Assembly: GCA_900457075.1 (NCBI GenBank)
Contig: UGYN01000002.1
Span: 5,208,001 to 5,272,000 of the forward strand
Reading direction: 5' to 3'
DNA from: Serratia quinivorans
GTDB taxonomy: Bacteria; Pseudomonadota; Gammaproteobacteria; Enterobacterales; Enterobacteriaceae
DNA: 64,000 nt
Of this stretch, positions 1 to 64,000 are shown piece by piece; position 1 is the first letter of the stretch; each line of letters opens with the position of its first letter. A program made the position numbers and the translations under genes. The notes under the pieces are model-generated. The model saw only the letters and a list, made by a program, of their open reading frames with translations, did not search any database and was not told the DNA's origin.

Positions 1-148
1 TATCAACGATCAGCGCACGCTTCGGGTGACGCAGGGTATCAACCCAACGCGACAGATCACCCAGGTAAGGTGCAACGCGGTCGATTTGTTGCAGATAGGT
101 GGCCCAGGCCGTTGTGCTGCTTTCTGAAGCGTAGGATAGCTTTTCCAT
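1..148 (-). CDS. Glu/Leu/Phe/Val-type glutamate dehydrogenase, N-terminal part
   Basis: Only the first 49 codons are inside the window; the gene runs off the left edge. The protein begins MEKLSYASESS and continues through YLQQIDRVAPYLGDLSRWV to a PKRALIVD segment, which is the typical start of the NAD-dependent Glu/Leu/Phe/Val dehydrogenase family found in Pseudomonas and Serratia. The family interconverts glutamate and 2-oxoglutarate with ammonia in the cytoplasm. An AAGG sequence lies before the ATG. The catalytic domain is not visible, so cofactor use cannot be judged. It is divergent from the CycA-type permease gene across a long gap. Confidence 0.75.
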   Translation of the reverse strand, partial: MEKLSYASESSTTAWATYLQQIDRVAPYLGDLSRWVDTLRHPKRALIVD

Positions 149-767
149 AACCAACCTTTTTTATATAGAGGTGTTTATTTTGTTTAACCGTGGTTTACCA
201 AGTGCATAACACTTTTGCGACGCCAAATTTACCATTAAAAGTGTCGCTTGTTAGCCCCCCCTTGATGGGCTGCGGGGCGGTTTCCAGCGGGTTTTTCGAC
301 GCAAAAATGAATAGTTAATTACTTTTTCAGGAGGGGTTAGCTGACCACGCATACTTTATGCATAAAAAGTGCATAAAATGCGTTTTTATCTATTTTTCAG
401 AACCTTGAATGTGATCAAAAAGTTTCATTTTATTTAAGTGTCGTGTTGACAATGCCGTTTCCTGACGCCAGAGTTAAATTCATGTTAAATCTGTGTTGGT
501 CGCATGTTTTTCTTGAACGGGAATGATAATAACCCACTGATATAAAGCCATTTATCCTCCATGTTCATGCTTCGCATGCTAAATGTGAGCTGGCACTCGG
601 TTCGAACAGTCGTTTTCTGAGTCGTACAGATATTTACTTCCCTTTAACAAAAGGGCAGGCAGCGTTTGGCCTGAATTTCTTTTTTGCCGGTAGAACGCCA
701 ACGGCGTTTCACTCCTGCTGCAGCGGTAAAAGCTGCTTAATCGCCTTAATGACGGACAGGTAACACC
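149..767. other. Intergenic region between divergent gdh and cycA-type genes
   Basis: This 619-base stretch holds no convincing gene. The reading frame at 579-788 on the minus strand overlaps the permease start and has no family resemblance. The region is AT-rich around 300-540 and carries near-repeats of TGCATAAAA at about 360-380. Promoters for both flanking genes must lie here, but I could not pick out a clear -35/-10 pair with normal spacing. Confidence 0.5.
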
Positions 768-2225
768 ATGACAAAAAGTAAGCAACATCGGTTGAATACC
801 CTTTCAACCGAGGGGCACGACTGCGCCCAAACATTGCAACGAGGTCTGAGCGAACGCCATATTCAGCTTATTTCCATCGGCGGTGCCATTGGCACCGGGT
901 TGTTTATGGGCTCGGGCAAAACCATCGCGCTTTCCGGCACTTCCATTGTTTTGACCTACGTCATTGTCGGTTTCTTTATGTTTATGGTGATGCGGGCGAT
1001 GGGCGAATTATTGCTGACCAAGCTCGACTATCGCTCATTTGCCGATTTCGTCTCTGAATACCTGGGGCCCAAAGCCAGTTTTTTTCTCGGTTGGTCTTAC
1101 TGGCTGAGTTGGGTGGTGACCTGCATTGCCGATGTGGTGGTCTGCGGGGGTTACGTGCAGTACTGGTACCCGGAAGTTTCGCCCTGGCTGCCGGCCTTGC
1201 TGACCCTGGGGCTGCTGTGCCTGTTCAATATGCTGTCGGTGAAGATGTTTGGTGAAGCCGAGTTTTGGTTTGCCATCATTAAAGTGATTGCCATTATCGC
1301 GCTGATCCTGACCGGTGCCTGGATGGTATTTATTGGCTGGACCTCGCCGGATGGGGTTAAAGCCTCGGTGAGCAATATCACCGACCCTAATATCTTTATG
1401 CCACACGGCATATTCGGCTTTTTTGCCGGCTTCCAGATTGCCATATTCTCCTGTACCGGCATTGAGCTGCTGGGCACCATGTCGGCCGAGACCAAAAATC
1501 CGCAGAAAGTACTGCCCAAAGCGATCAACGTGATCCCGGTACGCATCATCATTTTCTATGTGTTTTCGATGCTGGCGATTATCGCCGTGACCTCATGGAG
1601 CCACGTTTCGCCGGACAGCAGCCCGTTCGTTATGCTGTTCGACCAGGCCGGTTTGCCTGCGGCAGCCGCGGTGATTAACTTTGTCGCCTTGACCTCGGCC
1701 ATGTCCTCAGCCAACAGCGGGGTTTATTCCAGCACCCGCATGCTGTATGGCCTGTCGATGGAGAAACACGCGCACGGGCAGTTCAAAATACTGTCACGTA
1801 CCACCGCTATTCCAATCCGCAGCCTGATGTTCTCCTGCTTCTGTATGGTGGTGGGCACCATGCTGTTGATCCTGATGCCGAACGTGATGACGCTGTTTAC
1901 CATTGTTTCTACCGTGGCGGCGATACTGGTGGTTTACAGCTGGGGCATGATCCTGGTGGCCTATCTGGTTTATCGTAAGCAACGGCCCGAATTGCATGAG
2001 CGTTCTACCTTCAAGATGCCGGGTGGGGTGATCATGACCTGGCTGACGTTGGCGTTTTTCGCTTTCACGCTGGTGCTGATGGTATTTGACCGGGATACGC
2101 TGATAGCGCTGTGCAGTATGCCGCTGTGGTTTATCGCCCTGGCGTTAGTTTGGCGCTTCAGAATCAAAAATAGCCTGGCCCGGGAAGGCTATGTGTATTA
2201 CCAGGCTGGTCAAGAGGCTGAGTAG
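768..2225 (+). CDS. cycA: CycA-type D-serine/D-alanine/glycine:H+ symporter
   Basis: Inner-membrane amino-acid permease of the AAT/APC family, 485 residues with about 12 hydrophobic segments. The N-terminal signature IGGAIGTGLFMGSGKTI and the segment FWFAIIKVIAII follow E. coli CycA closely, as do the VRIIIFYVF and AAVINFVALTSAMSSANSGV regions. CycA imports D-serine, D-alanine, glycine and cycloserine with protons. The N-terminal 25 residues are hydrophilic and differ from E. coli. The gene is preceded by ACAGG and a short spacer. The genome may hold a second, truer CycA, so substrate range is inferred. Nearby dsdX adds a second D-serine transporter to the same window. Confidence 0.8.
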   Translation: MTKSKQHRLNTLSTEGHDCAQTLQRGLSERHIQLISIGGAIGTGLFMGSGKTIALSGTSIVLTYVIVGFFMFMVMRAMGELLLTKLDYRSFADFVSEYLGPKASFFLGWSYWLSWVVTCIADVVVCGGYVQYWYPEVSPWLPALLTLGLLCLFNMLSVKMFGEAEFWFAIIKVIAIIALILTGAWMVFIGWTSPDGVKASVSNITDPNIFMPHGIFGFFAGFQIAIFSCTGIELLGTMSAETKNPQKVLPKAINVIPVRIIIFYVFSMLAIIAVTSWSHVSPDSSPFVMLFDQAGLPAAAAVINFVALTSAMSSANSGVYSSTRMLYGLSMEKHAHGQFKILSRTTAIPIRSLMFSCFCMVVGTMLLILMPNVMTLFTIVSTVAAILVVYSWGMILVAYLVYRKQRPELHERSTFKMPGGVIMTWLTLAFFAFTLVLMVFDRDTLIALCSMPLWFIALALVWRFRIKNSLAREGYVYYQAGQEAE

Positions 2226-2291
2226 GTTCAGCGAGTAATAAGTGCCGGAACAGCTCAATACTGTTCTAAACCCCAGTTTGAATTTCTGAAT

Positions 2292-2330
2292 GGTTCCGAT
2301 ATAGTTGTTTTATACAACCATATCGGAGCC
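2292..2330. promoter_or_regulatory. Long inverted repeat, likely operator of the MarR-GNAT gene
   Basis: Two 17-base arms, GGTTCCGATATAGTTGT and ACAACCATATCGGAGCC, are complementary at 15 of 17 positions around the spacer TTTAT. The core TTGTTTTATACAAC resembles the TTGTATACAAC-like operators known for MarR regulators. It ends 6 bases before the ATG at 2337, which suggests autoregulation. The binding role is inferred from position and symmetry. Confidence 0.6.
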
Positions 2331-2336
2331 GCCATC

Positions 2337-3301
2337 ATGCCAACCCCCCAACCGAGCCGGTATTTACAACCGATCCGGGATGCGTCACGCCATCTGGTAC
2401 GTGAGCTGGGCTTTATGGGCAATACCCTTGCCGGCACAGATTTACCGCCGTCGGCGGTACATGCGTTGATTGAAATCGGCGATCGCCATGTCGATACCGC
2501 GGCGGAGCTTTGCAGCGTGCTCAACCTGGAAAAATCCAGCGTTAGCCGCATGCTTAACAAACTGATCAAAACCGGAGAACTAGTGACTTTTCCCAGTGAG
2601 CGCGATGCCAGGGAAAAAATCCTGCGGTTAACGGATAAAGGACGACAGACTCTGGCTGGGATTAACCGTTTTGCCGAGCATCAGGTTCTTAATGCGCTGG
2701 ATAAACTGCCGCCTGGCGCCAGCGCAGGCATTGCCGAGGGCCTGCAGAATTATGCTGCGGCGTTACGCGCTCACCGTTTGGGAGAAGCGTCGCTCTCGGC
2801 ACCAGCAATCGAGATTGTCAGCGGTTATCTGCCTGGGTTTACCGGCAGAACGCTGGAAATGCACATGCAATATTATTCGCGCGCGGTGGGGTTTGGTGCC
2901 TTTTTTGAAGCTGCCGTCGGCGCAGCGCTGGCCGATCTGGCCGGGCGGCTGTCGCATCCGCTAAACCAGACCTGGTCTGCATTGAGCGACGGCCGCATTG
3001 TCGGTTCGGTTTCAATCGATGGGAGTCCTTGGGTGAAAATCGTGCCCATTTGCGCACCTTTATTATTGATGACTGCCTGCGCGGCAGCGGCGTAGGCCGC
3101 CAACTGCTGAACCGGGCGGTCAGTTTTTGTGATGAACACGGCTTTGATGAAACCCATTTGTGGACCTTCAAAGGGCTGGATGCGGCCCGGCATCTGTATG
3201 AAAGCGTCGGTTTTACGCTGGCAGAAGAGCAGCCGGGCACACAATGGGGTCAATTGATGACCGAACAGCTATTTATTCGCCCTCAAGTTGCCCGAGGTTG
3301 A
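2337..3301 (+). CDS. MarR-family regulator fused to GNAT acetyltransferase (frameshift in the read sequence)
   Basis: An N-terminal winged-helix MarR domain (residues about 10-140, with SSVSRMLNKLIKTGEL as recognition region) is followed by a GNAT N-acetyltransferase domain (about 155-321) with the acetyl-CoA loop RGSGVGRQLL. This two-domain layout is known in proteobacterial regulators that respond to small metabolites; the ligand here is unknown. The frame breaks at 3021-3023, where restoring one G (GGG to GGGG) joins DG to ESLGENRAHL and gives a 321-residue protein. As read, the first frame ends at 3095. An inverted repeat sits directly upstream. It is convergent with the quinone reductase gene. 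Confidence 0.75.
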
Positions 3302-3455
3302 CGTATTTGGTTTCGAGATACTCATCAAGCCCGACTGAGGGCCGAAGAAAGTAGAGGCGGAACACGCACAGATTATGAAATCCAATAATATGGGGGTTAC
3401 CTCCGAGGTTTCTGGGGACTGGGCGAGTATCCACTGGAGAAGTAATCTTGCAACT

Positions 3456-3473
3456 GGCCCGGTCCACCGGGCC
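3456..3473. terminator. GC-rich stem-loop between convergent genes
   Basis: GGCCCGG and CCGGGCC form a perfect 7-bp stem with a TCCA loop, followed on the plus strand by TTATCGTTATT. It lies between the MarR-GNAT gene and the convergent quinone reductase gene. The T-tract is weak, so termination is only likely. Confidence 0.45.
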
Positions 3474-3479
3474 TTATCG

Positions 3480-4257
3480 TTATTCTATATGTGCACCAAA
3501 ACCACCCCGGCCGGGGGCAATATCGGGTTTCAGGGTTAATGCCGGGATCTCGTATTCGCCCGCATTTTGTCGGCGGAAAGGGATTGGTGCGGTATGCGCC
3601 AGGTCGTCCAGCCGTTGCCCCAGGGCGTCACCGATCTCGGTAAAACGTGTTTCATCCATTCGGCCGGTACGATAGATGACAAAGGGGGGGGAGCACCTCG
3701 AAACCGGGGTAATGCAGGATGCCATGCTGGATAGGGAACAGGATGTCATCGATCGGGCCATTGATACCGCGTGCAGCGTAATGAGATTCCCAACCACCGG
3801 TGGTAACAATCAGCATTGCCCGTTTCCCCGCCAGGGTGCCTTCGCCATAACGATCACCCCAGCGTGAGTCAGAGTGTTCCCCGACGCCATAGGCAAATCC
3901 GTAGGCATAGACGCGTTCAACCCAGCCTTTAAGGATTGCCGGCATCGAAAACCACCACAGGGGAAACTGCAAAATGACCGTATCCGCCCAGCGTAGTTTT
4001 TCCTGCTCCAGCTCAATGTCCTGGCTCTGTAACCCGTTGGTAAAGGCATGCTGGGAATCGAGTGAGGGATCAAAGCGCGAACCTAGCGGGGGAACCCTGC
4101 TGTCATTGGCATCGAGCGTGGCTTTCCATTGCATGGCATACAGATCGGAAACCTGTATCTGGTGCCCGGCAGCTTTCAAACGTTGGACCGATAAATCCTT
4201 AAGGGAGCCATTTAAAGACTGCGGTTCAGGGTGAGCATAGACCAGTAAAACATTCAT
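3480..4257 (-). CDS. NAD(P)H-dependent FMN quinone reductase (flavodoxin-like fold; frameshift in the read sequence)
   Basis: The protein begins MNVLLVYAHPEPQSLNGSL, the phosphate-binding start of the NQO1/NQO2, MdaB and KefF flavodoxin-like family. It continues with VILQFPLWWFSMPAILKGW and TTGGWESHY, both characteristic of the FMN and quinone pocket. Members carry out two-electron reduction of quinones in the cytoplasm. The frame breaks in an 8-C run (3684-3691 on the plus strand); removing one base gives EVLPPFVIYRTGRMDE and a 258-residue protein of usual length. A LysR gene is divergent from it and shares an 86-base gap with a clear inverted repeat, so the LysR protein probably controls it. 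Confidence 0.8.
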
Positions 4258-4310
4258 AGCGGGACCTCCATTAGTTGATGGAAGTCAGGGTAGGCGCTTA
4301 TCAGGTATAC

Positions 4311-4326
4311 TAGAAATGAATTTCTA
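4311..4326. promoter_or_regulatory. Perfect inverted repeat between quinone reductase and LysR genes
   Basis: TAGAAATGAATTTCTA has perfect 7-base arms TAGAAAT and ATTTCTA around GA. It contains the T-N11-A form typical of LysR-type operators and lies 18 bases before the LysR start codon. It is therefore a good candidate operator for both divergent genes. Confidence 0.6.
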
Positions 4327-4343
4327 ATATTACAGGTATTACC

Positions 4344-5240
4344 ATGAATAATATTAGGCGCCTGGATCTCAATTTGTTGGTGACGTTGGACACCTTGCTG
4401 GCCGAGCACAATGTGACCCGGACGGCACAGCGATTAAACCTGTCGCAGCCTGCGGTCAGTGTGCATCTTGCCAAACTCAGGGATATCTTTCACGACCCTT
4501 TGTTGATGCCGGGACCACGCGGGATGCGACCGACCGCGCGTGGTGACGAATTACGTGAACCACTGCGGCTGGCACTCGAGGCGTTGGAGCTTGCGGTATC
4601 ACCATCAGAACCTTTTGATCCCAGAGTGGCCGATAATACCTGGCGTGTGGCGGCATTCGACTACGGTGAGTCGACCATCGTTCAACCGGCGCTGATGGGG
4701 TTGCGGGCTGCGGCACCGCACAGCCGCCTGGCAGTGATAGAAACCGTGCCCTCACGCATTGCCAAACAGGCCGAGCAGGGCGAGATAGACCTGGCCTTTC
4801 ATACTCGCGAAGGTTCACCGCCCAACTTGCGTCAGCGCATTTTGTTTAGTGAACGCTATGTGCTGGTCGGGCGTGCGGGGCACCCTGGCTTGCAAAACCC
4901 GCCGTCGCTGGCCCAGTTTTGCGAGTTGGAACATGTGATGGTATCACCGGACGGCGGAGGGTTTTTCGGCATCACCGACAAGGTACTGGCAGAAGCCGGT
5001 TTAACCCGGCGAGTGGTGCTTTCCGTACCACATTTTCTGTTTGTGATGTCGGTGCTGGCAAATTCAGATCTGGTGGCGATGTTGCCATCGCGGCTGGTAC
5101 GTAACAACAATGCGCTGCAGGTGGTTGAACCGCCGCTTCAAGTGCCTGGGTTCGAAATGACCATGTTGTGGCATGAGCGTTCCCATCGTGATCCGGCACA
5201 TCAATGGCTACGTGAGCATATTGTTGCCTCGGTTGGCTGA
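4344..5240 (+). CDS. LysR-family transcriptional regulator (NodD-like subgroup)
   Basis: 298 residues. An N-terminal helix-turn-helix (LDLNLLVTLDTLLAEHNVTR, then LNLSQPAVSVHLAKL) is followed by a periplasmic-binding-like effector domain (about 95-298). The opening and the C-terminal WHERSHRDPAHQWLRE are typical of the NodD/NahR/LeuO subgroup that acts on aromatic or quinone-like inducers. It is divergent from the flavodoxin-like quinone reductase, suggesting a local two-gene redox response module. The downstream tehA gene is convergent, with stop codons only three bases apart. Confidence 0.88.
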   Translation: MNNIRRLDLNLLVTLDTLLAEHNVTRTAQRLNLSQPAVSVHLAKLRDIFHDPLLMPGPRGMRPTARGDELREPLRLALEALELAVSPSEPFDPRVADNTWRVAAFDYGESTIVQPALMGLRAAAPHSRLAVIETVPSRIAKQAEQGEIDLAFHTREGSPPNLRQRILFSERYVLVGRAGHPGLQNPPSLAQFCELEHVMVSPDGGGFFGITDKVLAEAGLTRRVVLSVPHFLFVMSVLANSDLVAMLPSRLVRNNNALQVVEPPLQVPGFEMTMLWHERSHRDPAHQWLREHIVASVG

Positions 5241-5243
5241 AGT

Positions 5244-6228
5244 TCAGGGATGCCTGCTGTATTTCAGTAATTTACCCTGAAGCAACAACATCAGCGTACG
5301 CACAAACAGCAGGCCAATCAGCACGTTGCTGAAGACAAAAAGAGGTAATGCAAGCGCAGACAATATTCCCTCCTGGCTTGCATGCCCCAGATGCAGCGCG
5401 GTGGTCGCCAGGGCAGAAAGTCCGAATGAGAAGCTCCAGAACGAGACATTGAAGGGACCTTTCAGATACCAGGGAAGCAGACGCACGATAAACAACAGTT
5501 GCAGCAGGCCGTAGCCGAAAAGCATTTTGGCCAGTACGTCCGCTTCCCCCCCATTAATCGCCAGCCAGGCGCTGCAGGCCACCAGAGCCGGGGCCAACTG
5601 GATCCCGAGGGAAAGACGAACCGGTGTTGGCATTTCACCCTGGCTACGCAACCGCTGCAAAATGGACGGCTCCAGACTCAGCCAGGAAAGGATCCCCGCC
5701 CCCAGAAACAGCAGGCCCAGATCCTGATAACCTAATGCACCGCAGGCCATGCAGCTGATAAAGTTGTTGGCGACCGTTGGCAAATAGAGCCCGGGCGTGG
5801 TGGCTTCAGCAGGATGAGCCCCGCGCCACAAACCGGCACTTTGCCAGGCGGCATAGCTCAGTTGTGCCACGGCCCCCAGGGGTGAATATCGCAACGGCCA
5901 GTGAACGCCACCAGGGCACCACACCAATGGCGACCAGGATGGTGGTGGCCGGGAGCAAACTGACATAACTGCTCATCAGTGGATGCTCTATTTCTGCTTT
6001 CACGCTGTGGGGAAAACGCAGTAGGCGGTATAAAAATGCGCAGGCCAGCAAAAACCAAATGCCGATGGCGATGACGATCAGCGCCTCGCCAATCATTGAG
6101 GAGACGGGCAGGATAGTGGCGGCATAACGCCAACCAAAACCCGAGCCAATGATACCCAATACCATACCAAAGTAGCCGGCAGGCAAATCGAGGAAACGCG
6201 GTGCATCGTTTAAAATAGGTTTATTCAT
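5244..6228 (-). CDS. tehA: TehA, SLAC1/TDT-family tellurite resistance transporter (frameshift in the read sequence)
   Basis: Ten-helix inner-membrane transporter of the tellurite-resistance/dicarboxylate (SLAC1) family. The N-terminus [19 protein letters not shown] and the internal [18 protein letters not shown] and [16 protein letters not shown] segments match E. coli TehA almost residue by residue. Family members behave as anion channels, and overexpression gives tellurite resistance. The frame breaks in a 5-C run at 5873-5877; dropping one base joins AIFTPG to [11 protein letters not shown] and gives 327 residues, close to the E. coli 330. No tehB methyltransferase gene is adjacent. Confidence 0.88.
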
Positions 6229-6338
6229 TTTGTTTATTTTTTAAAATATATTTTAAGCGATCTTAGCGAGTTTGGGGTGGGGAAGCAATAATACTTAGGG
6301 AGTGAGAACAGGCTCAAAAGGGGCTTTGCCAGGGGGCA

Positions 6339-6366
6339 AAATTAGCCACATCCCTGAGGATGCGGC
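6339..6366 (-). terminator. Probable terminator of the hydrolase gene
   Basis: On the minus strand, GCCGCATCC and GGGATGTGGC can pair with one mismatch around a short loop, and are followed by TAATTTTG. It lies just past the stop codon of the alpha/beta hydrolase at 6375. Assignment rests on position and fold only. Confidence 0.45.
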
Positions 6367-6374
6367 ATAAAAGG

Positions 6375-7404
6375 TTATTTCAGGTTGGTTTTAAAGAACG
6401 ACGTCAGCTTGGCAAAAGGGATCAGGTCGGTACGGTCGTACAGATCGACATGGCCTGCGCCTGGGACGATGTACAACTCTTTCGGTTGTCCGGCACCTTG
6501 GTAAGCATCTTCGCTAAATTCTTTCGAATGCGCCTGACTGCCGGTGATGAACAGCATCGGGCGTGGCGAGATCGTTTCAATATCATTGAACGGGTAGAAG
6601 TTCATAAACTTCCCAATGCTGCTCAACATGGGTTTGGTCGTCAGTTCTTCTTGCTCGCCTTTTGGCGTGTAGCCGCCACGCGATGTACGGTAAAAATCGA
6701 AGAATTCTCTCTGAATCGCAGATGTTGAATCATCCAGTTGGTTCACGGTCCCTGGGATATAGGCGATATCACCGCCTTTAGACTCAACAAAGCGCTGTTC
6801 GGTAGCCGATTTAATCAAGGCTTTACGCTGTTCTGACGTAACCGAATGATGAAGACCATTACGGAAAACAGACCCCATGTCATACATGCTGACAGTGGCA
6901 ATGGCTTTCATTCTCGGGTCAATTTTGGCCGCACTGATGACAAAGCTCCCGCTACCGCAGATACCCAACACGCCAATTTTCTCCGCATCCACGTAAGGCT
7001 GAGTACTCAGATAATCGACGGCAGCACTAAAGTCATCCGCGTAAATTTCCGGAGAAATCAGATGACCGGGTTTTGCCATCGCTCTCACCCCAGAAGGACA
7101 GATCAATTGCCAGCGTCACAAACCCTTGTTCCGCCAGTTTCTGAGCATATAAGTTTGAACTTTGTTCTTTTACCGCCCCCATAGGATGACCAACAACGAT
7201 AGCCGGGTTTTTAGCGTTCTGCTCCATTCCTTTCGGCATAAACAGGTTGCCGACCACATTCATCTGGTACTGGTTTTTAAAGGTCACCTTTTGTTGGGTG
7301 ACTTTATTGCTTTGGTAAAAGTTATCTGCTCCGTTAGACATATCGGCTCCTGTGGCAGCAAACGAGCTGATTAACAGCCCCAATAACATGGTTAATGTTC
7401 TCAC
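6375..7404 (-). CDS. Exported alpha/beta hydrolase of the YcjY/dienelactone-hydrolase type (frameshift in the read sequence)
   Basis: A signal peptide (about residues 1-20, MRTLTMLLGLLISSFAATGA) precedes an alpha/beta-hydrolase domain. The oxyanion segment VVGHPMGAVKEQ, nucleophile elbow GICGSGSF and C-terminal GAGHVDLYD His region are visible. The elbow has Cys in the place used by dienelactone hydrolases, so the nucleophile may be Cys. The substrate is unknown. The frame breaks in a 4-T run at 7071-7074 (AAAA in the gene); dropping one base gives GESDGKPGHLISPEIYADD and a 342-residue protein. The MFS gene ends 10 bases upstream, so the two probably form an operon. Confidence 0.75.
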
Positions 7405-7414
7405 TGAATAATCC

Positions 7415-8611
7415 TCAATTGGTTTGGTAGAGATCTTTACGTGACGTCCATAAAGTCAGGGCAGCCGCGATCACTAATAAAACGATGCTGATGGTGAAAG
7501 TGCTTTGATAACCGCTATGATCAAATGCGAAACCACCGAGGGTGGATCCCAGTGCGATTGACAGCTGCACTATGGCAACCATCAACCCACCGCCGGCTTC
7601 CGCATCATCAGGCAATGTTCTGGCGATCCAGGTCCACCAACCGGTCGGAGCAGCCGTAGCGAACAACCCCCATAAACCCAGCAGCAGTGTGACAATCCAG
7701 ACGCTGTGGCCAAAAGCGATCAGCGCTCCGGCTATGGCAGCCATCAGCAATGGGATGGCGATCAACGTCAGATAGAAGGTGGATTTCAAGAAAATGCCAA
7801 TCAGCAAAGTACCGATAAAGCCCGCAACCCCGATGGTCAGCAAAATGAGCGACAGCGTGGTGATATCCACCCGTGTTACCGTTTCAAGAAACGGACGCAA
7901 ATAGGTAAACAAAGAAAACTGGCCCATAAAGAACAATCCACAGGCGGCAAGGCCAAGGGTCACCAACGGATTGGCAAAAAGGCGAAATACAGTGCCGCTA
8001 CGCTTGGCGTCTTTATCCGTAGTCATGGCCGGCAAGCTGAACAACTGCCAAATAAAAGCAATTACCGCGACCGGCACAATGCAAAAGAATGCGCCACGCC
8101 AGCCGATGACAGAACCCAGATAACTCCCCAATGGAGCGGCTATAACAGTGGCCAGCGCATTGCCCCCATTAAAAATAGCCAGTGCGCGAGGTACCCGATG
8201 TTGCGGAACCAGGCGAATAGCCGTGGCAGCCGATAGTGACCAGAAGCCACCAATAGCAATTCCAATCAGGGCTCGGCCAGCCATGTAAATAAAATAGCTG
8301 GGCGCTAACGCTATGATGGCTCCGGAAAGCGCCATCAAAGCCGTCATACCCAACAGCAAGATTTTGCGATTCGCAGCCCCAGCCAGCGTAGAAATGGAGA
8401 GACTCGTCAATACGGCAAAAAGTCCGGAAATAGCGATCCCCTGACCAACCAGTCCCTCACTCACGGCCAGGTCCGCGGATATTGGTGTCAGTAGGCTGAC
8501 TGGCATAAATTCCGAAGCAATTAAGGTGAAGACGCACAATGTCATGGCGAATACGCCGCTCCAGTACGCGCGCTCATTGTGAAGTGGTGTGTCACTCGAC
8601 GATCTGGGCAT
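7415..8611 (-). CDS. MFS drug:H+ antiporter-1 family exporter, NepI-like
   Basis: 398 residues with about 12 hydrophobic segments. The N-terminal EFMPVSLLTPISADL, the loop IGGFWSLSAATAIRLVP and the later PTGWWTWI motif follow the NepI/AraJ/YdhP branch of DHA1 exporters; E. coli NepI exports purine ribonucleosides. It is the first gene of a likely two-gene unit with the exported hydrolase. It is divergent from a LysR gene that may control it. The substrate cannot be read from sequence. Confidence 0.82.
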   Translation of the reverse strand: MPRSSSDTPLHNERAYWSGVFAMTLCVFTLIASEFMPVSLLTPISADLAVSEGLVGQGIAISGLFAVLTSLSISTLAGAANRKILLLGMTALMALSGAIIALAPSYFIYMAGRALIGIAIGGFWSLSAATAIRLVPQHRVPRALAIFNGGNALATVIAAPLGSYLGSVIGWRGAFFCIVPVAVIAFIWQLFSLPAMTTDKDAKRSGTVFRLFANPLVTLGLAACGLFFMGQFSLFTYLRPFLETVTRVDITTLSLILLTIGVAGFIGTLLIGIFLKSTFYLTLIAIPLLMAAIAGALIAFGHSVWIVTLLLGLWGLFATAAPTGWWTWIARTLPDDAEAGGGLMVAIVQLSIALGSTLGGFAFDHSGYQSTFTISIVLLVIAAALTLWTSRKDLYQTN

Positions 8612-8842
8612 AAACTGCTGACTCCGAATAATCCCCGCCTGTGTTTAGGCAAGCCGGGGCCGTACGCTATTGGCAGGAATAACGTCAGAAAAGGTGAATG
8701 AAAGATGAAATGGCAACGGCATTTATCCGCCATCGCTTAAGAAACTCTTGCTGAAAATTTTACATGCAGGGTGCAAAATAACTAGCTAATGAATACTTAA
8801 TGACTTTATAACCAATGCTTATTAATAGGGTGGCTAGACCAG

Positions 8843-9730
8843 ATGAAACGCAACCTGAATGACCTGCTTTATTTTGTTACGGTCGCACGTGAAAGCAGCT
8901 TTACCCGCGCGGCGGCACAATTGGGCGTCACTCAACCGGCTCTGAGCCAGGCAATTTCCGCACTTGAAGAACGGATGCAAATTCGCCTGCTGACGCGTAC
9001 CACCCGTAGTGTGTCACCGACTTCCGCTGGAGAACGATTGTTACTGGCTATAGGCAATCGTATCGATGAGATTGAAGCCGAGCTGGATATGCTGACGGAG
9101 CTGCGTGATAAGCCGGCGGGTAGGGTCCGCATCACCTGCGGGCCAGACGTTTTACACAGCACGCTGTTGCCAAAACTGGCGCCCCTGTTGCGAGAGTACC
9201 CGGACATAAATATCGAATTCGACGCCAATCATGGTTTCCGCGACATTGTGGCAGACCGTTTTGATGCGGGCGTTCGGCTGGGTGACACCATTGATAAAGA
9301 CATGATAGCCGTTCCGATTGGCCCCAAATTACGCATGGCTGCAGTGGCAGCACCGGACTACTTTTCACGTTACCCGATCCCCAATACCCCCCACGAATTG
9401 ACGCAACACCTGTGCATAAATCAGCGAATGGTCAGGTCTGGCGGGCTGTATGTCTGGGATTTTGATCAGGATGGTGGGGATCTTAATGTGCGCGTCAGCG
9501 GACAACTCATTTTCAATACTTCTGTACATATTGTTGATGCCGCGCTTGCAGGGCTGGGGATTGCATTTTTGCCAGAAGAAGAATTTGGAAAGCATATTGA
9601 AGACGGGCGTCTGATTCGCGTACTGGAGCCATGGTGTAAGCCGTTTCCTGGCTACTACTTGTATTATCCCAGTCGTAAACAGCCTTCCCCAGCGTTCTCA
9701 TTGGTTGTTGAAGCGCTTCGGGTAGGGTGA
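8843..9730 (+). CDS. LysR-family transcriptional regulator (CrgA/AaeR-like subgroup)
   Basis: 295 residues, with the helix-turn-helix LNDLLYFVTVARESSFTR and LGVTQPALSQAISALEERM followed by an effector-binding domain. The motif LTRTTRSVSPTSAGERL and effector-domain phrases such as DRFDAGVRLGDTIDKDM and VDAALAGLGIAFLPE are hallmarks of the large LTTR group next to MFS exporters and oxidoreductases. It is divergent from the MFS-hydrolase pair with 231 bases between, so it likely regulates that pair. The effector is unknown. Confidence 0.88.
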   Translation: MKRNLNDLLYFVTVARESSFTRAAAQLGVTQPALSQAISALEERMQIRLLTRTTRSVSPTSAGERLLLAIGNRIDEIEAELDMLTELRDKPAGRVRITCGPDVLHSTLLPKLAPLLREYPDINIEFDANHGFRDIVADRFDAGVRLGDTIDKDMIAVPIGPKLRMAAVAAPDYFSRYPIPNTPHELTQHLCINQRMVRSGGLYVWDFDQDGGDLNVRVSGQLIFNTSVHIVDAALAGLGIAFLPEEEFGKHIEDGRLIRVLEPWCKPFPGYYLYYPSRKQPSPAFSLVVEALRVG

Positions 9731-9742
9731 AAATGCAGACCC

Positions 9743-9796
9743 GCCCAAGTCACTTGGGCAAAAATCTTTGCCGGGCGATGATAATCACCACCCGGC
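9743..9796. terminator. Two stem-loops between convergent LysR and copper-receptor genes
   Basis: GCCCAAG-TCA-CTTGGGC (9743-9759) is followed by a second pairing of GCCGGG with CCCGGC (9770-9796). Read on the minus strand, the second hairpin is followed by AAAGATTTTT. Together they probably end transcription from both sides. Neither has a strong uninterrupted T-tract. Confidence 0.4.
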
Positions 9797-9805
9797 TCCG
9801 TTTAG

Positions 9806-11863
9806 TTAGAAGGTGACGTTGACCTTGGCCCAGAGGGTGCGCCCTGGCTCATTTACCGAAGTATTCGATGAATAACCGAAGGTGCTGTTGCCAGCCAGAT
9901 TGAGATGCTCGCTGTAGGTTTTGTTGAAGATGTTATCCAGGCCGGTGCTGAGTTTGACCTGCGGAGTGACCTTGTAGGCCACATTGGCGGAAAGCACGCC
10001 AAAGCCCGGACTGTCGGCAAAGTCTTTACCCACCACGTTACCCTGATTGATCGCCACACGGTGCTGGCTACTGACCAGACGCCAAAGGCCGGTGCTGCTC
10101 CAGTCGCCACGTTCGTAGGTTAAACCTAAGCGTGCTTCCAGCGGCGGTATTTGCGGCAGTGGCTGGTGGTCAGTGGTATTTTTACCCCAGGCATAGGCCA
10201 GGCTGGCATCGGTTTTCCAGTGCTCGGTAAGTTGGTAACCCATGCCCATTTCACCGCCCATAATCGTGGCGTTCACGTTATCGGCCTGACTGATACGAGC
10301 ATGGTGTGGATCGTATTTGAACAGGATAAAGTCATTCACATGACCCAGGTACGCGGACACCCAGCTGTTAAAGCGTTTATCGGTGTATTGAGCGCCGATA
10401 TCTATTTGCGTGGTCTTTTCACTTTTCACGCTATCAAACGGGCTTTTACTGCCGTTCGGCCCCAAAGTCGGGGAGAACAGTTCCCAGTAGTCAGGGAAGC
10501 GTTCGGTATAGCCAATCCCGGCGTAAACCATCAGCGGCATGCCGGCAAGCGTATGCTCAATGCGCGTAAAACCGCTAGGCAGGGTATCGGAACGTTCACG
10601 CTCATTAGCCGATTGATAGTTATCCACCAGGCTGCGATCGAGGCGCGCACCGCTGATCACCTTGCTTTGTTCGGTCGCGGTCCAGGTCAGCTCGCCAAAA
10701 GCACCGTAGTTATGAAATTGCGCATCTTTCTGCCAGCCGTCACCCTGTCTATTGTGGTGAGTGTTGGTTTGCGTATCCATACCGCTTTCCAACTTGAAAT
10801 CTTGCCATAGCCAGGTACCCATGACGCGCCCGCCGACGGTGCGGCGATCCAGTTGCATCGTCATCCCCATATTCATATGACCCATGCCCATATGTCCCAT
10901 CGCCATGCCACCCTGACCGGGGGAGCGAAGGGTGACGTTATCCATAATATGGTTGGCGTAGTTGTAATAAACCTGAGCTTCAAGTTTATCCAGCACCTCA
11001 CCAATGTTGGATTTTTCAAACCGCATGCCCAGACTTTCACGCTTGAACTGTGAACCGTCCATGCTGCGCCCGGCATAACGAGCCTCACCATTACCCCGGC
11101 CCATGGTCACTTCCAACAGAGTATCGCTGTCTGGCGTCCAGCCCAGCGCCAAATCACCATTCCATTTATCCCAGCGTGATGGTACGCGGTCGCCATTGCC
11201 ATCCTTATAGTCGTTGGAGCGCGATTTGTTGCCCATCAGGCGTAAATAGCCTTGTTCGCCCCCCAGACTGGCATCGATATTTTCATCCCAGCGACCGTTA
11301 GAACCGGCCAATACGCTGGCATTGCCCTTGATGCCGGGCTGTTCAAAGCGCGGACGCTCACGTTCGAAACGTACCGTTCCCGCTGAGGAACCTGGCCCCC
11401 AGAGCACCGTCTGCGGGCCTTTGGTGATGGTCAGCAGATCATAACTTTCCGGCGAGATATAGGAAGTAGGGGCGTCCATCCTTGCCGGACAGGCACCCAA
11501 CATTTCGCCGCCGTCGGTCAGAATTTTCAGCCGTGAGCCAAACATGCCGCGAAACACCGGATCGCCATTGGTGCCGCCGTTACGGATTTGCGAGAAGCCT
11601 GGAATGGTTTTCAGATAATCAGAACCATCGCTGGCCGGCACCGGCTGACGCGGTGTTTTAGGGGACGTCACTATGGTCATCGGTGAATAGAGTGGCGCAG
11701 TCACGGTAATGACGTCACCGTCGTTGGTTTTGACGGCAACATCATGCTGATGCTGTTCTGCGGCATGGCCGTTAAAGGCCACCAGAGCAAACAAGGGCAT
11801 CGCCGCAGTAATATGCAGTGACAGAGGGTGTTTTTTATAATTTTTGGTTTTACCGAACATCAT
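9806..11863 (-). CDS. TonB-dependent copper receptor (OprC/NosA type)
   Basis: 685-residue outer-membrane receptor with a signal peptide (cleavage probably after FNGHA), a plug domain (about 60-190, with DPVFRGMFGSRLKILTDGGE and GACPARMD) and a 22-strand barrel ending in a C-terminal Phe. The CPARMD segment and overall pattern match the OprC/NosA copper-receptor family. Around residue 330 an extracellular-loop stretch is rich in Met, Gly and His (GGMAMGHMGMGHMNMGMTM), suited to binding copper. A DUF2946-type Met/His-rich protein is encoded just upstream on the same strand, supporting a copper role. The frame is intact. Confidence 0.88.
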   Translation of the reverse strand: MMFGKTKNYKKHPLSLHITAAMPLFALVAFNGHAAEQHQHDVAVKTNDGDVITVTAPLYSPMTIVTSPKTPRQPVPASDGSDYLKTIPGFSQIRNGGTNGDPVFRGMFGSRLKILTDGGEMLGACPARMDAPTSYISPESYDLLTITKGPQTVLWGPGSSAGTVRFERERPRFEQPGIKGNASVLAGSNGRWDENIDASLGGEQGYLRLMGNKSRSNDYKDGNGDRVPSRWDKWNGDLALGWTPDSDTLLEVTMGRGNGEARYAGRSMDGSQFKRESLGMRFEKSNIGEVLDKLEAQVYYNYANHIMDNVTLRSPGQGGMAMGHMGMGHMNMGMTMQLDRRTVGGRVMGTWLWQDFKLESGMDTQTNTHHNRQGDGWQKDAQFHNYGAFGELTWTATEQSKVISGARLDRSLVDNYQSANERERSDTLPSGFTRIEHTLAGMPLMVYAGIGYTERFPDYWELFSPTLGPNGSKSPFDSVKSEKTTQIDIGAQYTDKRFNSWVSAYLGHVNDFILFKYDPHHARISQADNVNATIMGGEMGMGYQLTEHWKTDASLAYAWGKNTTDHQPLPQIPPLEARLGLTYERGDWSSTGLWRLVSSQHRVAINQGNVVGKDFADSPGFGVLSANVAYKVTPQVKLSTGLDNIFNKTYSEHLNLAGNSTFGYSSNTSVNEPGRTLWAKVNVTF

Positions 11864-11931
11864 CGTTCCTTAATGCAAATTTTGACGCTAAACGTATTTT
11901 CACATCACGACCGGTTATTATTTAGACGCAG

Positions 11932-11947
11932 TGATGCCCGGGCATCA
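11932..11947. promoter_or_regulatory. 16-bp perfect palindrome upstream of the copper receptor
   Basis: TGATGCCCGGGCATCA is a perfect palindrome, 69 bases before the receptor start codon and in the gap after the DUF2946 gene. It could be an operator or part of a transcript hairpin. I do not recognise it as a known regulator box. Confidence 0.35.
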
Positions 11948-12105
11948 TGCCGCCGTAAATAGAGGGTCGTCCTCGCCATGACGGATTAATAACGCCACTC
12001 GAGTTGCGATAAATAATGATCTGCAGCAGTAAATCTGACAGGCGTGCGTCAACCTCCTGATTGAATTATCTCAACAGGAATAATTTGGCTGCAGTCTATT
12101 AACTT

Positions 12106-12573
12106 TTAAATCAGAGGAAGTGATGCTGGTGGTGCGCGAGGTTGTGACTCGGAGTAGGTCAGATGGACGAATAACGGGAAGATATAATGCGCTGGTGGAG
12201 CACGGGACAGCAACGAACCAGACCAGAACAACGGCGAATAGGCCAGGTCCAACAGCGGCACATGGATCAGCAGCACACAGTAACCGCAGGCGCTGTCATC
12301 CATCATCATCGCCATATTGTGGCTGCCGGTCTGCATGCCCATTGGCATACCAGGCATGCTGGCCTTACCGCTCGGTGCTGACGGTGGCGGATGATGCATA
12401 TGCGTCGACATATCCATACCGCAGTCTGCCATACTGGCGGTTTCAGACTGCCCGACGCGCGCATGCTCCAGCGATCGGGAGATCACCGGGGCAATGAACA
12501 ACATCAGTATCGCAAAAATCCCCAGACAGGCGGGGAAACGGCTTCGCGATGTGGCAGTCCTAATTAACGACAC
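12106..12573 (-). CDS. DUF2946-type Met/His-rich copper-associated protein
   Basis: 155 residues with an N-terminal hydrophobic segment (about 13-33), then a low-complexity Met/His region (MSTHMHHPPP, MPGMPMGMQTGSHNMAMMMD), then CGYCVLLIHVPLL as a second hydrophobic segment with a CxxC motif. This matches the DUF2946 family, usually found beside copper receptors and CopCD-like genes and thought to work in the periplasm or membrane in copper handling. No biochemical function is established. It lies upstream of the copper receptor in the same direction, 242 bases away, so co-regulation is likely and co-transcription possible. Confidence 0.7.
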   Translation of the reverse strand: MSLIRTATSRSRFPACLGIFAILMLFIAPVISRSLEHARVGQSETASMADCGMDMSTHMHHPPPSAPSGKASMPGMPMGMQTGSHNMAMMMDDSACGYCVLLIHVPLLDLAYSPLFWSGSLLSRAPPAHYIFPLFVHLTYSESQPRAPPASLPLI

Positions 12574-12868
12574 ATATATCCTAAAAATAGTGCGAAATTA
12601 ACGGACGGAATTGTACTGTTTTATCTGGCAAATGTTAAAACATTTTATCCGGGGTTAGCCTATTGATAAAGTGAATTGCCGTTTGTCTCACATTCTCAAC
12701 CAATTTAACCATTGAGATATATCTTGGTTCTGACGGAAAATAATACCGGCAGTAAAGAAGTGGTTATATCTCGAACATCGCATTCCTGTCGAAAATATCA
12801 TCCCCGACAACAAAGACGATTAAGTGATATTACCTGCCCACATCCGCATTTCTGTTAGAGACTGATGC

Positions 12869-13804
12869 TTACACAGGGAGTTCCCCCAGGTTTTTTAACC
12901 AAGCAATGAAGGCGTCAATCTTCGGCCACTGGCGGTCAGAAAGTGTCGATACATAGTAGTGCTGGTCACATTTCAGCTCCATTTTCGGGAATGGCGCCAC
13001 CAGTTCACCGGAGTTAAGCCGTTTGTGGATCAACCGTTTGCGGCCCATAGCCACGCCAACATGATTGATGGCTGCCGTAACGGCCAGATCGGAACGATCA
13101 AAACCTATACCCGGAGAGGTATCCAGATTGATACCGAAATGCTGAGCCCAACTGTGCCACTCATCGGTACCGGAATCATAGCTCCAGGCTTGTCGATCGT
13201 GGAGCAGGGTGCAGTGGGAGAGGTTGCCGGGAAAGTTGGCCAGCTCAAATTGACTGGCGTACTCCGGGCTGCATACCGGGATGATCGCTTCATCCATCAG
13301 GTATTGATAGTGAAGCTGCGATGACGGGTGGCGTCAAAGTAAACTGCCAGATCAATGCCGGCGCGTTGGAAGTTCACATATTCGTTGCCGGTCAGAATGG
13401 TCAGATTAATGGCGGGGTATCGGCGTGAGAAATCCGCCAACGCCGGCACGATCCAGCACTGAGCAATGGAGGGGCGGGAGTAAATTGTTAATGAACCTGA
13501 TAGCGCCTGATTCTTGATATCCAGAATCTCCTGGTTCAGGGTGCCAAGTGAAGATTTTTAGCGCCCAAAAAACCCGTTTGCCTTCGGTTGTGAGTTCCAC
13601 CTTACGGTGAGAGCGGACAAACAGCTGGATACCCAGATTGGCTTCAAGCTGGTTAATATTATGGCTGACGGCGCTGGGGCTGACAGAAAGCTCATCGGCC
13701 GCCATGGCGAAAGACTCATGCCGCGCAGCCACTTCAAAGGTAAATAACCGCGATAACTGCCAACCATTCAGTGAGCGATGTGGCCCCGTTAGATTTACCG
13801 TCAT
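12869..13804 (-). CDS. dsdC: DsdC, LysR-type activator of D-serine genes (two frameshifts in the read sequence)
   Basis: The N-terminus (LNGWQLSRLFTFEVAARHES, then LSVSPSAVSHNINQLEANLG) and the C-terminal part (TLLHDRQAWSYDSGTDEWH, GIGFDRSDLAVTAAINHVG) follow E. coli DsdC very closely. DsdC binds D-serine and activates dsdXA. The frame breaks twice: one extra base in the 5-T run at 13555-13559, and one missing base near 13316-13322. Repairing both gives 311 residues, the E. coli length. The gene is divergent from dsdX, as in E. coli, but no dsdA follows. Confidence 0.88.
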
Positions 13805-14010
13805 AATCCCCCCAGAAAATTTAAAAATATCTGCGATTTAAACACCAGCTTGGTGAGTAAAGTTGACCCATGTCGCTAAACTGCACCATTTTTTGGCGTA
13901 AGTCACTCGTTTGATTCTGTTTCACTCATGTGAGAGCGGATTTTTATCGTTTGTCACCGATCGTCGTTTTCCTGTCCAATGACAGTCAGTTTATGACGGG
14001 GGTATGGGCT

Positions 14011-15348
14011 ATGGATTCGCAAGTTTGGGTTGCCGGCACGCTGATCGCCAGTATCGCGATCATCATTTTGACCATCGTGAAGTTTAAGTTTCACCCTTTT
14101 TTGGCGCTACTGTTAGCAAGCTTTTTTGTCGGCAGCATGATGGGGATGGGCCCGATTGATATGGTCAATGCCATCGAAAACGGCATCGGCAGTACGCTAG
14201 GTTTTTTGGCAGCGATCATTGGGCTGGGGACCATTCTGGGGAAAATGATGGAGGTCTCCGGCGCGGCAGAGCGCATTGGTATTGCGTTGCAACGCTGCCG
14301 CTGGTTGTCTGTCGACGTGATTATGGTGCTGGTCGGCTTGGTTTGCGGTATCACGCTGTTTGTTGAAGTGGGCGTAGTTCTGTTGATCCCATTGGCTTTC
14401 TCCATCGCCAGAAAAACCGGGACTTCATTACTCAAGCTGGCTATTCCTTTGTGTACCGCATTGATGGCTGTGCATTGTGTAGTTCCCCCTCATCCCGCAG
14501 CGTTATTTGTTACCAACAAGCTGGGAGCCGATGTGGGCACGGTGATTGTTTATGGCCTGTTCGTCGGGCTGACGGCGTCACTGGTCGGTGGTCCACTGTT
14601 CCTGAAATTGCTGGGTAAACGCTTACCGTTTAAAGCGGTGCCGCCTGAGTTCTCCAACCTGGCCGTGCGAGAGGAACATTCACTGCCATCACTGGGAGCA
14701 ACGCTGTTTACGGTTTTACTGCCCATAGTGCTGATGCTGGTCAAAACGGTCGCTGAGCTGAATCTGAATAAAGAAGGGCGCTTATTTGCCGCTATGGAGT
14801 TTATCGGTAACCCGATCATTGCCATGTTTATTGCTGTATTTGTGGCTTATTACGTTCTGGGGATACGTCGTCACATGGGGATGAGCGCGCTGTTGAGCCA
14901 TACTGAGTCCGGTTTTTCCTCCATTGCCAATATCTTGTTGATCATCGGGGCCGGCGGAGCGTTTAACAGTATTTTGAAGACCAGTGGCCTGGCCGATACC
15001 CTGGCGCTGATGCTGTCAAACCTGCATATGCATCCTATCTTGTTAGCCTGGCTGGTCGCGCTTATTCTGCATGCTGCCGTGGGTTCCGCCACCGTAGCCA
15101 TGATGGGCGCTACGGCGATAGTTGCGCCGATGTTGTCGCTTTATCCCAATGTCAGCCCGGAGATCGTGACCATTGCCATCGGTTCTGGTGCTATTGGTTG
15201 CACCATAGTGACGGATTCACTGTTCTGGTTGGTGAAGCAATATTGTGGAGCGACGCTGAATGAAACCTTCAAGTATTACACTACGGCCACCTTTATCGCT
15301 TCGGTATTGGCGCTGGGCATGACCTTCCTGCTTTCATACATTATTTGA
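14011..15348 (+). CDS. dsdX: DsdX, D-serine:H+ symporter of the GntP family
   Basis: Inner-membrane permease of the gluconate (GntP) family. From MDSQVWVAGTL to the end it is 445 residues, exactly the E. coli DsdX length, with near-identical stretches such as FHPFLALLLASFFVGSMMGM, GLGTILGKMMEVSGAAERIG and SATVAMMGATAIVAPML. I choose the ATG at 14011 over the longer frame from 13930 because homology begins there. DsdX imports D-serine. It is divergent from dsdC. In E. coli dsdA follows directly; here the next gene is a convergent FAD oxidoreductase, so how imported D-serine is broken down is open. Confidence 0.92.
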   Translation: MDSQVWVAGTLIASIAIIILTIVKFKFHPFLALLLASFFVGSMMGMGPIDMVNAIENGIGSTLGFLAAIIGLGTILGKMMEVSGAAERIGIALQRCRWLSVDVIMVLVGLVCGITLFVEVGVVLLIPLAFSIARKTGTSLLKLAIPLCTALMAVHCVVPPHPAALFVTNKLGADVGTVIVYGLFVGLTASLVGGPLFLKLLGKRLPFKAVPPEFSNLAVREEHSLPSLGATLFTVLLPIVLMLVKTVAELNLNKEGRLFAAMEFIGNPIIAMFIAVFVAYYVLGIRRHMGMSALLSHTESGFSSIANILLIIGAGGAFNSILKTSGLADTLALMLSNLHMHPILLAWLVALILHAAVGSATVAMMGATAIVAPMLSLYPNVSPEIVTIAIGSGAIGCTIVTDSLFWLVKQYCGATLNETFKYYTTATFIASVLALGMTFLLSYII

Positions 15349-15358
15349 GTATCTTCAT

Positions 15359-15400
15359 CGGTAATCGTCGCCAGGTGAAGTCCTGCGACGATTGCCGTTA
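15359..15400. terminator. Stem-loop between convergent dsdX and FAD oxidoreductase genes
   Basis: CGGTAATCGTCGC (15359-15371) pairs with GCGACGATTGCCG (15385-15397) with one G-T type mismatch, followed by TTATTAAGGTTGTTTT. It probably terminates dsdX and may serve both convergent genes. Confidence 0.6.
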
Positions 15401-16455
15401 TTAAGGTTGTTTTGGGGCAGAAATGATGCGGGCAGGACGATAAATTGCAGGTATTTCCGGGTTATTACCGCTGATCAGTTCTTCACTGACTATTCTGCCC
15501 AGGGTAGCCGCACAGGTAACCGCCGGATGCATGACGGCAACATAAACTCCAGGCCTCTCGCCGACAAATCCGATGACCGGACATCCATCTTCCGGCACTG
15601 GGCGCTGTCCCACCGATTGGCTCAGTAAGTGCAGCGAAGCTGCGCCGTTCAATCCTGATTTCATCGCTGCCAGGGTCTCAGCGGCGACATTATCGGTATT
15701 GCCCGATAGCGGAAAGTCTTCCGCAGCCAAAATATCACCGTTACGGGCATGCCGGGCTTCTACATCATGACCAGAAATCAGGGTGTTAATTAAATGCTTT
15801 TCGGTGCCGAACCGTAACAGAATTGCCGGTGACGCCAGGATCGGCAACGGGATCCCAATGGTAGCAAGTAGGGGAGTTATACCTGTTCCGCAGGCCAGGA
15901 TAACCGCATCCGAATTAATACGCCCTCCGGGGTTTGGATGCCGGTAACATGGTTGCCATTTTGGAGAAAACCGATGACCGGCGTTTGAATTTTCAGCGTA
16001 GCGCCCAAGCTACAAGCCTTTTCCAGCAGGGCGTGCGTGGCATCGATGGGGTCGACAGCACCATCATAAACCGCATAATATGCACGCCGTGGCGGGTTGT
16101 TAAACGCGGGTTCAAGCCTGGATATCTCGGGTTGTTGAAGCAGGTTTTCATTGGGCTGACTTTCCAGCGATTCATCGTCATAACTTAGTGCGCCAGTCCA
16201 ATTCACCCAAAGCTCCGGGATTTCTTTTTCCAGTCGCTGCCAATCGGCCACCGAGGCGCGGCGAAGATAAGCATCAGGTGCATCATCACTTACTGTCGTG
16301 TGGATCCAGCCAAAAGAGCTGCCGGTAGCGCCAGAAGAAGGTTGGTCTTTATCAATGACCGTCACTTTTATCCCGCGGCTTGCCAAATGATAGGCTATTG
16401 ATGCCCCCATAATTCCCGCGCCGATAACAATCATATGTTTCTCTGTGGTACACAT
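15401..16455 (-). CDS. FAD-dependent D-amino-acid oxidase/dehydrogenase family protein (frameshift in the read sequence)
   Basis: The Rossmann FAD motif HMIVIGAGIMGASIAYHLAS at the N-terminus, then VIDKDQPSSGATGSSFGWIH, place it in the DAO family (DadA, glycine oxidase, sarcosine oxidase). The C-terminal part has QSVGQRPVPEDGCPVIGFV and VAVMHPAVTCAATLGRIV, also typical. The reaction is oxidative deamination of an amine or amino acid. One base is missing at about 15913-15919; restoring it joins the GVL region to SDAVILACGTGITP and gives 351 residues. Position next to dsdX/dsdC suggests a D-amino-acid substrate, but this is inference; the substrate loop is not diagnostic. Confidence 0.75.
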
Positions 16456-16604
16456 CCTGAGTTCCCTGTATACAAACTGGGCTGACTATCCCATAGAATA
16501 GCCAAATCTTGCAGAGGTATTTTGGACTTGATAGCAAAGGGAGCTTTTCCCATGAAATGGCCAGGGCTTCAGATCTCAGTTTGTCATATAGGGAAGGAAA
16601 TAAA

Positions 16605-17045
16605 GTGCGAACGCGACCAGCATCCAGGCTGTTGATTACTGAACCTTCAGGACAGGTTTTGTTGTTTAAATTCACGCACAGCTCTGGCGCGTTGGCGGGA
16701 CAATCATATTGGGCAACACCAGGCGGCGGTGTTGAACAAGGTGAGTCCTATAAACAAGCGGCTGTTAGAGAGCTACAGGAAGAAACGGGCATTGTGTGCA
16801 ATGAAGTTGGCCAGTGTGTGGCGCAAAGAAACTTTGAGATGATGTTGACGAATGGCGAGATGGTTGAAGCGCAGGAAAAGTTTTACGTTGTGCGAGTGAG
16901 ACATCGCGAGATCAACACTGACCGTTGGAGCGGTGAGGAAAAGCGTGTCATCAGCGAGCATCACTGGTGGAGTATCGAAGAGTTAAGAACAACGGATGAG
17001 ATTGTCTATCCACAAAACATAGCTGAGATACTCGAGTCGATTTAG
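16605..17045 (+). CDS. NUDIX hydrolase
   Basis: A complete NUDIX box is present: GGGVEQGESYKQAAVRELQEETGI fits GX5EX7REUXEEXGU. NUDIX proteins hydrolyse nucleoside diphosphates linked to another group. I prefer the GTG at 16605, giving VRTRPASRLLITEPSGQVLL and 146 residues, because GGAAGG lies 7-12 bases upstream and family homology starts there. The longer frame from an ATG at 16509 has no resemblance in its first 32 residues. Start choice is moderately sure. The gene is divergent from the FAD oxidoreductase; the substrate is unknown. Confidence 0.75.
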   Translation: MRTRPASRLLITEPSGQVLLFKFTHSSGALAGQSYWATPGGGVEQGESYKQAAVRELQEETGIVCNEVGQCVAQRNFEMMLTNGEMVEAQEKFYVVRVRHREINTDRWSGEEKRVISEHHWWSIEELRTTDEIVYPQNIAEILESI

Positions 17046-17293
17046 CCGTGGAAATTCATCCGGTGGGCTGGCGGCCAACCAACTTAGAGATATCTTGATA
17101 AGGCCATGATAAAAGCCAGAAGCTCAGATTCTACGTACAGCTACCATGGTGCGCATAATGTATATTATGTTAAATTGCATTTATGACCACGCACCGGGCT
17201 GTCTATCCTGTCCATAACTCACCTCGCCTTTCTCTTTGCCGGTTCTTGTCTGTTCATTGGTGATTGTGGGTTTGTGGCCCAACATCACCTGTG

Positions 17294-17683
17294 TCAACAA
17301 TTAGTCGGCGTGCCCTGATGAAAACGCATCTGCCATCGATCGCCATTGTCATTTGCAGATAATAACCAGATCGACGATCGCAATGTACATCGAGTAACGT
17401 CACCATCGTCACCCTGTTGAAAACTACGGTACGTCAGCAACACCGCACCTTCGGTAATGATGGCCAGCTTAAACCCTTCGGAAAAAATCGGTGTCTGACC
17501 ACTTTCGATTTGAAGTGCCGCCAGGGTTTGCTGTTTGTCATAGTAATGCCCTGAACGCCCAATCTCTTCAAAGTCGTCATGCAGCAACTCGCTGACCACA
17601 GCGACGTTGTTTCTCGTTACCGGCAAATGCAGCTTAACTTCCAGGGATTGGATTAATGCCAATAGCTGTGTCGAATCGGTCAA
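17294..17683 (-). CDS. NTF2-like/DUF4440 protein
   Basis: Small cytoplasmic protein with a nuclear-transport-factor-2-like fold: an N-terminal helix LLALIQSLEVKLH, then NNVAVVSELLHDDFEEIGRS, and a closing strand pair ending RWQMRFHQGTPT. Such proteins are often annotated DUF4440 with no defined reaction. A TTG start at 17683 (129 residues) is chosen because AGGAGG sits 6 bases upstream on the minus strand; the ATG at 17758 would run through that ribosome-binding site. It follows the HbpS-like gene by about 245 bases in the same direction. Confidence 0.6.
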   Translation of the reverse strand: MTDSTQLLALIQSLEVKLHLPVTRNNVAVVSELLHDDFEEIGRSGHYYDKQQTLAALQIESGQTPIFSEGFKLAIITEGAVLLTYRSFQQGDDGDVTRCTLRSSIWLLSANDNGDRWQMRFHQGTPTNC

Positions 17684-17928
17684 AACGCCCTCCTTTTTTG
17701 ATCGCGCTACGTGAAATCTGAAAAAAATTGGCAGCATTGCCCCTGCAGAATCCTTCAAAACGCACCATGAAATTTGGCGTTAACGCTTCTGATTTATCGC
17801 CCGGTAGCGATTTATTGCTCAGCGTAATGAACGGCCAACCAAATCGTCGGCCCGTTGGGATCGGTCCATTCAACTCTATAGCGGCATTGTGCTGGAATGA
17901 AGAATGGATCCTTACAGCCTGGAAGTAT

Positions 17929-18453
17929 TTATTCAGCGAAGCTATCAACGCCGGCCTGAGCAAACTTGGCGTCCAATTCAGGAGTAGCGCCACTGATGCC
18001 TATGCCCCCAATATGTTTTCCCGCCTTGTTGAATATAGGCAAACCACCTTCTAATAATAACATTCCAGGAATGGATGAGTAGGGATTTCCAGGTAGTTTA
18101 GCGCTTCGCTCAGCAAGCACCTTAGAAGAAACTGGGAATTTAGCAGAGGTTAAAGCTTTCAGTTGTGAGACTTCAATACTGCCAACGCTGGTCTCATCCA
18201 TTCTATTGAAATATTTGAGATTTCCATTAGTATCCACAATACTTACAACTATCGAAAAATTTTCCTTTCGTGCTGCATCTTCAGCAGCCAAGGCCATCTT
18301 TTTCGCTGTTTGCGAAGTAATGGATAATTGATTCAATGGGCTATCTTTCATTGTTTCCTTACGTTCAACGTTACTTTGAGCCATTGCTAGTCCACAGTTC
18401 AATGAGATAATGCTGGCTACAAAAAAGGTAAAAAGTTTAAATGGAATTTTCAT
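17929..18453 (-). CDS. Exported GlcG/HbpS-family protein
   Basis: 174 residues. A signal peptide (MKIPFKLFTFFVASIISLNC to about AMAQS) precedes a GlcG/HbpS domain with the family phrases SIVVSIVDTNGNLKYFNRMD, PGMLLLEGGLPIF and HIGGIGISGATPELD. HbpS-type proteins bind haem or corrinoid-like ligands and are linked with oxidative stress or cofactor delivery; glycolate operons carry the GlcG form. The base composition is more AT-rich than the neighbours, a hint of separate origin. It is a member of a loose group with a cupin and a DyP haem peroxidase, but the gaps are too long to call an operon. Confidence 0.7.
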   Translation of the reverse strand: MKIPFKLFTFFVASIISLNCGLAMAQSNVERKETMKDSPLNQLSITSQTAKKMALAAEDAARKENFSIVVSIVDTNGNLKYFNRMDETSVGSIEVSQLKALTSAKFPVSSKVLAERSAKLPGNPYSSIPGMLLLEGGLPIFNKAGKHIGGIGISGATPELDAKFAQAGVDSFAE

Positions 18454-18825
18454 AATGACCCGTTGGTAAAAGTTTGAAATTTATAGTTATTTTACACACC
18501 ATTCACCTGGAGGGGTGGTTATAGTGTTAACAGTTAAATTAATGTTTGTTTTTCTGGAATTGGTAATATATTGAGTGCAATATAATTCTTCATGAGAAAA
18601 ATAGCTTTCAACAAATTATTTTCAAGCGCGGATATTTAAACAAATTTACATTAAAGGTGCGTAAGCCTTATTTAATGTATTGTAAATATATTTTTTTAAT
18701 AAATTGGATATAAATAACAGATCCCCTGCCAGTCATTTCCTCAGATGTTCGTCGGGAAAAACCAGGGGGTTGTTCCGGGGAGCACATCTCAGACGCCCGC
18801 CGGAACAATATGCCGTGAACCTTCT
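18454..18825. other. AT-rich intergenic region upstream of the HbpS-like gene
   Basis: 372 bases with no credible gene. It is very AT-rich from 18520 to 18720 and should contain the promoter of the minus-strand HbpS-like gene. A 9-base inverted repeat, TTGTTCCGG (18770-18778) and CCGGAACAA (18800-18808), lies just after the stop codon of the minus-strand cupin gene, so it could be part of that gene's terminator, though no clear T-tract follows. Confidence 0.45.
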
Positions 18826-19143
18826 CTAGCGGGCCAGTTCCACTCCGTCCAGTTCAGAGATGGCCAGGCAGAATACTTCAGTGATGGCATCCACCGTGTA
18901 GGCGGTTTTAGCCGGGATCATCAACATCTCATGAGCCTGTAGAGTCTGATCGCCAATTTTCAGCTCACCGGACAGGACCATCAGTTTGACCCAGCCCGGA
19001 TGCATTCTGGCTGACTGATGACTGCCAGCATCAAGTTTCAACAGCGCCGTGTGCCCCTGCGCCTCACGTTTCAAGATATGGTAATACACTCCATCGTAAG
19101 GCATTTTCTCGTAGTGCAGTGTCGCCAGTGTTCTTTTATGCAT
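18826..19143 (-). CDS. Small cupin-domain protein
   Basis: 105 residues forming one cupin barrel: LLKLDAGSHQSARMHPGWVK covers motif 1 (with His residues spaced for a metal), and LQAHEMLMIPAKTAYTV covers motif 2. The single-domain form resembles ChrR-like and DUF861-like cupins that act as isomerases, sensors or storage proteins. A specific role cannot be assigned. It lies between the DyP peroxidase and HbpS-like genes, all on the minus strand. Confidence 0.65.
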   Translation of the reverse strand: MHKRTLATLHYEKMPYDGVYYHILKREAQGHTALLKLDAGSHQSARMHPGWVKLMVLSGELKIGDQTLQAHEMLMIPAKTAYTVDAITEVFCLAISELDGVELAR

Positions 19144-19264
19144 GATAGCTTCCTAGTAATCGGTGATTAGTTGGATCAAGTATCACAATTCCCTAACGGC
19201 CTATGGGCCTGTTAATAAATATATAGGACGTATGCCTCATACGCAAAAACTCACTTTTGCGAAC

Positions 19265-20239
19265 TCAATCAGCCAGATCGCTCAAGAACTTCCGTGCAGG
19301 GACAAAGAAGTTAACGCCGGCAACGGCCGTGGAGAAATCAAGGATCCGGTCGTGCAGAGGGGCTGGATTGCCAATGAACATACGCTCAAGCATCTTCTCA
19401 ATCACCCAGAGATGGCGTGAATAGCCGATAAAATAGGTGCCGTATTCACCACGCCCCGGTGAGGCAAAGGGCATATTATCGCGCAAAATGTCGTGTTCAC
19501 CCTGCTCGTCCTCAATAGTACACAGAGTCTTATGTGATTTTTGTCCCTCTGTCGCATCCGGTAACTCGACGTTATCAAACTTGGTGCGCCCGATAATGGC
19601 TTCCTGAGTTTCCACCTTCTGTGCACGCCAGGCGGCCATATTGTGCAAGTATTTTTGTATCACCACATAGCTGCCACCCGCATAGTCAGGATCCTCATCA
19701 CCAACGATTGTCGCCTGTGGCAAAGCCAGACCCACCGGGTTCGCGGTACCATCGACAAACTCCAACAGGTCGCGCCCGTCGAAATAACGGAATCCCGCAA
19801 CTTCATCGACAACAGTGATCGAATCGCCAAAGGCTTCCAGCAGGATTTTCTCGAACTCAATGATTAAATCTGTCGCACCTGCGCGCACGTGGTACAGCAA
19901 ATCGCCGGAGGTGGCCACGGCCGTATGCTTGGCGCCTTTTATTTCCTTAAACGGCGTCAGCTCCTTGGGCGCGGGTTTTCCGCTAAGGCTCTCCCAGACA
20001 CGATGCGAAATACCGACGTTGCAGGTGAAGCTGACATCGATGGATCGTATCTGGACATTTTTAATCAGATCTTCGGTACTGGCGATCACGGCTCGGGCGG
20101 TGGCGAGTGATGCACTATCGTCTTTGATCTTGAGGATAAGAAAGGCGGCTGCGGCCGTCATGGGTGCATCAATGTATTGGGGTTCGGTCTCCAGCGCGCG
20201 TTGCGCCAACGACAGTGGTGAAGATGATTCTTGGCTCAC
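19265..20239 (-). CDS. DyP-type haem peroxidase (YfeX-like)
   Basis: 324 residues from a GTG start at 20239, which has AGGGAG just upstream; an ATG at 20269 is possible but its first ten residues are not conserved. The distal segment DLLEFVDGTANP carries the catalytic Asp of the GxxDG motif, although the first Gly is Glu. Other family marks are GGSYVVIQKYLHNMAAW, IIGRTKFDNVEL, a SHKT region for the proximal His, and GRGEYGTYFIGYSRHLWVIE. There is no Tat signal, so it is likely cytoplasmic. DyPs use peroxide to oxidise dyes and porphyrins. No encapsulin gene is nearby. Confidence 0.85.
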   Translation of the reverse strand: MSQESSSPLSLAQRALETEPQYIDAPMTAAAAFLILKIKDDSASLATARAVIASTEDLIKNVQIRSIDVSFTCNVGISHRVWESLSGKPAPKELTPFKEIKGAKHTAVATSGDLLYHVRAGATDLIIEFEKILLEAFGDSITVVDEVAGFRYFDGRDLLEFVDGTANPVGLALPQATIVGDEDPDYAGGSYVVIQKYLHNMAAWRAQKVETQEAIIGRTKFDNVELPDATEGQKSHKTLCTIEDEQGEHDILRDNMPFASPGRGEYGTYFIGYSRHLWVIEKMLERMFIGNPAPLHDRILDFSTAVAGVNFFVPARKFLSDLAD

Positions 20240-20370
20240 GAAAATCTCCCTTAATGGGTGAGTAATCAAGGGTATTTATCTTAGCGTCGAAGACGCCGCA
20301 TAGCCAAGCTATATCCCTGCGGATGCCATTGACATTGAGTAACAAATTGATTGGCGGGAATAGCAGAAAT

Positions 20371-20387
20371 GCCCGCAAAATGCGGGC
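20371..20387 (-). terminator. Stem-loop after the PAS-LuxR gene
   Basis: GCCCGCA and TGCGGGC form a perfect 7-bp stem with an AAA/TTT loop, 25 bases past the stop codon of the minus-strand PAS-LuxR gene, followed by ATTTCTGC. It is a weak intrinsic terminator at best. Confidence 0.4.
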
Positions 20388-20411
20388 GATATCCAGTACA
20401 TTCGTACCCTA

Positions 20412-21924
20412 TCATCCTTTTTTAGACTGCCGCTCGCCGGCAAACAACCCCCGCTCTCTGGCCCAGACAATGGCTTCGCTGCGGCTGTGTACGTCGAGTT
20501 TGGAGTAAACCATCGCCACATGATTGCGCACGGTATTGGGGGCAAGATTGAGTCGCGTGGCGATTTTCTTGTCTGGAAGGCCCTCGCAGATTAACCCCAA
20601 CACATCGCGCTCACGGGGCGGTAAGATCGGTGAAGGAAAATCCGGACAGATTGGGCTTATTGATACTTTTCACATTGGCCAGTTTCTCGAGCAGCGTCTG
20701 ACTGAACCAGGAAGCGTCCTGCATCACTTCCTCGATGGCGGAAACCAACTCCAGTTCCGAACGTTTGCGCTCGGTAATGTCCATCATGACCAACAGGTAA
20801 CAGGGGACGTCATGAATACTCACGGCATCAGCAGATACCACGCAGTCGAGCACTTCGTTGCCCTTCTTGCGGAGTTTAAGGTCCTGGCTTTCTACGTTGC
20901 CGGTTTTTCCCAGTAAGCTAAACAAGCGCCGACATTCCCCCTGCCCATCGATGACATTGATATCCTCGACCCTCTTGCCAATCAGCTCCTCAGCGAGGTA
21001 ACCGGTGGTCTTCATAAAGGCTTCGTTAATATCCAGCACCTGCTGCTTGTCCGCAGTGCACACCAGCGTGGGAACCGGGCTCAAACGAAAGGACTTGGCG
21101 AACCGCTCTTCACTCTCGCGCAGCGCCGACTCGGCCTTACGGCGGGGCTCAAGGTCAGTGAAGGTGAACAGCATGCAATCGACTTCATTAATATCCAGCG
21201 GCTGACCGGCGACGATCACCAGTTTGGTTCCTCCGGCCGGCAGTTTTAACTCCGCCTGCATCTGTGGAATGGTTGCCCCTTCGCTCAAGCGCTGCACCGC
21301 CAGATCCTTATGTTCCGCTTGCTCCAGCACATCCAGCGCGTAGACCGAGTTACCCATAACCTGATCGCGGCTATAGCCGGTCATATCGAGGAACCCCTGG
21401 TTAACCTTGATGTAACGCAGGTCGCTCAGGCTACAGATCACCGCAGGCGCCGGATTGGCATTAAAGGTTTTTTCAAAGCGCTCTTCGGCGCTGGCCCACT
21501 CAGTGGCGTCACTCAGGATCAATACCAGCAGCTCGGGCTGCCCTTTGGCGTCAGTGATCGTCAGGCTGCGTAAACGGTGAACCCAGAGAAAATCCGGCTC
21601 GCCAACGGGCCGTACCTCGACCAGCACGTCGTTGAACTCCTCGCCAGCAGCCACCCGGTTAAGCGGATATTGCTCTGAACTCAAAGGATGATTGTTGCGA
21701 TAACGCAAGGCAAAACGCTCTTCATACTCCTGGGCATTGGCACCCAACTCACTCAGCTTGGTCAACCCATGCATGCTCAGTGCGGCCTCATTGGCCCACA
21801 GAATGGTCCGGTCGACTTCAGTCAGGATCACCCCTTCGGTCAGTCCCGAGATGATCTGTTGTAGTTGGCTACGGTTGGTTTCGCTGGCAAGAACGGACTG
21901 GCTCATTATTTCTCCATAAGACAA
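20412..21924 (-). CDS. Triple-PAS sensor with C-terminal LuxR DNA-binding domain (frameshift in the read sequence)
   Basis: About 503 residues. Three PAS domains (about 15-140, 150-265, 275-390) are followed by a linker and a LuxR/GerE helix-turn-helix (LARERDVLGLICEGLPDKKI-type start, then NLAPNTVRNHVAMVYSKLDV). It should be a cytoplasmic one-component regulator that senses through PAS-bound ligands or redox. The break is in a 4-G run at 20615-20618; dropping one base gives DLTARERDVLG, the canonical LuxR entry. As read, the protein stops before the DNA-binding domain. A second Met (MSQSV) six codons in could be the start. It is divergent from a membrane-protein gene that may be its target. 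Confidence 0.75.
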
Positions 21925-22144
21925 AAGGTCTCAGGCCACCGGGCGGCGATCGGGGCGCCTGACAATGACACGACTTCCCCACTAGCATAGTGCTTAAGTA
22001 GTTCATTCGCGGGGTGTGAATGCACTAGCTCCATGGGTGCAAATGAACCGGGACGTTCAGTGGTGCACAGCGGCAGACTGATTCTGTCGGTGCAGCGGAG
22101 TGCTGCGCGTACAACCACTTGTCCAGTAAATATAAGGAATAACA

Positions 22145-23120
22145 ATGACCACTGTCTATGAATCCAATCGCCTGGCGTTTAACGTTTCATGGGGCTCAAT
22201 ATTGGCCGGGAGTGCCATGGCGCTGGTGACCTATCTGATATTGAGTGTACTGGGTACTGCTGTCGGCGCATCGGCCGTGGATCCGTTGCACGCAGGCAAT
22301 CCCCTGAGTGGCTTCGGCGTGGGGACCGGCATCTGGCTGTTCGTCACCACCTTGCTCTCCCTGGCCGCCGGTGCCTTTGTCGCCGGCCGAACGGCCCCCA
22401 AACCGCGGTGGCTTGCATGGCCTGTTGAGCTGGGCGGTCACAACCTTGCTGGCCACCTGGCTGGTTATTTCATTGGCGAGCGGCGTGGTCGGTCTGGCCG
22501 GCAGTGCGGTTGGCAAGGGGTTATCTCTGGCGGGTAACGGTGTGGCGGCGGCAGCGCCGGGCATTGGTGACAGCGTAAAACAGCAACTTGATAAAAAAGG
22601 CATCAGCCTGGATTGGGATGAGCTGCAAAATCAGTTGGCTACCACGCTCAAGCAAACCGGCAAGGCTGAATTAGACCCGTCCAAACTGCAACAAAAAACC
22701 GAGCAGGCCGGTGCGGATGGCAAGCAGTCGGCGACCGATGCGGCTAGCGACCCGGCACAGGCTGCAGCGGAGCTTAAGCAATGGTTCGAGCGCGTTAAGC
22801 AATCCGGGGAACCTACCCTGAACGCGGCGGATAAAGACGCGCTGGTGAACATCGTCGCCGCACGTACCGGCAAGAGCCACGCAGAGGCGACCCAAATTGT
22901 CGACAATTACGCCCAGGCTTATCAGCAGGCGGTTCAAAAAGTCGAACAACTTAAGGCTGAGGCCGAACAGAAAGCGCGTGAAGCGGCTGACGTTGCGGCC
23001 AAACAGGTATCCCGTGCCGCCTGGGGCTCCTTGCTGATGCTGCTGTTGGGTGCTGGCTTGAGTTTTGCTATCGGGCGTATTGCGCTGTCAACGCGTCGTA
23101 CTCTTGTTGTGAGCGAATGA
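22145..23120 (+). CDS. Membrane protein of unknown function with a long helical loop (frameshift in the read sequence)
   Basis: About 324 residues. Two hydrophobic segments in the first 90 residues (SILAGSAMALVTYLILSVLG; IWLFVTTLLSLAAGAFVAG), a third after the break (LLATWLVISLASGVVGLAGS), and a C-terminal one (GSLLMLLLGAGLSFAIGRI) flank a hydrophilic Ala/Gln/Lys-rich helical region (about 130-290). An extra A at 22400-22402 breaks the frame; dropping it gives GRTAPNRGGLHGLLSW. Similar proteins occur in Proteobacteria without assigned function. It is divergent from the PAS-LuxR regulator and overlaps the next small gene by 4 bases (ATGA). Confidence 0.65.
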
Positions 23121-23356
23121 AGATGGACGTTTCCATAAAGCGAGAGCTGTCATCTATCTCATTAAATTATCGTAAAGTCGTGGGGGCTTCAGTACCGGTG
23201 CTTACCATCGATTTCTACAATGAAAAAAACGAGCGCTATACCCTGCGTTATAACTTGCCGCCGGACACGCCGGAGCGGACAGAGCGGCGGGTGTCTTTAC
23301 TGCTGCATCTGTTGAGCAAGCAAAAACCGCTGGAGATGGATAACGCGATAACTTAA
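23117..23356 (+). CDS. Small hypothetical protein, translationally coupled
   Basis: 79 residues, charged, no signal or membrane segment. The start overlaps the stop of the membrane-protein gene (ATGA), which supports translation and co-expression; an internal ATG at 23123 could also serve. The sequence (RELSSISLNYRKVVGASVPV, then DFYNEKNERYTLRYNLP) has alternating strand-like pattern but I do not recognise a family. A strong terminator follows 21 bases after the stop. Confidence 0.55.
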   Translation: MKMDVSIKRELSSISLNYRKVVGASVPVLTIDFYNEKNERYTLRYNLPPDTPERTERRVSLLLHLLSKQKPLEMDNAIT

Positions 23357-23377
23357 TTCAAATTAAGTGACCCGCCA

Positions 23378-23414
23378 GGCCCGAGCCGGATACACCACCG
23401 GACTCGGGCCTTTT
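23378..23414. terminator. Intrinsic terminator between convergent genes
   Basis: GGCCCGAG (23378-23385) pairs with CTCGGGCC (23403-23410), extended by an inner CCGG pairing, and is followed by TTTT. It lies between the small plus-strand gene and convergent fhlA and likely ends the plus-strand unit. Confidence 0.75.
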
Positions 23415-23430
23415 AATTCTCTGATGCCAA

Positions 23431-25498
23431 TTACCTGACCGCAATCCCCCACTTTTTCATGCGTGAAAGCAGCGTAGTGCGCTTGATACCCAGGCGCTGC
23501 GCGGCGCCACGTGGGCCGGCAACCACACCGTTGGTTTCTTTCAATACGCGGATAATCCGCTCGCGATCGTCCTCACCCGCCTGGACAGGCTCTGCCGAGG
23601 GCAAGGGTAAGGCCATCGACGGCACCGGATAGCGCAGCTCCGGCAACTCCAGGTTAAGTACCGTGCCACGCGTCAGCAATACTGCCCGTTCGATGACATT
23701 CTCCAGCTCGCGCACATTGCCCGGCCAGGGCATTTGACTCAGCAGGCGCAGCGTCTCCGCCGGAATGCTGTCGATGGTGCACTTCATCCGACGCGCGATT
23801 TTTGTAGGTGAGAAACTTCACCAATTGCGGGATGTCTTCCGGCCGTTCACGCAATGGCGGGATGACGATCGGGAACACGTTCAGCCGGTAAAAAAGGTCA
23901 CTGCGAAACTCCCGGTCGGCCACCATTTGCTGCAGGTCACGGTTGGTGGCGGCAATCAGGCGCACATCCACCGAAATCACCTTGTTGCCGCCTACCCGTT
24001 CAAACTCCCTTTCCTGCAGCACTCGTAGCAGTTTAGGCTGCAGTTCCACCGGGATTTCACCCACTTCATCCAGAAACAGCGTTCCTTTATCCGCCAGCTC
24101 AAAGCGCCCCATCCGCTGGTTGGTTGCGCCGGTGAATGAGCCTTTTTCATGACCAAACAGATCGCTTTCCAACAGCCCGGTCGGCATCACCGCACAGTTC
24201 ATTTTCACCATGCGCTGGTCACGTCGCTCGCTCAGGTTGTGGATAGCGCGGGCAATCAACTCTTTACCGGTGCCGGTTTCGCCGAGGATCAGCACCGAAC
24301 AGTCGCTTTTCGCCACCATTTCAACCTGTTTAAGCACCGCAGACATCACCACGCTGCGCCCGACAATCTCACCAAAGTCCGGGTTGTTGCCGTTGATTTG
24401 CTCGGTCAGATAGAGGTTTTCATGCACCAGGCTCTCTTTGAGTCGGCTGATTTCCTGGTAGGCCAACGCGTTGTCCACCGCGATGGCGATACGCTCGGCG
24501 ATCTGCTGCAACACCCGCAGATTGGCGGCGTTGAAGTTGTCCGGCTGGCATTGCGCCAGCTTCAATACGCCCAGGGTCTTGTTGCCAAACACCAGCGGCA
24601 AGAGGCACAGCGTTTGGATTTGATCCTGCCAGAGATCGAACAGTTGGCGTTCATAAGCCGACAGACGATCGGAATGCTTCAGATTGAGCAGCAGCATTTC
24701 CCCACTCTGCATCACCTGTTCGGATAAGGTACCGGCCAGTGCCACGCTGTACTGCTGACGTTCAACCACGTCGTCTTGCAAATAGTGGGTGGAATAGATG
24801 GTCACCCGATCGGTTTTATCGACGCATAGCACCATGCTGATGGCATCGATCTTGAAAAAACGGTGGATCTCGGTAGATATTTCGCCAATCAAATCATCCA
24901 GATCGAGTTTCGATAATACTGCGTTGGTGACGTCGACCAAAACGCGGTAATCGTCACGCTCATGGCATAACTGACGTTGGCGGTTTTCCGCCTGCTCACG
25001 CAACCTGATCTGTTCCACCGCCAGCGCAACCAATTCCATCAGGGTCTGCAACTGCACCAGACTGGCATCACTGAAGGGTTGCGAACTACTGCGTAACAGT
25101 TCACAACCGCCGATCAGGCTACCGCCTGCGTGCAGCGGCATCAGGCAATATTGGTTAAACGGCAGATACAGCGCCAGGGCGTTGATTTGCGGATAACGCG
25201 CATGCAGATCTTCGCTCTGCCAGCGCTGCGGCAACGGGCTTTGTCGCAGTCGGCTCACCGGCCCATTGGCCAGCAAAGTCTCATCCTGATAGATGACCGG
25301 CTGCCGTTGCGCATCCAGCCCATGAAAGCTGACCCGCTCACTGTGCAAATCAAACAGCACCAGCGTCACATGGTCTGCCAGTTGCTGACGTTGCAGCACC
25401 TGGCGCAGCTGCCGTAACAAATCGGCGAAGCTGTGCTGACTGAGCAGCGTGCGGGTCGTTTCAAGTAATTCTTGTTTTTCTAATTGAGCATTCGACAT
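23431..25498 (-). CDS. fhlA: FhlA, formate-responsive sigma-54 activator (frameshift in the read sequence)
   Basis: About 688 residues (E. coli 692). Two N-terminal GAF-like sensor domains (about 20-180 and 200-345) bind formate; an AAA+ domain (about 380-620) has Walker A GETGTGKEL, the sigma-54 contact loop GSFTGA and Walker B FLDEVGEIP; a Fis-type helix-turn-helix (GAAQRLGIKRTTLLSRMKKW) ends the protein. FhlA activates the hyc, hyp and fdhF promoters. An extra base in the 5-T run at 23799-23803 breaks the frame; dropping it gives FLTYKIARRMKCTIDSIPAE. It follows hypE by 90 bases, as in E. coli, and faces three sigma-54 promoters it should control. Confidence 0.92.
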
Positions 25499-25588
25499 TG
25501 TTTATCACTTGCCTGAGTCGCGATGATGATTTTAGTGAGTCACGTCACAAAGTGTAACGCTGGGCGACAAGGTTCTCCCCCGACAGGA

Positions 25589-26602
25589 TCAACAAATGCG
25601 CGGCAAAGGTTCGGCATGCGGCAAATCCAGCAGGCGGCTGATGCCATAAGCGCCCTGCAGCCTCACTTGTCGTCCGGCAGTCACCCGGCCAATCAATGCC
25701 GCGGCCTTGCCCAGCGGATGCGCCTGTAACGCAGCCAGTACCGCCTGTTCGGCTTCCGGCGCGGCCACCACCACCAGCTTGCCCTCGTTGGCAAAGTTGA
25801 TGGCATCCAGCCCCAGCAACTCGCAAATCCCTCGCACTGCCGGCGCTATCGGTAACAGGTTCTCTTCAACTTCAATCCCCACGCCCGCCGCACGAGCAAA
25901 CTCATGCAAAATGGCGTTCACTCCACCACGGGTAGCATCGCGCATGGCTCGCACGCCGTTAATGCCACGCAATGGCGCGATCAATGGTGATAGCACCGCG
26001 CAATCGCTGACCACATCCAGCGACATGCCCAGCTTTTCCCGCAGATTGAGGATCGTCGCTCCGTGATCGCCGAGCGTACCGCTGACAATCACTGCGTCAC
26101 CGGCGCGGATATTTTGCGCTGCCCAATCCAGGCCCGGCGGGATCACCCCAATACCGGCGGTGTTGATAAACACTTTGTCGGCCGCGCCGCGCTGCACCAC
26201 CTTGGTATCCCCGGTCACAATGCGGATACCGGCCTGCTGCGCAGTGGCCGCCATCGAAGCCACCAGCCGTTGTAAATCAACCAACGGCAAACCTTCTTCG
26301 AGGATAAAACCGCAGGAAAGATAGCGCGGAAACGCGCCGCTGACCGCCAGATCGTTAGCCGTCCCGCAGACCGCCAGTTTGCCAATATCACCGCCCGGGA
26401 AGAAAATCGGGTCAATCACGTAGCTGTCGGTAGTAAACGCCAGCCGATCGCCCTGCTGGGTTAACTCGGCCAAATCCAACCGGGCCTGATCTTCACGTTG
26501 ATCCAGCAGCGGATTGGCAAAGGCCGGCAAGAAAATCTCATCCAGCAGTTGCTGCATCGCGCTGCCGCCGCTGCCGTGCGCCATAGTAATCACGTTATTC
26601 AT
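25589..26602 (-). CDS. hypE: HypE, thiocarbamate-to-cyanide maturase for [NiFe] hydrogenase
   Basis: 337 residues of the PurM/AIRS-like HypE family. The start MNNVITMAHGSGGSAMQQLL and the glycine-rich VSGTLGDHGATIL and DATRGGVNAILHEFA match. The C-terminus ends PRIC: the last Cys is the residue that HypF carbamoylates and HypE dehydrates to thiocyanate, source of the Fe-bound cyanide. The gene overlaps hypD by 4 bases in the hypABCDE operon. Confidence 0.95.
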   Translation of the reverse strand: MNNVITMAHGSGGSAMQQLLDEIFLPAFANPLLDQREDQARLDLAELTQQGDRLAFTTDSYVIDPIFFPGGDIGKLAVCGTANDLAVSGAFPRYLSCGFILEEGLPLVDLQRLVASMAATAQQAGIRIVTGDTKVVQRGAADKVFINTAGIGVIPPGLDWAAQNIRAGDAVIVSGTLGDHGATILNLREKLGMSLDVVSDCAVLSPLIAPLRGINGVRAMRDATRGGVNAILHEFARAAGVGIEVEENLLPIAPAVRGICELLGLDAINFANEGKLVVVAAPEAEQAVLAALQAHPLGKAAALIGRVTAGRQVRLQGAYGISRLLDLPHAEPLPRIC

Positions 26603-27726
26603 GCCGGGGTTTCCTCTGTTTCACGACGGTATTGGTACCAGGCGGCGCAGGCACCTTCCGAAGACACCATCAACGCGCCAAAAGCATTTTGCGGCGTACA
26701 GCCACCACCAAACAGCGGGCAGTCACGCGGTTTGCAACGCCCGGTCAGCACCTCTCCACAGCGGGCACGAGGATCGTCAGCCACCTGCCGGTGTTGCGGA
26801 CGGAAACGTCGTTCCGCATCAAAGGTGCTATAGGCCGGGGTTAAGGCAATGCCCGAATCAGCAATGGTGCCAAGGCCGCGCCATTCGCTGCCGCCGCCCA
26901 ACACAAAGACTTCGCTCATTGCCTGCTGTGCCAGCAGATTGCCCTGTTCAGGTACCACCCGGCGATATTGGTTTTCGGTTTGGCTCTGCTGCCCCACAAA
27001 CTGCTCAACCAGCATCATCACCCCTTGCAGGATATCCAGCGGTTCAAAGCCGGTCACCACCAGCGGTTTATGGTATTGCCGACTGATAAAGTGATACGGC
27101 GCGGTACCAATCACCATACTGACGTGGCCGGGTGCCAGAAAGCCGTCGATGCGGACATCCGGCTGTTGCAACAGGCTGCGCAAGGTGGGGATCAGGCTGA
27201 TGTGCTGGCAAAACACGCTGAAGTTATTCAACCCTTCCAGCCGGGCCTGCTGCAGGGTGATCGCCGTGACCGGCATGGTGGTTTCAAACCCCAGGGCAAA
27301 GAACACCACCTGCCGCTGCGGGTGTTGCCGCGCCAGCATCAGAGCATCCAACGGCGAGTAAACCACCCGCACATCGGCGCCGCGCTCGCGGGCCTGCAGT
27401 AAAGAGCCCTGTTTGCCCGGAACCCGCAACGCGTCGCCGAAGGTGCAAAAAATCACCTCCGGGTGAGCGGCGATTTCACAGCAGGCATCTATACGCCCCA
27501 TGGGCAACACACAAACCGGGCAGCCCGGTCCATGAATGAACTCAATCTGCGGCGGCAGTAGTTTATCCAGGCCAAAGCGGAAAATGGCATGGGTATGACC
27601 ACCGCACACTTCCATAATTTGCAACGGCCGCTCAGCGCTAAACGGCAACTGTGCGGCTCGCTGCCGAATATGCTGCAACAGGGTTTTTACCCGCTTCGGA
27701 TCGCGGAACTCATCAACGTAATGCAT
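26599..27726 (-). CDS. hypD: HypD, Fe(CN)2CO assembly scaffold
   Basis: 375 residues. Family marks are MEVCGGHTHAIFRFGLDKLL, FIHGPGCPVCVLPMGRID, the FALGFETTMP segment and the C-terminal 4Fe-4S Cys pattern (ARCGEVLTGRCKPRDCPLFG). With HypC it holds the iron while cyanide and CO ligands are attached. It overlaps hypC by 14 bases and hypE by 4, pointing to coupled translation. Confidence 0.95.
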   Translation of the reverse strand: MHYVDEFRDPKRVKTLLQHIRQRAAQLPFSAERPLQIMEVCGGHTHAIFRFGLDKLLPPQIEFIHGPGCPVCVLPMGRIDACCEIAAHPEVIFCTFGDALRVPGKQGSLLQARERGADVRVVYSPLDALMLARQHPQRQVVFFALGFETTMPVTAITLQQARLEGLNNFSVFCQHISLIPTLRSLLQQPDVRIDGFLAPGHVSMVIGTAPYHFISRQYHKPLVVTGFEPLDILQGVMMLVEQFVGQQSQTENQYRRVVPEQGNLLAQQAMSEVFVLGGGSEWRGLGTIADSGIALTPAYSTFDAERRFRPQHRQVADDPRARCGEVLTGRCKPRDCPLFGGGCTPQNAFGALMVSSEGACAAWYQYRRETEETPA

Positions 27727-28006
27727 GGTTGCCTTCCCCCGCCAAAAACAGCGCCACGTCCTGCTCCACTTCCCCCATCGCCTGCAGTGCCGAAAGCATC
27801 TCCTCGGCCTCTTGCCTGTCGAGCCGACTCATGGCGAAGCCGACGTGGATCAGCACCCAGCAGCCGATCATCGCTTCCCTGGGCTCACCCTCCTGGCGCA
27901 CCAGTGCAATATTCACTTCGCGCTGCACGCCACAGACTTCGGCCCAGGCATGCTGAGGCTGCTTTTCATCCAGCGCCACGATCTGCCCTGGAACGCCTAT
28001 GCACAT
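27713..28006 (-). CDS. hypC: HypC, hydrogenase maturation chaperone
   Basis: 97 residues from the ATG at 28006. The start [13 protein letters not shown] carries the essential Cys2 that binds iron after loss of the first Met. HypC shuttles the Fe(CN)2CO unit from HypD to the large subunit HycE. A longer frame upstream adds nine residues before the conserved start and is rejected. It overlaps hypB and hypD at its two ends. Confidence 0.93.
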
Positions 28007-28797
28007 AACTGTGTCTCCAGCCAGGCCAGCCACTGATCCATGCCTTCACCGCTGGTCGCCGAGAGGGTAATCACCTCAATCGTCGGGTTCACCTTGCGGG
28101 CATTGTCGATACAGGCTGCCAGGTCGAAGTTCAAATACGGCAGCAGATCGATCTTGTTCAGCAGCATCACCCGTGCAGCGGCAAACATATGTGGGTACTT
28201 AAGCGGTTTGTCTTCCCCTTCGGTAACCGACAGCACCGCTACCTTGTGGCGCTCCCCGAGATCAAAGCTGGCCGGGCAAACCAGATTGCCGACGTTCTCG
28301 ATAAACAACAGGCTGTGGGGTTTGAGTTCCAGACGCCGGGCGGCCTCGTTAACCATTTGCGCATCCAGATGGCAGCCTTTACCGGTATTGACCTGAATCG
28401 CCGGTACACCGGTGGCGCGGATACGTTCCGCGTCATTGGTGGTTTGCTGATCGCCTTCCACCACCGCGCACGGGTGCTGACCACGCAGCCGCAGCAGCGT
28501 TTCTGTCAGCAGCGTGGTTTTGCCGGAGCCGGGGCTGGAAACCAGATTCAGCGCCAGAATATGTTGGGCGGCGAAATACTGGCGATTACCCTCCGCCAGA
28601 CGATCGTTCTTATCCAGCACCCGGGTTTCAATTTCCAGCATCCGGCGCTGGCTGATACCCGGTGCATGGGTGCCTGCCAGCCCCAAACCGTAATGCAGAT
28701 CGCCCTGTACATTGCGTTGCGGACGGAATGGCACCTTCACATCCCCTTCAATGGTTAATTCACCCTGGGCACAACCGCAGGTACTGCACATATTCAT
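27997..28797 (-). CDS. hypB: HypB, GTPase for nickel insertion
   Basis: 266 residues (E. coli 290). The N-terminal nickel site [10 protein letters not shown] is present, then a G domain with Walker [29 protein letters not shown] and [13 protein letters not shown]. It works with HypA to load nickel into HycE. The linker between the Cys motif and the G domain is about 25 residues shorter than in E. coli and there is no His-rich nickel-storage stretch. It lies between hypA and hypC in the operon. Confidence 0.95.
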
Positions 28798-28806
28798 TCC
28801 CCTCTG

Positions 28807-29151
28807 TTATTCAATTTCCAGGCGTTTTATTTGCAAGCCATCGTCGGCCTGTACCCGCAGATTTCGTCCGGTACAGTGCGGACAGACCAGCACCTGCGGT
28901 ATCAGCAGCTCGACATCGCTCTGGCAGTCATGGCACCAACACTGCGCTTTCTGTTCCGCCAGATGCAGTTCGCAGCCTTCGGCCAGCGTGTCGCGGCACA
29001 CCATGTCAAAACAAAACCGCAGCGACTCCGCTTCAACGCAGGAAAATGCGCCAATCTCGAACCATACCGCGGTGATGCGTTGCGCATTATTTTGGCGAGC
29101 CTGTTGCTGCATTATTTCCATCGCATGTTGGCATAAGGTTATTTCGTGCAT
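28807..29151 (-). CDS. hypA: HypA, nickel metallochaperone
   Basis: 114 residues from the ATG at 29151, chosen because MHEITLCQHAMEIM is the conserved start with nickel ligand His2 and because the upstream sigma-54 promoter at 29196-29210 leaves no room for the longer frame. The zinc site is CWCHDC then CPHC. HypA delivers nickel to hydrogenase 3. Being first in hypABCDE next to hyc, it is HypA rather than HybF. Confidence 0.93.
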   Translation of the reverse strand: MHEITLCQHAMEIMQQQARQNNAQRITAVWFEIGAFSCVEAESLRFCFDMVCRDTLAEGCELHLAEQKAQCWCHDCQSDVELLIPQVLVCPHCTGRNLRVQADDGLQIKRLEIE

Positions 29152-29195
29152 CCGGCCTCCGTTAATGGCGATAAACGCGTTATTCCCTTCACGTT

Positions 29196-29210
29196 GCAAA
29201 TATGATGCCA
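29196..29210 (-). promoter_or_regulatory. Sigma-54 (-24/-12) promoter of hypABCDE
   Basis: On the minus strand the sequence TGGCATCATATTTGC fits TGGCAYR-N4-TTGC, with GG and GC elements 12 bases apart. It lies 45 bases upstream of the hypA start, as expected for the FhlA-activated hyp promoter. In E. coli the hyp operon has the same arrangement. Confidence 0.85.
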
Positions 29211-29341
29211 AGCCGCCAATGACATATTTGTCGAACCGACTGTCATCGTCAGTCATTAAATCAGTTATTCCCTAACGGATTGACGGATTAATTTAACTCT
29301 GATGATTGAATTAAAAGGAAATAATGTAATTTACCGGAATT

Positions 29342-29356
29342 TGGCACGCTTTATGC
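29342..29356 (+). promoter_or_regulatory. Sigma-54 (-24/-12) promoter of the hyc operon
   Basis: TGGCACGCTTTATGC has GG and GC elements spaced as in -24/-12 promoters and lies 57 bases before the hycA ATG. The identical 15 bases occur before hydN, so the two units should respond together. The hypA-hycA gap also contains several TGTCG/CGTCA-like half-sites (about 29228-29255), candidate FhlA contacts. Confidence 0.88.
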
Positions 29357-29413
29357 TTTAACTCGCTGACCCGGAGCTATTTCGACAACGACTATCAATT
29401 TTGAGTGAGGACC

Positions 29414-29881
29414 ATGAGTACAATCAGTGAAGTAACCAGTCAGGCCGATTACATCGCCAACAAAAGCAATCGTCTGATGGCACAATGGCAGACCTACCAC
29501 AGCACTCTGGTCAAAGCGGTCACCACCACCAAAAAGAAGATTAATCATCAGTTTACCTACGGGCAGGAAAACGACCTGCGCTTTGTGCTGTTTAACCACT
29601 TTACGGTCAGCATCCAGTTGAGCGAAGGGTTTTACAGCCGGGATATTTGCTACCGGATTAATCTGGCCACGGCCCACGAGCCGGAAAACTTTGCCCCTTT
29701 CGCCCATGCCACGCTGGATGAAAACGGCAATATCGACGAAGTAATAAACAACCGCGACATGCAGGCGGTATTTGAACACTACCTGGATAAGATCGCCGTT
29801 ATTTATCAATGCCTGTTTGATTCCTTGCATGATGGTCACGCCATTCAAGACGCTCTGAAAAAAATAACCTTACCCGTCTGA
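29414..29881 (+). CDS. hycA: HycA, regulator of formate hydrogenlyase genes
   Basis: 155 residues (E. coli 153), first gene of the hyc operon. The phrases EVTSQADYIANKSNRLMAQW and VFEHYLDKIAVIYQCLFD match E. coli HycA. HycA counteracts FhlA and lowers expression of the formate regulon. I take the ATG at 29414, with GTGAGG upstream. It has no recognised DNA-binding motif. An array of inverted repeats separates it from hycB. Confidence 0.85.
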   Translation: MSTISEVTSQADYIANKSNRLMAQWQTYHSTLVKAVTTTKKKINHQFTYGQENDLRFVLFNHFTVSIQLSEGFYSRDICYRINLATAHEPENFAPFAHATLDENGNIDEVINNRDMQAVFEHYLDKIAVIYQCLFDSLHDGHAIQDALKKITLPV

Positions 29882-29898
29882 TCGCAGGCGTTAATCAC

Positions 29899-29955
29899 CG
29901 ACAGAAAACTGTCGAAGCGTCATTTTTTACTGACGATTTCGTCATAAATGACGAA
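29899..29955. promoter_or_regulatory. Cluster of inverted repeats between hycA and hycB, candidate FhlA sites
   Basis: Three symmetric elements lie in 57 bases: CGACAGAAAACTGTCG (29899-29914), TGACGATTTCGTCA (29931-29944) and TTCGTCATAAATGACGAA (29938-29955), the last two overlapping. E. coli has an FhlA binding region in the same hycA-hycB gap that aids hyc expression, so these are likely FhlA contacts. The role is inferred from position and recurrence of the TCGTCA half-site. Confidence 0.65.
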
Positions 29956-29968
29956 GCAAGGAGTGTGC

Positions 29969-30583
29969 ATGAACCGCTTTATTATTGCGGACCCTAAATT
30001 GTGTATTGGCTGCAATACCTGTATGGCCAGTTGTTCTGCGGAACATCGGCAATATGGATTGCAGTCATTACCCCGCCTGCAGGTGATTCGCAACGCTCGC
30101 GACTCTGCGCCGGCGATGTGCCACCAGTGTGAAGATGCCCCCTGCGCGCAGGTATGTCCGGTCAACGCTATTCGCCATCAGGATGACGCCATCGTACTGA
30201 ACGAAAGCCTGTGCATCAGTTGCAAGCTGTGCGGCATTGCCTGCCCGTTTGGTGCCATTGGTTTCGGCGGCAGCACCCCACTGGCGATCCCTGCGGACTG
30301 CAACACCTCGCTGGCATTGCCTGCGCCCAAAGCACCACGCCCAATCAGCCCCTTCCTGGATTGTGTGCCCGGTGTCCGTGCCGTGGCGGTGAAGTGCGAT
30401 CTCTGTGACTTCAGCCCCGAAGGCCCCGCCTGTATCCGCACCTGTCCAACCCAGGCGATCCGGCTGGTGACCGACCGAGACGTGCGCAACGCCAGCGAAC
30501 AGAAAAGGCGCAATGCGATGCAGGCGCTCAGCGCCGAGTTGCCGTTTGCGGCCGTCCCTGGATCCCAGAAGGAGCCAAATTGA
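29969..30583 (+). CDS. hycB: HycB, polyferredoxin linking formate dehydrogenase H to hydrogenase 3
   Basis: 204 residues (E. coli 203) with four 4Fe-4S cluster motifs: CIGCNTCMASC, CHQCEDAPCAQVC, CISCKLCGIAC and CDLCDFSPEGPACIRTC. It carries electrons from FdhF to the hydrogenase small subunits on the cytoplasmic face of the inner membrane. The ATG at 29969 has AAGGAG upstream and gives MNRFIIADPKLC, shared with HydN. It overlaps hycC by one base (TGATG). Confidence 0.93.
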   Translation: MNRFIIADPKLCIGCNTCMASCSAEHRQYGLQSLPRLQVIRNARDSAPAMCHQCEDAPCAQVCPVNAIRHQDDAIVLNESLCISCKLCGIACPFGAIGFGGSTPLAIPADCNTSLALPAPKAPRPISPFLDCVPGVRAVAVKCDLCDFSPEGPACIRTCPTQAIRLVTDRDVRNASEQKRRNAMQALSAELPFAAVPGSQKEPN

Positions 30584-32451
30584 TGATATATGCCCTGTTG
30601 CCCGACCCGTTGTTACTGCTGACTTCGGCCCTGGTCGGGTATTTACTCTGCGCCCTGTTGGGCTGGCTACTGGCCCCCTGGTCGCGTGTCAGCACTTTGT
30701 TGAGCGGCGTTACCTTAATCTGTGCCGTCGCTACCCTGCTGGCCGCGGTGCAAATACTGTTTGCCCCACTGCACAGCGCCCGTTTGCCGTGGCTGCATTA
30801 CGCGGTGGAAATCAGTGGCCTTAACGCCCTGTTACTGCTGGTGATGGCTCTGTGCGGGGTCTTTGCCGCGCTGCATCACGCCGGTAGCTTATCCAGGCTG
30901 AACCCGCGTGCTCGCGGCCGATTGGCTGGCTTAAGCAACCTGATGCTAGCGGCCTTAAGCGCTGCGGTGATGGCCGATAATGCCCTGGCCTTGCTGTTGC
31001 TGCTGGAGTTAGCGGCGCTTTGCGGCTATTTCCTGATTGTCCATGCCCCAAGCGCTAAAAGCCTGCGTGCCGGACATAGCCAGTTCTTGCTGATGCGCTC
31101 AGGCACCCTGTTGTTGGTTGTCGCCTTCGCACTGATCTATTGCCATAGCCACAGCCTGCAGTTCAGCGTGATCCGCGCTACGCCACTGCCGGATGCATTG
31201 CGTAATGCGGTATTCCTGCTGGCGCTGGCCGGGTTTGGCATTTTTGCCGGGCTGATGCCGTTACATGCCTGGGTGCCACAATCCCATAGCAGTGCGCCCG
31301 CCTCCGCCGCCATGTTGTTTTCCAGCGCGCTGATGAAGGTCGGCCTGCTGGGCATCCTGAAAATAGGGCTGGATCTGCTGGGTACGCCGCCGCTGTGGTG
31401 GGGATTACTGGTCTTGCTACTGGCTGCCGGTACGGCTTTCTTCGGCGGGCTGTACGCGCTGATGGAGCACGATCTGCGCCGCTTGCTGGCTTACCACACG
31501 CTGGAGAACATCGGCATTATCCTGCTGGGCATCGGGGGCGCAATGGTCGGTACGGCGCTGCAACAGCCGTTATTGACCGCCTTCGCCCTGATTGGTGGCC
31601 TGTTCCACCTGCTGAATCACAGCCTGTTTAAAAGCGCATTGCTGCTGGCAGCCGGCGCCATTGAACAACAGACCGGGCTGAAAGACATGGAGAAAATGGG
31701 CGGTTTGGCGCGGCTGATGCCCTGGACCGCCGTTTCTTTGCTGATTGGCCTGGTGGCGATGGCCGCATTACCGCCGTTGAACGGTTTTGCCAGTGAATGG
31801 TTGATCTACCAGGGACTGTTCCACTTCAGCGCGGCACCCGGTTTTATTGGCCATCTGTTTGGCCCGCTGCTGGCGGTGGCATTAGCCCTGACCGGTGCGC
31901 TGGCGGTGATGTGCGTCAGCAAAGTGTTTGGCGTGGCTTTTCTGGGCGCTCCGCGCTGCGACGCTGCAGCAAACGCGGTTCAGGCCAATGTTTGGCTGAC
32001 GCTAAGCCATGCGCTGCCGGCTCTGTTGTGTCTGGTTTGCGGTCTGGGTGCGCCCTGGATCATTCCACTGTTTGCCCGCCTGATCGGCCTGACGTCCGAA
32101 CAGGCGCTCTCCTTGTCCGATACGCTGGTTTCCACCCCGCTGATCGCCATTTTATTGCTGGCGATGCCGCTACTGCCGTTGTTGATCGCGGCGCGTTACC
32201 AGACGCGTCGGCAACCTCGGCGGGTACAAGGCAGCGCCTGGGCCTGTGGTTATGGGCATGAGGACGCGATGGTGATCACCGCCACCGGTTTTGCTCAACC
32301 GTTGCGAGTGATGTTTGCCCCACTGTATCAACTGCGCCGCTGGCTACCGGGATCCTTCGGTGACCGGTTACACCGTAACGCATTCGTTGCCTTCTGCCGC
32401 GGTCTGGCCGCCGTAGAGTTGGCGGTGCTGCTGGTCGTGGCTTTTGCCTGA
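30583..32451 (+). CDS. hycC: HycC, hydrogenase 3 membrane subunit (NuoL/Mrp antiporter-like)
   Basis: 622 residues (E. coli 608) with about 16 hydrophobic segments. The antiporter-like core shows MPLHAWVPQSHSSAPASAAM, ALMKVGLLGILKIGLDLLG, RRLLAYHTLENIGIILLG and HLLNHSLFKSALLLAAGAIE, matching NuoL/NuoN-type subunits. It anchors hydrogenase 3 in the inner membrane and may move protons. The ATG at 30583 is preferred to the TTG three bases before it. Confidence 0.93.
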   Translation: MIYALLPDPLLLLTSALVGYLLCALLGWLLAPWSRVSTLLSGVTLICAVATLLAAVQILFAPLHSARLPWLHYAVEISGLNALLLLVMALCGVFAALHHAGSLSRLNPRARGRLAGLSNLMLAALSAAVMADNALALLLLLELAALCGYFLIVHAPSAKSLRAGHSQFLLMRSGTLLLVVAFALIYCHSHSLQFSVIRATPLPDALRNAVFLLALAGFGIFAGLMPLHAWVPQSHSSAPASAAMLFSSALMKVGLLGILKIGLDLLGTPPLWWGLLVLLLAAGTAFFGGLYALMEHDLRRLLAYHTLENIGIILLGIGGAMVGTALQQPLLTAFALIGGLFHLLNHSLFKSALLLAAGAIEQQTGLKDMEKMGGLARLMPWTAVSLLIGLVAMAALPPLNGFASEWLIYQGLFHFSAAPGFIGHLFGPLLAVALALTGALAVMCVSKVFGVAFLGAPRCDAAANAVQANVWLTLSHALPALLCLVCGLGAPWIIPLFARLIGLTSEQALSLSDTLVSTPLIAILLLAMPLLPLLIAARYQTRRQPRRVQGSAWACGYGHEDAMVITATGFAQPLRVMFAPLYQLRRWLPGSFGDRLHRNAFVAFCRGLAAVELAVLLVVAFA

Positions 32452-32461
32452 GGAGATAACG

Positions 32462-33397
32462 ATGACCTATCCCTATGTGTTACTCGGTTTGCTGCAGGCC
32501 CTGCTGTTACTGGCTGTTGCCCCGCTGTTTGCCGGCATCAGCCGGGTGCTGCGTGCCCGCATTCATACCCGACGCGGCCCCGGCGTATTACAGGAATACC
32601 GTGATATCGCCAAACTGCTGAAGCGCCAAAGCGTGGCGCCGGGTGCTTCCGGCCTGGCTTTTCGCGCCATGCCTTACTTACTGACCGGCACCTTGCTGGC
32701 CATCGCCTGTGCACTGCCGATGCTGACTACTGCCTCACCGCTGCCTGCTATCGGTGATGTGATCACCCTGATCTATCTGTTCGCCGTGGTGCGCTTTGTG
32801 TTTGCCATTGCCGGGCTGGATACCGGCAGCCCCTTCACCGCTATCGGTGCCAGCCGTGAGGCAGTGTTAGGCATTCTGGTCGAACCGATCCTGTTGCTGG
32901 GTCTGTGGGTGACGGCGCTGGTCGCCGGTTCTACTCAACTCAGCGCCATGGTGCAAAGCCTGCTGGGCTTGCCGCATCACGCCTGGCTGCCACTGCTGTT
33001 GGCCAGTTTGGCCTGCGCGTTCGCCACCTATATCGAAATGGGCAAGCTGCCGTTCGACATGGCAGAAGCCGAACAAGAGCTGCAGGAAGGCCCGCTGACG
33101 GAATATTCCGGCGTCGAGCTAGGCATTATCAAATGGGGCATCAGCCTCAAGCAACTGGTGGTGCTGCAACTGTTCCTCGGCGTGTTCCTGCCCTGGGGCC
33201 AGGCGGCACAGCTCACTGCCCCGCAGCTGTTGACTGGACTGGTGCTGGCGCTGTTCAAGCTGTTGTGTGCGGTGGTGCTGATCGCGGTTCTCGAAAATAG
33301 CGTGGCACGTTTGCGCTTCCTCAAGACGGGCCGTACCACCTGGGCCGGTTTTGGGCTGGCTTTTCTGGCGCTGGTTTCCTGGCTGGTCGTCGGCTGA
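32462..33397 (+). CDS. hycD: HycD, hydrogenase 3 membrane subunit (NuoH-like)
   Basis: 311 residues (E. coli 307), about 8 hydrophobic segments. The NuoH-type loop appears as RIHTRRGPGVLQEYRDIAKL and the membrane-arm contact as TYIEMGKLPFDMAEAEQELQ. It joins the soluble [NiFe] module to the membrane. The ATG at 32462 follows GAGGAG, with 10 bases after the hycC stop; an in-frame TTG at 32444 lies inside hycC and is rejected. Confidence 0.93.
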   Translation: MTYPYVLLGLLQALLLLAVAPLFAGISRVLRARIHTRRGPGVLQEYRDIAKLLKRQSVAPGASGLAFRAMPYLLTGTLLAIACALPMLTTASPLPAIGDVITLIYLFAVVRFVFAIAGLDTGSPFTAIGASREAVLGILVEPILLLGLWVTALVAGSTQLSAMVQSLLGLPHHAWLPLLLASLACAFATYIEMGKLPFDMAEAEQELQEGPLTEYSGVELGIIKWGISLKQLVVLQLFLGVFLPWGQAAQLTAPQLLTGLVLALFKLLCAVVLIAVLENSVARLRFLKTGRTTWAGFGLAFLALVSWLVVG

Positions 33398-33419
33398 ACA
33401 ATGATTAAGGCAATCAATA

Positions 33420-35123
33420 ATGACTAACGAACATCAAGGCCAGCACTATCTGGCGGCGTTGCAGCAACAATTCCCCGCTGCCATGCTGGCAGCAGAATGG
33501 CAAACGGCCGACCAACTGACGGTGACCGTCAAACTCAACGCGCTGCCAGAAGTGGTGGAATGGCTGTATTACCAACAGGGCGGCTGGTTGTCGGTGCTGT
33601 TTGGTAACGACGAACGCACGCTGTGTGGCAATTACGCGCTGTATTACGTGCTGTCGATGGAGCAAGGCACCAAATGCTGGATCACGGTACGGGCCGAGGT
33701 TGACGCCCAAACGCTGGAGTTCCCTTCCGTTACGCCACGGGTGCCTGCTGCCGTCTGGGGTGAACGCGAAGTGCGCGATATGTATGGCCTGCGCCCGATC
33801 GGTTTGCCGGATGAACGCCGGTTGGTGCTGCCGGACGACTGGCCGGACGATCTCCATCCGTTACGCAAAGACGCCATGGATTATCGTCAACGGCCCGCGC
33901 CTACCACCGATGTGGAAACCTATCCGTTCCAGAGCCTGGCCGGCAGTAAAGCCAACGTGGTGCCGATCGGCCCGTTGCATATCACCTCGGATGAACCCGG
34001 GCATTTCCGCCTGTTCGTCGACGGCGAAGACATCATTGATGCCGACTATCGGCTGTTCTACGTCCACCGTGGCATGGAGAAACTGGCCGAAACCCGCATG
34101 GGTTACAACGAAGTGACCTTCCTGTCGGACCGGGTGTGCGGCATTTGCGGTTTTACCCACAGCGTGGCGTACACCAGTTCGGTGGAGAACGCGATGGGCA
34201 TCCAGGTGCCGGAACGCGCCCAGATGATCCGCTCAGTGCTGCTGGAAGTGGAACGCCTGCACAGCCATCTGCTGAATCTGGGGCTGGCCTGCCATTTCGT
34301 CGGTTTCGACTCCGGTTTTATGCAGTTCTTCCGGGTGCGCGAACAGTCGATGAAGATGGCGGAGATCCTGACCGGTGCACGCAAAACCTATGGTTTGAAC
34401 CTGATTGGCGGCATCCGTCGCGACATTATGAAAGACGACATGCTGCAAACCCTGCGGCTGGCGGCGCAAATGCGCAGTGAGTTGGTGGATCTGGTCGATA
34501 TCTTGCTCAGCACGCCGAATACCGAACAGCGCAGCGTCGGGGTTGGCCGGCTCGATCCGCAGGTGGCTCGCGACTACAGCAACGTCGGCCCGATGATCCG
34601 CGGCAGCGGCCACCGCCGCGATACCCGTATCGACCATCCCTTTGCCGGTTACGCCAAACTGCCGGTGGAACTGTGCGTAGAGGACGGCTGCGACGTCTAC
34701 TCCCGCCTGAAGGTGCGCATTCATGAAGTGTTCAACTCGCTCGGCATCATCGAGTTCGGTCTGCAAAGCCTGCCGAGCGGGCCGCTGGCGGTGGATGGGT
34801 TCACCTATATTCCACACCGCTTTGCCCTGGGCTTTGCCGAAGCGCCGCGCGGTGACGATATTCACTGGAGCATGACCGGCGACAACCAAAAACTGTTCCG
34901 CTGGCGCTGCCGTGCCGCGACCTACGCCAATTGGCCAACCCTGCGTTACATGCTGCGCGGCAACACGGTTTCCGACGCTCCGCTGATCATCGGCAGCCTG
35001 GATCCCTGCTATTCCTGTACCGATCGCATGACCATCGTCGACGTGCGCAAGCGCCAGTCCATCATAGTGCCGTACAAAGAGATTGAGCGTTATGGCATCG
35101 AACGGAAAAACAAACCGTTCTAA
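33420..35123 (+). CDS. hycE: HycE, hydrogenase 3 large [NiFe] subunit
   Basis: 567 residues (E. coli 569). A NuoC-like N-terminal domain (about 1-165) is fused to the NuoD/[NiFe] large-subunit domain. The nickel ligands are in RVCGICGFTHS and in DPCYSCTDR. After that Arg there is a 31-residue tail (MTIVDVRKRQSII to ERKNKPF) that HycI should remove once nickel is in place. This is a group 4a energy-linked hydrogenase that evolves H2 from formate electrons. All catalytic cysteines are intact and no frame break is seen. Confidence 0.96.
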   Translation: MTNEHQGQHYLAALQQQFPAAMLAAEWQTADQLTVTVKLNALPEVVEWLYYQQGGWLSVLFGNDERTLCGNYALYYVLSMEQGTKCWITVRAEVDAQTLEFPSVTPRVPAAVWGEREVRDMYGLRPIGLPDERRLVLPDDWPDDLHPLRKDAMDYRQRPAPTTDVETYPFQSLAGSKANVVPIGPLHITSDEPGHFRLFVDGEDIIDADYRLFYVHRGMEKLAETRMGYNEVTFLSDRVCGICGFTHSVAYTSSVENAMGIQVPERAQMIRSVLLEVERLHSHLLNLGLACHFVGFDSGFMQFFRVREQSMKMAEILTGARKTYGLNLIGGIRRDIMKDDMLQTLRLAAQMRSELVDLVDILLSTPNTEQRSVGVGRLDPQVARDYSNVGPMIRGSGHRRDTRIDHPFAGYAKLPVELCVEDGCDVYSRLKVRIHEVFNSLGIIEFGLQSLPSGPLAVDGFTYIPHRFALGFAEAPRGDDIHWSMTGDNQKLFRWRCRAATYANWPTLRYMLRGNTVSDAPLIIGSLDPCYSCTDRMTIVDVRKRQSIIVPYKEIERYGIERKNKPF

Positions 35124-35135
35124 CCGGAGCCCATC

Positions 35136-35681
35136 ATGCTGAAACTGATTAAAAAAGTGCTGAAAACCGGCCCGGCCACCGTCGCCTATCCGAGCCAGCC
35201 GTTGGTTGTAGACCCCAACTTTCGTGGCAAGCCCGAATACAACCCGCAGCAATGTATTGCCTGCGGGGCCTGTGCCAACGCTTGCCCATCCAATGCGTTG
35301 AGTATGACCACCGATCTGCCCCGCGGCACGGTGCGCTGGCAGCTGTTTCTCGGGCGCTGCATCTTCTGCGCCCGCTGTGAAGAAGTTTGCCCCACCGCCG
35401 CCATCCGTCTTTCACAGCAGTTCGAGCTGGCAGTGTGGCGTAAAGAAGACTTATACGAGCAGGCCGACTTTGCCATCTGCCATTGCCGTCAATGCGGCAA
35501 AGCCTATGCGTCGCAGAAGGAAATTGACTATGCCATGGCGCTGCTCGGGCTAAGCAGTACAGAAACCGCCACACGCCGCACGCAGTTTGAAACCTGCCCG
35601 GCGTGCAAACAGCAGCAAAACCTGACTCAGGCCGATCGCATTGACGTTGGCCGCCATTTGACCCGGGAGATCATCTCATGA
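35136..35681 (+). CDS. hycF: HycF, hydrogenase 3 ferredoxin subunit (NuoI-like)
   Basis: 181 residues (E. coli 180) with two 4Fe-4S motifs, [12 protein letters not shown] and [12 protein letters not shown], as in NuoI. A further Cys-rich pair near the C-terminus (CHCRQCGK and CPACK) could hold zinc. It passes electrons between HycB and HycG. It overlaps hycG by 4 bases (ATGA). Confidence 0.94.
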
Positions 35682-36475
35682 ATCCGCCACTGATTGGCCC
35701 ACGCGACGAAAATGGCCTGCCGGTGCCGATCACCCTCGACGAAAGTATCGCCAAGCTGAAAACCACCTTACTGCAGGATATCCGCCGCTCGGCCTATGTT
35801 TATCGCGTGGACTGCGGCGGGTGCAATGGCTGCGAAATTGAGATTTTCGCTGCCGTTTCCCCGTTGTTCGACGCCGAACGCTTCGGTATCAAAGTGGTTC
35901 CTTCACCCCGCCATGCCGATATTTTGCTGTTTACCGGGGCGGTCACCCGCGCCATGCGTATCCCGGCGATCCGCGCCTGGCAGGCTTCGCCCGATCCGAA
36001 AATCAGCATCTCTTACGGTGCCTGCGGCAACAGCGGTGGCATTTTCCACGATCTCTACTGCGTATGGGGCGGCACCGATCGCATCGTACCGGTTGATGTC
36101 TATATCCCCGGCTGCCCCCCGACGCCGGCCGCCACCATTTATGGCTTTGCCATGGCACTCGGCCTGTTGGATCAGAAAATCAAAGGCCGTCAGCATGACG
36201 AAACCCAGGGCGAGGCCACCCGCCTGTTGCACCCGGCATTACCTCAGCCGCTGCGGGTGCTGCTGGATCGCGAAGCCCGGCGGATGGCCGGTTATCGCTA
36301 TGGCCGCCAGATCGCCGACCAGTTTATGCAACTGTTGGCCGCAGACAGCCCATTGCCGGTCGAACAGCGCATTAGCGCCTACCTGCAACAGCAGGACGAT
36401 ATGCGTTTAAGCGAGATTGTCGGCAACCTGCTGGGGATCTATCAACGGGTACTGCGAGGGGAACTGCGACTATGA
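35678..36475 (+). CDS. hycG: HycG, hydrogenase 3 small subunit (NuoB-like)
   Basis: 265 residues (E. coli 255). The proximal cluster ligands appear in [26 protein letters not shown] and [14 protein letters not shown]. With HycE it forms the catalytic heart of the H2-evolving enzyme. The C-terminal 80 residues are more divergent. It overlaps hycH by 4 bases. Confidence 0.95.
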
Positions 36476-36888
36476 GCCACTCCCATGCCCAGGTGGTGTT
36501 CTACTCCCTGAGCCGCAAATTCGTGCAAGAGAAAAAGGCCCCGCCGAAAGCCCAGGAGGTGATCTATTACAGCCTGGCGATTGGCCACCATCTTGGCGTC
36601 ATCGACTGTCTGGAAGCCAAACTCAGCTGTCCGCTGGCCGGTTTCCGCGCCTGGGTACAACAACTGCCCGCGGCCAGCACCGCCCGGCGCAAGCTGGAAG
36701 GGGTCGATCGCTTCGGTGAAATCTGTATCGACAGTAGCCATACCCACCTGCTGGCCACCGCGTTAAGCGCTGCCGCCCCGCAAATGAACCCCCAACAGCA
36801 AGACTGGAGCCAACAGTTGATCGCCCTGCTGCAGTCGATTGAAAACGAACCCGCCATCTACCTGATGGTCCGGAGGCATGATGACTGA
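36472..36888 (+). CDS. hycH: HycH, formate hydrogenlyase assembly protein
   Basis: 138 residues (E. coli 136). The start [20 protein letters not shown] and the [20 protein letters not shown] region match E. coli HycH, which is needed to convert the HycE precursor but is not part of the final complex. Its end overlaps the hycI start region. Confidence 0.9.
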
Positions 36889-37351
36889 CGTTTTATTGTG
36901 TGTAGGCAACTGCATGATGGGCGATGACGGCGCCGGCCCGCTACTGGCAGAGCTCTGTGCCGGCAATCCCCCCGCCGGCTGGACGGTGATCGACGGCGGA
37001 GCCGCACCGGAAAATGACATTGGGCATATCCGCGAACTGCGCCCTGCGCGGCTGGTGATTGTCGATGCCACCGACATGGGACTGGCTGCGGGAGAAACCC
37101 GGGTGATTGATGAAAAAGACATTGCCGACATGTTCATCATGACCACCCATAACCTGCCGCTGAATTTCTTGATCGATCAACTGCGCGAAACGGTGCCGGA
37201 AATCACCTTTATCGGCATTCAGCCTGAGGTGGTGGCGTTTTACTACCCGATCGGCGCCGCGGTACGCCGTGCGGTGACCACCCTGCACCAACGGCTACAT
37301 GACTGGCCAATAAATGGCGGTTACCCGCCACTGGTGGTGACGAATGTCTGA
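36881..37351 (+). CDS. hycI: HycI, HycE-specific maturation endopeptidase
   Basis: 156 residues, exactly the E. coli length from the ATG at 36881 ([10 protein letters not shown]), which I prefer to the ATG directly before it because of the GGAGG at 36872-36876. Family marks are GDDGAGPLLAE, VIDGGAAPENDI, IVDATDMG and the His in MTTHNLPLNF. The Asp and His residues contact nickel in the substrate. It cuts HycE after the Arg of DPCYSCTDR. Confidence 0.94.
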   Translation: MTDVLLCVGNCMMGDDGAGPLLAELCAGNPPAGWTVIDGGAAPENDIGHIRELRPARLVIVDATDMGLAAGETRVIDEKDIADMFIMTTHNLPLNFLIDQLRETVPEITFIGIQPEVVAFYYPIGAAVRRAVTTLHQRLHDWPINGGYPPLVVTNV

Positions 37352-37436
37352 CGCCGCATCGTCATTTGTGTCGAGATGCCGTCGATCACTTCGTCAGCAT
37401 CAGGCTAACCCTCTGCTTTTATTTGATTTTCAGGGT

Positions 37437-37451
37437 TGGCACGCTTTATGC
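37437..37451 (+). promoter_or_regulatory. Sigma-54 (-24/-12) promoter of hydN-fdhF-hypF
   Basis: TGGCACGCTTTATGC, identical to the hyc promoter core, lies 63 bases before the hydN ATG. Upstream, at about 37360-37410, are repeated GTCG/CGTCA-like half-sites that may bind FhlA. It should drive hydN, fdhF and probably hypF and the nickel permease. Confidence 0.88.
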
Positions 37452-37513
37452 GTAACCCAAGGCACAACCTATCCATAGTCATACCCGGATGAAGGGTAAC
37501 TCAGGAGTTATTG

Positions 37514-38056
37514 ATGAACCGGTTTATCATCGCCGATCCCAAGAAATGCATCGGCTGCCGTACCTGTGAAATTGCCTGCGTGATGGCACACAGCGAAAAC
37601 CAGGATATTTCAGCGCTCAACGCCGCCAGCTTCGCCCCACGGCTGCATGTGATCAAAGGCGTTAACGTCAGCACTGCCGTACTGTGCCGCCAGTGTGAGG
37701 ACGCGCCTTGCTCCAACGTTTGCCCCAATGGGGCGATTAGCCGAACCAACGGCATGGTGCTGGTGATGCAGGAGCGCTGCATCGGCTGCAAAACCTGCGT
37801 GGTGGCCTGTCCTTACGGCGCGATGGAAGTGGTCACCCGCCCGGTTGTCCGCCAGAACGGCGCCGTGATGAGTGCCACCACCGAGAAAGCCGAAGCCCAT
37901 AAATGCGACCTGTGCATCGGTCGTGATAGCGGCCCGGCCTGTATGCAAACCTGCCCGACCAATGCGTTGCACTGTGTGGATCGCAACATGCTGCAAGAAA
38001 TGAACGCCGAGAAACGCCGTCGCGCCGCGCTCGACACCCTGTCGTCACTGTTTTAG
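37514..38056 (+). CDS. hydN: HydN, 4Fe-4S electron-transfer protein linked to formate dehydrogenase H
   Basis: 180 residues (E. coli 175) with four ferredoxin-type motifs: CIGCRTCEIAC, CRQCEDAPCSNVCP, CIGCKTCVVACP and CDLCIGRDSGPACMQTCP. The phrase HVIKGVNVSTA and the C-terminal AEKRRRAALD match HydN. It is needed for full FdhF activity. It differs from HycB by the conserved second half. fdhF begins 11 bases after its stop, so they form one unit. Confidence 0.93.
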   Translation: MNRFIIADPKKCIGCRTCEIACVMAHSENQDISALNAASFAPRLHVIKGVNVSTAVLCRQCEDAPCSNVCPNGAISRTNGMVLVMQERCIGCKTCVVACPYGAMEVVTRPVVRQNGAVMSATTEKAEAHKCDLCIGRDSGPACMQTCPTNALHCVDRNMLQEMNAEKRRRAALDTLSSLF

Positions 38057-38067
38057 GAACTGAACCG

Positions 38068-40227
38068 ATGAAAAAAATCACAACCGTCTGCCCATACTGC
38101 GGTGCAGGCTGCAAAATGAAACTGGTGGTCGACAACGGCAAAATCATCCGCGCCGAGGCGGCTGACGGCGTGACCAATCAGGGCGAACTATGCCTGAAAG
38201 GCTATTACGGCTGGGACTTTCTCAACGACACCAAACTGCTGACCCCACGTCTGAGCCAGCCGCTGATCCGCCGTGAAAAAGGCGGCAAGTTTGAGGCCGT
38301 CAGTTGGGATGAGGCCATTAGCTACACCGCGCAGCGGCTACAGCAGATCAAGGATAAACACGGCGCCAGCGCCATCATGCACACCGGTTCTTCACGCGGC
38401 ACCGGCAATGAAACCAACTACGTGATGCAGAAGTTTGCCCGTGCGGTAGTCGGCACCAACAACGTCGACTGCTGCGCCCGCGTCTGTCATGGCCCGTCGG
38501 TAGCGGGTTTGCAAGCCACGCTGGGCAACGGCGCGATGAGCAACTCGATTGGCGATATCGAAAACTCCAAATGCCTGCTGGTCATCGGTTACAACTGTGC
38601 CGATTCGCATCCTATCGTGGCTCGCCGGGTGCTGAAGGCCAAAGAGAAAGGCGCGCAAATTATCGTCTGCGACCCACGCCGTATCGAAACCGCGCGCATT
38701 GCCGACCAGCATTTGCAGATCAAAAACGGCTGTAATATGGCGCTGGTGAATGCCTTCGCCTATACGCTGATTGAAGAAAATCTGTATGACCGCGACTACG
38801 TGGCGAAATACACCGAAGGTTTCGAGGCTTACCGCCAGCAGTTAGCGGATTACGCACCGGAAGCGGTAGAACAGCTGACCGGCGTCAGCGCCCAGCAAAT
38901 TCGCCAGGCGATGCGCACCTACGCCAGTGCCCCTTCCGCCACCATCATGTGGGGCATGGGAGTCACCCAGTTCGGTCAGGCGGTCGACGTGGTCAAAGGG
39001 CTCGCCAGCCTGGCCTTGCTGACCGGTAATCTGGGCCGGCCCAACGTGGGGGTTGGCCCGGTGCGTGGGCAGAACAACGTTCAGGGTGCCTGTGATATGG
39101 GCGTGCTGCCCAATGAGTTCCCAGGTTATCAGGCGGTCACCGACGCCGCGGTACGCGCCAAGTTCGCCGCCGCCTGGGGGTATCGACGCCGCCAGGATGG
39201 ACCCGGAAGTCGGTTACCGCATCACCGAGATCCCGCATTTGGTGCACGAAGGCAAAGTGAAGGCCTACTACATCATGGGGGAAGATCCGTTACAGACCGA
39301 AGCCGATCTGAGCCTGGTGCGCGGCGCGTTCGAAGCGCTGGAGTTTGTGGTAGTGCAAGACATCTTTATGACCAAAACCGCTGAACAGGCCGATGTGATC
39401 CTGCCAGCCACCTCCTGGGGTGAGCATGGCGGCGTGTTCTCCTGTGCCGATCGCGGCTTCCAGCGTTTCGAGAAGGCCATTGAACCGCAGTACAACGTCA
39501 AACGCGACTGGGAGATCATCAGCCTGCTGGCCACCGAGATGGGCTATCCGATGCATTACGACGATAACCAGCAAATCTGGGATGAAATGCGTGAGCTTTG
39601 CCCGCTGTTTTATGGGGCCACCTACGAAAAAATGGGTGAACTGGGCCATGTACAATGGCCTTGTACCACGCTGGAAAGTCAGGGCACTCCTTACCTGTAT
39701 CAGGGCAACCAGTTCACCACCCCGACCGGTAAAGGCCAGCTGTTCGCCACCACCTGGCGTGCTCCGGCGGAAGTGCCGGATGCAGATTATCCGCTGGTGC
39801 TCTGTACCGTGCGTGAAGTCGGCCACTATTCCTGCCGCTCGATGACCGGTAACTGTGCCGCGCTGCAAACCCTGGCGGATGAACCCGGCTTTTGTGCAGA
39901 TCAATCCACAGGACGCCGAAGCGCTGGGTATTGCCGATCAGCAACTGGTGTGGGTCAGCTCGCGCCGTGGCAAGGTGATCAGCCGTGCCAACTATAACGA
40001 GCGTATTAACCTGGGCGCGGTGTATATGACCTACCAGTGGTGGATCGGTGCCTGTAAACGAGCTGACTCAGGAGAATTTGGACCCGATCTCCAAAACGCC
40101 GGAAACCAAATATTGCGCGGTAAAACTGGCGGCAATTAGCGATCAGCACTGGGCGGAAAACTACGCGCAACAGAGCTACAGCGATATGAAGGCCCGCCTG
40201 CGTCGCGCAGCAGAAGATGTGATGTAA
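38068..40227 (+). CDS. fdhF: Formate dehydrogenase H with Cys in place of selenocysteine (three frameshifts in the read sequence)
   Basis: Molybdenum bis-MGD enzyme that oxidises formate to CO2 in the FHL complex. It has the N-terminal 4Fe-4S motif [12 protein letters not shown] and E. coli FdhF phrases throughout ([58 protein letters not shown]). In the active-site loop [13 protein letters not shown] the codon at the Sec140 position is TGT, Cys. Each of three breaks is one extra base: G-run 39176-39180, T-run 39890-39893, A-run 40056-40058. Repair gives 718 residues (E. coli 715) ending LRRAAEDVM. It follows hydN and precedes hypF. Confidence 0.93.
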
Positions 40228-40241
40228 AGTTGCACTGTCAC

Positions 40242-40305
40242 TTTGTAGAGGGGCGAAGGAATTCGCCCCGATTCACCCGGGCGCAGCATACAGCGCCCCT
40301 ACAAA
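40242..40305. repeat. Palindromic extragenic element with two inner hairpins
   Basis: Outer arms TTTGTAGAGGGGCG (40242-40255) and CGCCCCTACAAA (40294-40305) pair with two unpaired bases. Inside are GGGGCGAA/TTCGCCCC (40250-40269) and GGGCGC/GCGCCC hairpins, so the element can fold as a nested or branched structure. It looks like a REP- or MITE-type intergenic repeat. I cannot test copy number from this window. Confidence 0.6.
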
Positions 40306-40326
40306 AACCACAGAGAGTAATAAAAA

Positions 40327-42626
40327 GTGTCCCATTCAGGATTACTGCTGCGCATCAGCGGCAAGGTACAGGGCGTCGGCTTCCGGCCTTTTGTCTGGCA
40401 AACTGGCCGAACAGCTCAACCTGCGTGGTGAAGTCTGGAACGACAGCGCCGGGGTGGAAATTCGCCTGGTGCAACCTGTCGATCTTGAGATACTCCTGCA
40501 CGTATTACATCACCAGGCGCCACCGTTGGCACAAATCGAACGCATTCAGCAGCGTTCGTTTACCTGGTTGCAAGCCCCCCACCGATTTCAGTATCCGCCC
40601 CAGCCAAAGTGGCGCCATGGCAACCCAGATCGTGCCGGATGCCGCGACCTGCCCACAGTGTCTGCAGGAAATGAACGATCCGCAGGATCGGCGTTACCGT
40701 TATCCCTTTATCAACTGCACCCATTGCGGCCCGCGCTTTACCATTATTCGCGCCATGCCATACGATCGCCCGGCAACCAGCATGGCGCCCTTCACTCTCT
40801 GTCCGCACTGCGCCTGGGAATACCATTCTGCGCAGGACCGACGTTTTCATGCCCAACCGGTGGCCTGTAGCGATTGCGGCCCACAGCTGTTTAGCTGTCT
40901 GGCGCCAGGGCAGTCGCAGCATCTGGGGGATGAAGCGTTGCAGCAGGCCGTTGCTGCGTTGGCTGCCGGGCAGATTGTGGCGATCAAAGGCCTGGGCGGT
41001 TTTCACCTGGCCTGCGACGCCACCAACACTCAGGCCGTCGAACGGCTGCGCCTGCGTAAACGGCGGCCGGGCAAACCACTGGCGGTGATGCTGCCGGATG
41101 CCGGCTGGCTGGTACGCTGCGTAAGGGGCGTTAGCCTGGCGCAATTACAGGCATTGTTAACTTCACCCGCCGCGCCTGTGGTGCTGGTCCCCCAATCCCC
41201 TTACTCGCCGCTGTCTGCCGCCGTGGCTCCGGGGTTGGATGAAGTCGGCCTGATGTTGCCTGCCAACCCGATTCAACATTTATTGATGCAGGCGATACAG
41301 CGCCCCCTGGTGATGACATCAGGCAATGCCGCTGGCCGTGCTCCGGCGTTAACCAATGAGCAGGCATTGGCTGATTTGGTCGACATTGCCGATCTGTGGC
41401 TGATGCACGATCGCGAGATCTTGCAACGCGCAGACGACTCGCTGGTGCGTTTGCTCCCCAAAGGCCATGAAATGCTGCGCCGGGCGCGCGGGTTCGTTCC
41501 CGACGCCCTGCCGCTGCCGCCCGGTTTCCCTGCTCAGCAGGCCTTGTTGGCGGTGGGCGGCGATCGCAAAAATACCTTTTGCCTGGTTCAGGGAAATCAG
41601 GCCCTGCTCGGCCCGCACTTTGGCGATTTGGAGCAAGAGGATATTCAGCAACAGTGGCAACAGGCCATCAGGCACTTCACCGGGTTATACCATTGCCAGC
41701 CGCAGCGGCTGGCCAGCGATGCCCATCCCGGTTATGTCAGCCACCAATGGGCGGCCCGGCAGTCGCTGCCGGTGACCCCGGTGCTGCATCATCATGCGCA
41801 CCTGGCCGCTTGCCTGGCCGAGCACCGTTGGCCACTGGAAGGCGGTGCCGTGATCGGCCTGGCGCTGGATGGTCTCGGTTATGGTCAAGGCGGCGCCCTG
41901 TGGGGCGGCGAGTGTCTGCTGGTTGATTACCGCCGCTGTCGTCATCTGGGGGGATTGCCCGCGGTGGCGCTGCCCGGTGGCGATCTTGCGGCTCAGCAAC
42001 CCTGGCGCAATCAGTTGGCGCACTTCGCGCGCTTCGTACCGGACTGGCAAAGCTACCCTCAGGCCGAACGGCTGTTGGCTTCCCCATGGCGACCGCTGCT
42101 GCAAGCGATTAAGGCCGGTATTAATGCCCCGCTGGCCTCCTCCTGTGGCCGCTTGTTTGATGCTGCCGCCGCCACCCTGGGCTGTGCTCCGACACAACAA
42201 AGTTGGGAAGGTGAAGCAGCCAGCCGGTTTGAGGCGCTGGCGCACCAAAGTGGGCCTTGCCCACACCCGGTGACATTGTCACTGACAGACGAGCAATTTG
42301 ATCTTGCCGCGTTCTGGCAGCGCTGGCTGGCCTGGCAAGCGCCCGCCCCGCAACAGGCCTGGGCCTTTCACGATGCGCTGGCGCAGGGTTTTGCCAGTTT
42401 GGCCAAGCATTTTGCCCTGCAGTATGGCATTGGCCATGTGGCGTTGAGCGGCGGTGTGCTGCATAACCGCCTGCTGCGTCAACGCCTGCAGCACCATCTG
42501 GCCCCTTTGCAGATACTGCTGCCACAGCAACTGCCTGCAGGTGATGGCGGGCTGGCGCTGGGCCAGGCGCTGGTCGCTTGTGCCCAACATTCTCCGGCTT
42601 CTTCTTCCACCTTTGACAGGACCTGA
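40327..42626 (+). CDS. hypF: HypF, carbamoyltransferase for hydrogenase cyanide ligands (two frameshifts in the read sequence)
   Basis: About 765 residues (E. coli 750). Domains in order: acylphosphatase (about 5-90, [17 protein letters not shown]), two zinc fingers (CPQC...CTHC and CPHC...CSDC, about 105-185), a YrdC-like carbamoyl-adenylate domain (about 200-380), and a Kae1-like domain with [14 protein letters not shown] and [14 protein letters not shown]. It makes the carbamoyl group that HypE converts to cyanide. The start is the GTG at 40327. Two extra bases break the frame, at 40400-40402 (A-run) and 40575-40580 (C-run). Confidence 0.92.
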
Positions 42627-42627
42627 C

Positions 42628-43659
42628 ATGGTAAACCGCGAGTTTTTCCGCACCCATACCCGCGCCTTTTGGCTATTACTGGCGCTGGTGGCGCTAAACC
42701 TGTTGGCCTGGGGAGCGGCTTTTGCCGCATTCCATCACTACCCGGCGTTAATCGCTGCCGCTTTGCTGGCTTATGGCTACGGGCTGCGTCATGCGGTAGA
42801 TGCCGATCATATCGCCGCTATTGATAACGTCACCCGCAAACTGATGCAGCAAGGCCAGCGCCCGGTTTCCGTCGGCGCATTCTTCTCTTTGGGCCACTCC
42901 AGCATTGTGATCCTGGCCTGCATCGCCATTGCCGCCACTTCATTGGCATTTGGCGATCGTATTGGCTGGCTGCATCAGTACGGCGCGACACTGGGCACGC
43001 TGATCTCCTCGCTGTTCCTGTTGGCCATGGCGCTGTTGAACTGGCTGATTTTCCGTGATGTTTACCGAATTTTCCGCCAGGTGAAACGCGGGGAAAAACT
43101 GGTGGAACAAGATGTCGCCCTGCTGGTTAACGGGAGCGGCGGCGTGATGACACGTCTGTATCGCTTCGCTTTTAATCTGGTGAATAAAAGCTGGCATATG
43201 TATCTGGTCGGCTTTTTATTTGGCCTGGGTTTTGACACCGCCACCGAAGTCGGCCTGTTGGGCATCTCCGCAGCCGGTGCCACTTCCGGCCTGTCGGTCT
43301 GGTCGATTATGTTGTTCCCGTTGCTGTTCGCCAGCGGCATGGCGTTGATTGACTCGCTGGATAATTTTGTGATGGTCGGCGCTTATGGCTGGGCCTTCAA
43401 TAAACCGATCCGCAAGCTGTATTACAACATGACCATTACCGCCACCAGCGTGGCTATTGCTCTGGTGATCGGTGGCCTGGAAGGTTTGGGGTTGTTGGTC
43501 GACAAACTTGGGTTACAAGGCGGGCTGTGGCGCGGTGTTGAAGTCCTCAATGACCATATGGGCAACGTGGGTTACGCCGCTATCGCATTATTTGTGGTGC
43601 TGTGGGCGTTGTCCGCGCTGAATTACCGCCGCAAAAACTATGACTCGCTGACCCTCTAG
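42628..43659 (+). CDS. NiCoT-family nickel/cobalt permease
   Basis: 343 residues with about 8 membrane segments. The NiCoT signatures are all present: RHAVDADHIAAIDN, FSLGHSSIV, and GFLFGLGFDTATEVGLLG. It imports Ni2+ (or Co2+) with high affinity, like HoxN and NixA. It starts two bases after the hypF stop, so it is co-expressed with the hydrogenase maturation genes and supplies nickel for HycE. Longer frames inside hypF are rejected because homology begins at MVNREFFRTH. Confidence 0.9.
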   Translation: MVNREFFRTHTRAFWLLLALVALNLLAWGAAFAAFHHYPALIAAALLAYGYGLRHAVDADHIAAIDNVTRKLMQQGQRPVSVGAFFSLGHSSIVILACIAIAATSLAFGDRIGWLHQYGATLGTLISSLFLLAMALLNWLIFRDVYRIFRQVKRGEKLVEQDVALLVNGSGGVMTRLYRFAFNLVNKSWHMYLVGFLFGLGFDTATEVGLLGISAAGATSGLSVWSIMLFPLLFASGMALIDSLDNFVMVGAYGWAFNKPIRKLYYNMTITATSVAIALVIGGLEGLGLLVDKLGLQGGLWRGVEVLNDHMGNVGYAAIALFVVLWALSALNYRRKNYDSLTL

Positions 43660-43664
43660 CCCCC

Positions 43665-43693
43665 TTACCGGCAGCCACCGAGGCTGCCGGTAA
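43665..43693. terminator. Strong stem-loop at the end of the FHL locus
   Basis: TTACCGGCAGCC and GGCTGCCGGTAA form a perfect 12-bp stem with a 5-base loop, 6 bases after the permease stop. It is followed by AAAAAC rather than a T-tract, so it may act as a transcript 3' stabiliser or a factor-assisted terminator. Confidence 0.5.
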
Positions 43694-44028
43694 AAAACAC
43701 TGCATTGGTTATTAATTCCTTTCAGTTAATATTATAACCCAGGATATTAATCAACCTGCCCCGCATATTATCTTTATCAACCAATAACAATGAGTTATTT
43801 AAATAACCAAAAATTTCAATAAAAAACACTTAAGAAAAAATGACGTACCATTGAGATTCAGACTATGTTTATTACTGTTGTAATTCGCGCTCGAATAAAT
43901 AAAACTAAAGTTAGTCGCCATCTTTGTTAGCCATTAATATTCCAGTTTAAAAACAGCATTCGCTTGTTACTCGCCACGTCCGAGCTACAGGCAATATCCA
44001 ATCATAACTTATTAATACAGGTGATATT
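43694..44028. other. AT-rich intergenic region before the orphan gene
   Basis: 335 bases with no credible gene, markedly more AT-rich than the FHL locus on its left. It should carry the promoter of the orphan gene at 44029. I saw no clear operator. A composition shift here marks the right-hand edge of the FHL block. Confidence 0.5.
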
Positions 44029-44535
44029 ATGTCCATTGATAAAACACAGATGACTAATGCCATCAATGCGGCGTTAGAAGAACTTCACTCCGCAATAAGA
44101 ATCGCTAATTTAAACTCTGATAAAACTACTGACGGGTCAATTGGTTGCGTCCCTTTTGCAGGAGCCGTTTATGAAAAGGCCGGAGGAAAAGACACGGATA
44201 AAATGTACAGAATCAACGTCAATAACCTGACCGGAGACGAACTTAAAAAATATAAGAATGGCGATCTGGTTAATATACTGCTCAACTACAATGACTGGGA
44301 TTACACTCACGCATGCTGCATTTATTTCTCTTCAGACACCTCTTATGTTATTCAGACCTACCTTAACCACACCGTACGCATCGTCACCTCATTTGAACAC
44401 GCTGTTTTAAATCAACGTTGGCATCAATACGCAGAGACCAAAGGCGGCAATGCCGACGTCTTTAATTCGCTTTTTTCAGTAAAACCCGTGAACCTGCCCA
44501 ATGTGGTCGAGGTTATTATCACTGAATTGCTTTGA
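44029..44535 (+). CDS. Orphan hypothetical protein, possible papain-like fold
   Basis: 168 residues, no signal peptide or membrane segment. I do not recognise a family. The pattern suggests a papain-like (NlpC/Cif-like) hydrolase: Cys40 in GSIGCVPFAGAVYEKAGG at a helix start, His94 in DYTHACCIYF at a strand start, and Gln109 in SYVIQTYLN on the next strand. The spacings are compatible with a C-H-Q triad, but this is pattern reading only. A GGTGAT-like site precedes the ATG. Codon use and AT content differ from neighbours, the gene stands alone between long gaps, and it has no obvious partner, all consistent with horizontal acquisition. Confidence 0.6.
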   Translation: MSIDKTQMTNAINAALEELHSAIRIANLNSDKTTDGSIGCVPFAGAVYEKAGGKDTDKMYRINVNNLTGDELKKYKNGDLVNILLNYNDWDYTHACCIYFSSDTSYVIQTYLNHTVRIVTSFEHAVLNQRWHQYAETKGGNADVFNSLFSVKPVNLPNVVEVIITELL

Positions 44536-44612
44536 AGACGGCTTGGCACATTGATTGCCTTTAACGGCAGCCCAGCTCTCCTTGGTTGGGCTGCCACCAG
44601 CGCAGGCTCGCA

Positions 44613-46486
44613 TTAACGGATGGCATAGGTCCCTTTGCCGGCGGATTTGGCCTGATACATGGCATCGTCTGCTTTGGTCAGCAGGGCTTCGGCGCTCATA
44701 TCGTCGCCAGAAGTAATGGCTGCACCGATACTGGCAGAGAGTCTCACGTTTTGATTACCGACCCGTTCCGTTGCCGCCAACCTGGCCAACACGCTCTCGC
44801 AAAACGCGCTGACCTGCAGCTGCGGATGCGCCAAAGGCCAGAGAATGACAGTAAACTCATCGCCGGCGAGGCGCGAAACGCTGTGATGAGGCCCGGCACA
44901 GACACTGAGCAATTCGGCGAAGGTTTTCAGGATAAGATCGCCGAAATCATGGCCAAACTGTCGTTAAGCGTTTTGAAACCATCAAGATCGATAAACAGCA
45001 ACGCCATCTGCTGTTGTGGGCAACAAGCCTGCAGCGTCGCGCCTAACCGGAGCAAGAAAGCCCGCCGATTGGTTAACCCGGTCAGCATGTCATGAGAAAC
45101 GTCGTACTCTAACCGCCGCTGCAAACGTTTAAGCTCGGTAATATCCATGGAAAGAATATAAAAGCCCCGGGTTTCGCTGGGTACCAGGGTGTTATGAATG
45201 ATCACTGTCCCCTGGCGCGTTTGCAGTTCGTTCTCAAAACTGACGGTTTCCCCCTTTAACGCCCGCTCGATCATAGGCTTGGCTGCGGCATAAGCCTCGT
45301 CGCCCATAAATGCCTGTACGGTCATCGCGCTGAGGTGAGATTCATCCAGACCGAACCAGCTTTTGTAAGCACTGTTGGCAAACAGATAACGCTCATTGGC
45401 GTCGATCTGGCTGATCAAGGCCGGCATATTATCGGTAATGGCCCGCAGGCGTTCTTTTTCACTACTCAGTTGCAGCTCGGTGAGTGCCCGATTGGCAATC
45501 TCGTGATTGAGTTTATTAACGGCAAAATTCAACTCACGGGTACGTGTCACTACCCTGTCTTCGAGCTCATGTTGCAGAGTGTAGAGGTCGGCCTCTGCCG
45601 CTTTGCGCTCGCTGATATCGACAATAACCGAGATAAAATGATGAGGCTCACCATTGGGCAAGCGATTAAGCGACACGGTAAGCTGAACCCAAATCCTTGA
45701 GCCATCAGCGCGGATATAGCGCTTTTCCATCGAATAGGTGTCTATTTCATTGGCCAATAACTGGTGCAGCAGCCCGAGGTCGTTGTGCAGGTCTTCGCGA
45801 TAGGTGATGTCCTGGAAGGTACGCTCCAGCAGTGCCCGTTCAGAGTACTGCAACATTTCACAGAGCCGCGGATTCACCCGCAGCCAATATCCCTCTAATG
45901 AGACCAGGGCCATGCCCACTGCCGCTTGTGAAAAGGTCTGTTCAAATAAGGCTTCGCTACGTTGCAGGTTTGATTTCAGAGCCTCGGTATAAATATCACG
46001 CTCAATACTGTGCAAATACTCTTCGATAACGGCGGCAAAATCGCGTAAATCATGCACCATCTCTGAAGAGAACGCCTGTGGGTGACCGTCGATAATGCAC
46101 AGGGTGCCCAACGGCAGACCATCCAGAGACAACAAGGGTTGCCCGGCATAAAAACCGATTTTGGGCCCGCCGGTGACCAAGGGGTTGTCGAAGAAACGTG
46201 GATCGGCCGCGGTATCGGGCACCACCAACGCATCACGTTGCAAAATGGCGTGTCCGCAAAACGAAATATTGCGTGGCGATTCCCGTGCCTCCAAACCCGA
46301 GCGAGAAAGGAACCATTGGCGCTCACGATCGATCAAGGAAATCAGGGCAATACTGACGCCAAAATATTTGGCGGCCAGGCGCGTGACCCGATCTAATTTC
46401 TCTACCGAATTCGTGTCCAGTACGTTGAGTGAATGCAGAACCGACAGCCGTTCGGTTTCATTTTCTGGAAAACAGGGTTCGTACAT
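44613..46486 (-). CDS. GAF-PAS-PAS diguanylate cyclase with AGDEF motif (frameshift in the read sequence)
   Basis: About 624 residues. A GAF domain (about 15-165, LNVLDTNSVEKLDRVTRLAA), a PAS domain with PAC motif (about 185-310), a short coiled coil, a second PAS domain (about 345-455), and a GGDEF domain. The signature is RLAGDEF, so the first Gly is Ala; the rest, including LLFIDLDGFKTLND, is intact. It should make cyclic di-GMP. One G is missing at 44953-44954; restoring it gives SLGHDFGDLILKTF. I choose the ATG at 46486 (MYEPCFPENETERL), which has GGAG upstream and where homology starts, over an ATG at 46642. Confidence 0.8.
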
Positions 46487-47092
46487 AGGTTGCTCCGGCT
46501 TATCCTTTCTGGGCGATGCTGATTCACAACCTGCATGGCTAGCCGTTACCTTTAATGGCTTAACACCGCACCGTAAATGACTTATTTCATTCAGCTTAGA
46601 CGGTTCTGCTGGTTTTACTGACCCTTGGGAGGAATTAATCATGCCGACTAAACGTCAATAAAACCCTCGATTTTAAGTTCAACGACCATAGACCCTGCTT
46701 TCCCTCCGGGTATACCAGCCTTAAGTCGGTTAATTTCTAAGCAACGATTTATTTATAATAAGTTATTGCTTAAAAAACACCCAGACGTCAATCCGACGAC
46801 AATCAGAAAATTGTCAGCAAAATAAATGCATTGGGCCAGTACCCCTACTTTTATTGCGGTAGCATTACGTGCCTTGTCAACTCCCCTGTCACGGCCATAC
46901 GGCAGGATTATTGGCAAATAAACCAGCAATTTATTGTTTTTAATAGAAAAAACATTAAATTTCATGCGGCTAAATAACTATTGAGCCGGGGGGTAAAAAG
47001 CCATATATTGGGCGCGTTTTTTCACGGTAGTTACTTATTCATTTTAATAATTCAACTAGGGCGTTACTGATACCCCCAGTTGTAGGAGAGAT
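46487..47092. other. Intergenic region between the diguanylate cyclase and dat genes
   Basis: 606 bases, AT-rich, without a credible gene; a 70-residue minus-strand frame at 46753-46965 has no family resemblance. It holds the divergent promoters of the cyclase gene and of dat. I looked for a riboswitch-like fold and did not see a convincing one. Confidence 0.5.
46981..47009 (+). promoter_or_regulatory. Candidate sigma-70 promoter of dat-ddc
   Basis: TTGAGC and TATATT are separated by exactly 17 bases, 84 bases upstream of the dat start codon. This is a plausible vegetative promoter giving a leader of about 75 bases. TAGGAGAG provides the ribosome-binding site at about 47081-47088. Confidence 0.5.
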
Positions 47093-48487
47093 ATGATGAC
47101 GGATAAAGTCCGTATTGATAATTTCGGTGTGAATTTAGAAAATGTAAACAACGAAACATATTTGGCGAGACAAGCCGAATTTGAATCGAATGTCAGGAGT
47201 TACCCCCGTAAATTGCCGTTGGCAATTGCGAAAGCCCAAGGCGTGTGGATCACCGATGTTGAGAATAATCAATATCTTGATTGCCTGGCTGGTGCGGGTA
47301 CGCTGGCTCTGGGTCATAACCATCCTGACATCCTCCAAAGCATCCAAAATGTCATTACCAGCGGCTTGCCGTTACATACCCTCGATCTTACAACGCCGTT
47401 GAAAGATCAGTTCTCAGCTTATTTGCTCTCTTTATTGCCAGGACAGGGCCAGGAATACTGCCTGCAGTTCTGTGGCCCTTCGGGCGCAGACGCGGTTGAA
47501 GCCGCTCTGAAACTGGCGAAAAAGCACACCGGCCGTTCTGGCGTGATCAGCTTCTCCGGCGGCTATCATGGCATGACCCATGGCGCGCTGGCGGTTACAG
47601 GCAACCTGTCACCGAAAGAAGCGATTAACGGCATGATGCCGGAAGTCCAGTTTATGCCTTACCCGCATGAGTACCGCTGCCCGCTGGGTATCGGCGGCGA
47701 AGCCGGCGTTAAAGCACTGACCTACTATTTTGAAAACCTGATTAATGACGTCGAAAGCGGCGTGCGCAAACCTGCGGCAGTCATCCTGGAAGCGGTTCAG
47801 GGTGAAGGCGGCGTCAACCCGGCGCCGGTCGAATGGTTGCAGCGCATTCGCAAGGTCACTCAGGAACACGGCATTCTGCTGATTATCGACGAAGTTCAGG
47901 CCGGCTTTGCCCGTACGGGTAAACTGTTCGCCTTCGAACACGCCGGTATTGAGCCGGACATCATCGTGATGTCCAAAGCGGTGGGCGGCGGCTTGCCGTT
48001 GGCCGTTCTGGGTATCAAGAAAGAATTTGACGCCTGGGAACCTGGCCACCATACCGGCACCTTCCGCGGTAACCAACTGGCGATGGCCACCGGCCTGACT
48101 ACCCTGCAGCATCTTAAAGACCACAACGTGGCCGCTAAGGTCGCCGCACAAGGCGAATGGCTGAAAGCCAAACTGGCCGAGCTGCAAAAACGTTATCCGG
48201 CCATTGGCCACGTGCGCGGCCTGGGCTTGATGATCGGCATGGAAATCGTTAAACCAGGTGAAGCCCAGGATCATATGGGTTGTTACCCGGCGGATCCGCA
48301 ATTGTCTGCCCTGCTGCAGAAGAAATGTTTCGAAGCCGGGTTGATCCTGGAGCGTGGCGGCCGTAACGGCAACGTACTGCGTCTGCTGCCTTCGCTGTTG
48401 ATCACCAACGACGAACTGGGCATTTTCCTGGATAAATTTGAACAGGCCCTGTTAGCCGCCGGCGTCAAGCCTGTAGGTATGGAGTGA
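47093..48487 (+). CDS. dat: L-2,4-diaminobutyrate:2-oxoglutarate aminotransferase
   Basis: 464 residues, class III PLP aminotransferase. Family marks are [31 protein letters not shown], the cofactor Asp in [16 protein letters not shown] and the PLP lysine in [17 protein letters not shown]. It moves an amino group from glutamate to aspartate semialdehyde to form diaminobutyrate. The next gene, ddc, begins right at its stop, so both make 1,3-diaminopropane. Two adjacent ATGs (47093 and 47096) are possible starts. Confidence 0.93.
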
Positions 48488-48492
48488 ATTCG

Positions 48493-49965
48493 ATGTCCCG
48501 GTTAAACCCGATTCTGGCCGCTTCGGCGCAAAGCACCGAAGCCTACCAGCAAGCGATCGAGCAAAGCAGCCAGGCGGTAGTGCAGTGGCTGCAACAACCC
48601 GAGATGTATCAGGGGAAAACCGTTGCCGAATTGCGTGAACGCATTACGCTTGATTTTAATCCGCAGGGCCTGGGCAACCAGGCAGCGATCGAACGCGCGA
48701 TTGAGTACTTTTTAAAAGACAGCCTGTCGGTACATCACCCACAGTGCGTCGCGCATTTGCATTGTCCAAGCCTGGTGATTAGCCAGGCCGCGGAAGTGCT
48801 GATCAACGCCACCAACCAGAGCATGGACTCCTGGGATCAAAGCCCGTCAGCCACCATCATCGAGATGAAGCTGATCGAGTGGTTGCGTACCCAGGTCGGT
48901 TATCAGCCTGGCGATGCGGGCGTGTTCACCAGCGGCGGTACCCAGAGCAATCTGATGGGCCTGATGCTGGCACGCGATGCCTTCTTCGCCAAACAGGGCC
49001 ACTCTGTGCAACAGGATGGCCTGGTCGGTAACCTGCGCAAGATTAAAGTCTTATGTTCTGAGAATGCCCATTTTTCGGTGCAAAAGAACATGGCGTTGCT
49101 CGGCCTGGGTTATCAATCCGTGACGCTGGTGAAAACCGATCAATTCGCACGAATGGATGTGAACGACCTGGCCGAAAAACTGGCGCAAGCCCAGGCCAAT
49201 GGCGAACAGATCCTGGCGATCGTCGCCACCGCAGGCACCACCGATGCCGGAGCTATCGACCCGCTGCGTGCGATTGCGCAGTTGGCGGCAGAACACCAGA
49301 TCTGGGTGCATGTTGATGCGGCATGGGGTGGCGCGTTGCTGCTTTCCGAGAAGTACCGTGACTATCTGGACGGCATTGAATTAGTGGATTCCATTACCCT
49401 GGACTTCCATAAACAGTTCTTCCAGACCATCAGTTGCGGCGCCTTCTTGCTGAAAGAAGCCCGTCACTATGAGCTGATGCGCTATCAGGCGGCTTACCTG
49501 AACTCCGAATTCGACGAAGCTCAGGGCGTGCCTAACCTGGTGTCCAAATCCTTGCAGACCACCCGCCGTTTTGATGCGTTAAAACTGTGGATGGGGCTGG
49601 AGGCATTAGGGCAACAGCAATACGCCGCGATCATCGATCACGGCGTGACGCTGGCGCAACAGGTTGCCCACTATATCGGCGACCAACCGGCGCTGGAACT
49701 GGTGATGCAGCCACAGTTGGCCAGTGTGCTGTTCCGCTACCGTCCGCAGTCATTAGCCGCCAGCAGCGATGCCGCAGTAGCACTGCTGAACCAGCGAATT
49801 GGTGATGCATTGCTGGAGTCAGGACGAGCCAACGTTGGGGTGACCGAATTTAATGGCGTAACCTGCCTGAAAATGACGTTGTTAAACCCAACGGTCAGCC
49901 TGGACGATATCAAAGTCCTGCTGGCACTGGTGGAAAAAACCGCGCAGCAGTTGCCTGCCGCCTAA
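48493..49965 (+). CDS. ddc: L-2,4-diaminobutyrate decarboxylase
   Basis: 490 residues, group II PLP decarboxylase. It shows GVFTSGGTQSNLMGLMLAR, AHFSVQKNMALLGLG, HVDAAWGGALLLSEKYRD and the PLP lysine in SITLDFHKQFFQTISCGA. It turns diaminobutyrate into 1,3-diaminopropane, a polyamine and siderophore precursor. I use the ATG at 48493 with GGAG 8 bases upstream, rather than the GTG at 48484 that overlaps the dat stop. A clear terminator follows. Confidence 0.93.
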   Translation: MSRLNPILAASAQSTEAYQQAIEQSSQAVVQWLQQPEMYQGKTVAELRERITLDFNPQGLGNQAAIERAIEYFLKDSLSVHHPQCVAHLHCPSLVISQAAEVLINATNQSMDSWDQSPSATIIEMKLIEWLRTQVGYQPGDAGVFTSGGTQSNLMGLMLARDAFFAKQGHSVQQDGLVGNLRKIKVLCSENAHFSVQKNMALLGLGYQSVTLVKTDQFARMDVNDLAEKLAQAQANGEQILAIVATAGTTDAGAIDPLRAIAQLAAEHQIWVHVDAAWGGALLLSEKYRDYLDGIELVDSITLDFHKQFFQTISCGAFLLKEARHYELMRYQAAYLNSEFDEAQGVPNLVSKSLQTTRRFDALKLWMGLEALGQQQYAAIIDHGVTLAQQVAHYIGDQPALELVMQPQLASVLFRYRPQSLAASSDAAVALLNQRIGDALLESGRANVGVTEFNGVTCLKMTLLNPTVSLDDIKVLLALVEKTAQQLPAA

Positions 49966-49989
49966 TCCACCTGCCCTGACCGGCAGCCA

Positions 49990-50025
49990 AAAGCCGATAG
50001 CCTTTTGCGGGTTATCGGCTTTTTT
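49990..50025 (+). terminator. Intrinsic terminator of dat-ddc
   Basis: AAAGCCGATA pairs with TATCGGCTTT around a 12-base loop and the stem runs into TTTTTT. It lies 25 bases after the ddc stop and before the LysR gene, so that gene has its own promoter or relies on read-through. Confidence 0.8.
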
Positions 50026-50067
50026 GCACCAGACGCCTTCCCTTATTGCCTGCTCAGGATGCCCGAC

Positions 50068-50988
50068 ATGACAGACCCCGATCTTAATTTACTGATTGCT
50101 CTCGATGCCCTGCTTTCCCTGGGCAGCGTCGCGGGTGCTGCCCGCCGTCTTAAATTAAGCGCCTCTGCGATGAGCCGCACGCTTAGCCGCCTGCGAGCGG
50201 TCACCGGCGATCCCTTATTGGTGCGCGCTGGTCGCAAAATGGTGTTGACGCCCTATGCCGAAGAGATACGCGAGCGGACGCAAAACGCCGTGTTTGAAGC
50301 CCGTGCGGTATTGCGCCCCTCGGTGTCAGAACTGAATTTAGCTACTCTGGAACGCACCTTTACCCTGCGCGCCAACGAGGGTTTTGTCGAAGCCTTTGGC
50401 GCCGTGCTGATCGCAGCAGCCGCAAAGGAAGCCCCTTTGGTACGCCTGTGTTTTGCCCCCAAGCCAGAGAAAAGCTCCACCCATTTGCGCGAAGGATTGG
50501 TCGATCTTGAGATTGGCGTGCTGGGGGAAATGGGGCCGGAGATTCGATTACAGACCCTGTTCCGTGACCGATTTGTCGCGGTAGTCCGCAAAGGCCATCC
50601 GTTTGAGCAGCAGACCGAAATTACTGCCCAACAGTATGCCGCCTGTGGTCATGTGGTTGCCTCGCGCCGTGGGCTATTAACCGGGCCAGTAGACCAGGCG
50701 TTGGCCGAATTAGGACTGGAACGCAAGGTGGCCGCCGTAGTACCGAGTTTTCCCGCCGCGCTGGCGGTAGCTCAGGCCTCTGATTTAGTGGCATTGGTCC
50801 CCGCCTCTTTCCTGATCAACCAACCGGTCGGCACCACACTTTATGCGTTTGAACTGCCGGTAAAAACACAGGGCATTACCGTTTCGCAGATGTGGCATCC
50901 GCGTTTAGAAGCCGATCCAGCCCATCGTTGGCTGCGACAATGGGTGTTAGGCGTGGTTAAACAGCGTTTCGCGACGATAAATGATTGA
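50068..50988 (+). CDS. LysR-family transcriptional regulator
   Basis: 306 residues from the ATG at 50068 (MTDPDLNLLIALDALLSLGS); the longer frame starts inside the ddc terminator and is rejected. The helix-turn-helix segment KLSASAMSRTLSRLRAVTGD is followed by a NodD/NahR-like effector domain, ending WHPRLEADPAHRWLRQWV. Target and effector are unknown. Its direction matches dat-ddc but the terminator between them argues against one transcript. A convergent peptidase gene follows. Confidence 0.85.
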   Translation: MTDPDLNLLIALDALLSLGSVAGAARRLKLSASAMSRTLSRLRAVTGDPLLVRAGRKMVLTPYAEEIRERTQNAVFEARAVLRPSVSELNLATLERTFTLRANEGFVEAFGAVLIAAAAKEAPLVRLCFAPKPEKSSTHLREGLVDLEIGVLGEMGPEIRLQTLFRDRFVAVVRKGHPFEQQTEITAQQYAACGHVVASRRGLLTGPVDQALAELGLERKVAAVVPSFPAALAVAQASDLVALVPASFLINQPVGTTLYAFELPVKTQGITVSQMWHPRLEADPAHRWLRQWVLGVVKQRFATIND

Positions 50989-51182
50989 GTTGTACTGAAA
51001 ATTATTCATCGGTGCCGGGGGGGATTATTGATTTATTACTTAAGAATAAAGCCAGATTTAATAGTGCCCACTATGCAGTACATTAAAACGATGACGCCCA
51101 ATCAACCGAAGCACTGCATAGCGGAATACTAATAATAACGTAACAAATTAAAATATTTAACCTTATGTAACTAAATAAACCG

Positions 51183-51203
51183 AAAAGGCCCGATTAACGG
51201 GCC
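51183..51203 (-). terminator. Intrinsic terminator of the TAP-like peptidase gene
   Basis: On the minus strand GGCCCG-TTAAT-CGGGCC is followed by TTTTCGG. It lies about 60 bases past the stop of the peptidase gene at 51262. Confidence 0.7.
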
Positions 51204-51261
51204 AGAGATATCAATAACACCAAATACAACCTGGGTTTTGTATATTAGCTGTTCATAAACA

Positions 51262-52779
51262 CTAGCAGCTTTTATTTGCCCTGATTTTCTCAGGGTTAAT
51301 AAAGTAATCAATAACCTCATCATCAACACATTGATTCAGTCCGGTAAGTGCGAGGGTATGTCCGTCCCCTTCTACCTTAATGATCGGAGCATTAAAATCT
51401 TTTGCCATCTTTTTGGCCCCCTCATAAGGGGTAGCCGGGTCAAAACGCTGTGCGACAAATAATAATGGCGGCAGTTTGGATGAGGCTACCGGCGTATGCG
51501 GCTGTAGCTTTCCTTTAAAGGGCCAGGTATCGCAAATATTACGTGGCCATTCTTGCTTGCCGGGATAGTTACTGAATGCCGAAGCCTCCTGCAATTTTTG
51601 CTCTTTTAACCGGCTCTTTTCCAGATCGCCCCCCGGATTGGCGGAGTCCGCACAGGAAATGACCGTTAAATTGTCAGCTTCTTGATCTGCCTGGCTTTTA
51701 TCGTCCAATTCCCTGTTATTACCAGGCATGCGGGCGGCTCTTGGCTGGGGGACCGCCTCCGTACTCAGGGTATTATCCAATGATGCCAGCGTTTTGAAGT
51801 CGAATTTTTCGCTATCGATAGAGCGCAACAGTTTTGCCAACGCAGGCCAATCCTCGGATGAATACAGGGTGCTGGTGGTAACGCGAACGATATTATCCGC
51901 GTTGATCTCCTCGCCGTTTTTATCAGTCAGCGCCAGTTCATCCACCTTTTTAAGTAACCCGTGATAGATCTCCGTGGCATTGGCTTTATTTAACTGACAT
52001 TGGTTTTTTTGCTCACAATAGAGCGCAAACTGCTCAAAGGTTCTTTGGAACGACAGGGCCTGTTTGTAATCACTGGTGTAAGCATCCTCCGTGATGTCGA
52101 CGACGCCGTCCAATACCATGGCTTGCACTTTATCCGGGAAGCGTTCTGCATATATTTGCGCCACCTGGGTACCGTAGGATAAGCCGATAATACTCAGTTT
52201 GTCTTCCCCCAGCGCCGCCCGAAGCCTATCCACATCATTGACCGCTTCATCGGTACCCAGATGTTTTAATACATTAAGTCCGGTGTTAGTAATACAGCCT
52301 TTTACCCAATCGGCATTTTGTTGCTCAAGCGTCAGAGTATCAGGTTCAGCATCGGTATCATTATCCGGCTTTGCCGGGCAGGATATTTTGGGCCGGGACT
52401 GCCCTACACCGCGTGGGTCATAGCCAATAATATCGAAATTTTCATTTAACGTGTCCGCTTCGAAAGGAACTACTATCCCCGCCATTCCCGGGCCACCGGT
52501 AATAGACAGCAGGCTGCCCTGTTTTTCGCCGGTCGCGGGTAAACGCGTGACCGCTATTTTGACGGTTTCATTCTCTTCATCGCCCGCATAGGACAACGGG
52601 GCTTCCAGATAACCGCATTGCAGACGCTCGGGAATTTCTTGTCCGTCGAACCATGGATTAAATTGGCCATTATCACAGGATTGCCAATTTATCGGCTTAA
52701 CCTGAGCTGGCCCCTCACTGGCAAAAGCCGCACAGGGGGAAAGCATGCCGACAATAAAAGCTATTTTCAACAACCTCAC
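51262..52779 (-). CDS. Secreted TAP-like alpha/beta-hydrolase peptidase
   Basis: 505 residues. A signal peptide (MRLLKIAFIVGMLSPCAAFA) leads to an alpha/beta hydrolase of the tripeptidyl-aminopeptidase/prolyl-iminopeptidase group. The oxyanion loop is LLSITGGPGMAG, the nucleophile Ser in IIGLSYGTQVAQIYA, the acid Asp in FVAQRFDPATPYEGAK and the His in VEGDGHTLALTG, followed by a TAP-like C-terminal domain. Cys pairs (for example near CPAKPD and CQLNK) suggest periplasmic folding. It likely removes short peptides from exported proteins or imported peptides. The frame is intact. Confidence 0.82.
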   Translation of the reverse strand: MRLLKIAFIVGMLSPCAAFASEGPAQVKPINWQSCDNGQFNPWFDGQEIPERLQCGYLEAPLSYAGDEENETVKIAVTRLPATGEKQGSLLSITGGPGMAGIVVPFEADTLNENFDIIGYDPRGVGQSRPKISCPAKPDNDTDAEPDTLTLEQQNADWVKGCITNTGLNVLKHLGTDEAVNDVDRLRAALGEDKLSIIGLSYGTQVAQIYAERFPDKVQAMVLDGVVDITEDAYTSDYKQALSFQRTFEQFALYCEQKNQCQLNKANATEIYHGLLKKVDELALTDKNGEEINADNIVRVTTSTLYSSEDWPALAKLLRSIDSEKFDFKTLASLDNTLSTEAVPQPRAARMPGNNRELDDKSQADQEADNLTVISCADSANPGGDLEKSRLKEQKLQEASAFSNYPGKQEWPRNICDTWPFKGKLQPHTPVASSKLPPLLFVAQRFDPATPYEGAKKMAKDFNAPIIKVEGDGHTLALTGLNQCVDDEVIDYFINPEKIRANKSC

Positions 52780-52871
52780 ATCACCACCTCGGTCAGATAA
52801 AGCAGAATTAAGTCTGTAACTTGCTCACGACCTAGTTATATACCTAAACCATCAGCGGTAAATTTAAGAAA

Positions 52872-52976
52872 CTAAATAAACGCGTGTTTTTTGATCGGCA
52901 GGCGAAGCTTGAACAGCATCCCACCCTCGGGATGGACTTCGGCTACCAGGCTCCCACCGTGTAGCTCACAGAGTTC
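52872..52976 (-). pseudogene. C-terminal remnant of a histidine kinase
   Basis: Only about 34 residues, ELCELHGGSLVAEVHPEGGM onward to LFKLRLPIKK, are recognisable. They are the G2 box and last strands of a HATPase_c domain (HGGSLxxES-type motif). The frame upstream has no kinase features and runs into the gcd promoter region. It is a decayed fragment left by a deletion. Confidence 0.6.
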
Positions 52977-53176
52977 CCCGCTGCATTTGTTGCAATTCGG
53001 GCTAATATTTACCGCAACAAGCAACATATCCTTAACCTCATAACGAATCAAATGGTACAATAGCGAAATCCCATCGTTTGATTTACGCTCTGCACCTTTA
53101 TCCTGCCAGGGAACAGCAAGACCGCGATCACTCGAGGTAAACATGAAGAAAAACATTATCTTGGAGTCTGTCAGCC

Positions 53177-55612
53177 ATGCCTGAATCAAATACCCGTCCG
53201 GGTATAAAACTTAAACTATGGTGTTGTTTATTGGGGATAATCCTGACCCTGGTCGGCTTATTCTTTGCCATTGCCGGCGGTAAATTAGTCTCGCTGGGGG
53301 GCAGCTGTTACTTCCTGGTTGCCGGTATCGTCACCCTGCTTGCCGCAGTGCAATTCTTCCGCCGTAAATCTTCCGCGGTGGGGCTGTTCCTGCTGGTGTT
53401 TATCGGCACGCTGATTTGGTCGGTGTACGATGCCGGTTTCGATTTCTGGCCACTGGTTTCGCGCTTAATGGTCCCTACCGGTTTGATGCTACTGGCCTTG
53501 CTTGGCTGGCCAACGCTGCGTAAATCGGAAGGCAAGGCGCCGCTGGCGAAGCTGTCCTACCTGCTCAGCGCGGTACTGGCGGTTGGCATGGTTGGCACCT
53601 TTGTGCAGATGTTCCAGCCGCACCCTACCGTTGCTTTCAGCGGAAAACCCTTGCCGTTGATCCCGGTGGATAAAGCCAAACAGCAAAAAGACTGGGACAA
53701 TTACGGCAACACCCCAGGCGGCAGCCGCTTTGTAGCGTTGGATCAAATCACCCGCGACAACGTGAAAGAGCTGAAAGTCGCCTGGACCTTCCACACTGGC
53801 GATACTCCACTAAGCCCGGACGGCAACGGTGCGGAAGATCAGCAAACGCCGCTGCAAATCGGCAACCGCGTCTTCCTGTGTACGCCGCATAACAATGTCA
53901 TCGCCGTCGATGCCGACAGCGGCAAAGAAATTTGGCAGCGTGAGATCAACGCAAAATCTCAGGTCTGGAACCGTTGTCGCGGCCTGGCCTATTTTGATGT
54001 CACCAAGCCACTACCGGCTCCGACGGTGCCGGGTTCAACGCCGGCCATACCTGCCACTTTGGCGGCCGGTGACAGTTGCCAGCGCCGTATTCTGATGAAC
54101 ACCATCGACGCGCGCCTGGTGGCGATCAACGCCGATAACGGCGAGTTCTGTCAGAACTTTGGCAACCAGGGTGTGGTCGATCTTAAGGCCGGTCTGGGTG
54201 ATGCTGCAGATCCCAAATACCAACTGACCTCGGCCCCTACACTGGCCGGCACCACCATCGTGGTCGGCGGCCGCGTGGCCGATAACGTGCAAACCGATAT
54301 GCCTGGCGGCGTACTGCGTGGTTTCGACGTGATCACCGGTGAAATGCGCTGGGCGTTCGACCCGGGTAATCAAGAGCCGAACTCGGCATTGAAACCGGGG
54401 CAGACCTTCGTGCGCAGTACGCCGAACTCCTGGGCGCCAATGTCCTATGACCCGGCAATGAACACCGTGTTCCTGCCCATGGGCAGCTCTTCGGTTGACC
54501 TGTGGGGCGCTAACCGCAACGCACTGGATCACAAATACGGCGCCTCTATCCTGGCGCTGGATGCCACCACCGGTAAAGAAAAATGGGTTTATCAAACCGT
54601 TCATAACGACCTGTGGGACTTCGATCTGCCCATGCAGCCAAGCCTGATCGATTTCCCAATGAAGGATGGCACCAGCAAACCGGCGCTGGTGATTGGTGCC
54701 AAAACCGGGCAGCTCTTCGTGCTGGATCGCCATACCGGTAAACCTTTGACCGAAGTTAAAGAGCTGCCGGTGAAAACCCGCACCATCCCAGGCGAGCAAT
54801 ACTCGGCCACTCAACCCTTCTCTGTCGGCATGCCGCAGATCGGCAATCAAAAACTCACCGAATCCGACATGTGGGGGGCAACGCCGTTCGATCAACTGAT
54901 GTGCCGCATCAGCTTTAAATCGATGCGTTATGACGGGCTGTTCACCGCTCCAGACACGGATATCTCGCTCAGCTTCCCCGGCTCGCTGGGTGGCATGAAC
55001 TGGGGCGGTCTGTCGACCGATCCAAACAACCACTATATCTTTGCCAATGATATGCGTCTGGGCCTGTGGGTACAGATGATCCCGCAGAAAACCGATGCCA
55101 ATGCCCCGGCCAGCAACGGCGGTGAGTCGGTCAACGCCGGGATGGGTGCCGTGCCGCTGAAAGGTACCCCTTACGGCGTGAACAAGAACCGCTTTATGTC
55201 ACCGCTGGGCATCCCATGCCAGAAACCGCCTTTCGGCACCCTGTCCGCTATCGATCTGAAAACGCAGAAAGTGGTGTGGCAAGTCCCTGCCGGTACGGTG
55301 CAGGATACCGGGCCATTCGGCATCAAAATGCGCGCACCTATGCCGGTGGGCATGCCAACGCTGGGCGGCACGCTGGCGACTCAGGGCGGCCTGGTGTTCA
55401 TTGCCGGCACTCAGGATTACTATCTGCGAGCATTTGACTCTTCCACCGGTGAAGAAGTCTGGAAAGCACGCTTGCCTGTCGGCAGCGGTGGTACGCCAAT
55501 GAGCTATATTTCACCGGTCACCGGCAAACAATACATTGTGATCTCCGCCGGTGGCGCGCGTCAGTCGCCAGACCGTGGTGACTACGTTATTGCCTATGCG
55601 CTTGATAAATAA
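53177..55612 (+). CDS. gcd: Membrane PQQ-dependent glucose dehydrogenase
   Basis: 811 residues (E. coli 796). Five N-terminal membrane segments (about 10-150) anchor a periplasmic eight-bladed PQQ propeller. Visible marks are WDNYGNTPGGSRFVALDQIT, TPHNNVIAVDADSGKEIW, LWDFDLPMQPSLIDFPM near the catalytic Asp, and the closing GGTPMSYISPVTGKQYIVIS. It oxidises glucose to gluconolactone in the periplasm and feeds electrons to ubiquinone. PQQ synthesis genes are not in the window. A strong terminator follows. Confidence 0.95.
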   Translation: MPESNTRPGIKLKLWCCLLGIILTLVGLFFAIAGGKLVSLGGSCYFLVAGIVTLLAAVQFFRRKSSAVGLFLLVFIGTLIWSVYDAGFDFWPLVSRLMVPTGLMLLALLGWPTLRKSEGKAPLAKLSYLLSAVLAVGMVGTFVQMFQPHPTVAFSGKPLPLIPVDKAKQQKDWDNYGNTPGGSRFVALDQITRDNVKELKVAWTFHTGDTPLSPDGNGAEDQQTPLQIGNRVFLCTPHNNVIAVDADSGKEIWQREINAKSQVWNRCRGLAYFDVTKPLPAPTVPGSTPAIPATLAAGDSCQRRILMNTIDARLVAINADNGEFCQNFGNQGVVDLKAGLGDAADPKYQLTSAPTLAGTTIVVGGRVADNVQTDMPGGVLRGFDVITGEMRWAFDPGNQEPNSALKPGQTFVRSTPNSWAPMSYDPAMNTVFLPMGSSSVDLWGANRNALDHKYGASILALDATTGKEKWVYQTVHNDLWDFDLPMQPSLIDFPMKDGTSKPALVIGAKTGQLFVLDRHTGKPLTEVKELPVKTRTIPGEQYSATQPFSVGMPQIGNQKLTESDMWGATPFDQLMCRISFKSMRYDGLFTAPDTDISLSFPGSLGGMNWGGLSTDPNNHYIFANDMRLGLWVQMIPQKTDANAPASNGGESVNAGMGAVPLKGTPYGVNKNRFMSPLGIPCQKPPFGTLSAIDLKTQKVVWQVPAGTVQDTGPFGIKMRAPMPVGMPTLGGTLATQGGLVFIAGTQDYYLRAFDSSTGEEVWKARLPVGSGGTPMSYISPVTGKQYIVISAGGARQSPDRGDYVIAYALDK

Positions 55613-55638
55613 ATCTTCCCATAAGCTATAATTAATCA

Positions 55639-55666
55639 GCCCCCGCTTAATCACGGGGGCTTTTTT
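55639..55666 (+). terminator. Intrinsic terminator of gcd
   Basis: GCCCCCG-CTTAATCA-CGGGGGC is a perfect 7-bp stem followed directly by TTTTTT, 27 bases after the gcd stop. The rest of the gap up to 55890 is AT-rich and holds no other gene that I can see. Confidence 0.88.
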
Positions 55667-55890
55667 ATATCTGTCGGCATAACGGTTTAATGATATTTAA
55701 CAGTGAGAACCGCCGGAGAAAACCGGATGAGTTAAAAAACATCAATACAAGAGTATTCTTAATGTGTTACCCGGGATTATATCTCATTCTCTCTGGTGTT
55801 TTTTATTGCGCAGGCCAGGTTATATAATGATTGCCGCTGGCAAAATATTTTTTGGCATGAATGTCCGGCGGTTTTCAGAGGAAATGACAA

Positions 55891-57984
55891 ATGAGTGTTT
55901 TACCCGAGTGCAATGATGGCAACCATCCTTTTGATATAGCTAATGAAATATTTGACGGTTTGCCGAATCTCATTGGCGTAGGTAATAGCCTCGGGGGACA
56001 TTTCAATAAATTGTGGTGTGAGTATTCCGGCCTGTCTTCATATGATAACCGGAACACCGGCTGGTTGAAGGCCTTGCACCCGGATGACTATGCCCTGGTT
56101 GATTCGTTGTGTCAGCAAGCGATGACCACCGCAACTTCTTTCGTTAAACAAGCCCGTCTGCGCCATTGCAGCGGTGAGTATCATTGGTTTCTGCTGTCGT
56201 TCGGTGTAAAAAAAGCCCCGAATTCCGCGCATAACCATTGGTTTCTCAGCTGTACCGATATCCATCATCAAATGCTGGAAAAACAAATCATTGCCGAAAA
56301 ACTGGCGGCGCAGAAAAATATGCTTGATGCCAGTGTCGACTGTATCAAAGTGATTAATAATGATGGTTCATTGCTGCATATGAACAAAGCGGGCAGCATC
56401 GCTTTGGGTGTAGATGAGAACCAGCAACAGTTTGGCATGCCCTGGTTGGGTCTGCTGCAGCCAGAAGTTCGCCAGCGTGGCCAAAAAGCGCTCCGCAAGG
56501 TGCTGAGCGGGAAAAATGCCAGATTCGCCGGCCTTAGCGCTACCCCGGATGGCAGACTGCAGCATTGGGATAATATCCTTAGCCCGGTGTTCGACAAGGA
56601 CGCCCGGATACAAAATATATTGTGCGTTTCGCGCGATGTCAGCTCTCAACGGATAGCGGAAAAACGCTTACTGATCGCCAGTGAATATGACGAACTGACC
56701 GGTTTGCCCAACCGGCGATTATTCAAGAAAAGATTAAAACAGGAAATGAAACGCTCGCGGGCCAATAATAAATCGCTTGGGCTGATTTTGCTGGATCTCG
56801 ATCACTTTAAGTTGGTCAACGACACCCTGGGGCACGATGCCGGCGATCATCTGTTGCGTGTATTGGCCCGGCGGCTCAAGGCCGATTTGAACGCTAACTC
56901 ATTTGTTTCCCGATTGGGCGGCGATGAGTTTGCGGTAGTGATCAGCGACGTCGAAAACGAACAGGATATCTTCAAAATCGCCAATAACTTTCTGCTGCAG
57001 CTTGAAACGCCGATTACCCATGGCGGTAAAGTACTTCATTGCGGCATGAGCATTGGTGGAGCCCTCTACCCGCAGGATGCCCGTGATGCGTCAGAATTGA
57101 TGAAATGTGCTGATACCGCCCTGTACGAACTTAAGGACGGCGGCCGTGGCGGCGTTTATATGTTTAATCCGCAGATGATGGATAAGGCCAGGGAACGTGC
57201 GACACAGCTTAATCACGCACGTCAGATTGTGCGTAACAACCAGATCCGCCCCAGCTATCAGCCCAAGGTCAATCTGGCAACCGGCGCCATTGTCGGCTTT
57301 GAGGCCCTGCTGCGCTGGTATTGCCCGCAAAATGGCATCCAGACGCCGGATAGCGTCTGCGAAGCGTTTAACGATTACGAACTGGCAACCAAAATCGGCG
57401 AAACCATGCAGTTGAAAGTGTTTGCCGATATCTCGGCCTGGCTTGCTTCTGGTGCCGAAGTTTTGCCAGTGTCGCTGAACGCTTCCCCTATCGAATTTTT
57501 ACGTGATAGCTACGCCGAAACATTCCTTCAGCGCTTGCAGATGTTTAATATCCCTCACCATCTGATTGAGCTGGAAGTGACCGAACATGCCTTTAATAAG
57601 CATGGCTCGAAGTATGTGCTGCGGGCTTTGCAAATGCTCAAGGAAATGGGGATACGGATTGCGCTTGATGATTTTGGCACCGGGCATTCTTCCTTTACCC
57701 ACCTGATGAACTACCCACTGGACTGCATAAAACTGGATCGCGACTTTATCCGCCGTATGAATAACGAGACGGCTATTCTAGGCATTGTGGAAAGCATGGG
57801 CATTTTGGGACAAAAATTATCCATCGATATCATTGCCGAAGGGATTGAAACCGAGCAGCAGCGGCAAACGCTGTGCAACTCCGGCTATCATTTGGGCCAG
57901 GGTTTTCTGTTTAGCCAGGCCGTTGAGGCGCCCCGTGCACTCAGTATGTTGTTAAAGAGACCCGCCCCCAAAATAACCGCTTGA
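55891..57984 (+). CDS. PAS-PAS-GGDEF-EAL cyclic di-GMP protein
   Basis: 697 residues. Two PAS-like domains (about 15-130 and 140-255), a GGDEF domain (about 265-425) with an intact RLGGDEF and [20 protein letters not shown], then an EAL domain (about 440-690) with [20 protein letters not shown] metal site ([13 protein letters not shown]), KLDRDFI and IIAEGIETE. Both signature sites look active, so it could make or break cyclic di-GMP depending on the PAS signal. Its stop codon lies inside the copA promoter. Confidence 0.9.
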
Positions 57985-58011
57985 CCTTCCCGTGGTGGGA
58001 AGCTTTAAGCT
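57981..58011 (+). promoter_or_regulatory. CueR-type promoter of copA
   Basis: The -35 element TTGACC (57981-57986) and -10 element TAAGCT (58006-58011) are separated by 19 bases, the stretched spacing used by MerR/CueR activators. The spacer dyad ACCTTCC-CGTGGTG-GGAAGCT matches the E. coli copA CueR box with one mismatch. It overlaps the stop codon of the upstream GGDEF-EAL gene. cueR itself is not in the window. Confidence 0.9.
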
Positions 58012-58043
58012 CTCCACCAACAGACACTATAAGGGACAGTTCA

Positions 58044-60566
58044 ATGACTTCCGTTTCTCTCAAACCCGACTCCACCCCGGCGATGGCCCCGGTCACCCGA
58101 CTGAGCCTGCCGGTCGAAGGCATGACCTGCGCCTCTTGTGTAGGCCGTGTCGAACGTGCGCTGAAGGCGGTACCCGGCGTGGATAGCGCTTCGGTCAATC
58201 TGGCCACCGAACGCGCCGATCTCACCTTCAGCGGCACGGCAGACCCGCAGGCAGCGGTTCACGCCATTGAGAACGCCGGATATAGCGTGCGTGAGGAAAC
58301 TACCGAGCTGGCGATAGAGGAAATGACCTGCGCGTCCTGCGTCGGCCGGGTAGAAAAGGCGCTGAACCAAATACCCGGCGTGCTTGAGGCCAATGTCAAT
58401 CTGGCGACCGAGCGTGCGCGGGTGCGTCATCTTGCCGGTGTCGTCTCTATAACAGACCTTGAGGCCGCGGTTGAAAAAGCAGGCTACCGACCACGACGCC
58501 TGTCCACCGCCACCGTCAGCACAGAGGATCAGGATACCGTGCGACGTGAGCATGAGGCCCGGGGATTACGGCGCTCGTTGCTGATTGCCGCCATCCTCAC
58601 CCTGCCGGTGTTTATTCTCGAAATGGGGTCGCACCTGATCCCCGCCGTGCATCACTGGGTGCTGGGTGTGCTGGGTGAACAAACCAGCTGGTATCTGCAA
58701 TTTGTTCTCACCACCCTGGTGCTGTTTGGGCCGGGGCTGCGTTTCTTCCGCAAAGGGATCCCGGCGCTATTGCGCGGCGCTCCCGACATGAACTCGCTGG
58801 TGTCGGTCGGCACGGTGGCGGCGTATGGCTATTCGGTGGTGACGACTTTCATTCCCGAGGTGCTGCCGCAGGGTACCGCCAACGTCTATTACGAAGCCGC
58901 TGCGGTCATCGTCACCCTGATCCTGCTTGGCCGGACTTTAGAGGCTCGCGCCAAGGGGCGTACCTCACAGGCCATCAAGCGGCTGGTCGGCCTGCAGGCC
59001 AAGACTGCACGCGTCGAGCGCAATGGCGAAACCGTCGAAATCCCGCTCGATCAGGTGAGCCCCGGTGACATCGTGCTGGTTCGTCCAGGCGAAAAAGTGC
59101 CGGTTGACGGCGAAGTCGTCGAAGGAACCTCTTACGTAGACGAAAGCATGATCACCGGTGAGCCGGTGCCGGTACAAAAAGGCGTGGGTGCCGATGTTGT
59201 CGGTGGCACCATCAATAAAACCGGGGCTTTCAGTTTCCGCGTCACCAAAATCGGTGCCAATACGGTGCTTGCGCAAATTATTCGTCTGGTCGAGGAAGCT
59301 CAGGGCTCCAAACTGCCGATCCAGGCGCTGGTCGACAAGGTCACCATGTGGTTCGTGCCGGCAGTGATGGCCGCCGCCGCGCTGACTTTCCTGGTTTGGC
59401 TGGTGTTCGGCCCGTCCCCGGCACTGACTTTTGCGCTGATTAATGCGGTGGCGGTGCTGATTATCGCCTGCCCTTGTGCCATGGGGCTGGCTACGCCAAC
59501 CTCCATTATGGTCGGAACCGGCCGCGCCGCCGAGCTTGGCGTGTTGTTCCGCAAGGGCGAGGCCTTACAGGCGCTGCGCGATGTCAGCGTGATTGCGCTC
59601 GACAAGACGGGCACCCTGACCAAAGGTCGCCCTGAACTGACTGACCTGGTGCCCGCCGAAGGCTTTGAATACGATGAGGTTCTGGCTCTGGTGGCGGCAG
59701 TGGAAACTCGCTCCGAACACCCGATCGCCGAAGCGATTGTGGCGGCGGCCAGGCAGCGGAACATGACGCTCGCCGCGATAGAAAGCTTTGATGCCACACC
59801 GGGCTTCGGCGTCTCTGCCGGCGTCGCCGGGCGCACCGTCGCCGTGGGTGCGGACCGCTTTATGACCCAGCTCGGCCTCGATGTGAGTCAATTCCAGCAG
59901 GCTGCCCAGTGCCTCGGTGAACAGGGTAAAAGCCCACTTTATGCGGCCATCGACGGCCGTCTGGCGGCGGTGATCGCGGTCGCTGACCCGATCAAGGAAA
60001 GCACCCCGGAGGCAATCAAGGCGCTGCATGCGCTTGGCCTTAAGGTGGCGATGATCACCGGTGACAACGCGGCCACCGCTGCGGCGATCGCCAAACAGCT
60101 TGGTATTGATGAAGTCGCCGCCGAGGTTCTGCCCGACGGTAAGGTTGCGGCGCTGAAAAAATTCCGCAGCGGCGGTGCCCGGGTGGCCTTTGTGGGGGAT
60201 GGCATCAACGACGCACCGGCACTTGCCGAAGCCGACGTTGGTCTGGCCATCGGCACCGGAACCGATGTGGCCATTGAGGCGGCTGACGTGGTGTTGATGT
60301 CGGGCGACCTGCGCGGCGTACCTAATGCCATTGCACTCAGCCAGGCGACGATCCGCAACATCAAGCAGAACCTGTTCTGGGCCTTCGCTTACAACGCGGT
60401 GCTGATCCCGGTCGCGGCCGGCGCGCTCTACCCGCTGAACGGCACATTGCTTTCACCGATCTTCGCCGCGGCGGCGATGGCGCTCTCCAGCGTCTTTGTG
60501 CTCGGCAACGCGCTGCGGCTCAAAGGCTTCCAGGCGCCCATGAAGGTCGAAGCCAAACAGCGCTGA
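58044..60566 (+). CDS. copA: Cu+-exporting P1B-type ATPase
   Basis: 840 residues. Two N-terminal metal-binding domains, each with GMTCASC/EMTCASC followed by VGRVE, precede eight membrane helices. The catalytic motifs are CPC in [27 protein letters not shown], and [16 protein letters not shown]. It pumps Cu+ from cytoplasm to periplasm. The ATG at 58044 is used, with AGGGA upstream; the longer frame from 57981 starts within the CueR promoter. Together with the copper receptor at 9.8 kb it gives the window two copper systems. Confidence 0.95.
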
Positions 60567-60715
60567 TTATCCGCGGTCGGCGGGTCCCGTTCCCGCCTGC
60601 CGCGCAACCACCCCATTTTTAAAATTAGTTAGCCAATTTTGTTCGTTCACAGATTTAGCGGCATAAAGGATAGTGAGTTGACCGCCTCAACCACATAATA
60701 ATGCAGGTAATAATA

Positions 60716-61642
60716 ATGATGTATAGCGCAAAACTCACCGCAGCGGCGGCACTCCTGAGCCTTTCCGCCCTGGCCCATGCCGCGCCGGGCATTGACCTGG
60801 TTGCCAATGAAACACCGATCAATACGCAAAAAAATCCTGAAGCGGCCGCCAAAATCCCGGCCGGATTCAAATTCGTCGAACCGGGCACATTGACCGTAGC
60901 CGTGTCGATACTGGGCAGCGGCCCGCCGTTTGGGCTTTACGCCCGTGATAATAAAACGGTGATCGGCAGTGAGTCGGATATTGCCCGCTTGGTGGCCGAT
61001 GGCCTGGGGCTGAAACTCAAGCTGGTACCCACCTCGTGGGAAGACTGGCCGCTGGGCGTCACTTCCGGCAAATACGACGCGGCGATTTATAACATTACCG
61101 TCACCCGAGAGCGTAAGACCAAGTTCGACTTCGCCACTTATCGCCAGGATACGCTGGGGTTCTACGTTAAGACCGGCAGTAAAATCACCTCGATAAAATC
61201 GGCGCCGGATATTGCCGGCAAGAAGATTATCGTCGATTCCGGCACCAATCAGGAGGCGGTGTTGCTGGCCTGGGATAAAGAGAATCAGGCCAAAGGGCTG
61301 CCCGCCCTACAGCCGATCTACGTGACCGACAAGGCGGCCGCCACGCTGGCGATTCAGTCCGGCCGGGCTGACGCAACCTTTGGGCCGAACGTCGCCGGTG
61401 CATACCAGGCAAAATTGAACGGTAAAACTACGTTGGTCGGTATCGTGCCGGGCGGCTGGCCACGCAGCGCCAACATTGCCGTTACGGTGAAAAAAGGCAA
61501 TGGCCTGGTGGATGCGGTGCAGGCTTCGCTTAATAGCGCTATCGCCAACGGTAGCTACCTGAAAGTGTTGGATCGTTGGGCGGAAAGCGACGAGAAAATC
61601 GAACATTCTGAAATTAATCCACAGGGGCTGGGCGACAACTAA
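60716..61642 (+). CDS. Orphan periplasmic amino-acid-binding protein (ABC, SBP family 3)
   Basis: 308 residues. A signal peptide (AKLTAAAALLSLSALAHA) precedes a type II binding protein with YDAAIYNITVTRERKTKFDF, the polar-amino-acid signature region, and IVDSGTNQEAVLLAWDKEN. It should bind a polar or modified amino acid in the periplasm. No permease or ATPase gene lies on either side, so it must share a transporter or act in signalling. Starts at 60716 and 60719 (ATGATG) cannot be separated; the TTG-free longer frame from 60701 adds five residues. Confidence 0.78.
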   Translation: MMYSAKLTAAAALLSLSALAHAAPGIDLVANETPINTQKNPEAAAKIPAGFKFVEPGTLTVAVSILGSGPPFGLYARDNKTVIGSESDIARLVADGLGLKLKLVPTSWEDWPLGVTSGKYDAAIYNITVTRERKTKFDFATYRQDTLGFYVKTGSKITSIKSAPDIAGKKIIVDSGTNQEAVLLAWDKENQAKGLPALQPIYVTDKAAATLAIQSGRADATFGPNVAGAYQAKLNGKTTLVGIVPGGWPRSANIAVTVKKGNGLVDAVQASLNSAIANGSYLKVLDRWAESDEKIEHSEINPQGLGDN

Positions 61643-61685
61643 CCCTCCGGCCTTGGCCCTGAAAGGGGCCTTGGCTATTGGGCGG

Positions 61686-63473
61686 TCATTCTACTGCCCG
61701 CCCACGGCGTTTCTCCATCTTGCGATAAAGCGTGCTGCGTGAAACACCCAGCCGTTTCGCCGCCAGGCTGATATTGCCATTAGCGCTTCGGATAGCGTCC
61801 AGCATCTCCTGCGGTGCGGCATGGGGATCAGCGGGCAGCGGTAAGACGCCAAACTGTTCGGGGAGTGCGTCAGGCGTAATCAGCTCGCCATCATCTGCCA
61901 GGGCCAACAGCACTTTCAGCGTACTCAACAACTGCCGAACGTTACCGGGCCACGGATAGCGAGCCAGCACCGCGACGGTCTCCGGCGCCAGCCGGATACT
62001 CCGAGACTCGGCACCCAATTCACGCCACAGATTAAGGATAAAACGATCGACGTGCGCCCGTTGGCGCAGCGGTAAAATACGCAGGTTGAATTCCTGAATC
62101 CGGTACATCAAATCTTCACGGAACGCCCCCGCCGCCACCTGCTGCGCCAAATCCTGATGGGTCGCACAAATAAGCGAAAAGTCGACGGCATAGCTGAGAC
62201 GGCTGCCGAGCGGCGTGACCGTTTTTTCCTGCAGCACCCGCAGCAGTCGGGTCTGTAAACTCAATGGCATATCGCCGATTTCATCCAGAAACAGTACGCC
62301 ACCGTCGGCCTCTCTGATCTTGCCGAGGTAGCCTTTCGGATTAGCGCCGGTAAAGGCACCGGGCGCATAGCCAAAAAGTTCTGATTCGATCAGGTTTTCC
62401 GGCAGCGCAGCACAGTTGATCGCCACAAAATTGCCCTGCCGCCGATGACTTTCCTCGAACAGCCGTTGGCTGAAATACTCTTTGCCACAGCCGGTTTCCC
62501 CACTGATGCACAGCGCCAGCCCGGCATTCAAAATACGTAATGCTTTTTGTCTGTCGGCACCGTCCCGATCAAAGGGCAATTCCCGAGGCCGGACGACCTG
62601 CGAATGCCGTTCCGGCATCTGCAACAGCGAATAATAGTGGCGATTATTGACCGCCAGCGTTTGGCGTGGCGCGTTCAGCGTCTGACGCTGCATTTCCGGG
62701 AACAGCGTGGCGAAGTCAAGGGTGCCAAAAGAAGCGGCGGAGAGATTAAATTCCTGCATTGCCAGCCGGTTGGCGGCGGTGAGAACCTCGTCGCGAAACA
62801 CCAGTATCAGCTCATGGGCGCTACCAAGCACCCGCGCATCGCTGTGCAGGCGTAACGTCCAGTGCTGAGATGTCACACAGCCCATCACCCACTGGTGTTC
62901 TATGTGCCTGACAGCCTGCAGGATCAATGAACGCGCGTCATCAAAAGGCCGCTGCGCGGGCGTCGAGATGTCCAGTACCCCGGCAATCAGGCCGTCTGGC
63001 CGGTAAATCGGCGCGGCTGAGCAGTAAAGCCCGGTATTTTGATTGAGAAAGTGCTCATCGCCATTAACTTCACATAAACTGCCCAATGCCAGCGCAGTGC
63101 CGATGGCATTAGTCCCACGCGCCTGTTCACCCCATAAATTGCCCGGGGCCAGCGAGATACGCGACGCCTTACGTAAAAAATGGCTATTGCCACAGGTTTC
63201 CAGCACCAGTCCCTTGGCATCGGAGACCACCACTATTGAGGGTTGCCGGTTAATTTCGCCGCCCAGGCGTTCGATCAACGGCCGCGCCAGTTGCGCCACC
63301 CAGCCGTTTTGCCCACGGACTTCATTGAGCAACGCAGGCCGAACAAAAGGGACAAGATCGTCGGTCCGATCAAGGCCGTAATGCCGACTGCGCAGCCATG
63401 ATTCTGACAAGGGGCCAGGGAGAGACAGGTTATCGCTATCAGAGACAAACCCGGTCTGGTCTTTCTGCAACAT
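61686..63473 (-). CDS. AcoR/DhaR-type sigma-54-dependent activator
   Basis: 595 residues. A GAF-like sensor (about 70-200), a PAS-like region (about 225-315), an AAA+ domain with Walker A GETGCGKEYF, sigma-54 loop GAFTGA and Walker B FLDEIGDMP, and a Fis helix-turn-helix (NISLAAKRLGVSRSTLYRK). Members activate acetoin, alcohol and glycerol catabolic genes. It is divergent from an aldehyde dehydrogenase gene that has a -24/-12 promoter and an upstream TGTCGC dyad, which makes that gene its clear target. Confidence 0.9.
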   Translation of the reverse strand: MLQKDQTGFVSDSDNLSLPGPLSESWLRSRHYGLDRTDDLVPFVRPALLNEVRGQNGWVAQLARPLIERLGGEINRQPSIVVVSDAKGLVLETCGNSHFLRKASRISLAPGNLWGEQARGTNAIGTALALGSLCEVNGDEHFLNQNTGLYCSAAPIYRPDGLIAGVLDISTPAQRPFDDARSLILQAVRHIEHQWVMGCVTSQHWTLRLHSDARVLGSAHELILVFRDEVLTAANRLAMQEFNLSAASFGTLDFATLFPEMQRQTLNAPRQTLAVNNRHYYSLLQMPERHSQVVRPRELPFDRDGADRQKALRILNAGLALCISGETGCGKEYFSQRLFEESHRRQGNFVAINCAALPENLIESELFGYAPGAFTGANPKGYLGKIREADGGVLFLDEIGDMPLSLQTRLLRVLQEKTVTPLGSRLSYAVDFSLICATHQDLAQQVAAGAFREDLMYRIQEFNLRILPLRQRAHVDRFILNLWRELGAESRSIRLAPETVAVLARYPWPGNVRQLLSTLKVLLALADDGELITPDALPEQFGVLPLPADPHAAPQEMLDAIRSANGNISLAAKRLGVSRSTLYRKMEKRRGRAVE

Positions 63474-63518
63474 GCCCGACTCCCGTCAATAAAGTGTTGC
63501 ATTTTTGTATCACGAATG

Positions 63519-63537
63519 TGTCGCATGCGTTGCGACA
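63519..63537. promoter_or_regulatory. Inverted-repeat enhancer for the AcoR-type activator
   Basis: TGTCGCATGCGTTGCGACA has perfect 7-base arms TGTCGCA and TGCGACA around five bases. It lies 128 bases upstream of the sigma-54 promoter at 63666, a usual distance for an upstream activating sequence, and close to the activator gene start. Confidence 0.75.
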
Positions 63538-63665
63538 TGGGACACAAAAAATAATAGAAATGAATAATAAGCCAGGGGTTTTATTGCCATCGACAGGCAT
63601 TTTTATTCTTTAATAACTTGATATTAAACATTTTGTATTTTTATAAGCCTGGCGCTGACGCAATG

Positions 63666-63680
63666 TGGCACAGGCAATGC
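63666..63680 (+). promoter_or_regulatory. Sigma-54 (-24/-12) promoter of the aldehyde dehydrogenase gene
   Basis: TGGCACAGGCAATGC keeps the TGGCAC and TGC elements with the required 12-base GG-to-GC spacing, 72 bases before the start codon. The first half is a perfect match to consensus. Confidence 0.82.
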
Positions 63681-63752
63681 TTAGGGTTACTGTGATGGTG
63701 CCACGCAGTCGGGCACAACCCTACACAGTCTGTTCCCCTGAGAGGTGTTTAC

Positions 63753-64000
63753 ATGAAATACGTTCATCCCGGTTTACCTGGTTCGCTGGTTTCTTTCAAA
63801 CAACGTTATGGCAACTATATTGGCGGCAAATTTGTCGAACCCGTTTCAGGCAACTACTTCACCGATACCTCCCCAATGACCGGTCAGACTGTCGCCGAGT
63901 TTCCGCGCTCCGACGCGAAAGATATCGAACTGGCGCTGGATGCCGCCCATGCCGCAGCCGAAACCTGGGGAAAGGCCAGCGTACAGGAGCGTTCCAACGT
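63753..64000 (+). CDS. NAD-type aldehyde dehydrogenase (AcoD/ExaC/AldB group), N-terminal part
   Basis: The first 82 codons are present and the gene runs off the right edge. MKYVHPGLPGSLVSFKQRYG, YIGGKFVEPVSGNYF and SPMTGQTVAEFPRSDAKDIE match the acetaldehyde dehydrogenase group used in acetoin and ethanol catabolism. AGAGG lies before the ATG. The catalytic Cys is outside the window. The divergent AcoR-type activator and sigma-54 promoter fit this role. Confidence 0.85.
   Translation, partial: MKYVHPGLPGSLVSFKQRYGNYIGGKFVEPVSGNYFTDTSPMTGQTVAEFPRSDAKDIELALDAAHAAAETWGKASVQERSN

Follow-up and report, generated by a model that had tools for sequence, protein, structure and literature searches.

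The locus described here raises the question of whether a formate dehydrogenase H (FDH-H) with Cys at the position of selenocysteine (Sec) in the Escherichia coli enzyme is an ordinary working part of a formate hydrogenlyase (FHL), and whether an organism encoding such an enzyme has dispensed with selenium. We addressed both points in a 64,000-nucleotide stretch of Serratia quinivorans (contig UGYN01000002.1, positions 5,208,001 to 5,272,000; hereafter the window), together with the remainder of the genome and a sample of the family. Our analyses lead us to conclude, with high confidence, that the fdhF gene of the window encodes a Cys FDH-H of ordinary kind, working in a Hyd-3-type FHL, and that the gene is probably intact.

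The fdhF gene occupies 38068..40227 on the forward strand, with an ATG start at 38068, and its codon 140 (38485-38487) reads TGT, for Cys, where the E. coli K-12 gene has TGA, for Sec, within the same active-site loop; without an in-frame TGA at this codon, the product is no selenoprotein FDH-H. Residues 1-383 of the product align without gaps to PDB 1aa6, the E. coli FDH-H (E = 4.7e-181), a match that covers the molybdopterin-binding N-terminal part and establishes the sequence relationship to FdhF. The 13-residue loop, encoded by 38470-38508, differs from 1aa6 at residue 140 only, so that the first-pass annotation was right both in reading TGT at the Sec140 position and in describing the surrounding residues as those of E. 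coli FdhF. A misread TGA is implausible because Cys is also encoded at codon 140 in S. grimesii (TGT, L033) and in the congener G170 (TGC), which answers the call of that annotation for a check of the codon in relatives.

Its further statement that the gene has no TGA and needs no SECIS element agrees with our searches: the Rfam family SECIS_2 scored 29.1 bits at codon 140, below the gathering score of 70, compared with 87.1 bits for E. coli fdhF as a positive control in the same test. The 29-bit score might reflect either a vestigial element or ordinary resemblance between coding sequences. SECIS_2 and SECIS_3 are the suitable Rfam families here, unlike RF00031, which gave no match, nor any in 14 controls (0/14), and is uninformative, as are the single-strand folds 3′ of codon 140 (z-score 0.02 in the window and −1.40 in E. 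coli). The FDH-H model TIGR01591 matches fdhF in three pieces lying in separate frames (531.4, 274.7 and 44.5 bits), none of which exceeds the cut-off of 666.25 because of frame changes in the assembled gene.

The proposal that fdhF is an FHL component is supported by its surroundings, where hyp, hyc, hydN, fdhF and hypF form one locus. The reverse strand carries fhlA, encoding the formate-responsive activator (23434..25498; NF011958, 993.2 bits, cut-off 830), and the hydrogenase maturation genes hypE, hypD, hypC, hypB and hypA (25589..29256; HypE, HypD, HypB and HypA models over their cut-offs, hypC by tblastn). On the forward strand lie a hycA-like stretch (29420..29827; 37.5% to E. coli HycA), the genes hycB-C-D-E-F-G-H-I for Hyd-3-type FHL subunits, an assembly protein and a protease (29948..37351; HycF, HycH and HycI models over cut-off), and the ferredoxin-like gene hydN directly 5′ of fdhF (37511..38056; NF007658, 332.9 bits, cut-off 260; 72% by tblastn). 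They are joined on the same strand by hypF, for the hydrogenase maturation carbamoyltransferase (40324..42626; TIGR00143, 751.4 bits, cut-off 466.1; start placed from homology), and by a HoxN/HupN/NixA-family nickel transporter gene (42454..43659; TIGR00802, 393 bits, cut-off 333.05, from residue 103 on), whose ORF overlaps the end of hypF and whose true start is probably further in. The hycC-like product scores best with the HycC model PRK08042 (562.5 bits, cut-off 727), ahead of the HyfB model (526.7 bits), and remains below cut-off with both. With hycB to hycG present, two membrane subunits (C and D) and no hyfD, hyfE or hyfF between C and E, the system is therefore of the Hyd-3 (FHL-1) type. 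A second FhlA-like stretch (61710-62516, reverse strand, 39% to E. coli FhlA) lies inside an ORF at 61686-63473.

In the assembly fdhF is not one open frame. It carries frame changes near 39.18, 39.89 and 40.06 kb, all downstream of codon 140, which is unaffected; hypF has at least two, between about 40.40 and 40.58 kb, and fhlA has one near 23.8 kb. The first-pass annotation had overlooked the breaks in all three genes. Taken at face value, they would mean that the strain is losing its FHL pathway, with fhlA, fdhF and hypF as genuine young pseudogenes and the Cys codon in a dead gene. Such a loss would fit the concentration of breaks in three genes of one pathway, and also their higher density inside the window, where 9 of 34 genes are broken against 13 of 115 in the remainder of a 304-kb chromosomal region. 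Elsewhere in the genome only one of 57 conserved genes, thiF, has a frame change (58 E. coli genes were tried; argG was absent from the stretches fetched). Two more of these genes, rpsG and folP, had been flagged for in-frame stops, which in both cases are the ends of the proteins. Additionally, of three further genomes sampled from the genus, two (G025 and G254) gave no FdhF match at E ≤ 1e-140; the trait is therefore patchy within the genus, as it would be if lost in some congeners.

We nevertheless consider loss of the pathway improbable. Unrelated genes are broken too: compared with relatives, nine window genes carry frame changes, namely fhlA, fdhF (38068-40224 in this comparison), hypF (40288-42620 likewise) and six others (3483-4257, 12872-13804, 15916-16675, 20418-21972, 22145-23114 and 44616-46486), which amounts to 9 of 35 non-overlapping genes, or to the 9 of 34 given above when longer ORFs and one relative are used. 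Over the full 304 kb, 22 of 149 genes are affected, compared with far fewer (5 of 152) in the matching 280 kb of G170. Selection on the codons of fdhF also looks odd for a decayed gene, with dN/dS values relative to G170 of 0.013 upstream of the first break and 0.026 downstream of it, the corresponding values relative to S. grimesii being 0.014 and 0.031, and no stops; as estimated from these two comparisons, the frame pieces are under strong purifying selection. A near-identical protein of 718 residues, from another contig (P0002), is encoded in one open frame and matches the window pieces at 100% over 371, 99.6% over 238 and 100% over 56 residues; a fourth piece reaches only 85% over 67 residues because its alignment extends past a frame change. 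The majority of the frame changes sit at short single-base runs, a pattern typical of sequencing error. Because the breaks are assembly-wide, codon selection is intact and an intact near-identical protein exists, sequencing error in the assembly is the most likely cause of the frame changes in fdhF, hypF and fhlA, and fdhF is probably intact in the cell. Broken copies of these three genes in an error-rich assembly thus give no warrant for calling hydrogen production lost, and other findings from this window that are based on broken genes should be handled with care.

As a working gene, fdhF would supply the formate-oxidising arm of the FHL-1 that its neighbours hyc, hydN and hyp encode, under the control of fhlA. 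Homology to 1aa6 suggests that Cys140 replaces Sec as a ligand of the molybdenum centre, so that the FHL complex could form without selenium. The enzyme is predicted to be active. The lower turnover suggested by the first-pass annotation agrees with two reports that put the Cys variant of E. coli FDH-H at about 20-fold less active (PMC3349551, PMC6004506); a natural Cys enzyme may have adapted. The Cys140 FdhF of Pectobacterium atrosepticum is described as driving formate-dependent H2 production (PMC7384014), and for S. plymuthica, deletion of hycE is stated to abolish stationary-phase deacidification (PMC4340222).

Alternatively, the Cys enzyme might not be the FHL partner at all and might instead serve another electron acceptor via HydN, given that fdhF adjoins hydN outside the hyc operon proper and that E. 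coli FdhF, according to PMC7384014, is only loosely attached and could function in other places. We regard this role as highly unlikely: the same paper reports that deletion of the Cys-type fdhF of P. atrosepticum lowers H2 about 500-fold, and no other FdhF for the hyc complex was found in the genome. A second, Sec-containing fdhF serving the complex, which the first-pass annotation had raised, was looked for with E. coli FdhF as the query and yielded no match in the genome at E ≤ 1e-250, while all other genome matches to TIGR01591 score below fdhF. The runner-up of that search (L002) presumably resembles assimilatory nitrate reductase, and another match (L004) we take to be of the YdeP type.

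With fdhF assigned to FHL, the wider claim that the Cys form frees the system from selA, selB, selC and selD stands only in part. The fdhF product itself needs no Sec decoding, whereas the organism keeps the machinery: selA (610.3 bits, cut-off 267.9), selB (706.7 bits, cut-off 242.25), tRNA-Sec (80.1 bits, cut-off 47; ARAGORN also finds a tRNA-SeC with anticodon tca) and selD (446.5 bits, cut-off 125) all score over their cut-offs, so that none of the four genes whose absence would mark a selenium-independent organism is missing. Near 2.15 Mb, moreover, the genome encodes an FdnG/FdoG-type formate dehydrogenase with the motif NQARVUHGP and an in-frame TGA, accompanied by a SECIS_3 match of 84.3 bits (gathering score 63). 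Because these sel genes and the TGA- and SECIS-bearing formate dehydrogenase are present, the Cys codon frees FHL, not the organism, from selenium; the organism still decodes Sec, for this separate, respiratory type of formate dehydrogenase. A search for TGA in an active-site context found three places in the genome, one of them this gene, compared with two for the reversed control. The 5′ side of the same gene carries an FdoG1 5′ UTR thermometer (RF02778; L031 12346-12569, 75.2 bits, gathering score 50). A Cys codon in the formate dehydrogenase of FHL does not, then, imply a selenium-free organism, and both chemistries occur in one genome.

To place the Cys form in the family, we sampled 295 genomes, of which 145 have an FdhF match at E ≤ 1e-140, and classed them from searches with the window fdhF and with E. 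coli FdhF over the same genomes. On the 220 of 221 matches covered (one of G216 was left out), 38 of the 145 genomes have only window-type copies without a stop at this codon; in 63 a copy of this kind occurs together with a TGA copy; a further 42 carry TGA copies but no window-type copy; and in the remaining two the sole copy is of the E. coli type and lacks TGA. The lack of a stop was read directly as Cys in L113-L142 and L159-L163 and is inferred elsewhere. G050 is counted among the 42 though it also carries an E. coli-type Cys copy, and G042 among the 38 although it also has E. coli-like pieces whose starts lie beyond codon 140. Over residues 1-370, among the matches listed, identity to the window is 70-100% for window-type copies without a stop and 68-71% for TGA copies, and the best 30 matches (L113-L142, the window's own included) have Cys at 140 in 30 of 30 cases. 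Sec machinery is often gone from the 38 genomes with window-type copies only: 28 have no selA match, and the ten with selA include G170 and the present genome, which retains the machinery.

A quick, unrooted tree of 75 rows groups the window with 34 others in a clade that is entirely Cys (35 rows in total; SH-aLRT 100) and requires at least four changes of state between Cys and Sec. This tree left out L113 (the window's second record), the overlapping L144, L072 (match too short), the partial second copy of L058, the third copy of L059 (44% identity) and loci below 54% identity. Both hydN and hypF lie within 1.5 kb of fdhF in 27 of 29 loci with short flanks from the set L113-L142, the window's own excluded; of the two exceptions, L121 has hydN only and L139 has neither. 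Named loci with the Cys form include S. grimesii and Pantoea agglomerans, with hyc genes, as well as Yersinia massiliensis and a Serratia marcescens record, with hyf genes. From the tree and these gene neighbourhoods, the Cys form is an old lineage and the norm across a large clade, where fdhF most often sits between hydN and hypF. The wording of the first-pass annotation suggests instead a recent change from Sec to Cys confined to the present lineage. Single changes of this kind do occur, as in the E. coli-type fdhF genes of G034, G050 and G230 (84-87% to E. coli) with TGT at 140, but such a recent event is refuted to near certainty by the position of the window gene deep inside the all-Cys clade, by the Cys shared with S. 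grimesii and G170, and by an identity of only 68-71% to the nearest TGA copies among the matches listed over residues 1-370. Those three E. coli-type TGT loci (L161 in G034, L159 in G050 and L160 in G230) represent Sec-to-Cys changes apart from the window clade, and G050 additionally carries a TGA copy (L164). Two metagenome bins of Bacillota have a Cys FdhF next to an FdhF-like frame that contains TGA (L059, 7637-8746 and 10001-11110; L058, 2243-3135 and 4451-5560, with the TGA copy of L058 in two pieces).

The first-pass annotation implied a notable local departure from the Sec form; being the norm across a large clade and already in print for Serratia liquefaciens, the Cys form is no such departure. 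In that species, PMC6004506 describes hydN-fdhF as one transcriptional unit and an FDH-H with Cys for Sec, and proteins under the name S. liquefaciens share 97-98% identity with the window FdhF over residues 1-370; the window gene differs in its frame changes in the assembly. P. atrosepticum FdhF (ECA1250), of FHL-2, likewise has Cys140 and is encoded with a hydrogenase cluster (PMC7384014), whereas its partner is Hyd-4 (hyf) and, according to PMC3349551 and PMC7384014, its genome is without Sec machinery, in contrast to the Hyd-3-type partner and the Sec machinery of the window genome. PMC3349551 also notes missing sel genes and Cys enzymes for two plant pathogens. E. coli FdhF belongs to the same fold family and is set apart by Sec140, its SECIS element and its stand-alone gene; in E. 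coli K-12, the gap between hydN and hypF is 152 bp (L158 5427-5578) with no fdhF inside, at a site where many relatives have a Cys-type fdhF. Sec/Cys pairs and Sec-to-Cys conversions are also described for Cys-containing FdhA homologues in PMC1794560, a general selenoproteome survey whose passages on the subject do not deal with this locus. Among bacterial species that possess FHL genes, over 50% are said to use a Cys-dependent enzyme (PMC7384014). A Cys FDH-H next to hydN in Serratia is thus an already known, common variant (PMC6004506, PMC7384014), to which the present analysis adds the counts across genomes and the caution about the assembly.

Following from these distributions, we tentatively suggest that in enterobacteria the Cys-type fdhF between hydN and hypF may be a dedicated selenium-independent FHL enzyme, with the stand-alone Sec-type gene of E. 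coli encoding an additional one alongside. The two might form a selenium-responsive pair where both occur, and the bare hydN-hypF interval of E. coli could mark the site where the Cys gene was lost. This paired arrangement is possible, although we hold it with less than even confidence. A Sec-independent FDH-H is also useful for engineering, as pointed out in PMC7384014. For the family, the 63 of 145 genomes that carry both forms constitute a natural test of why formate dehydrogenases keep Sec.
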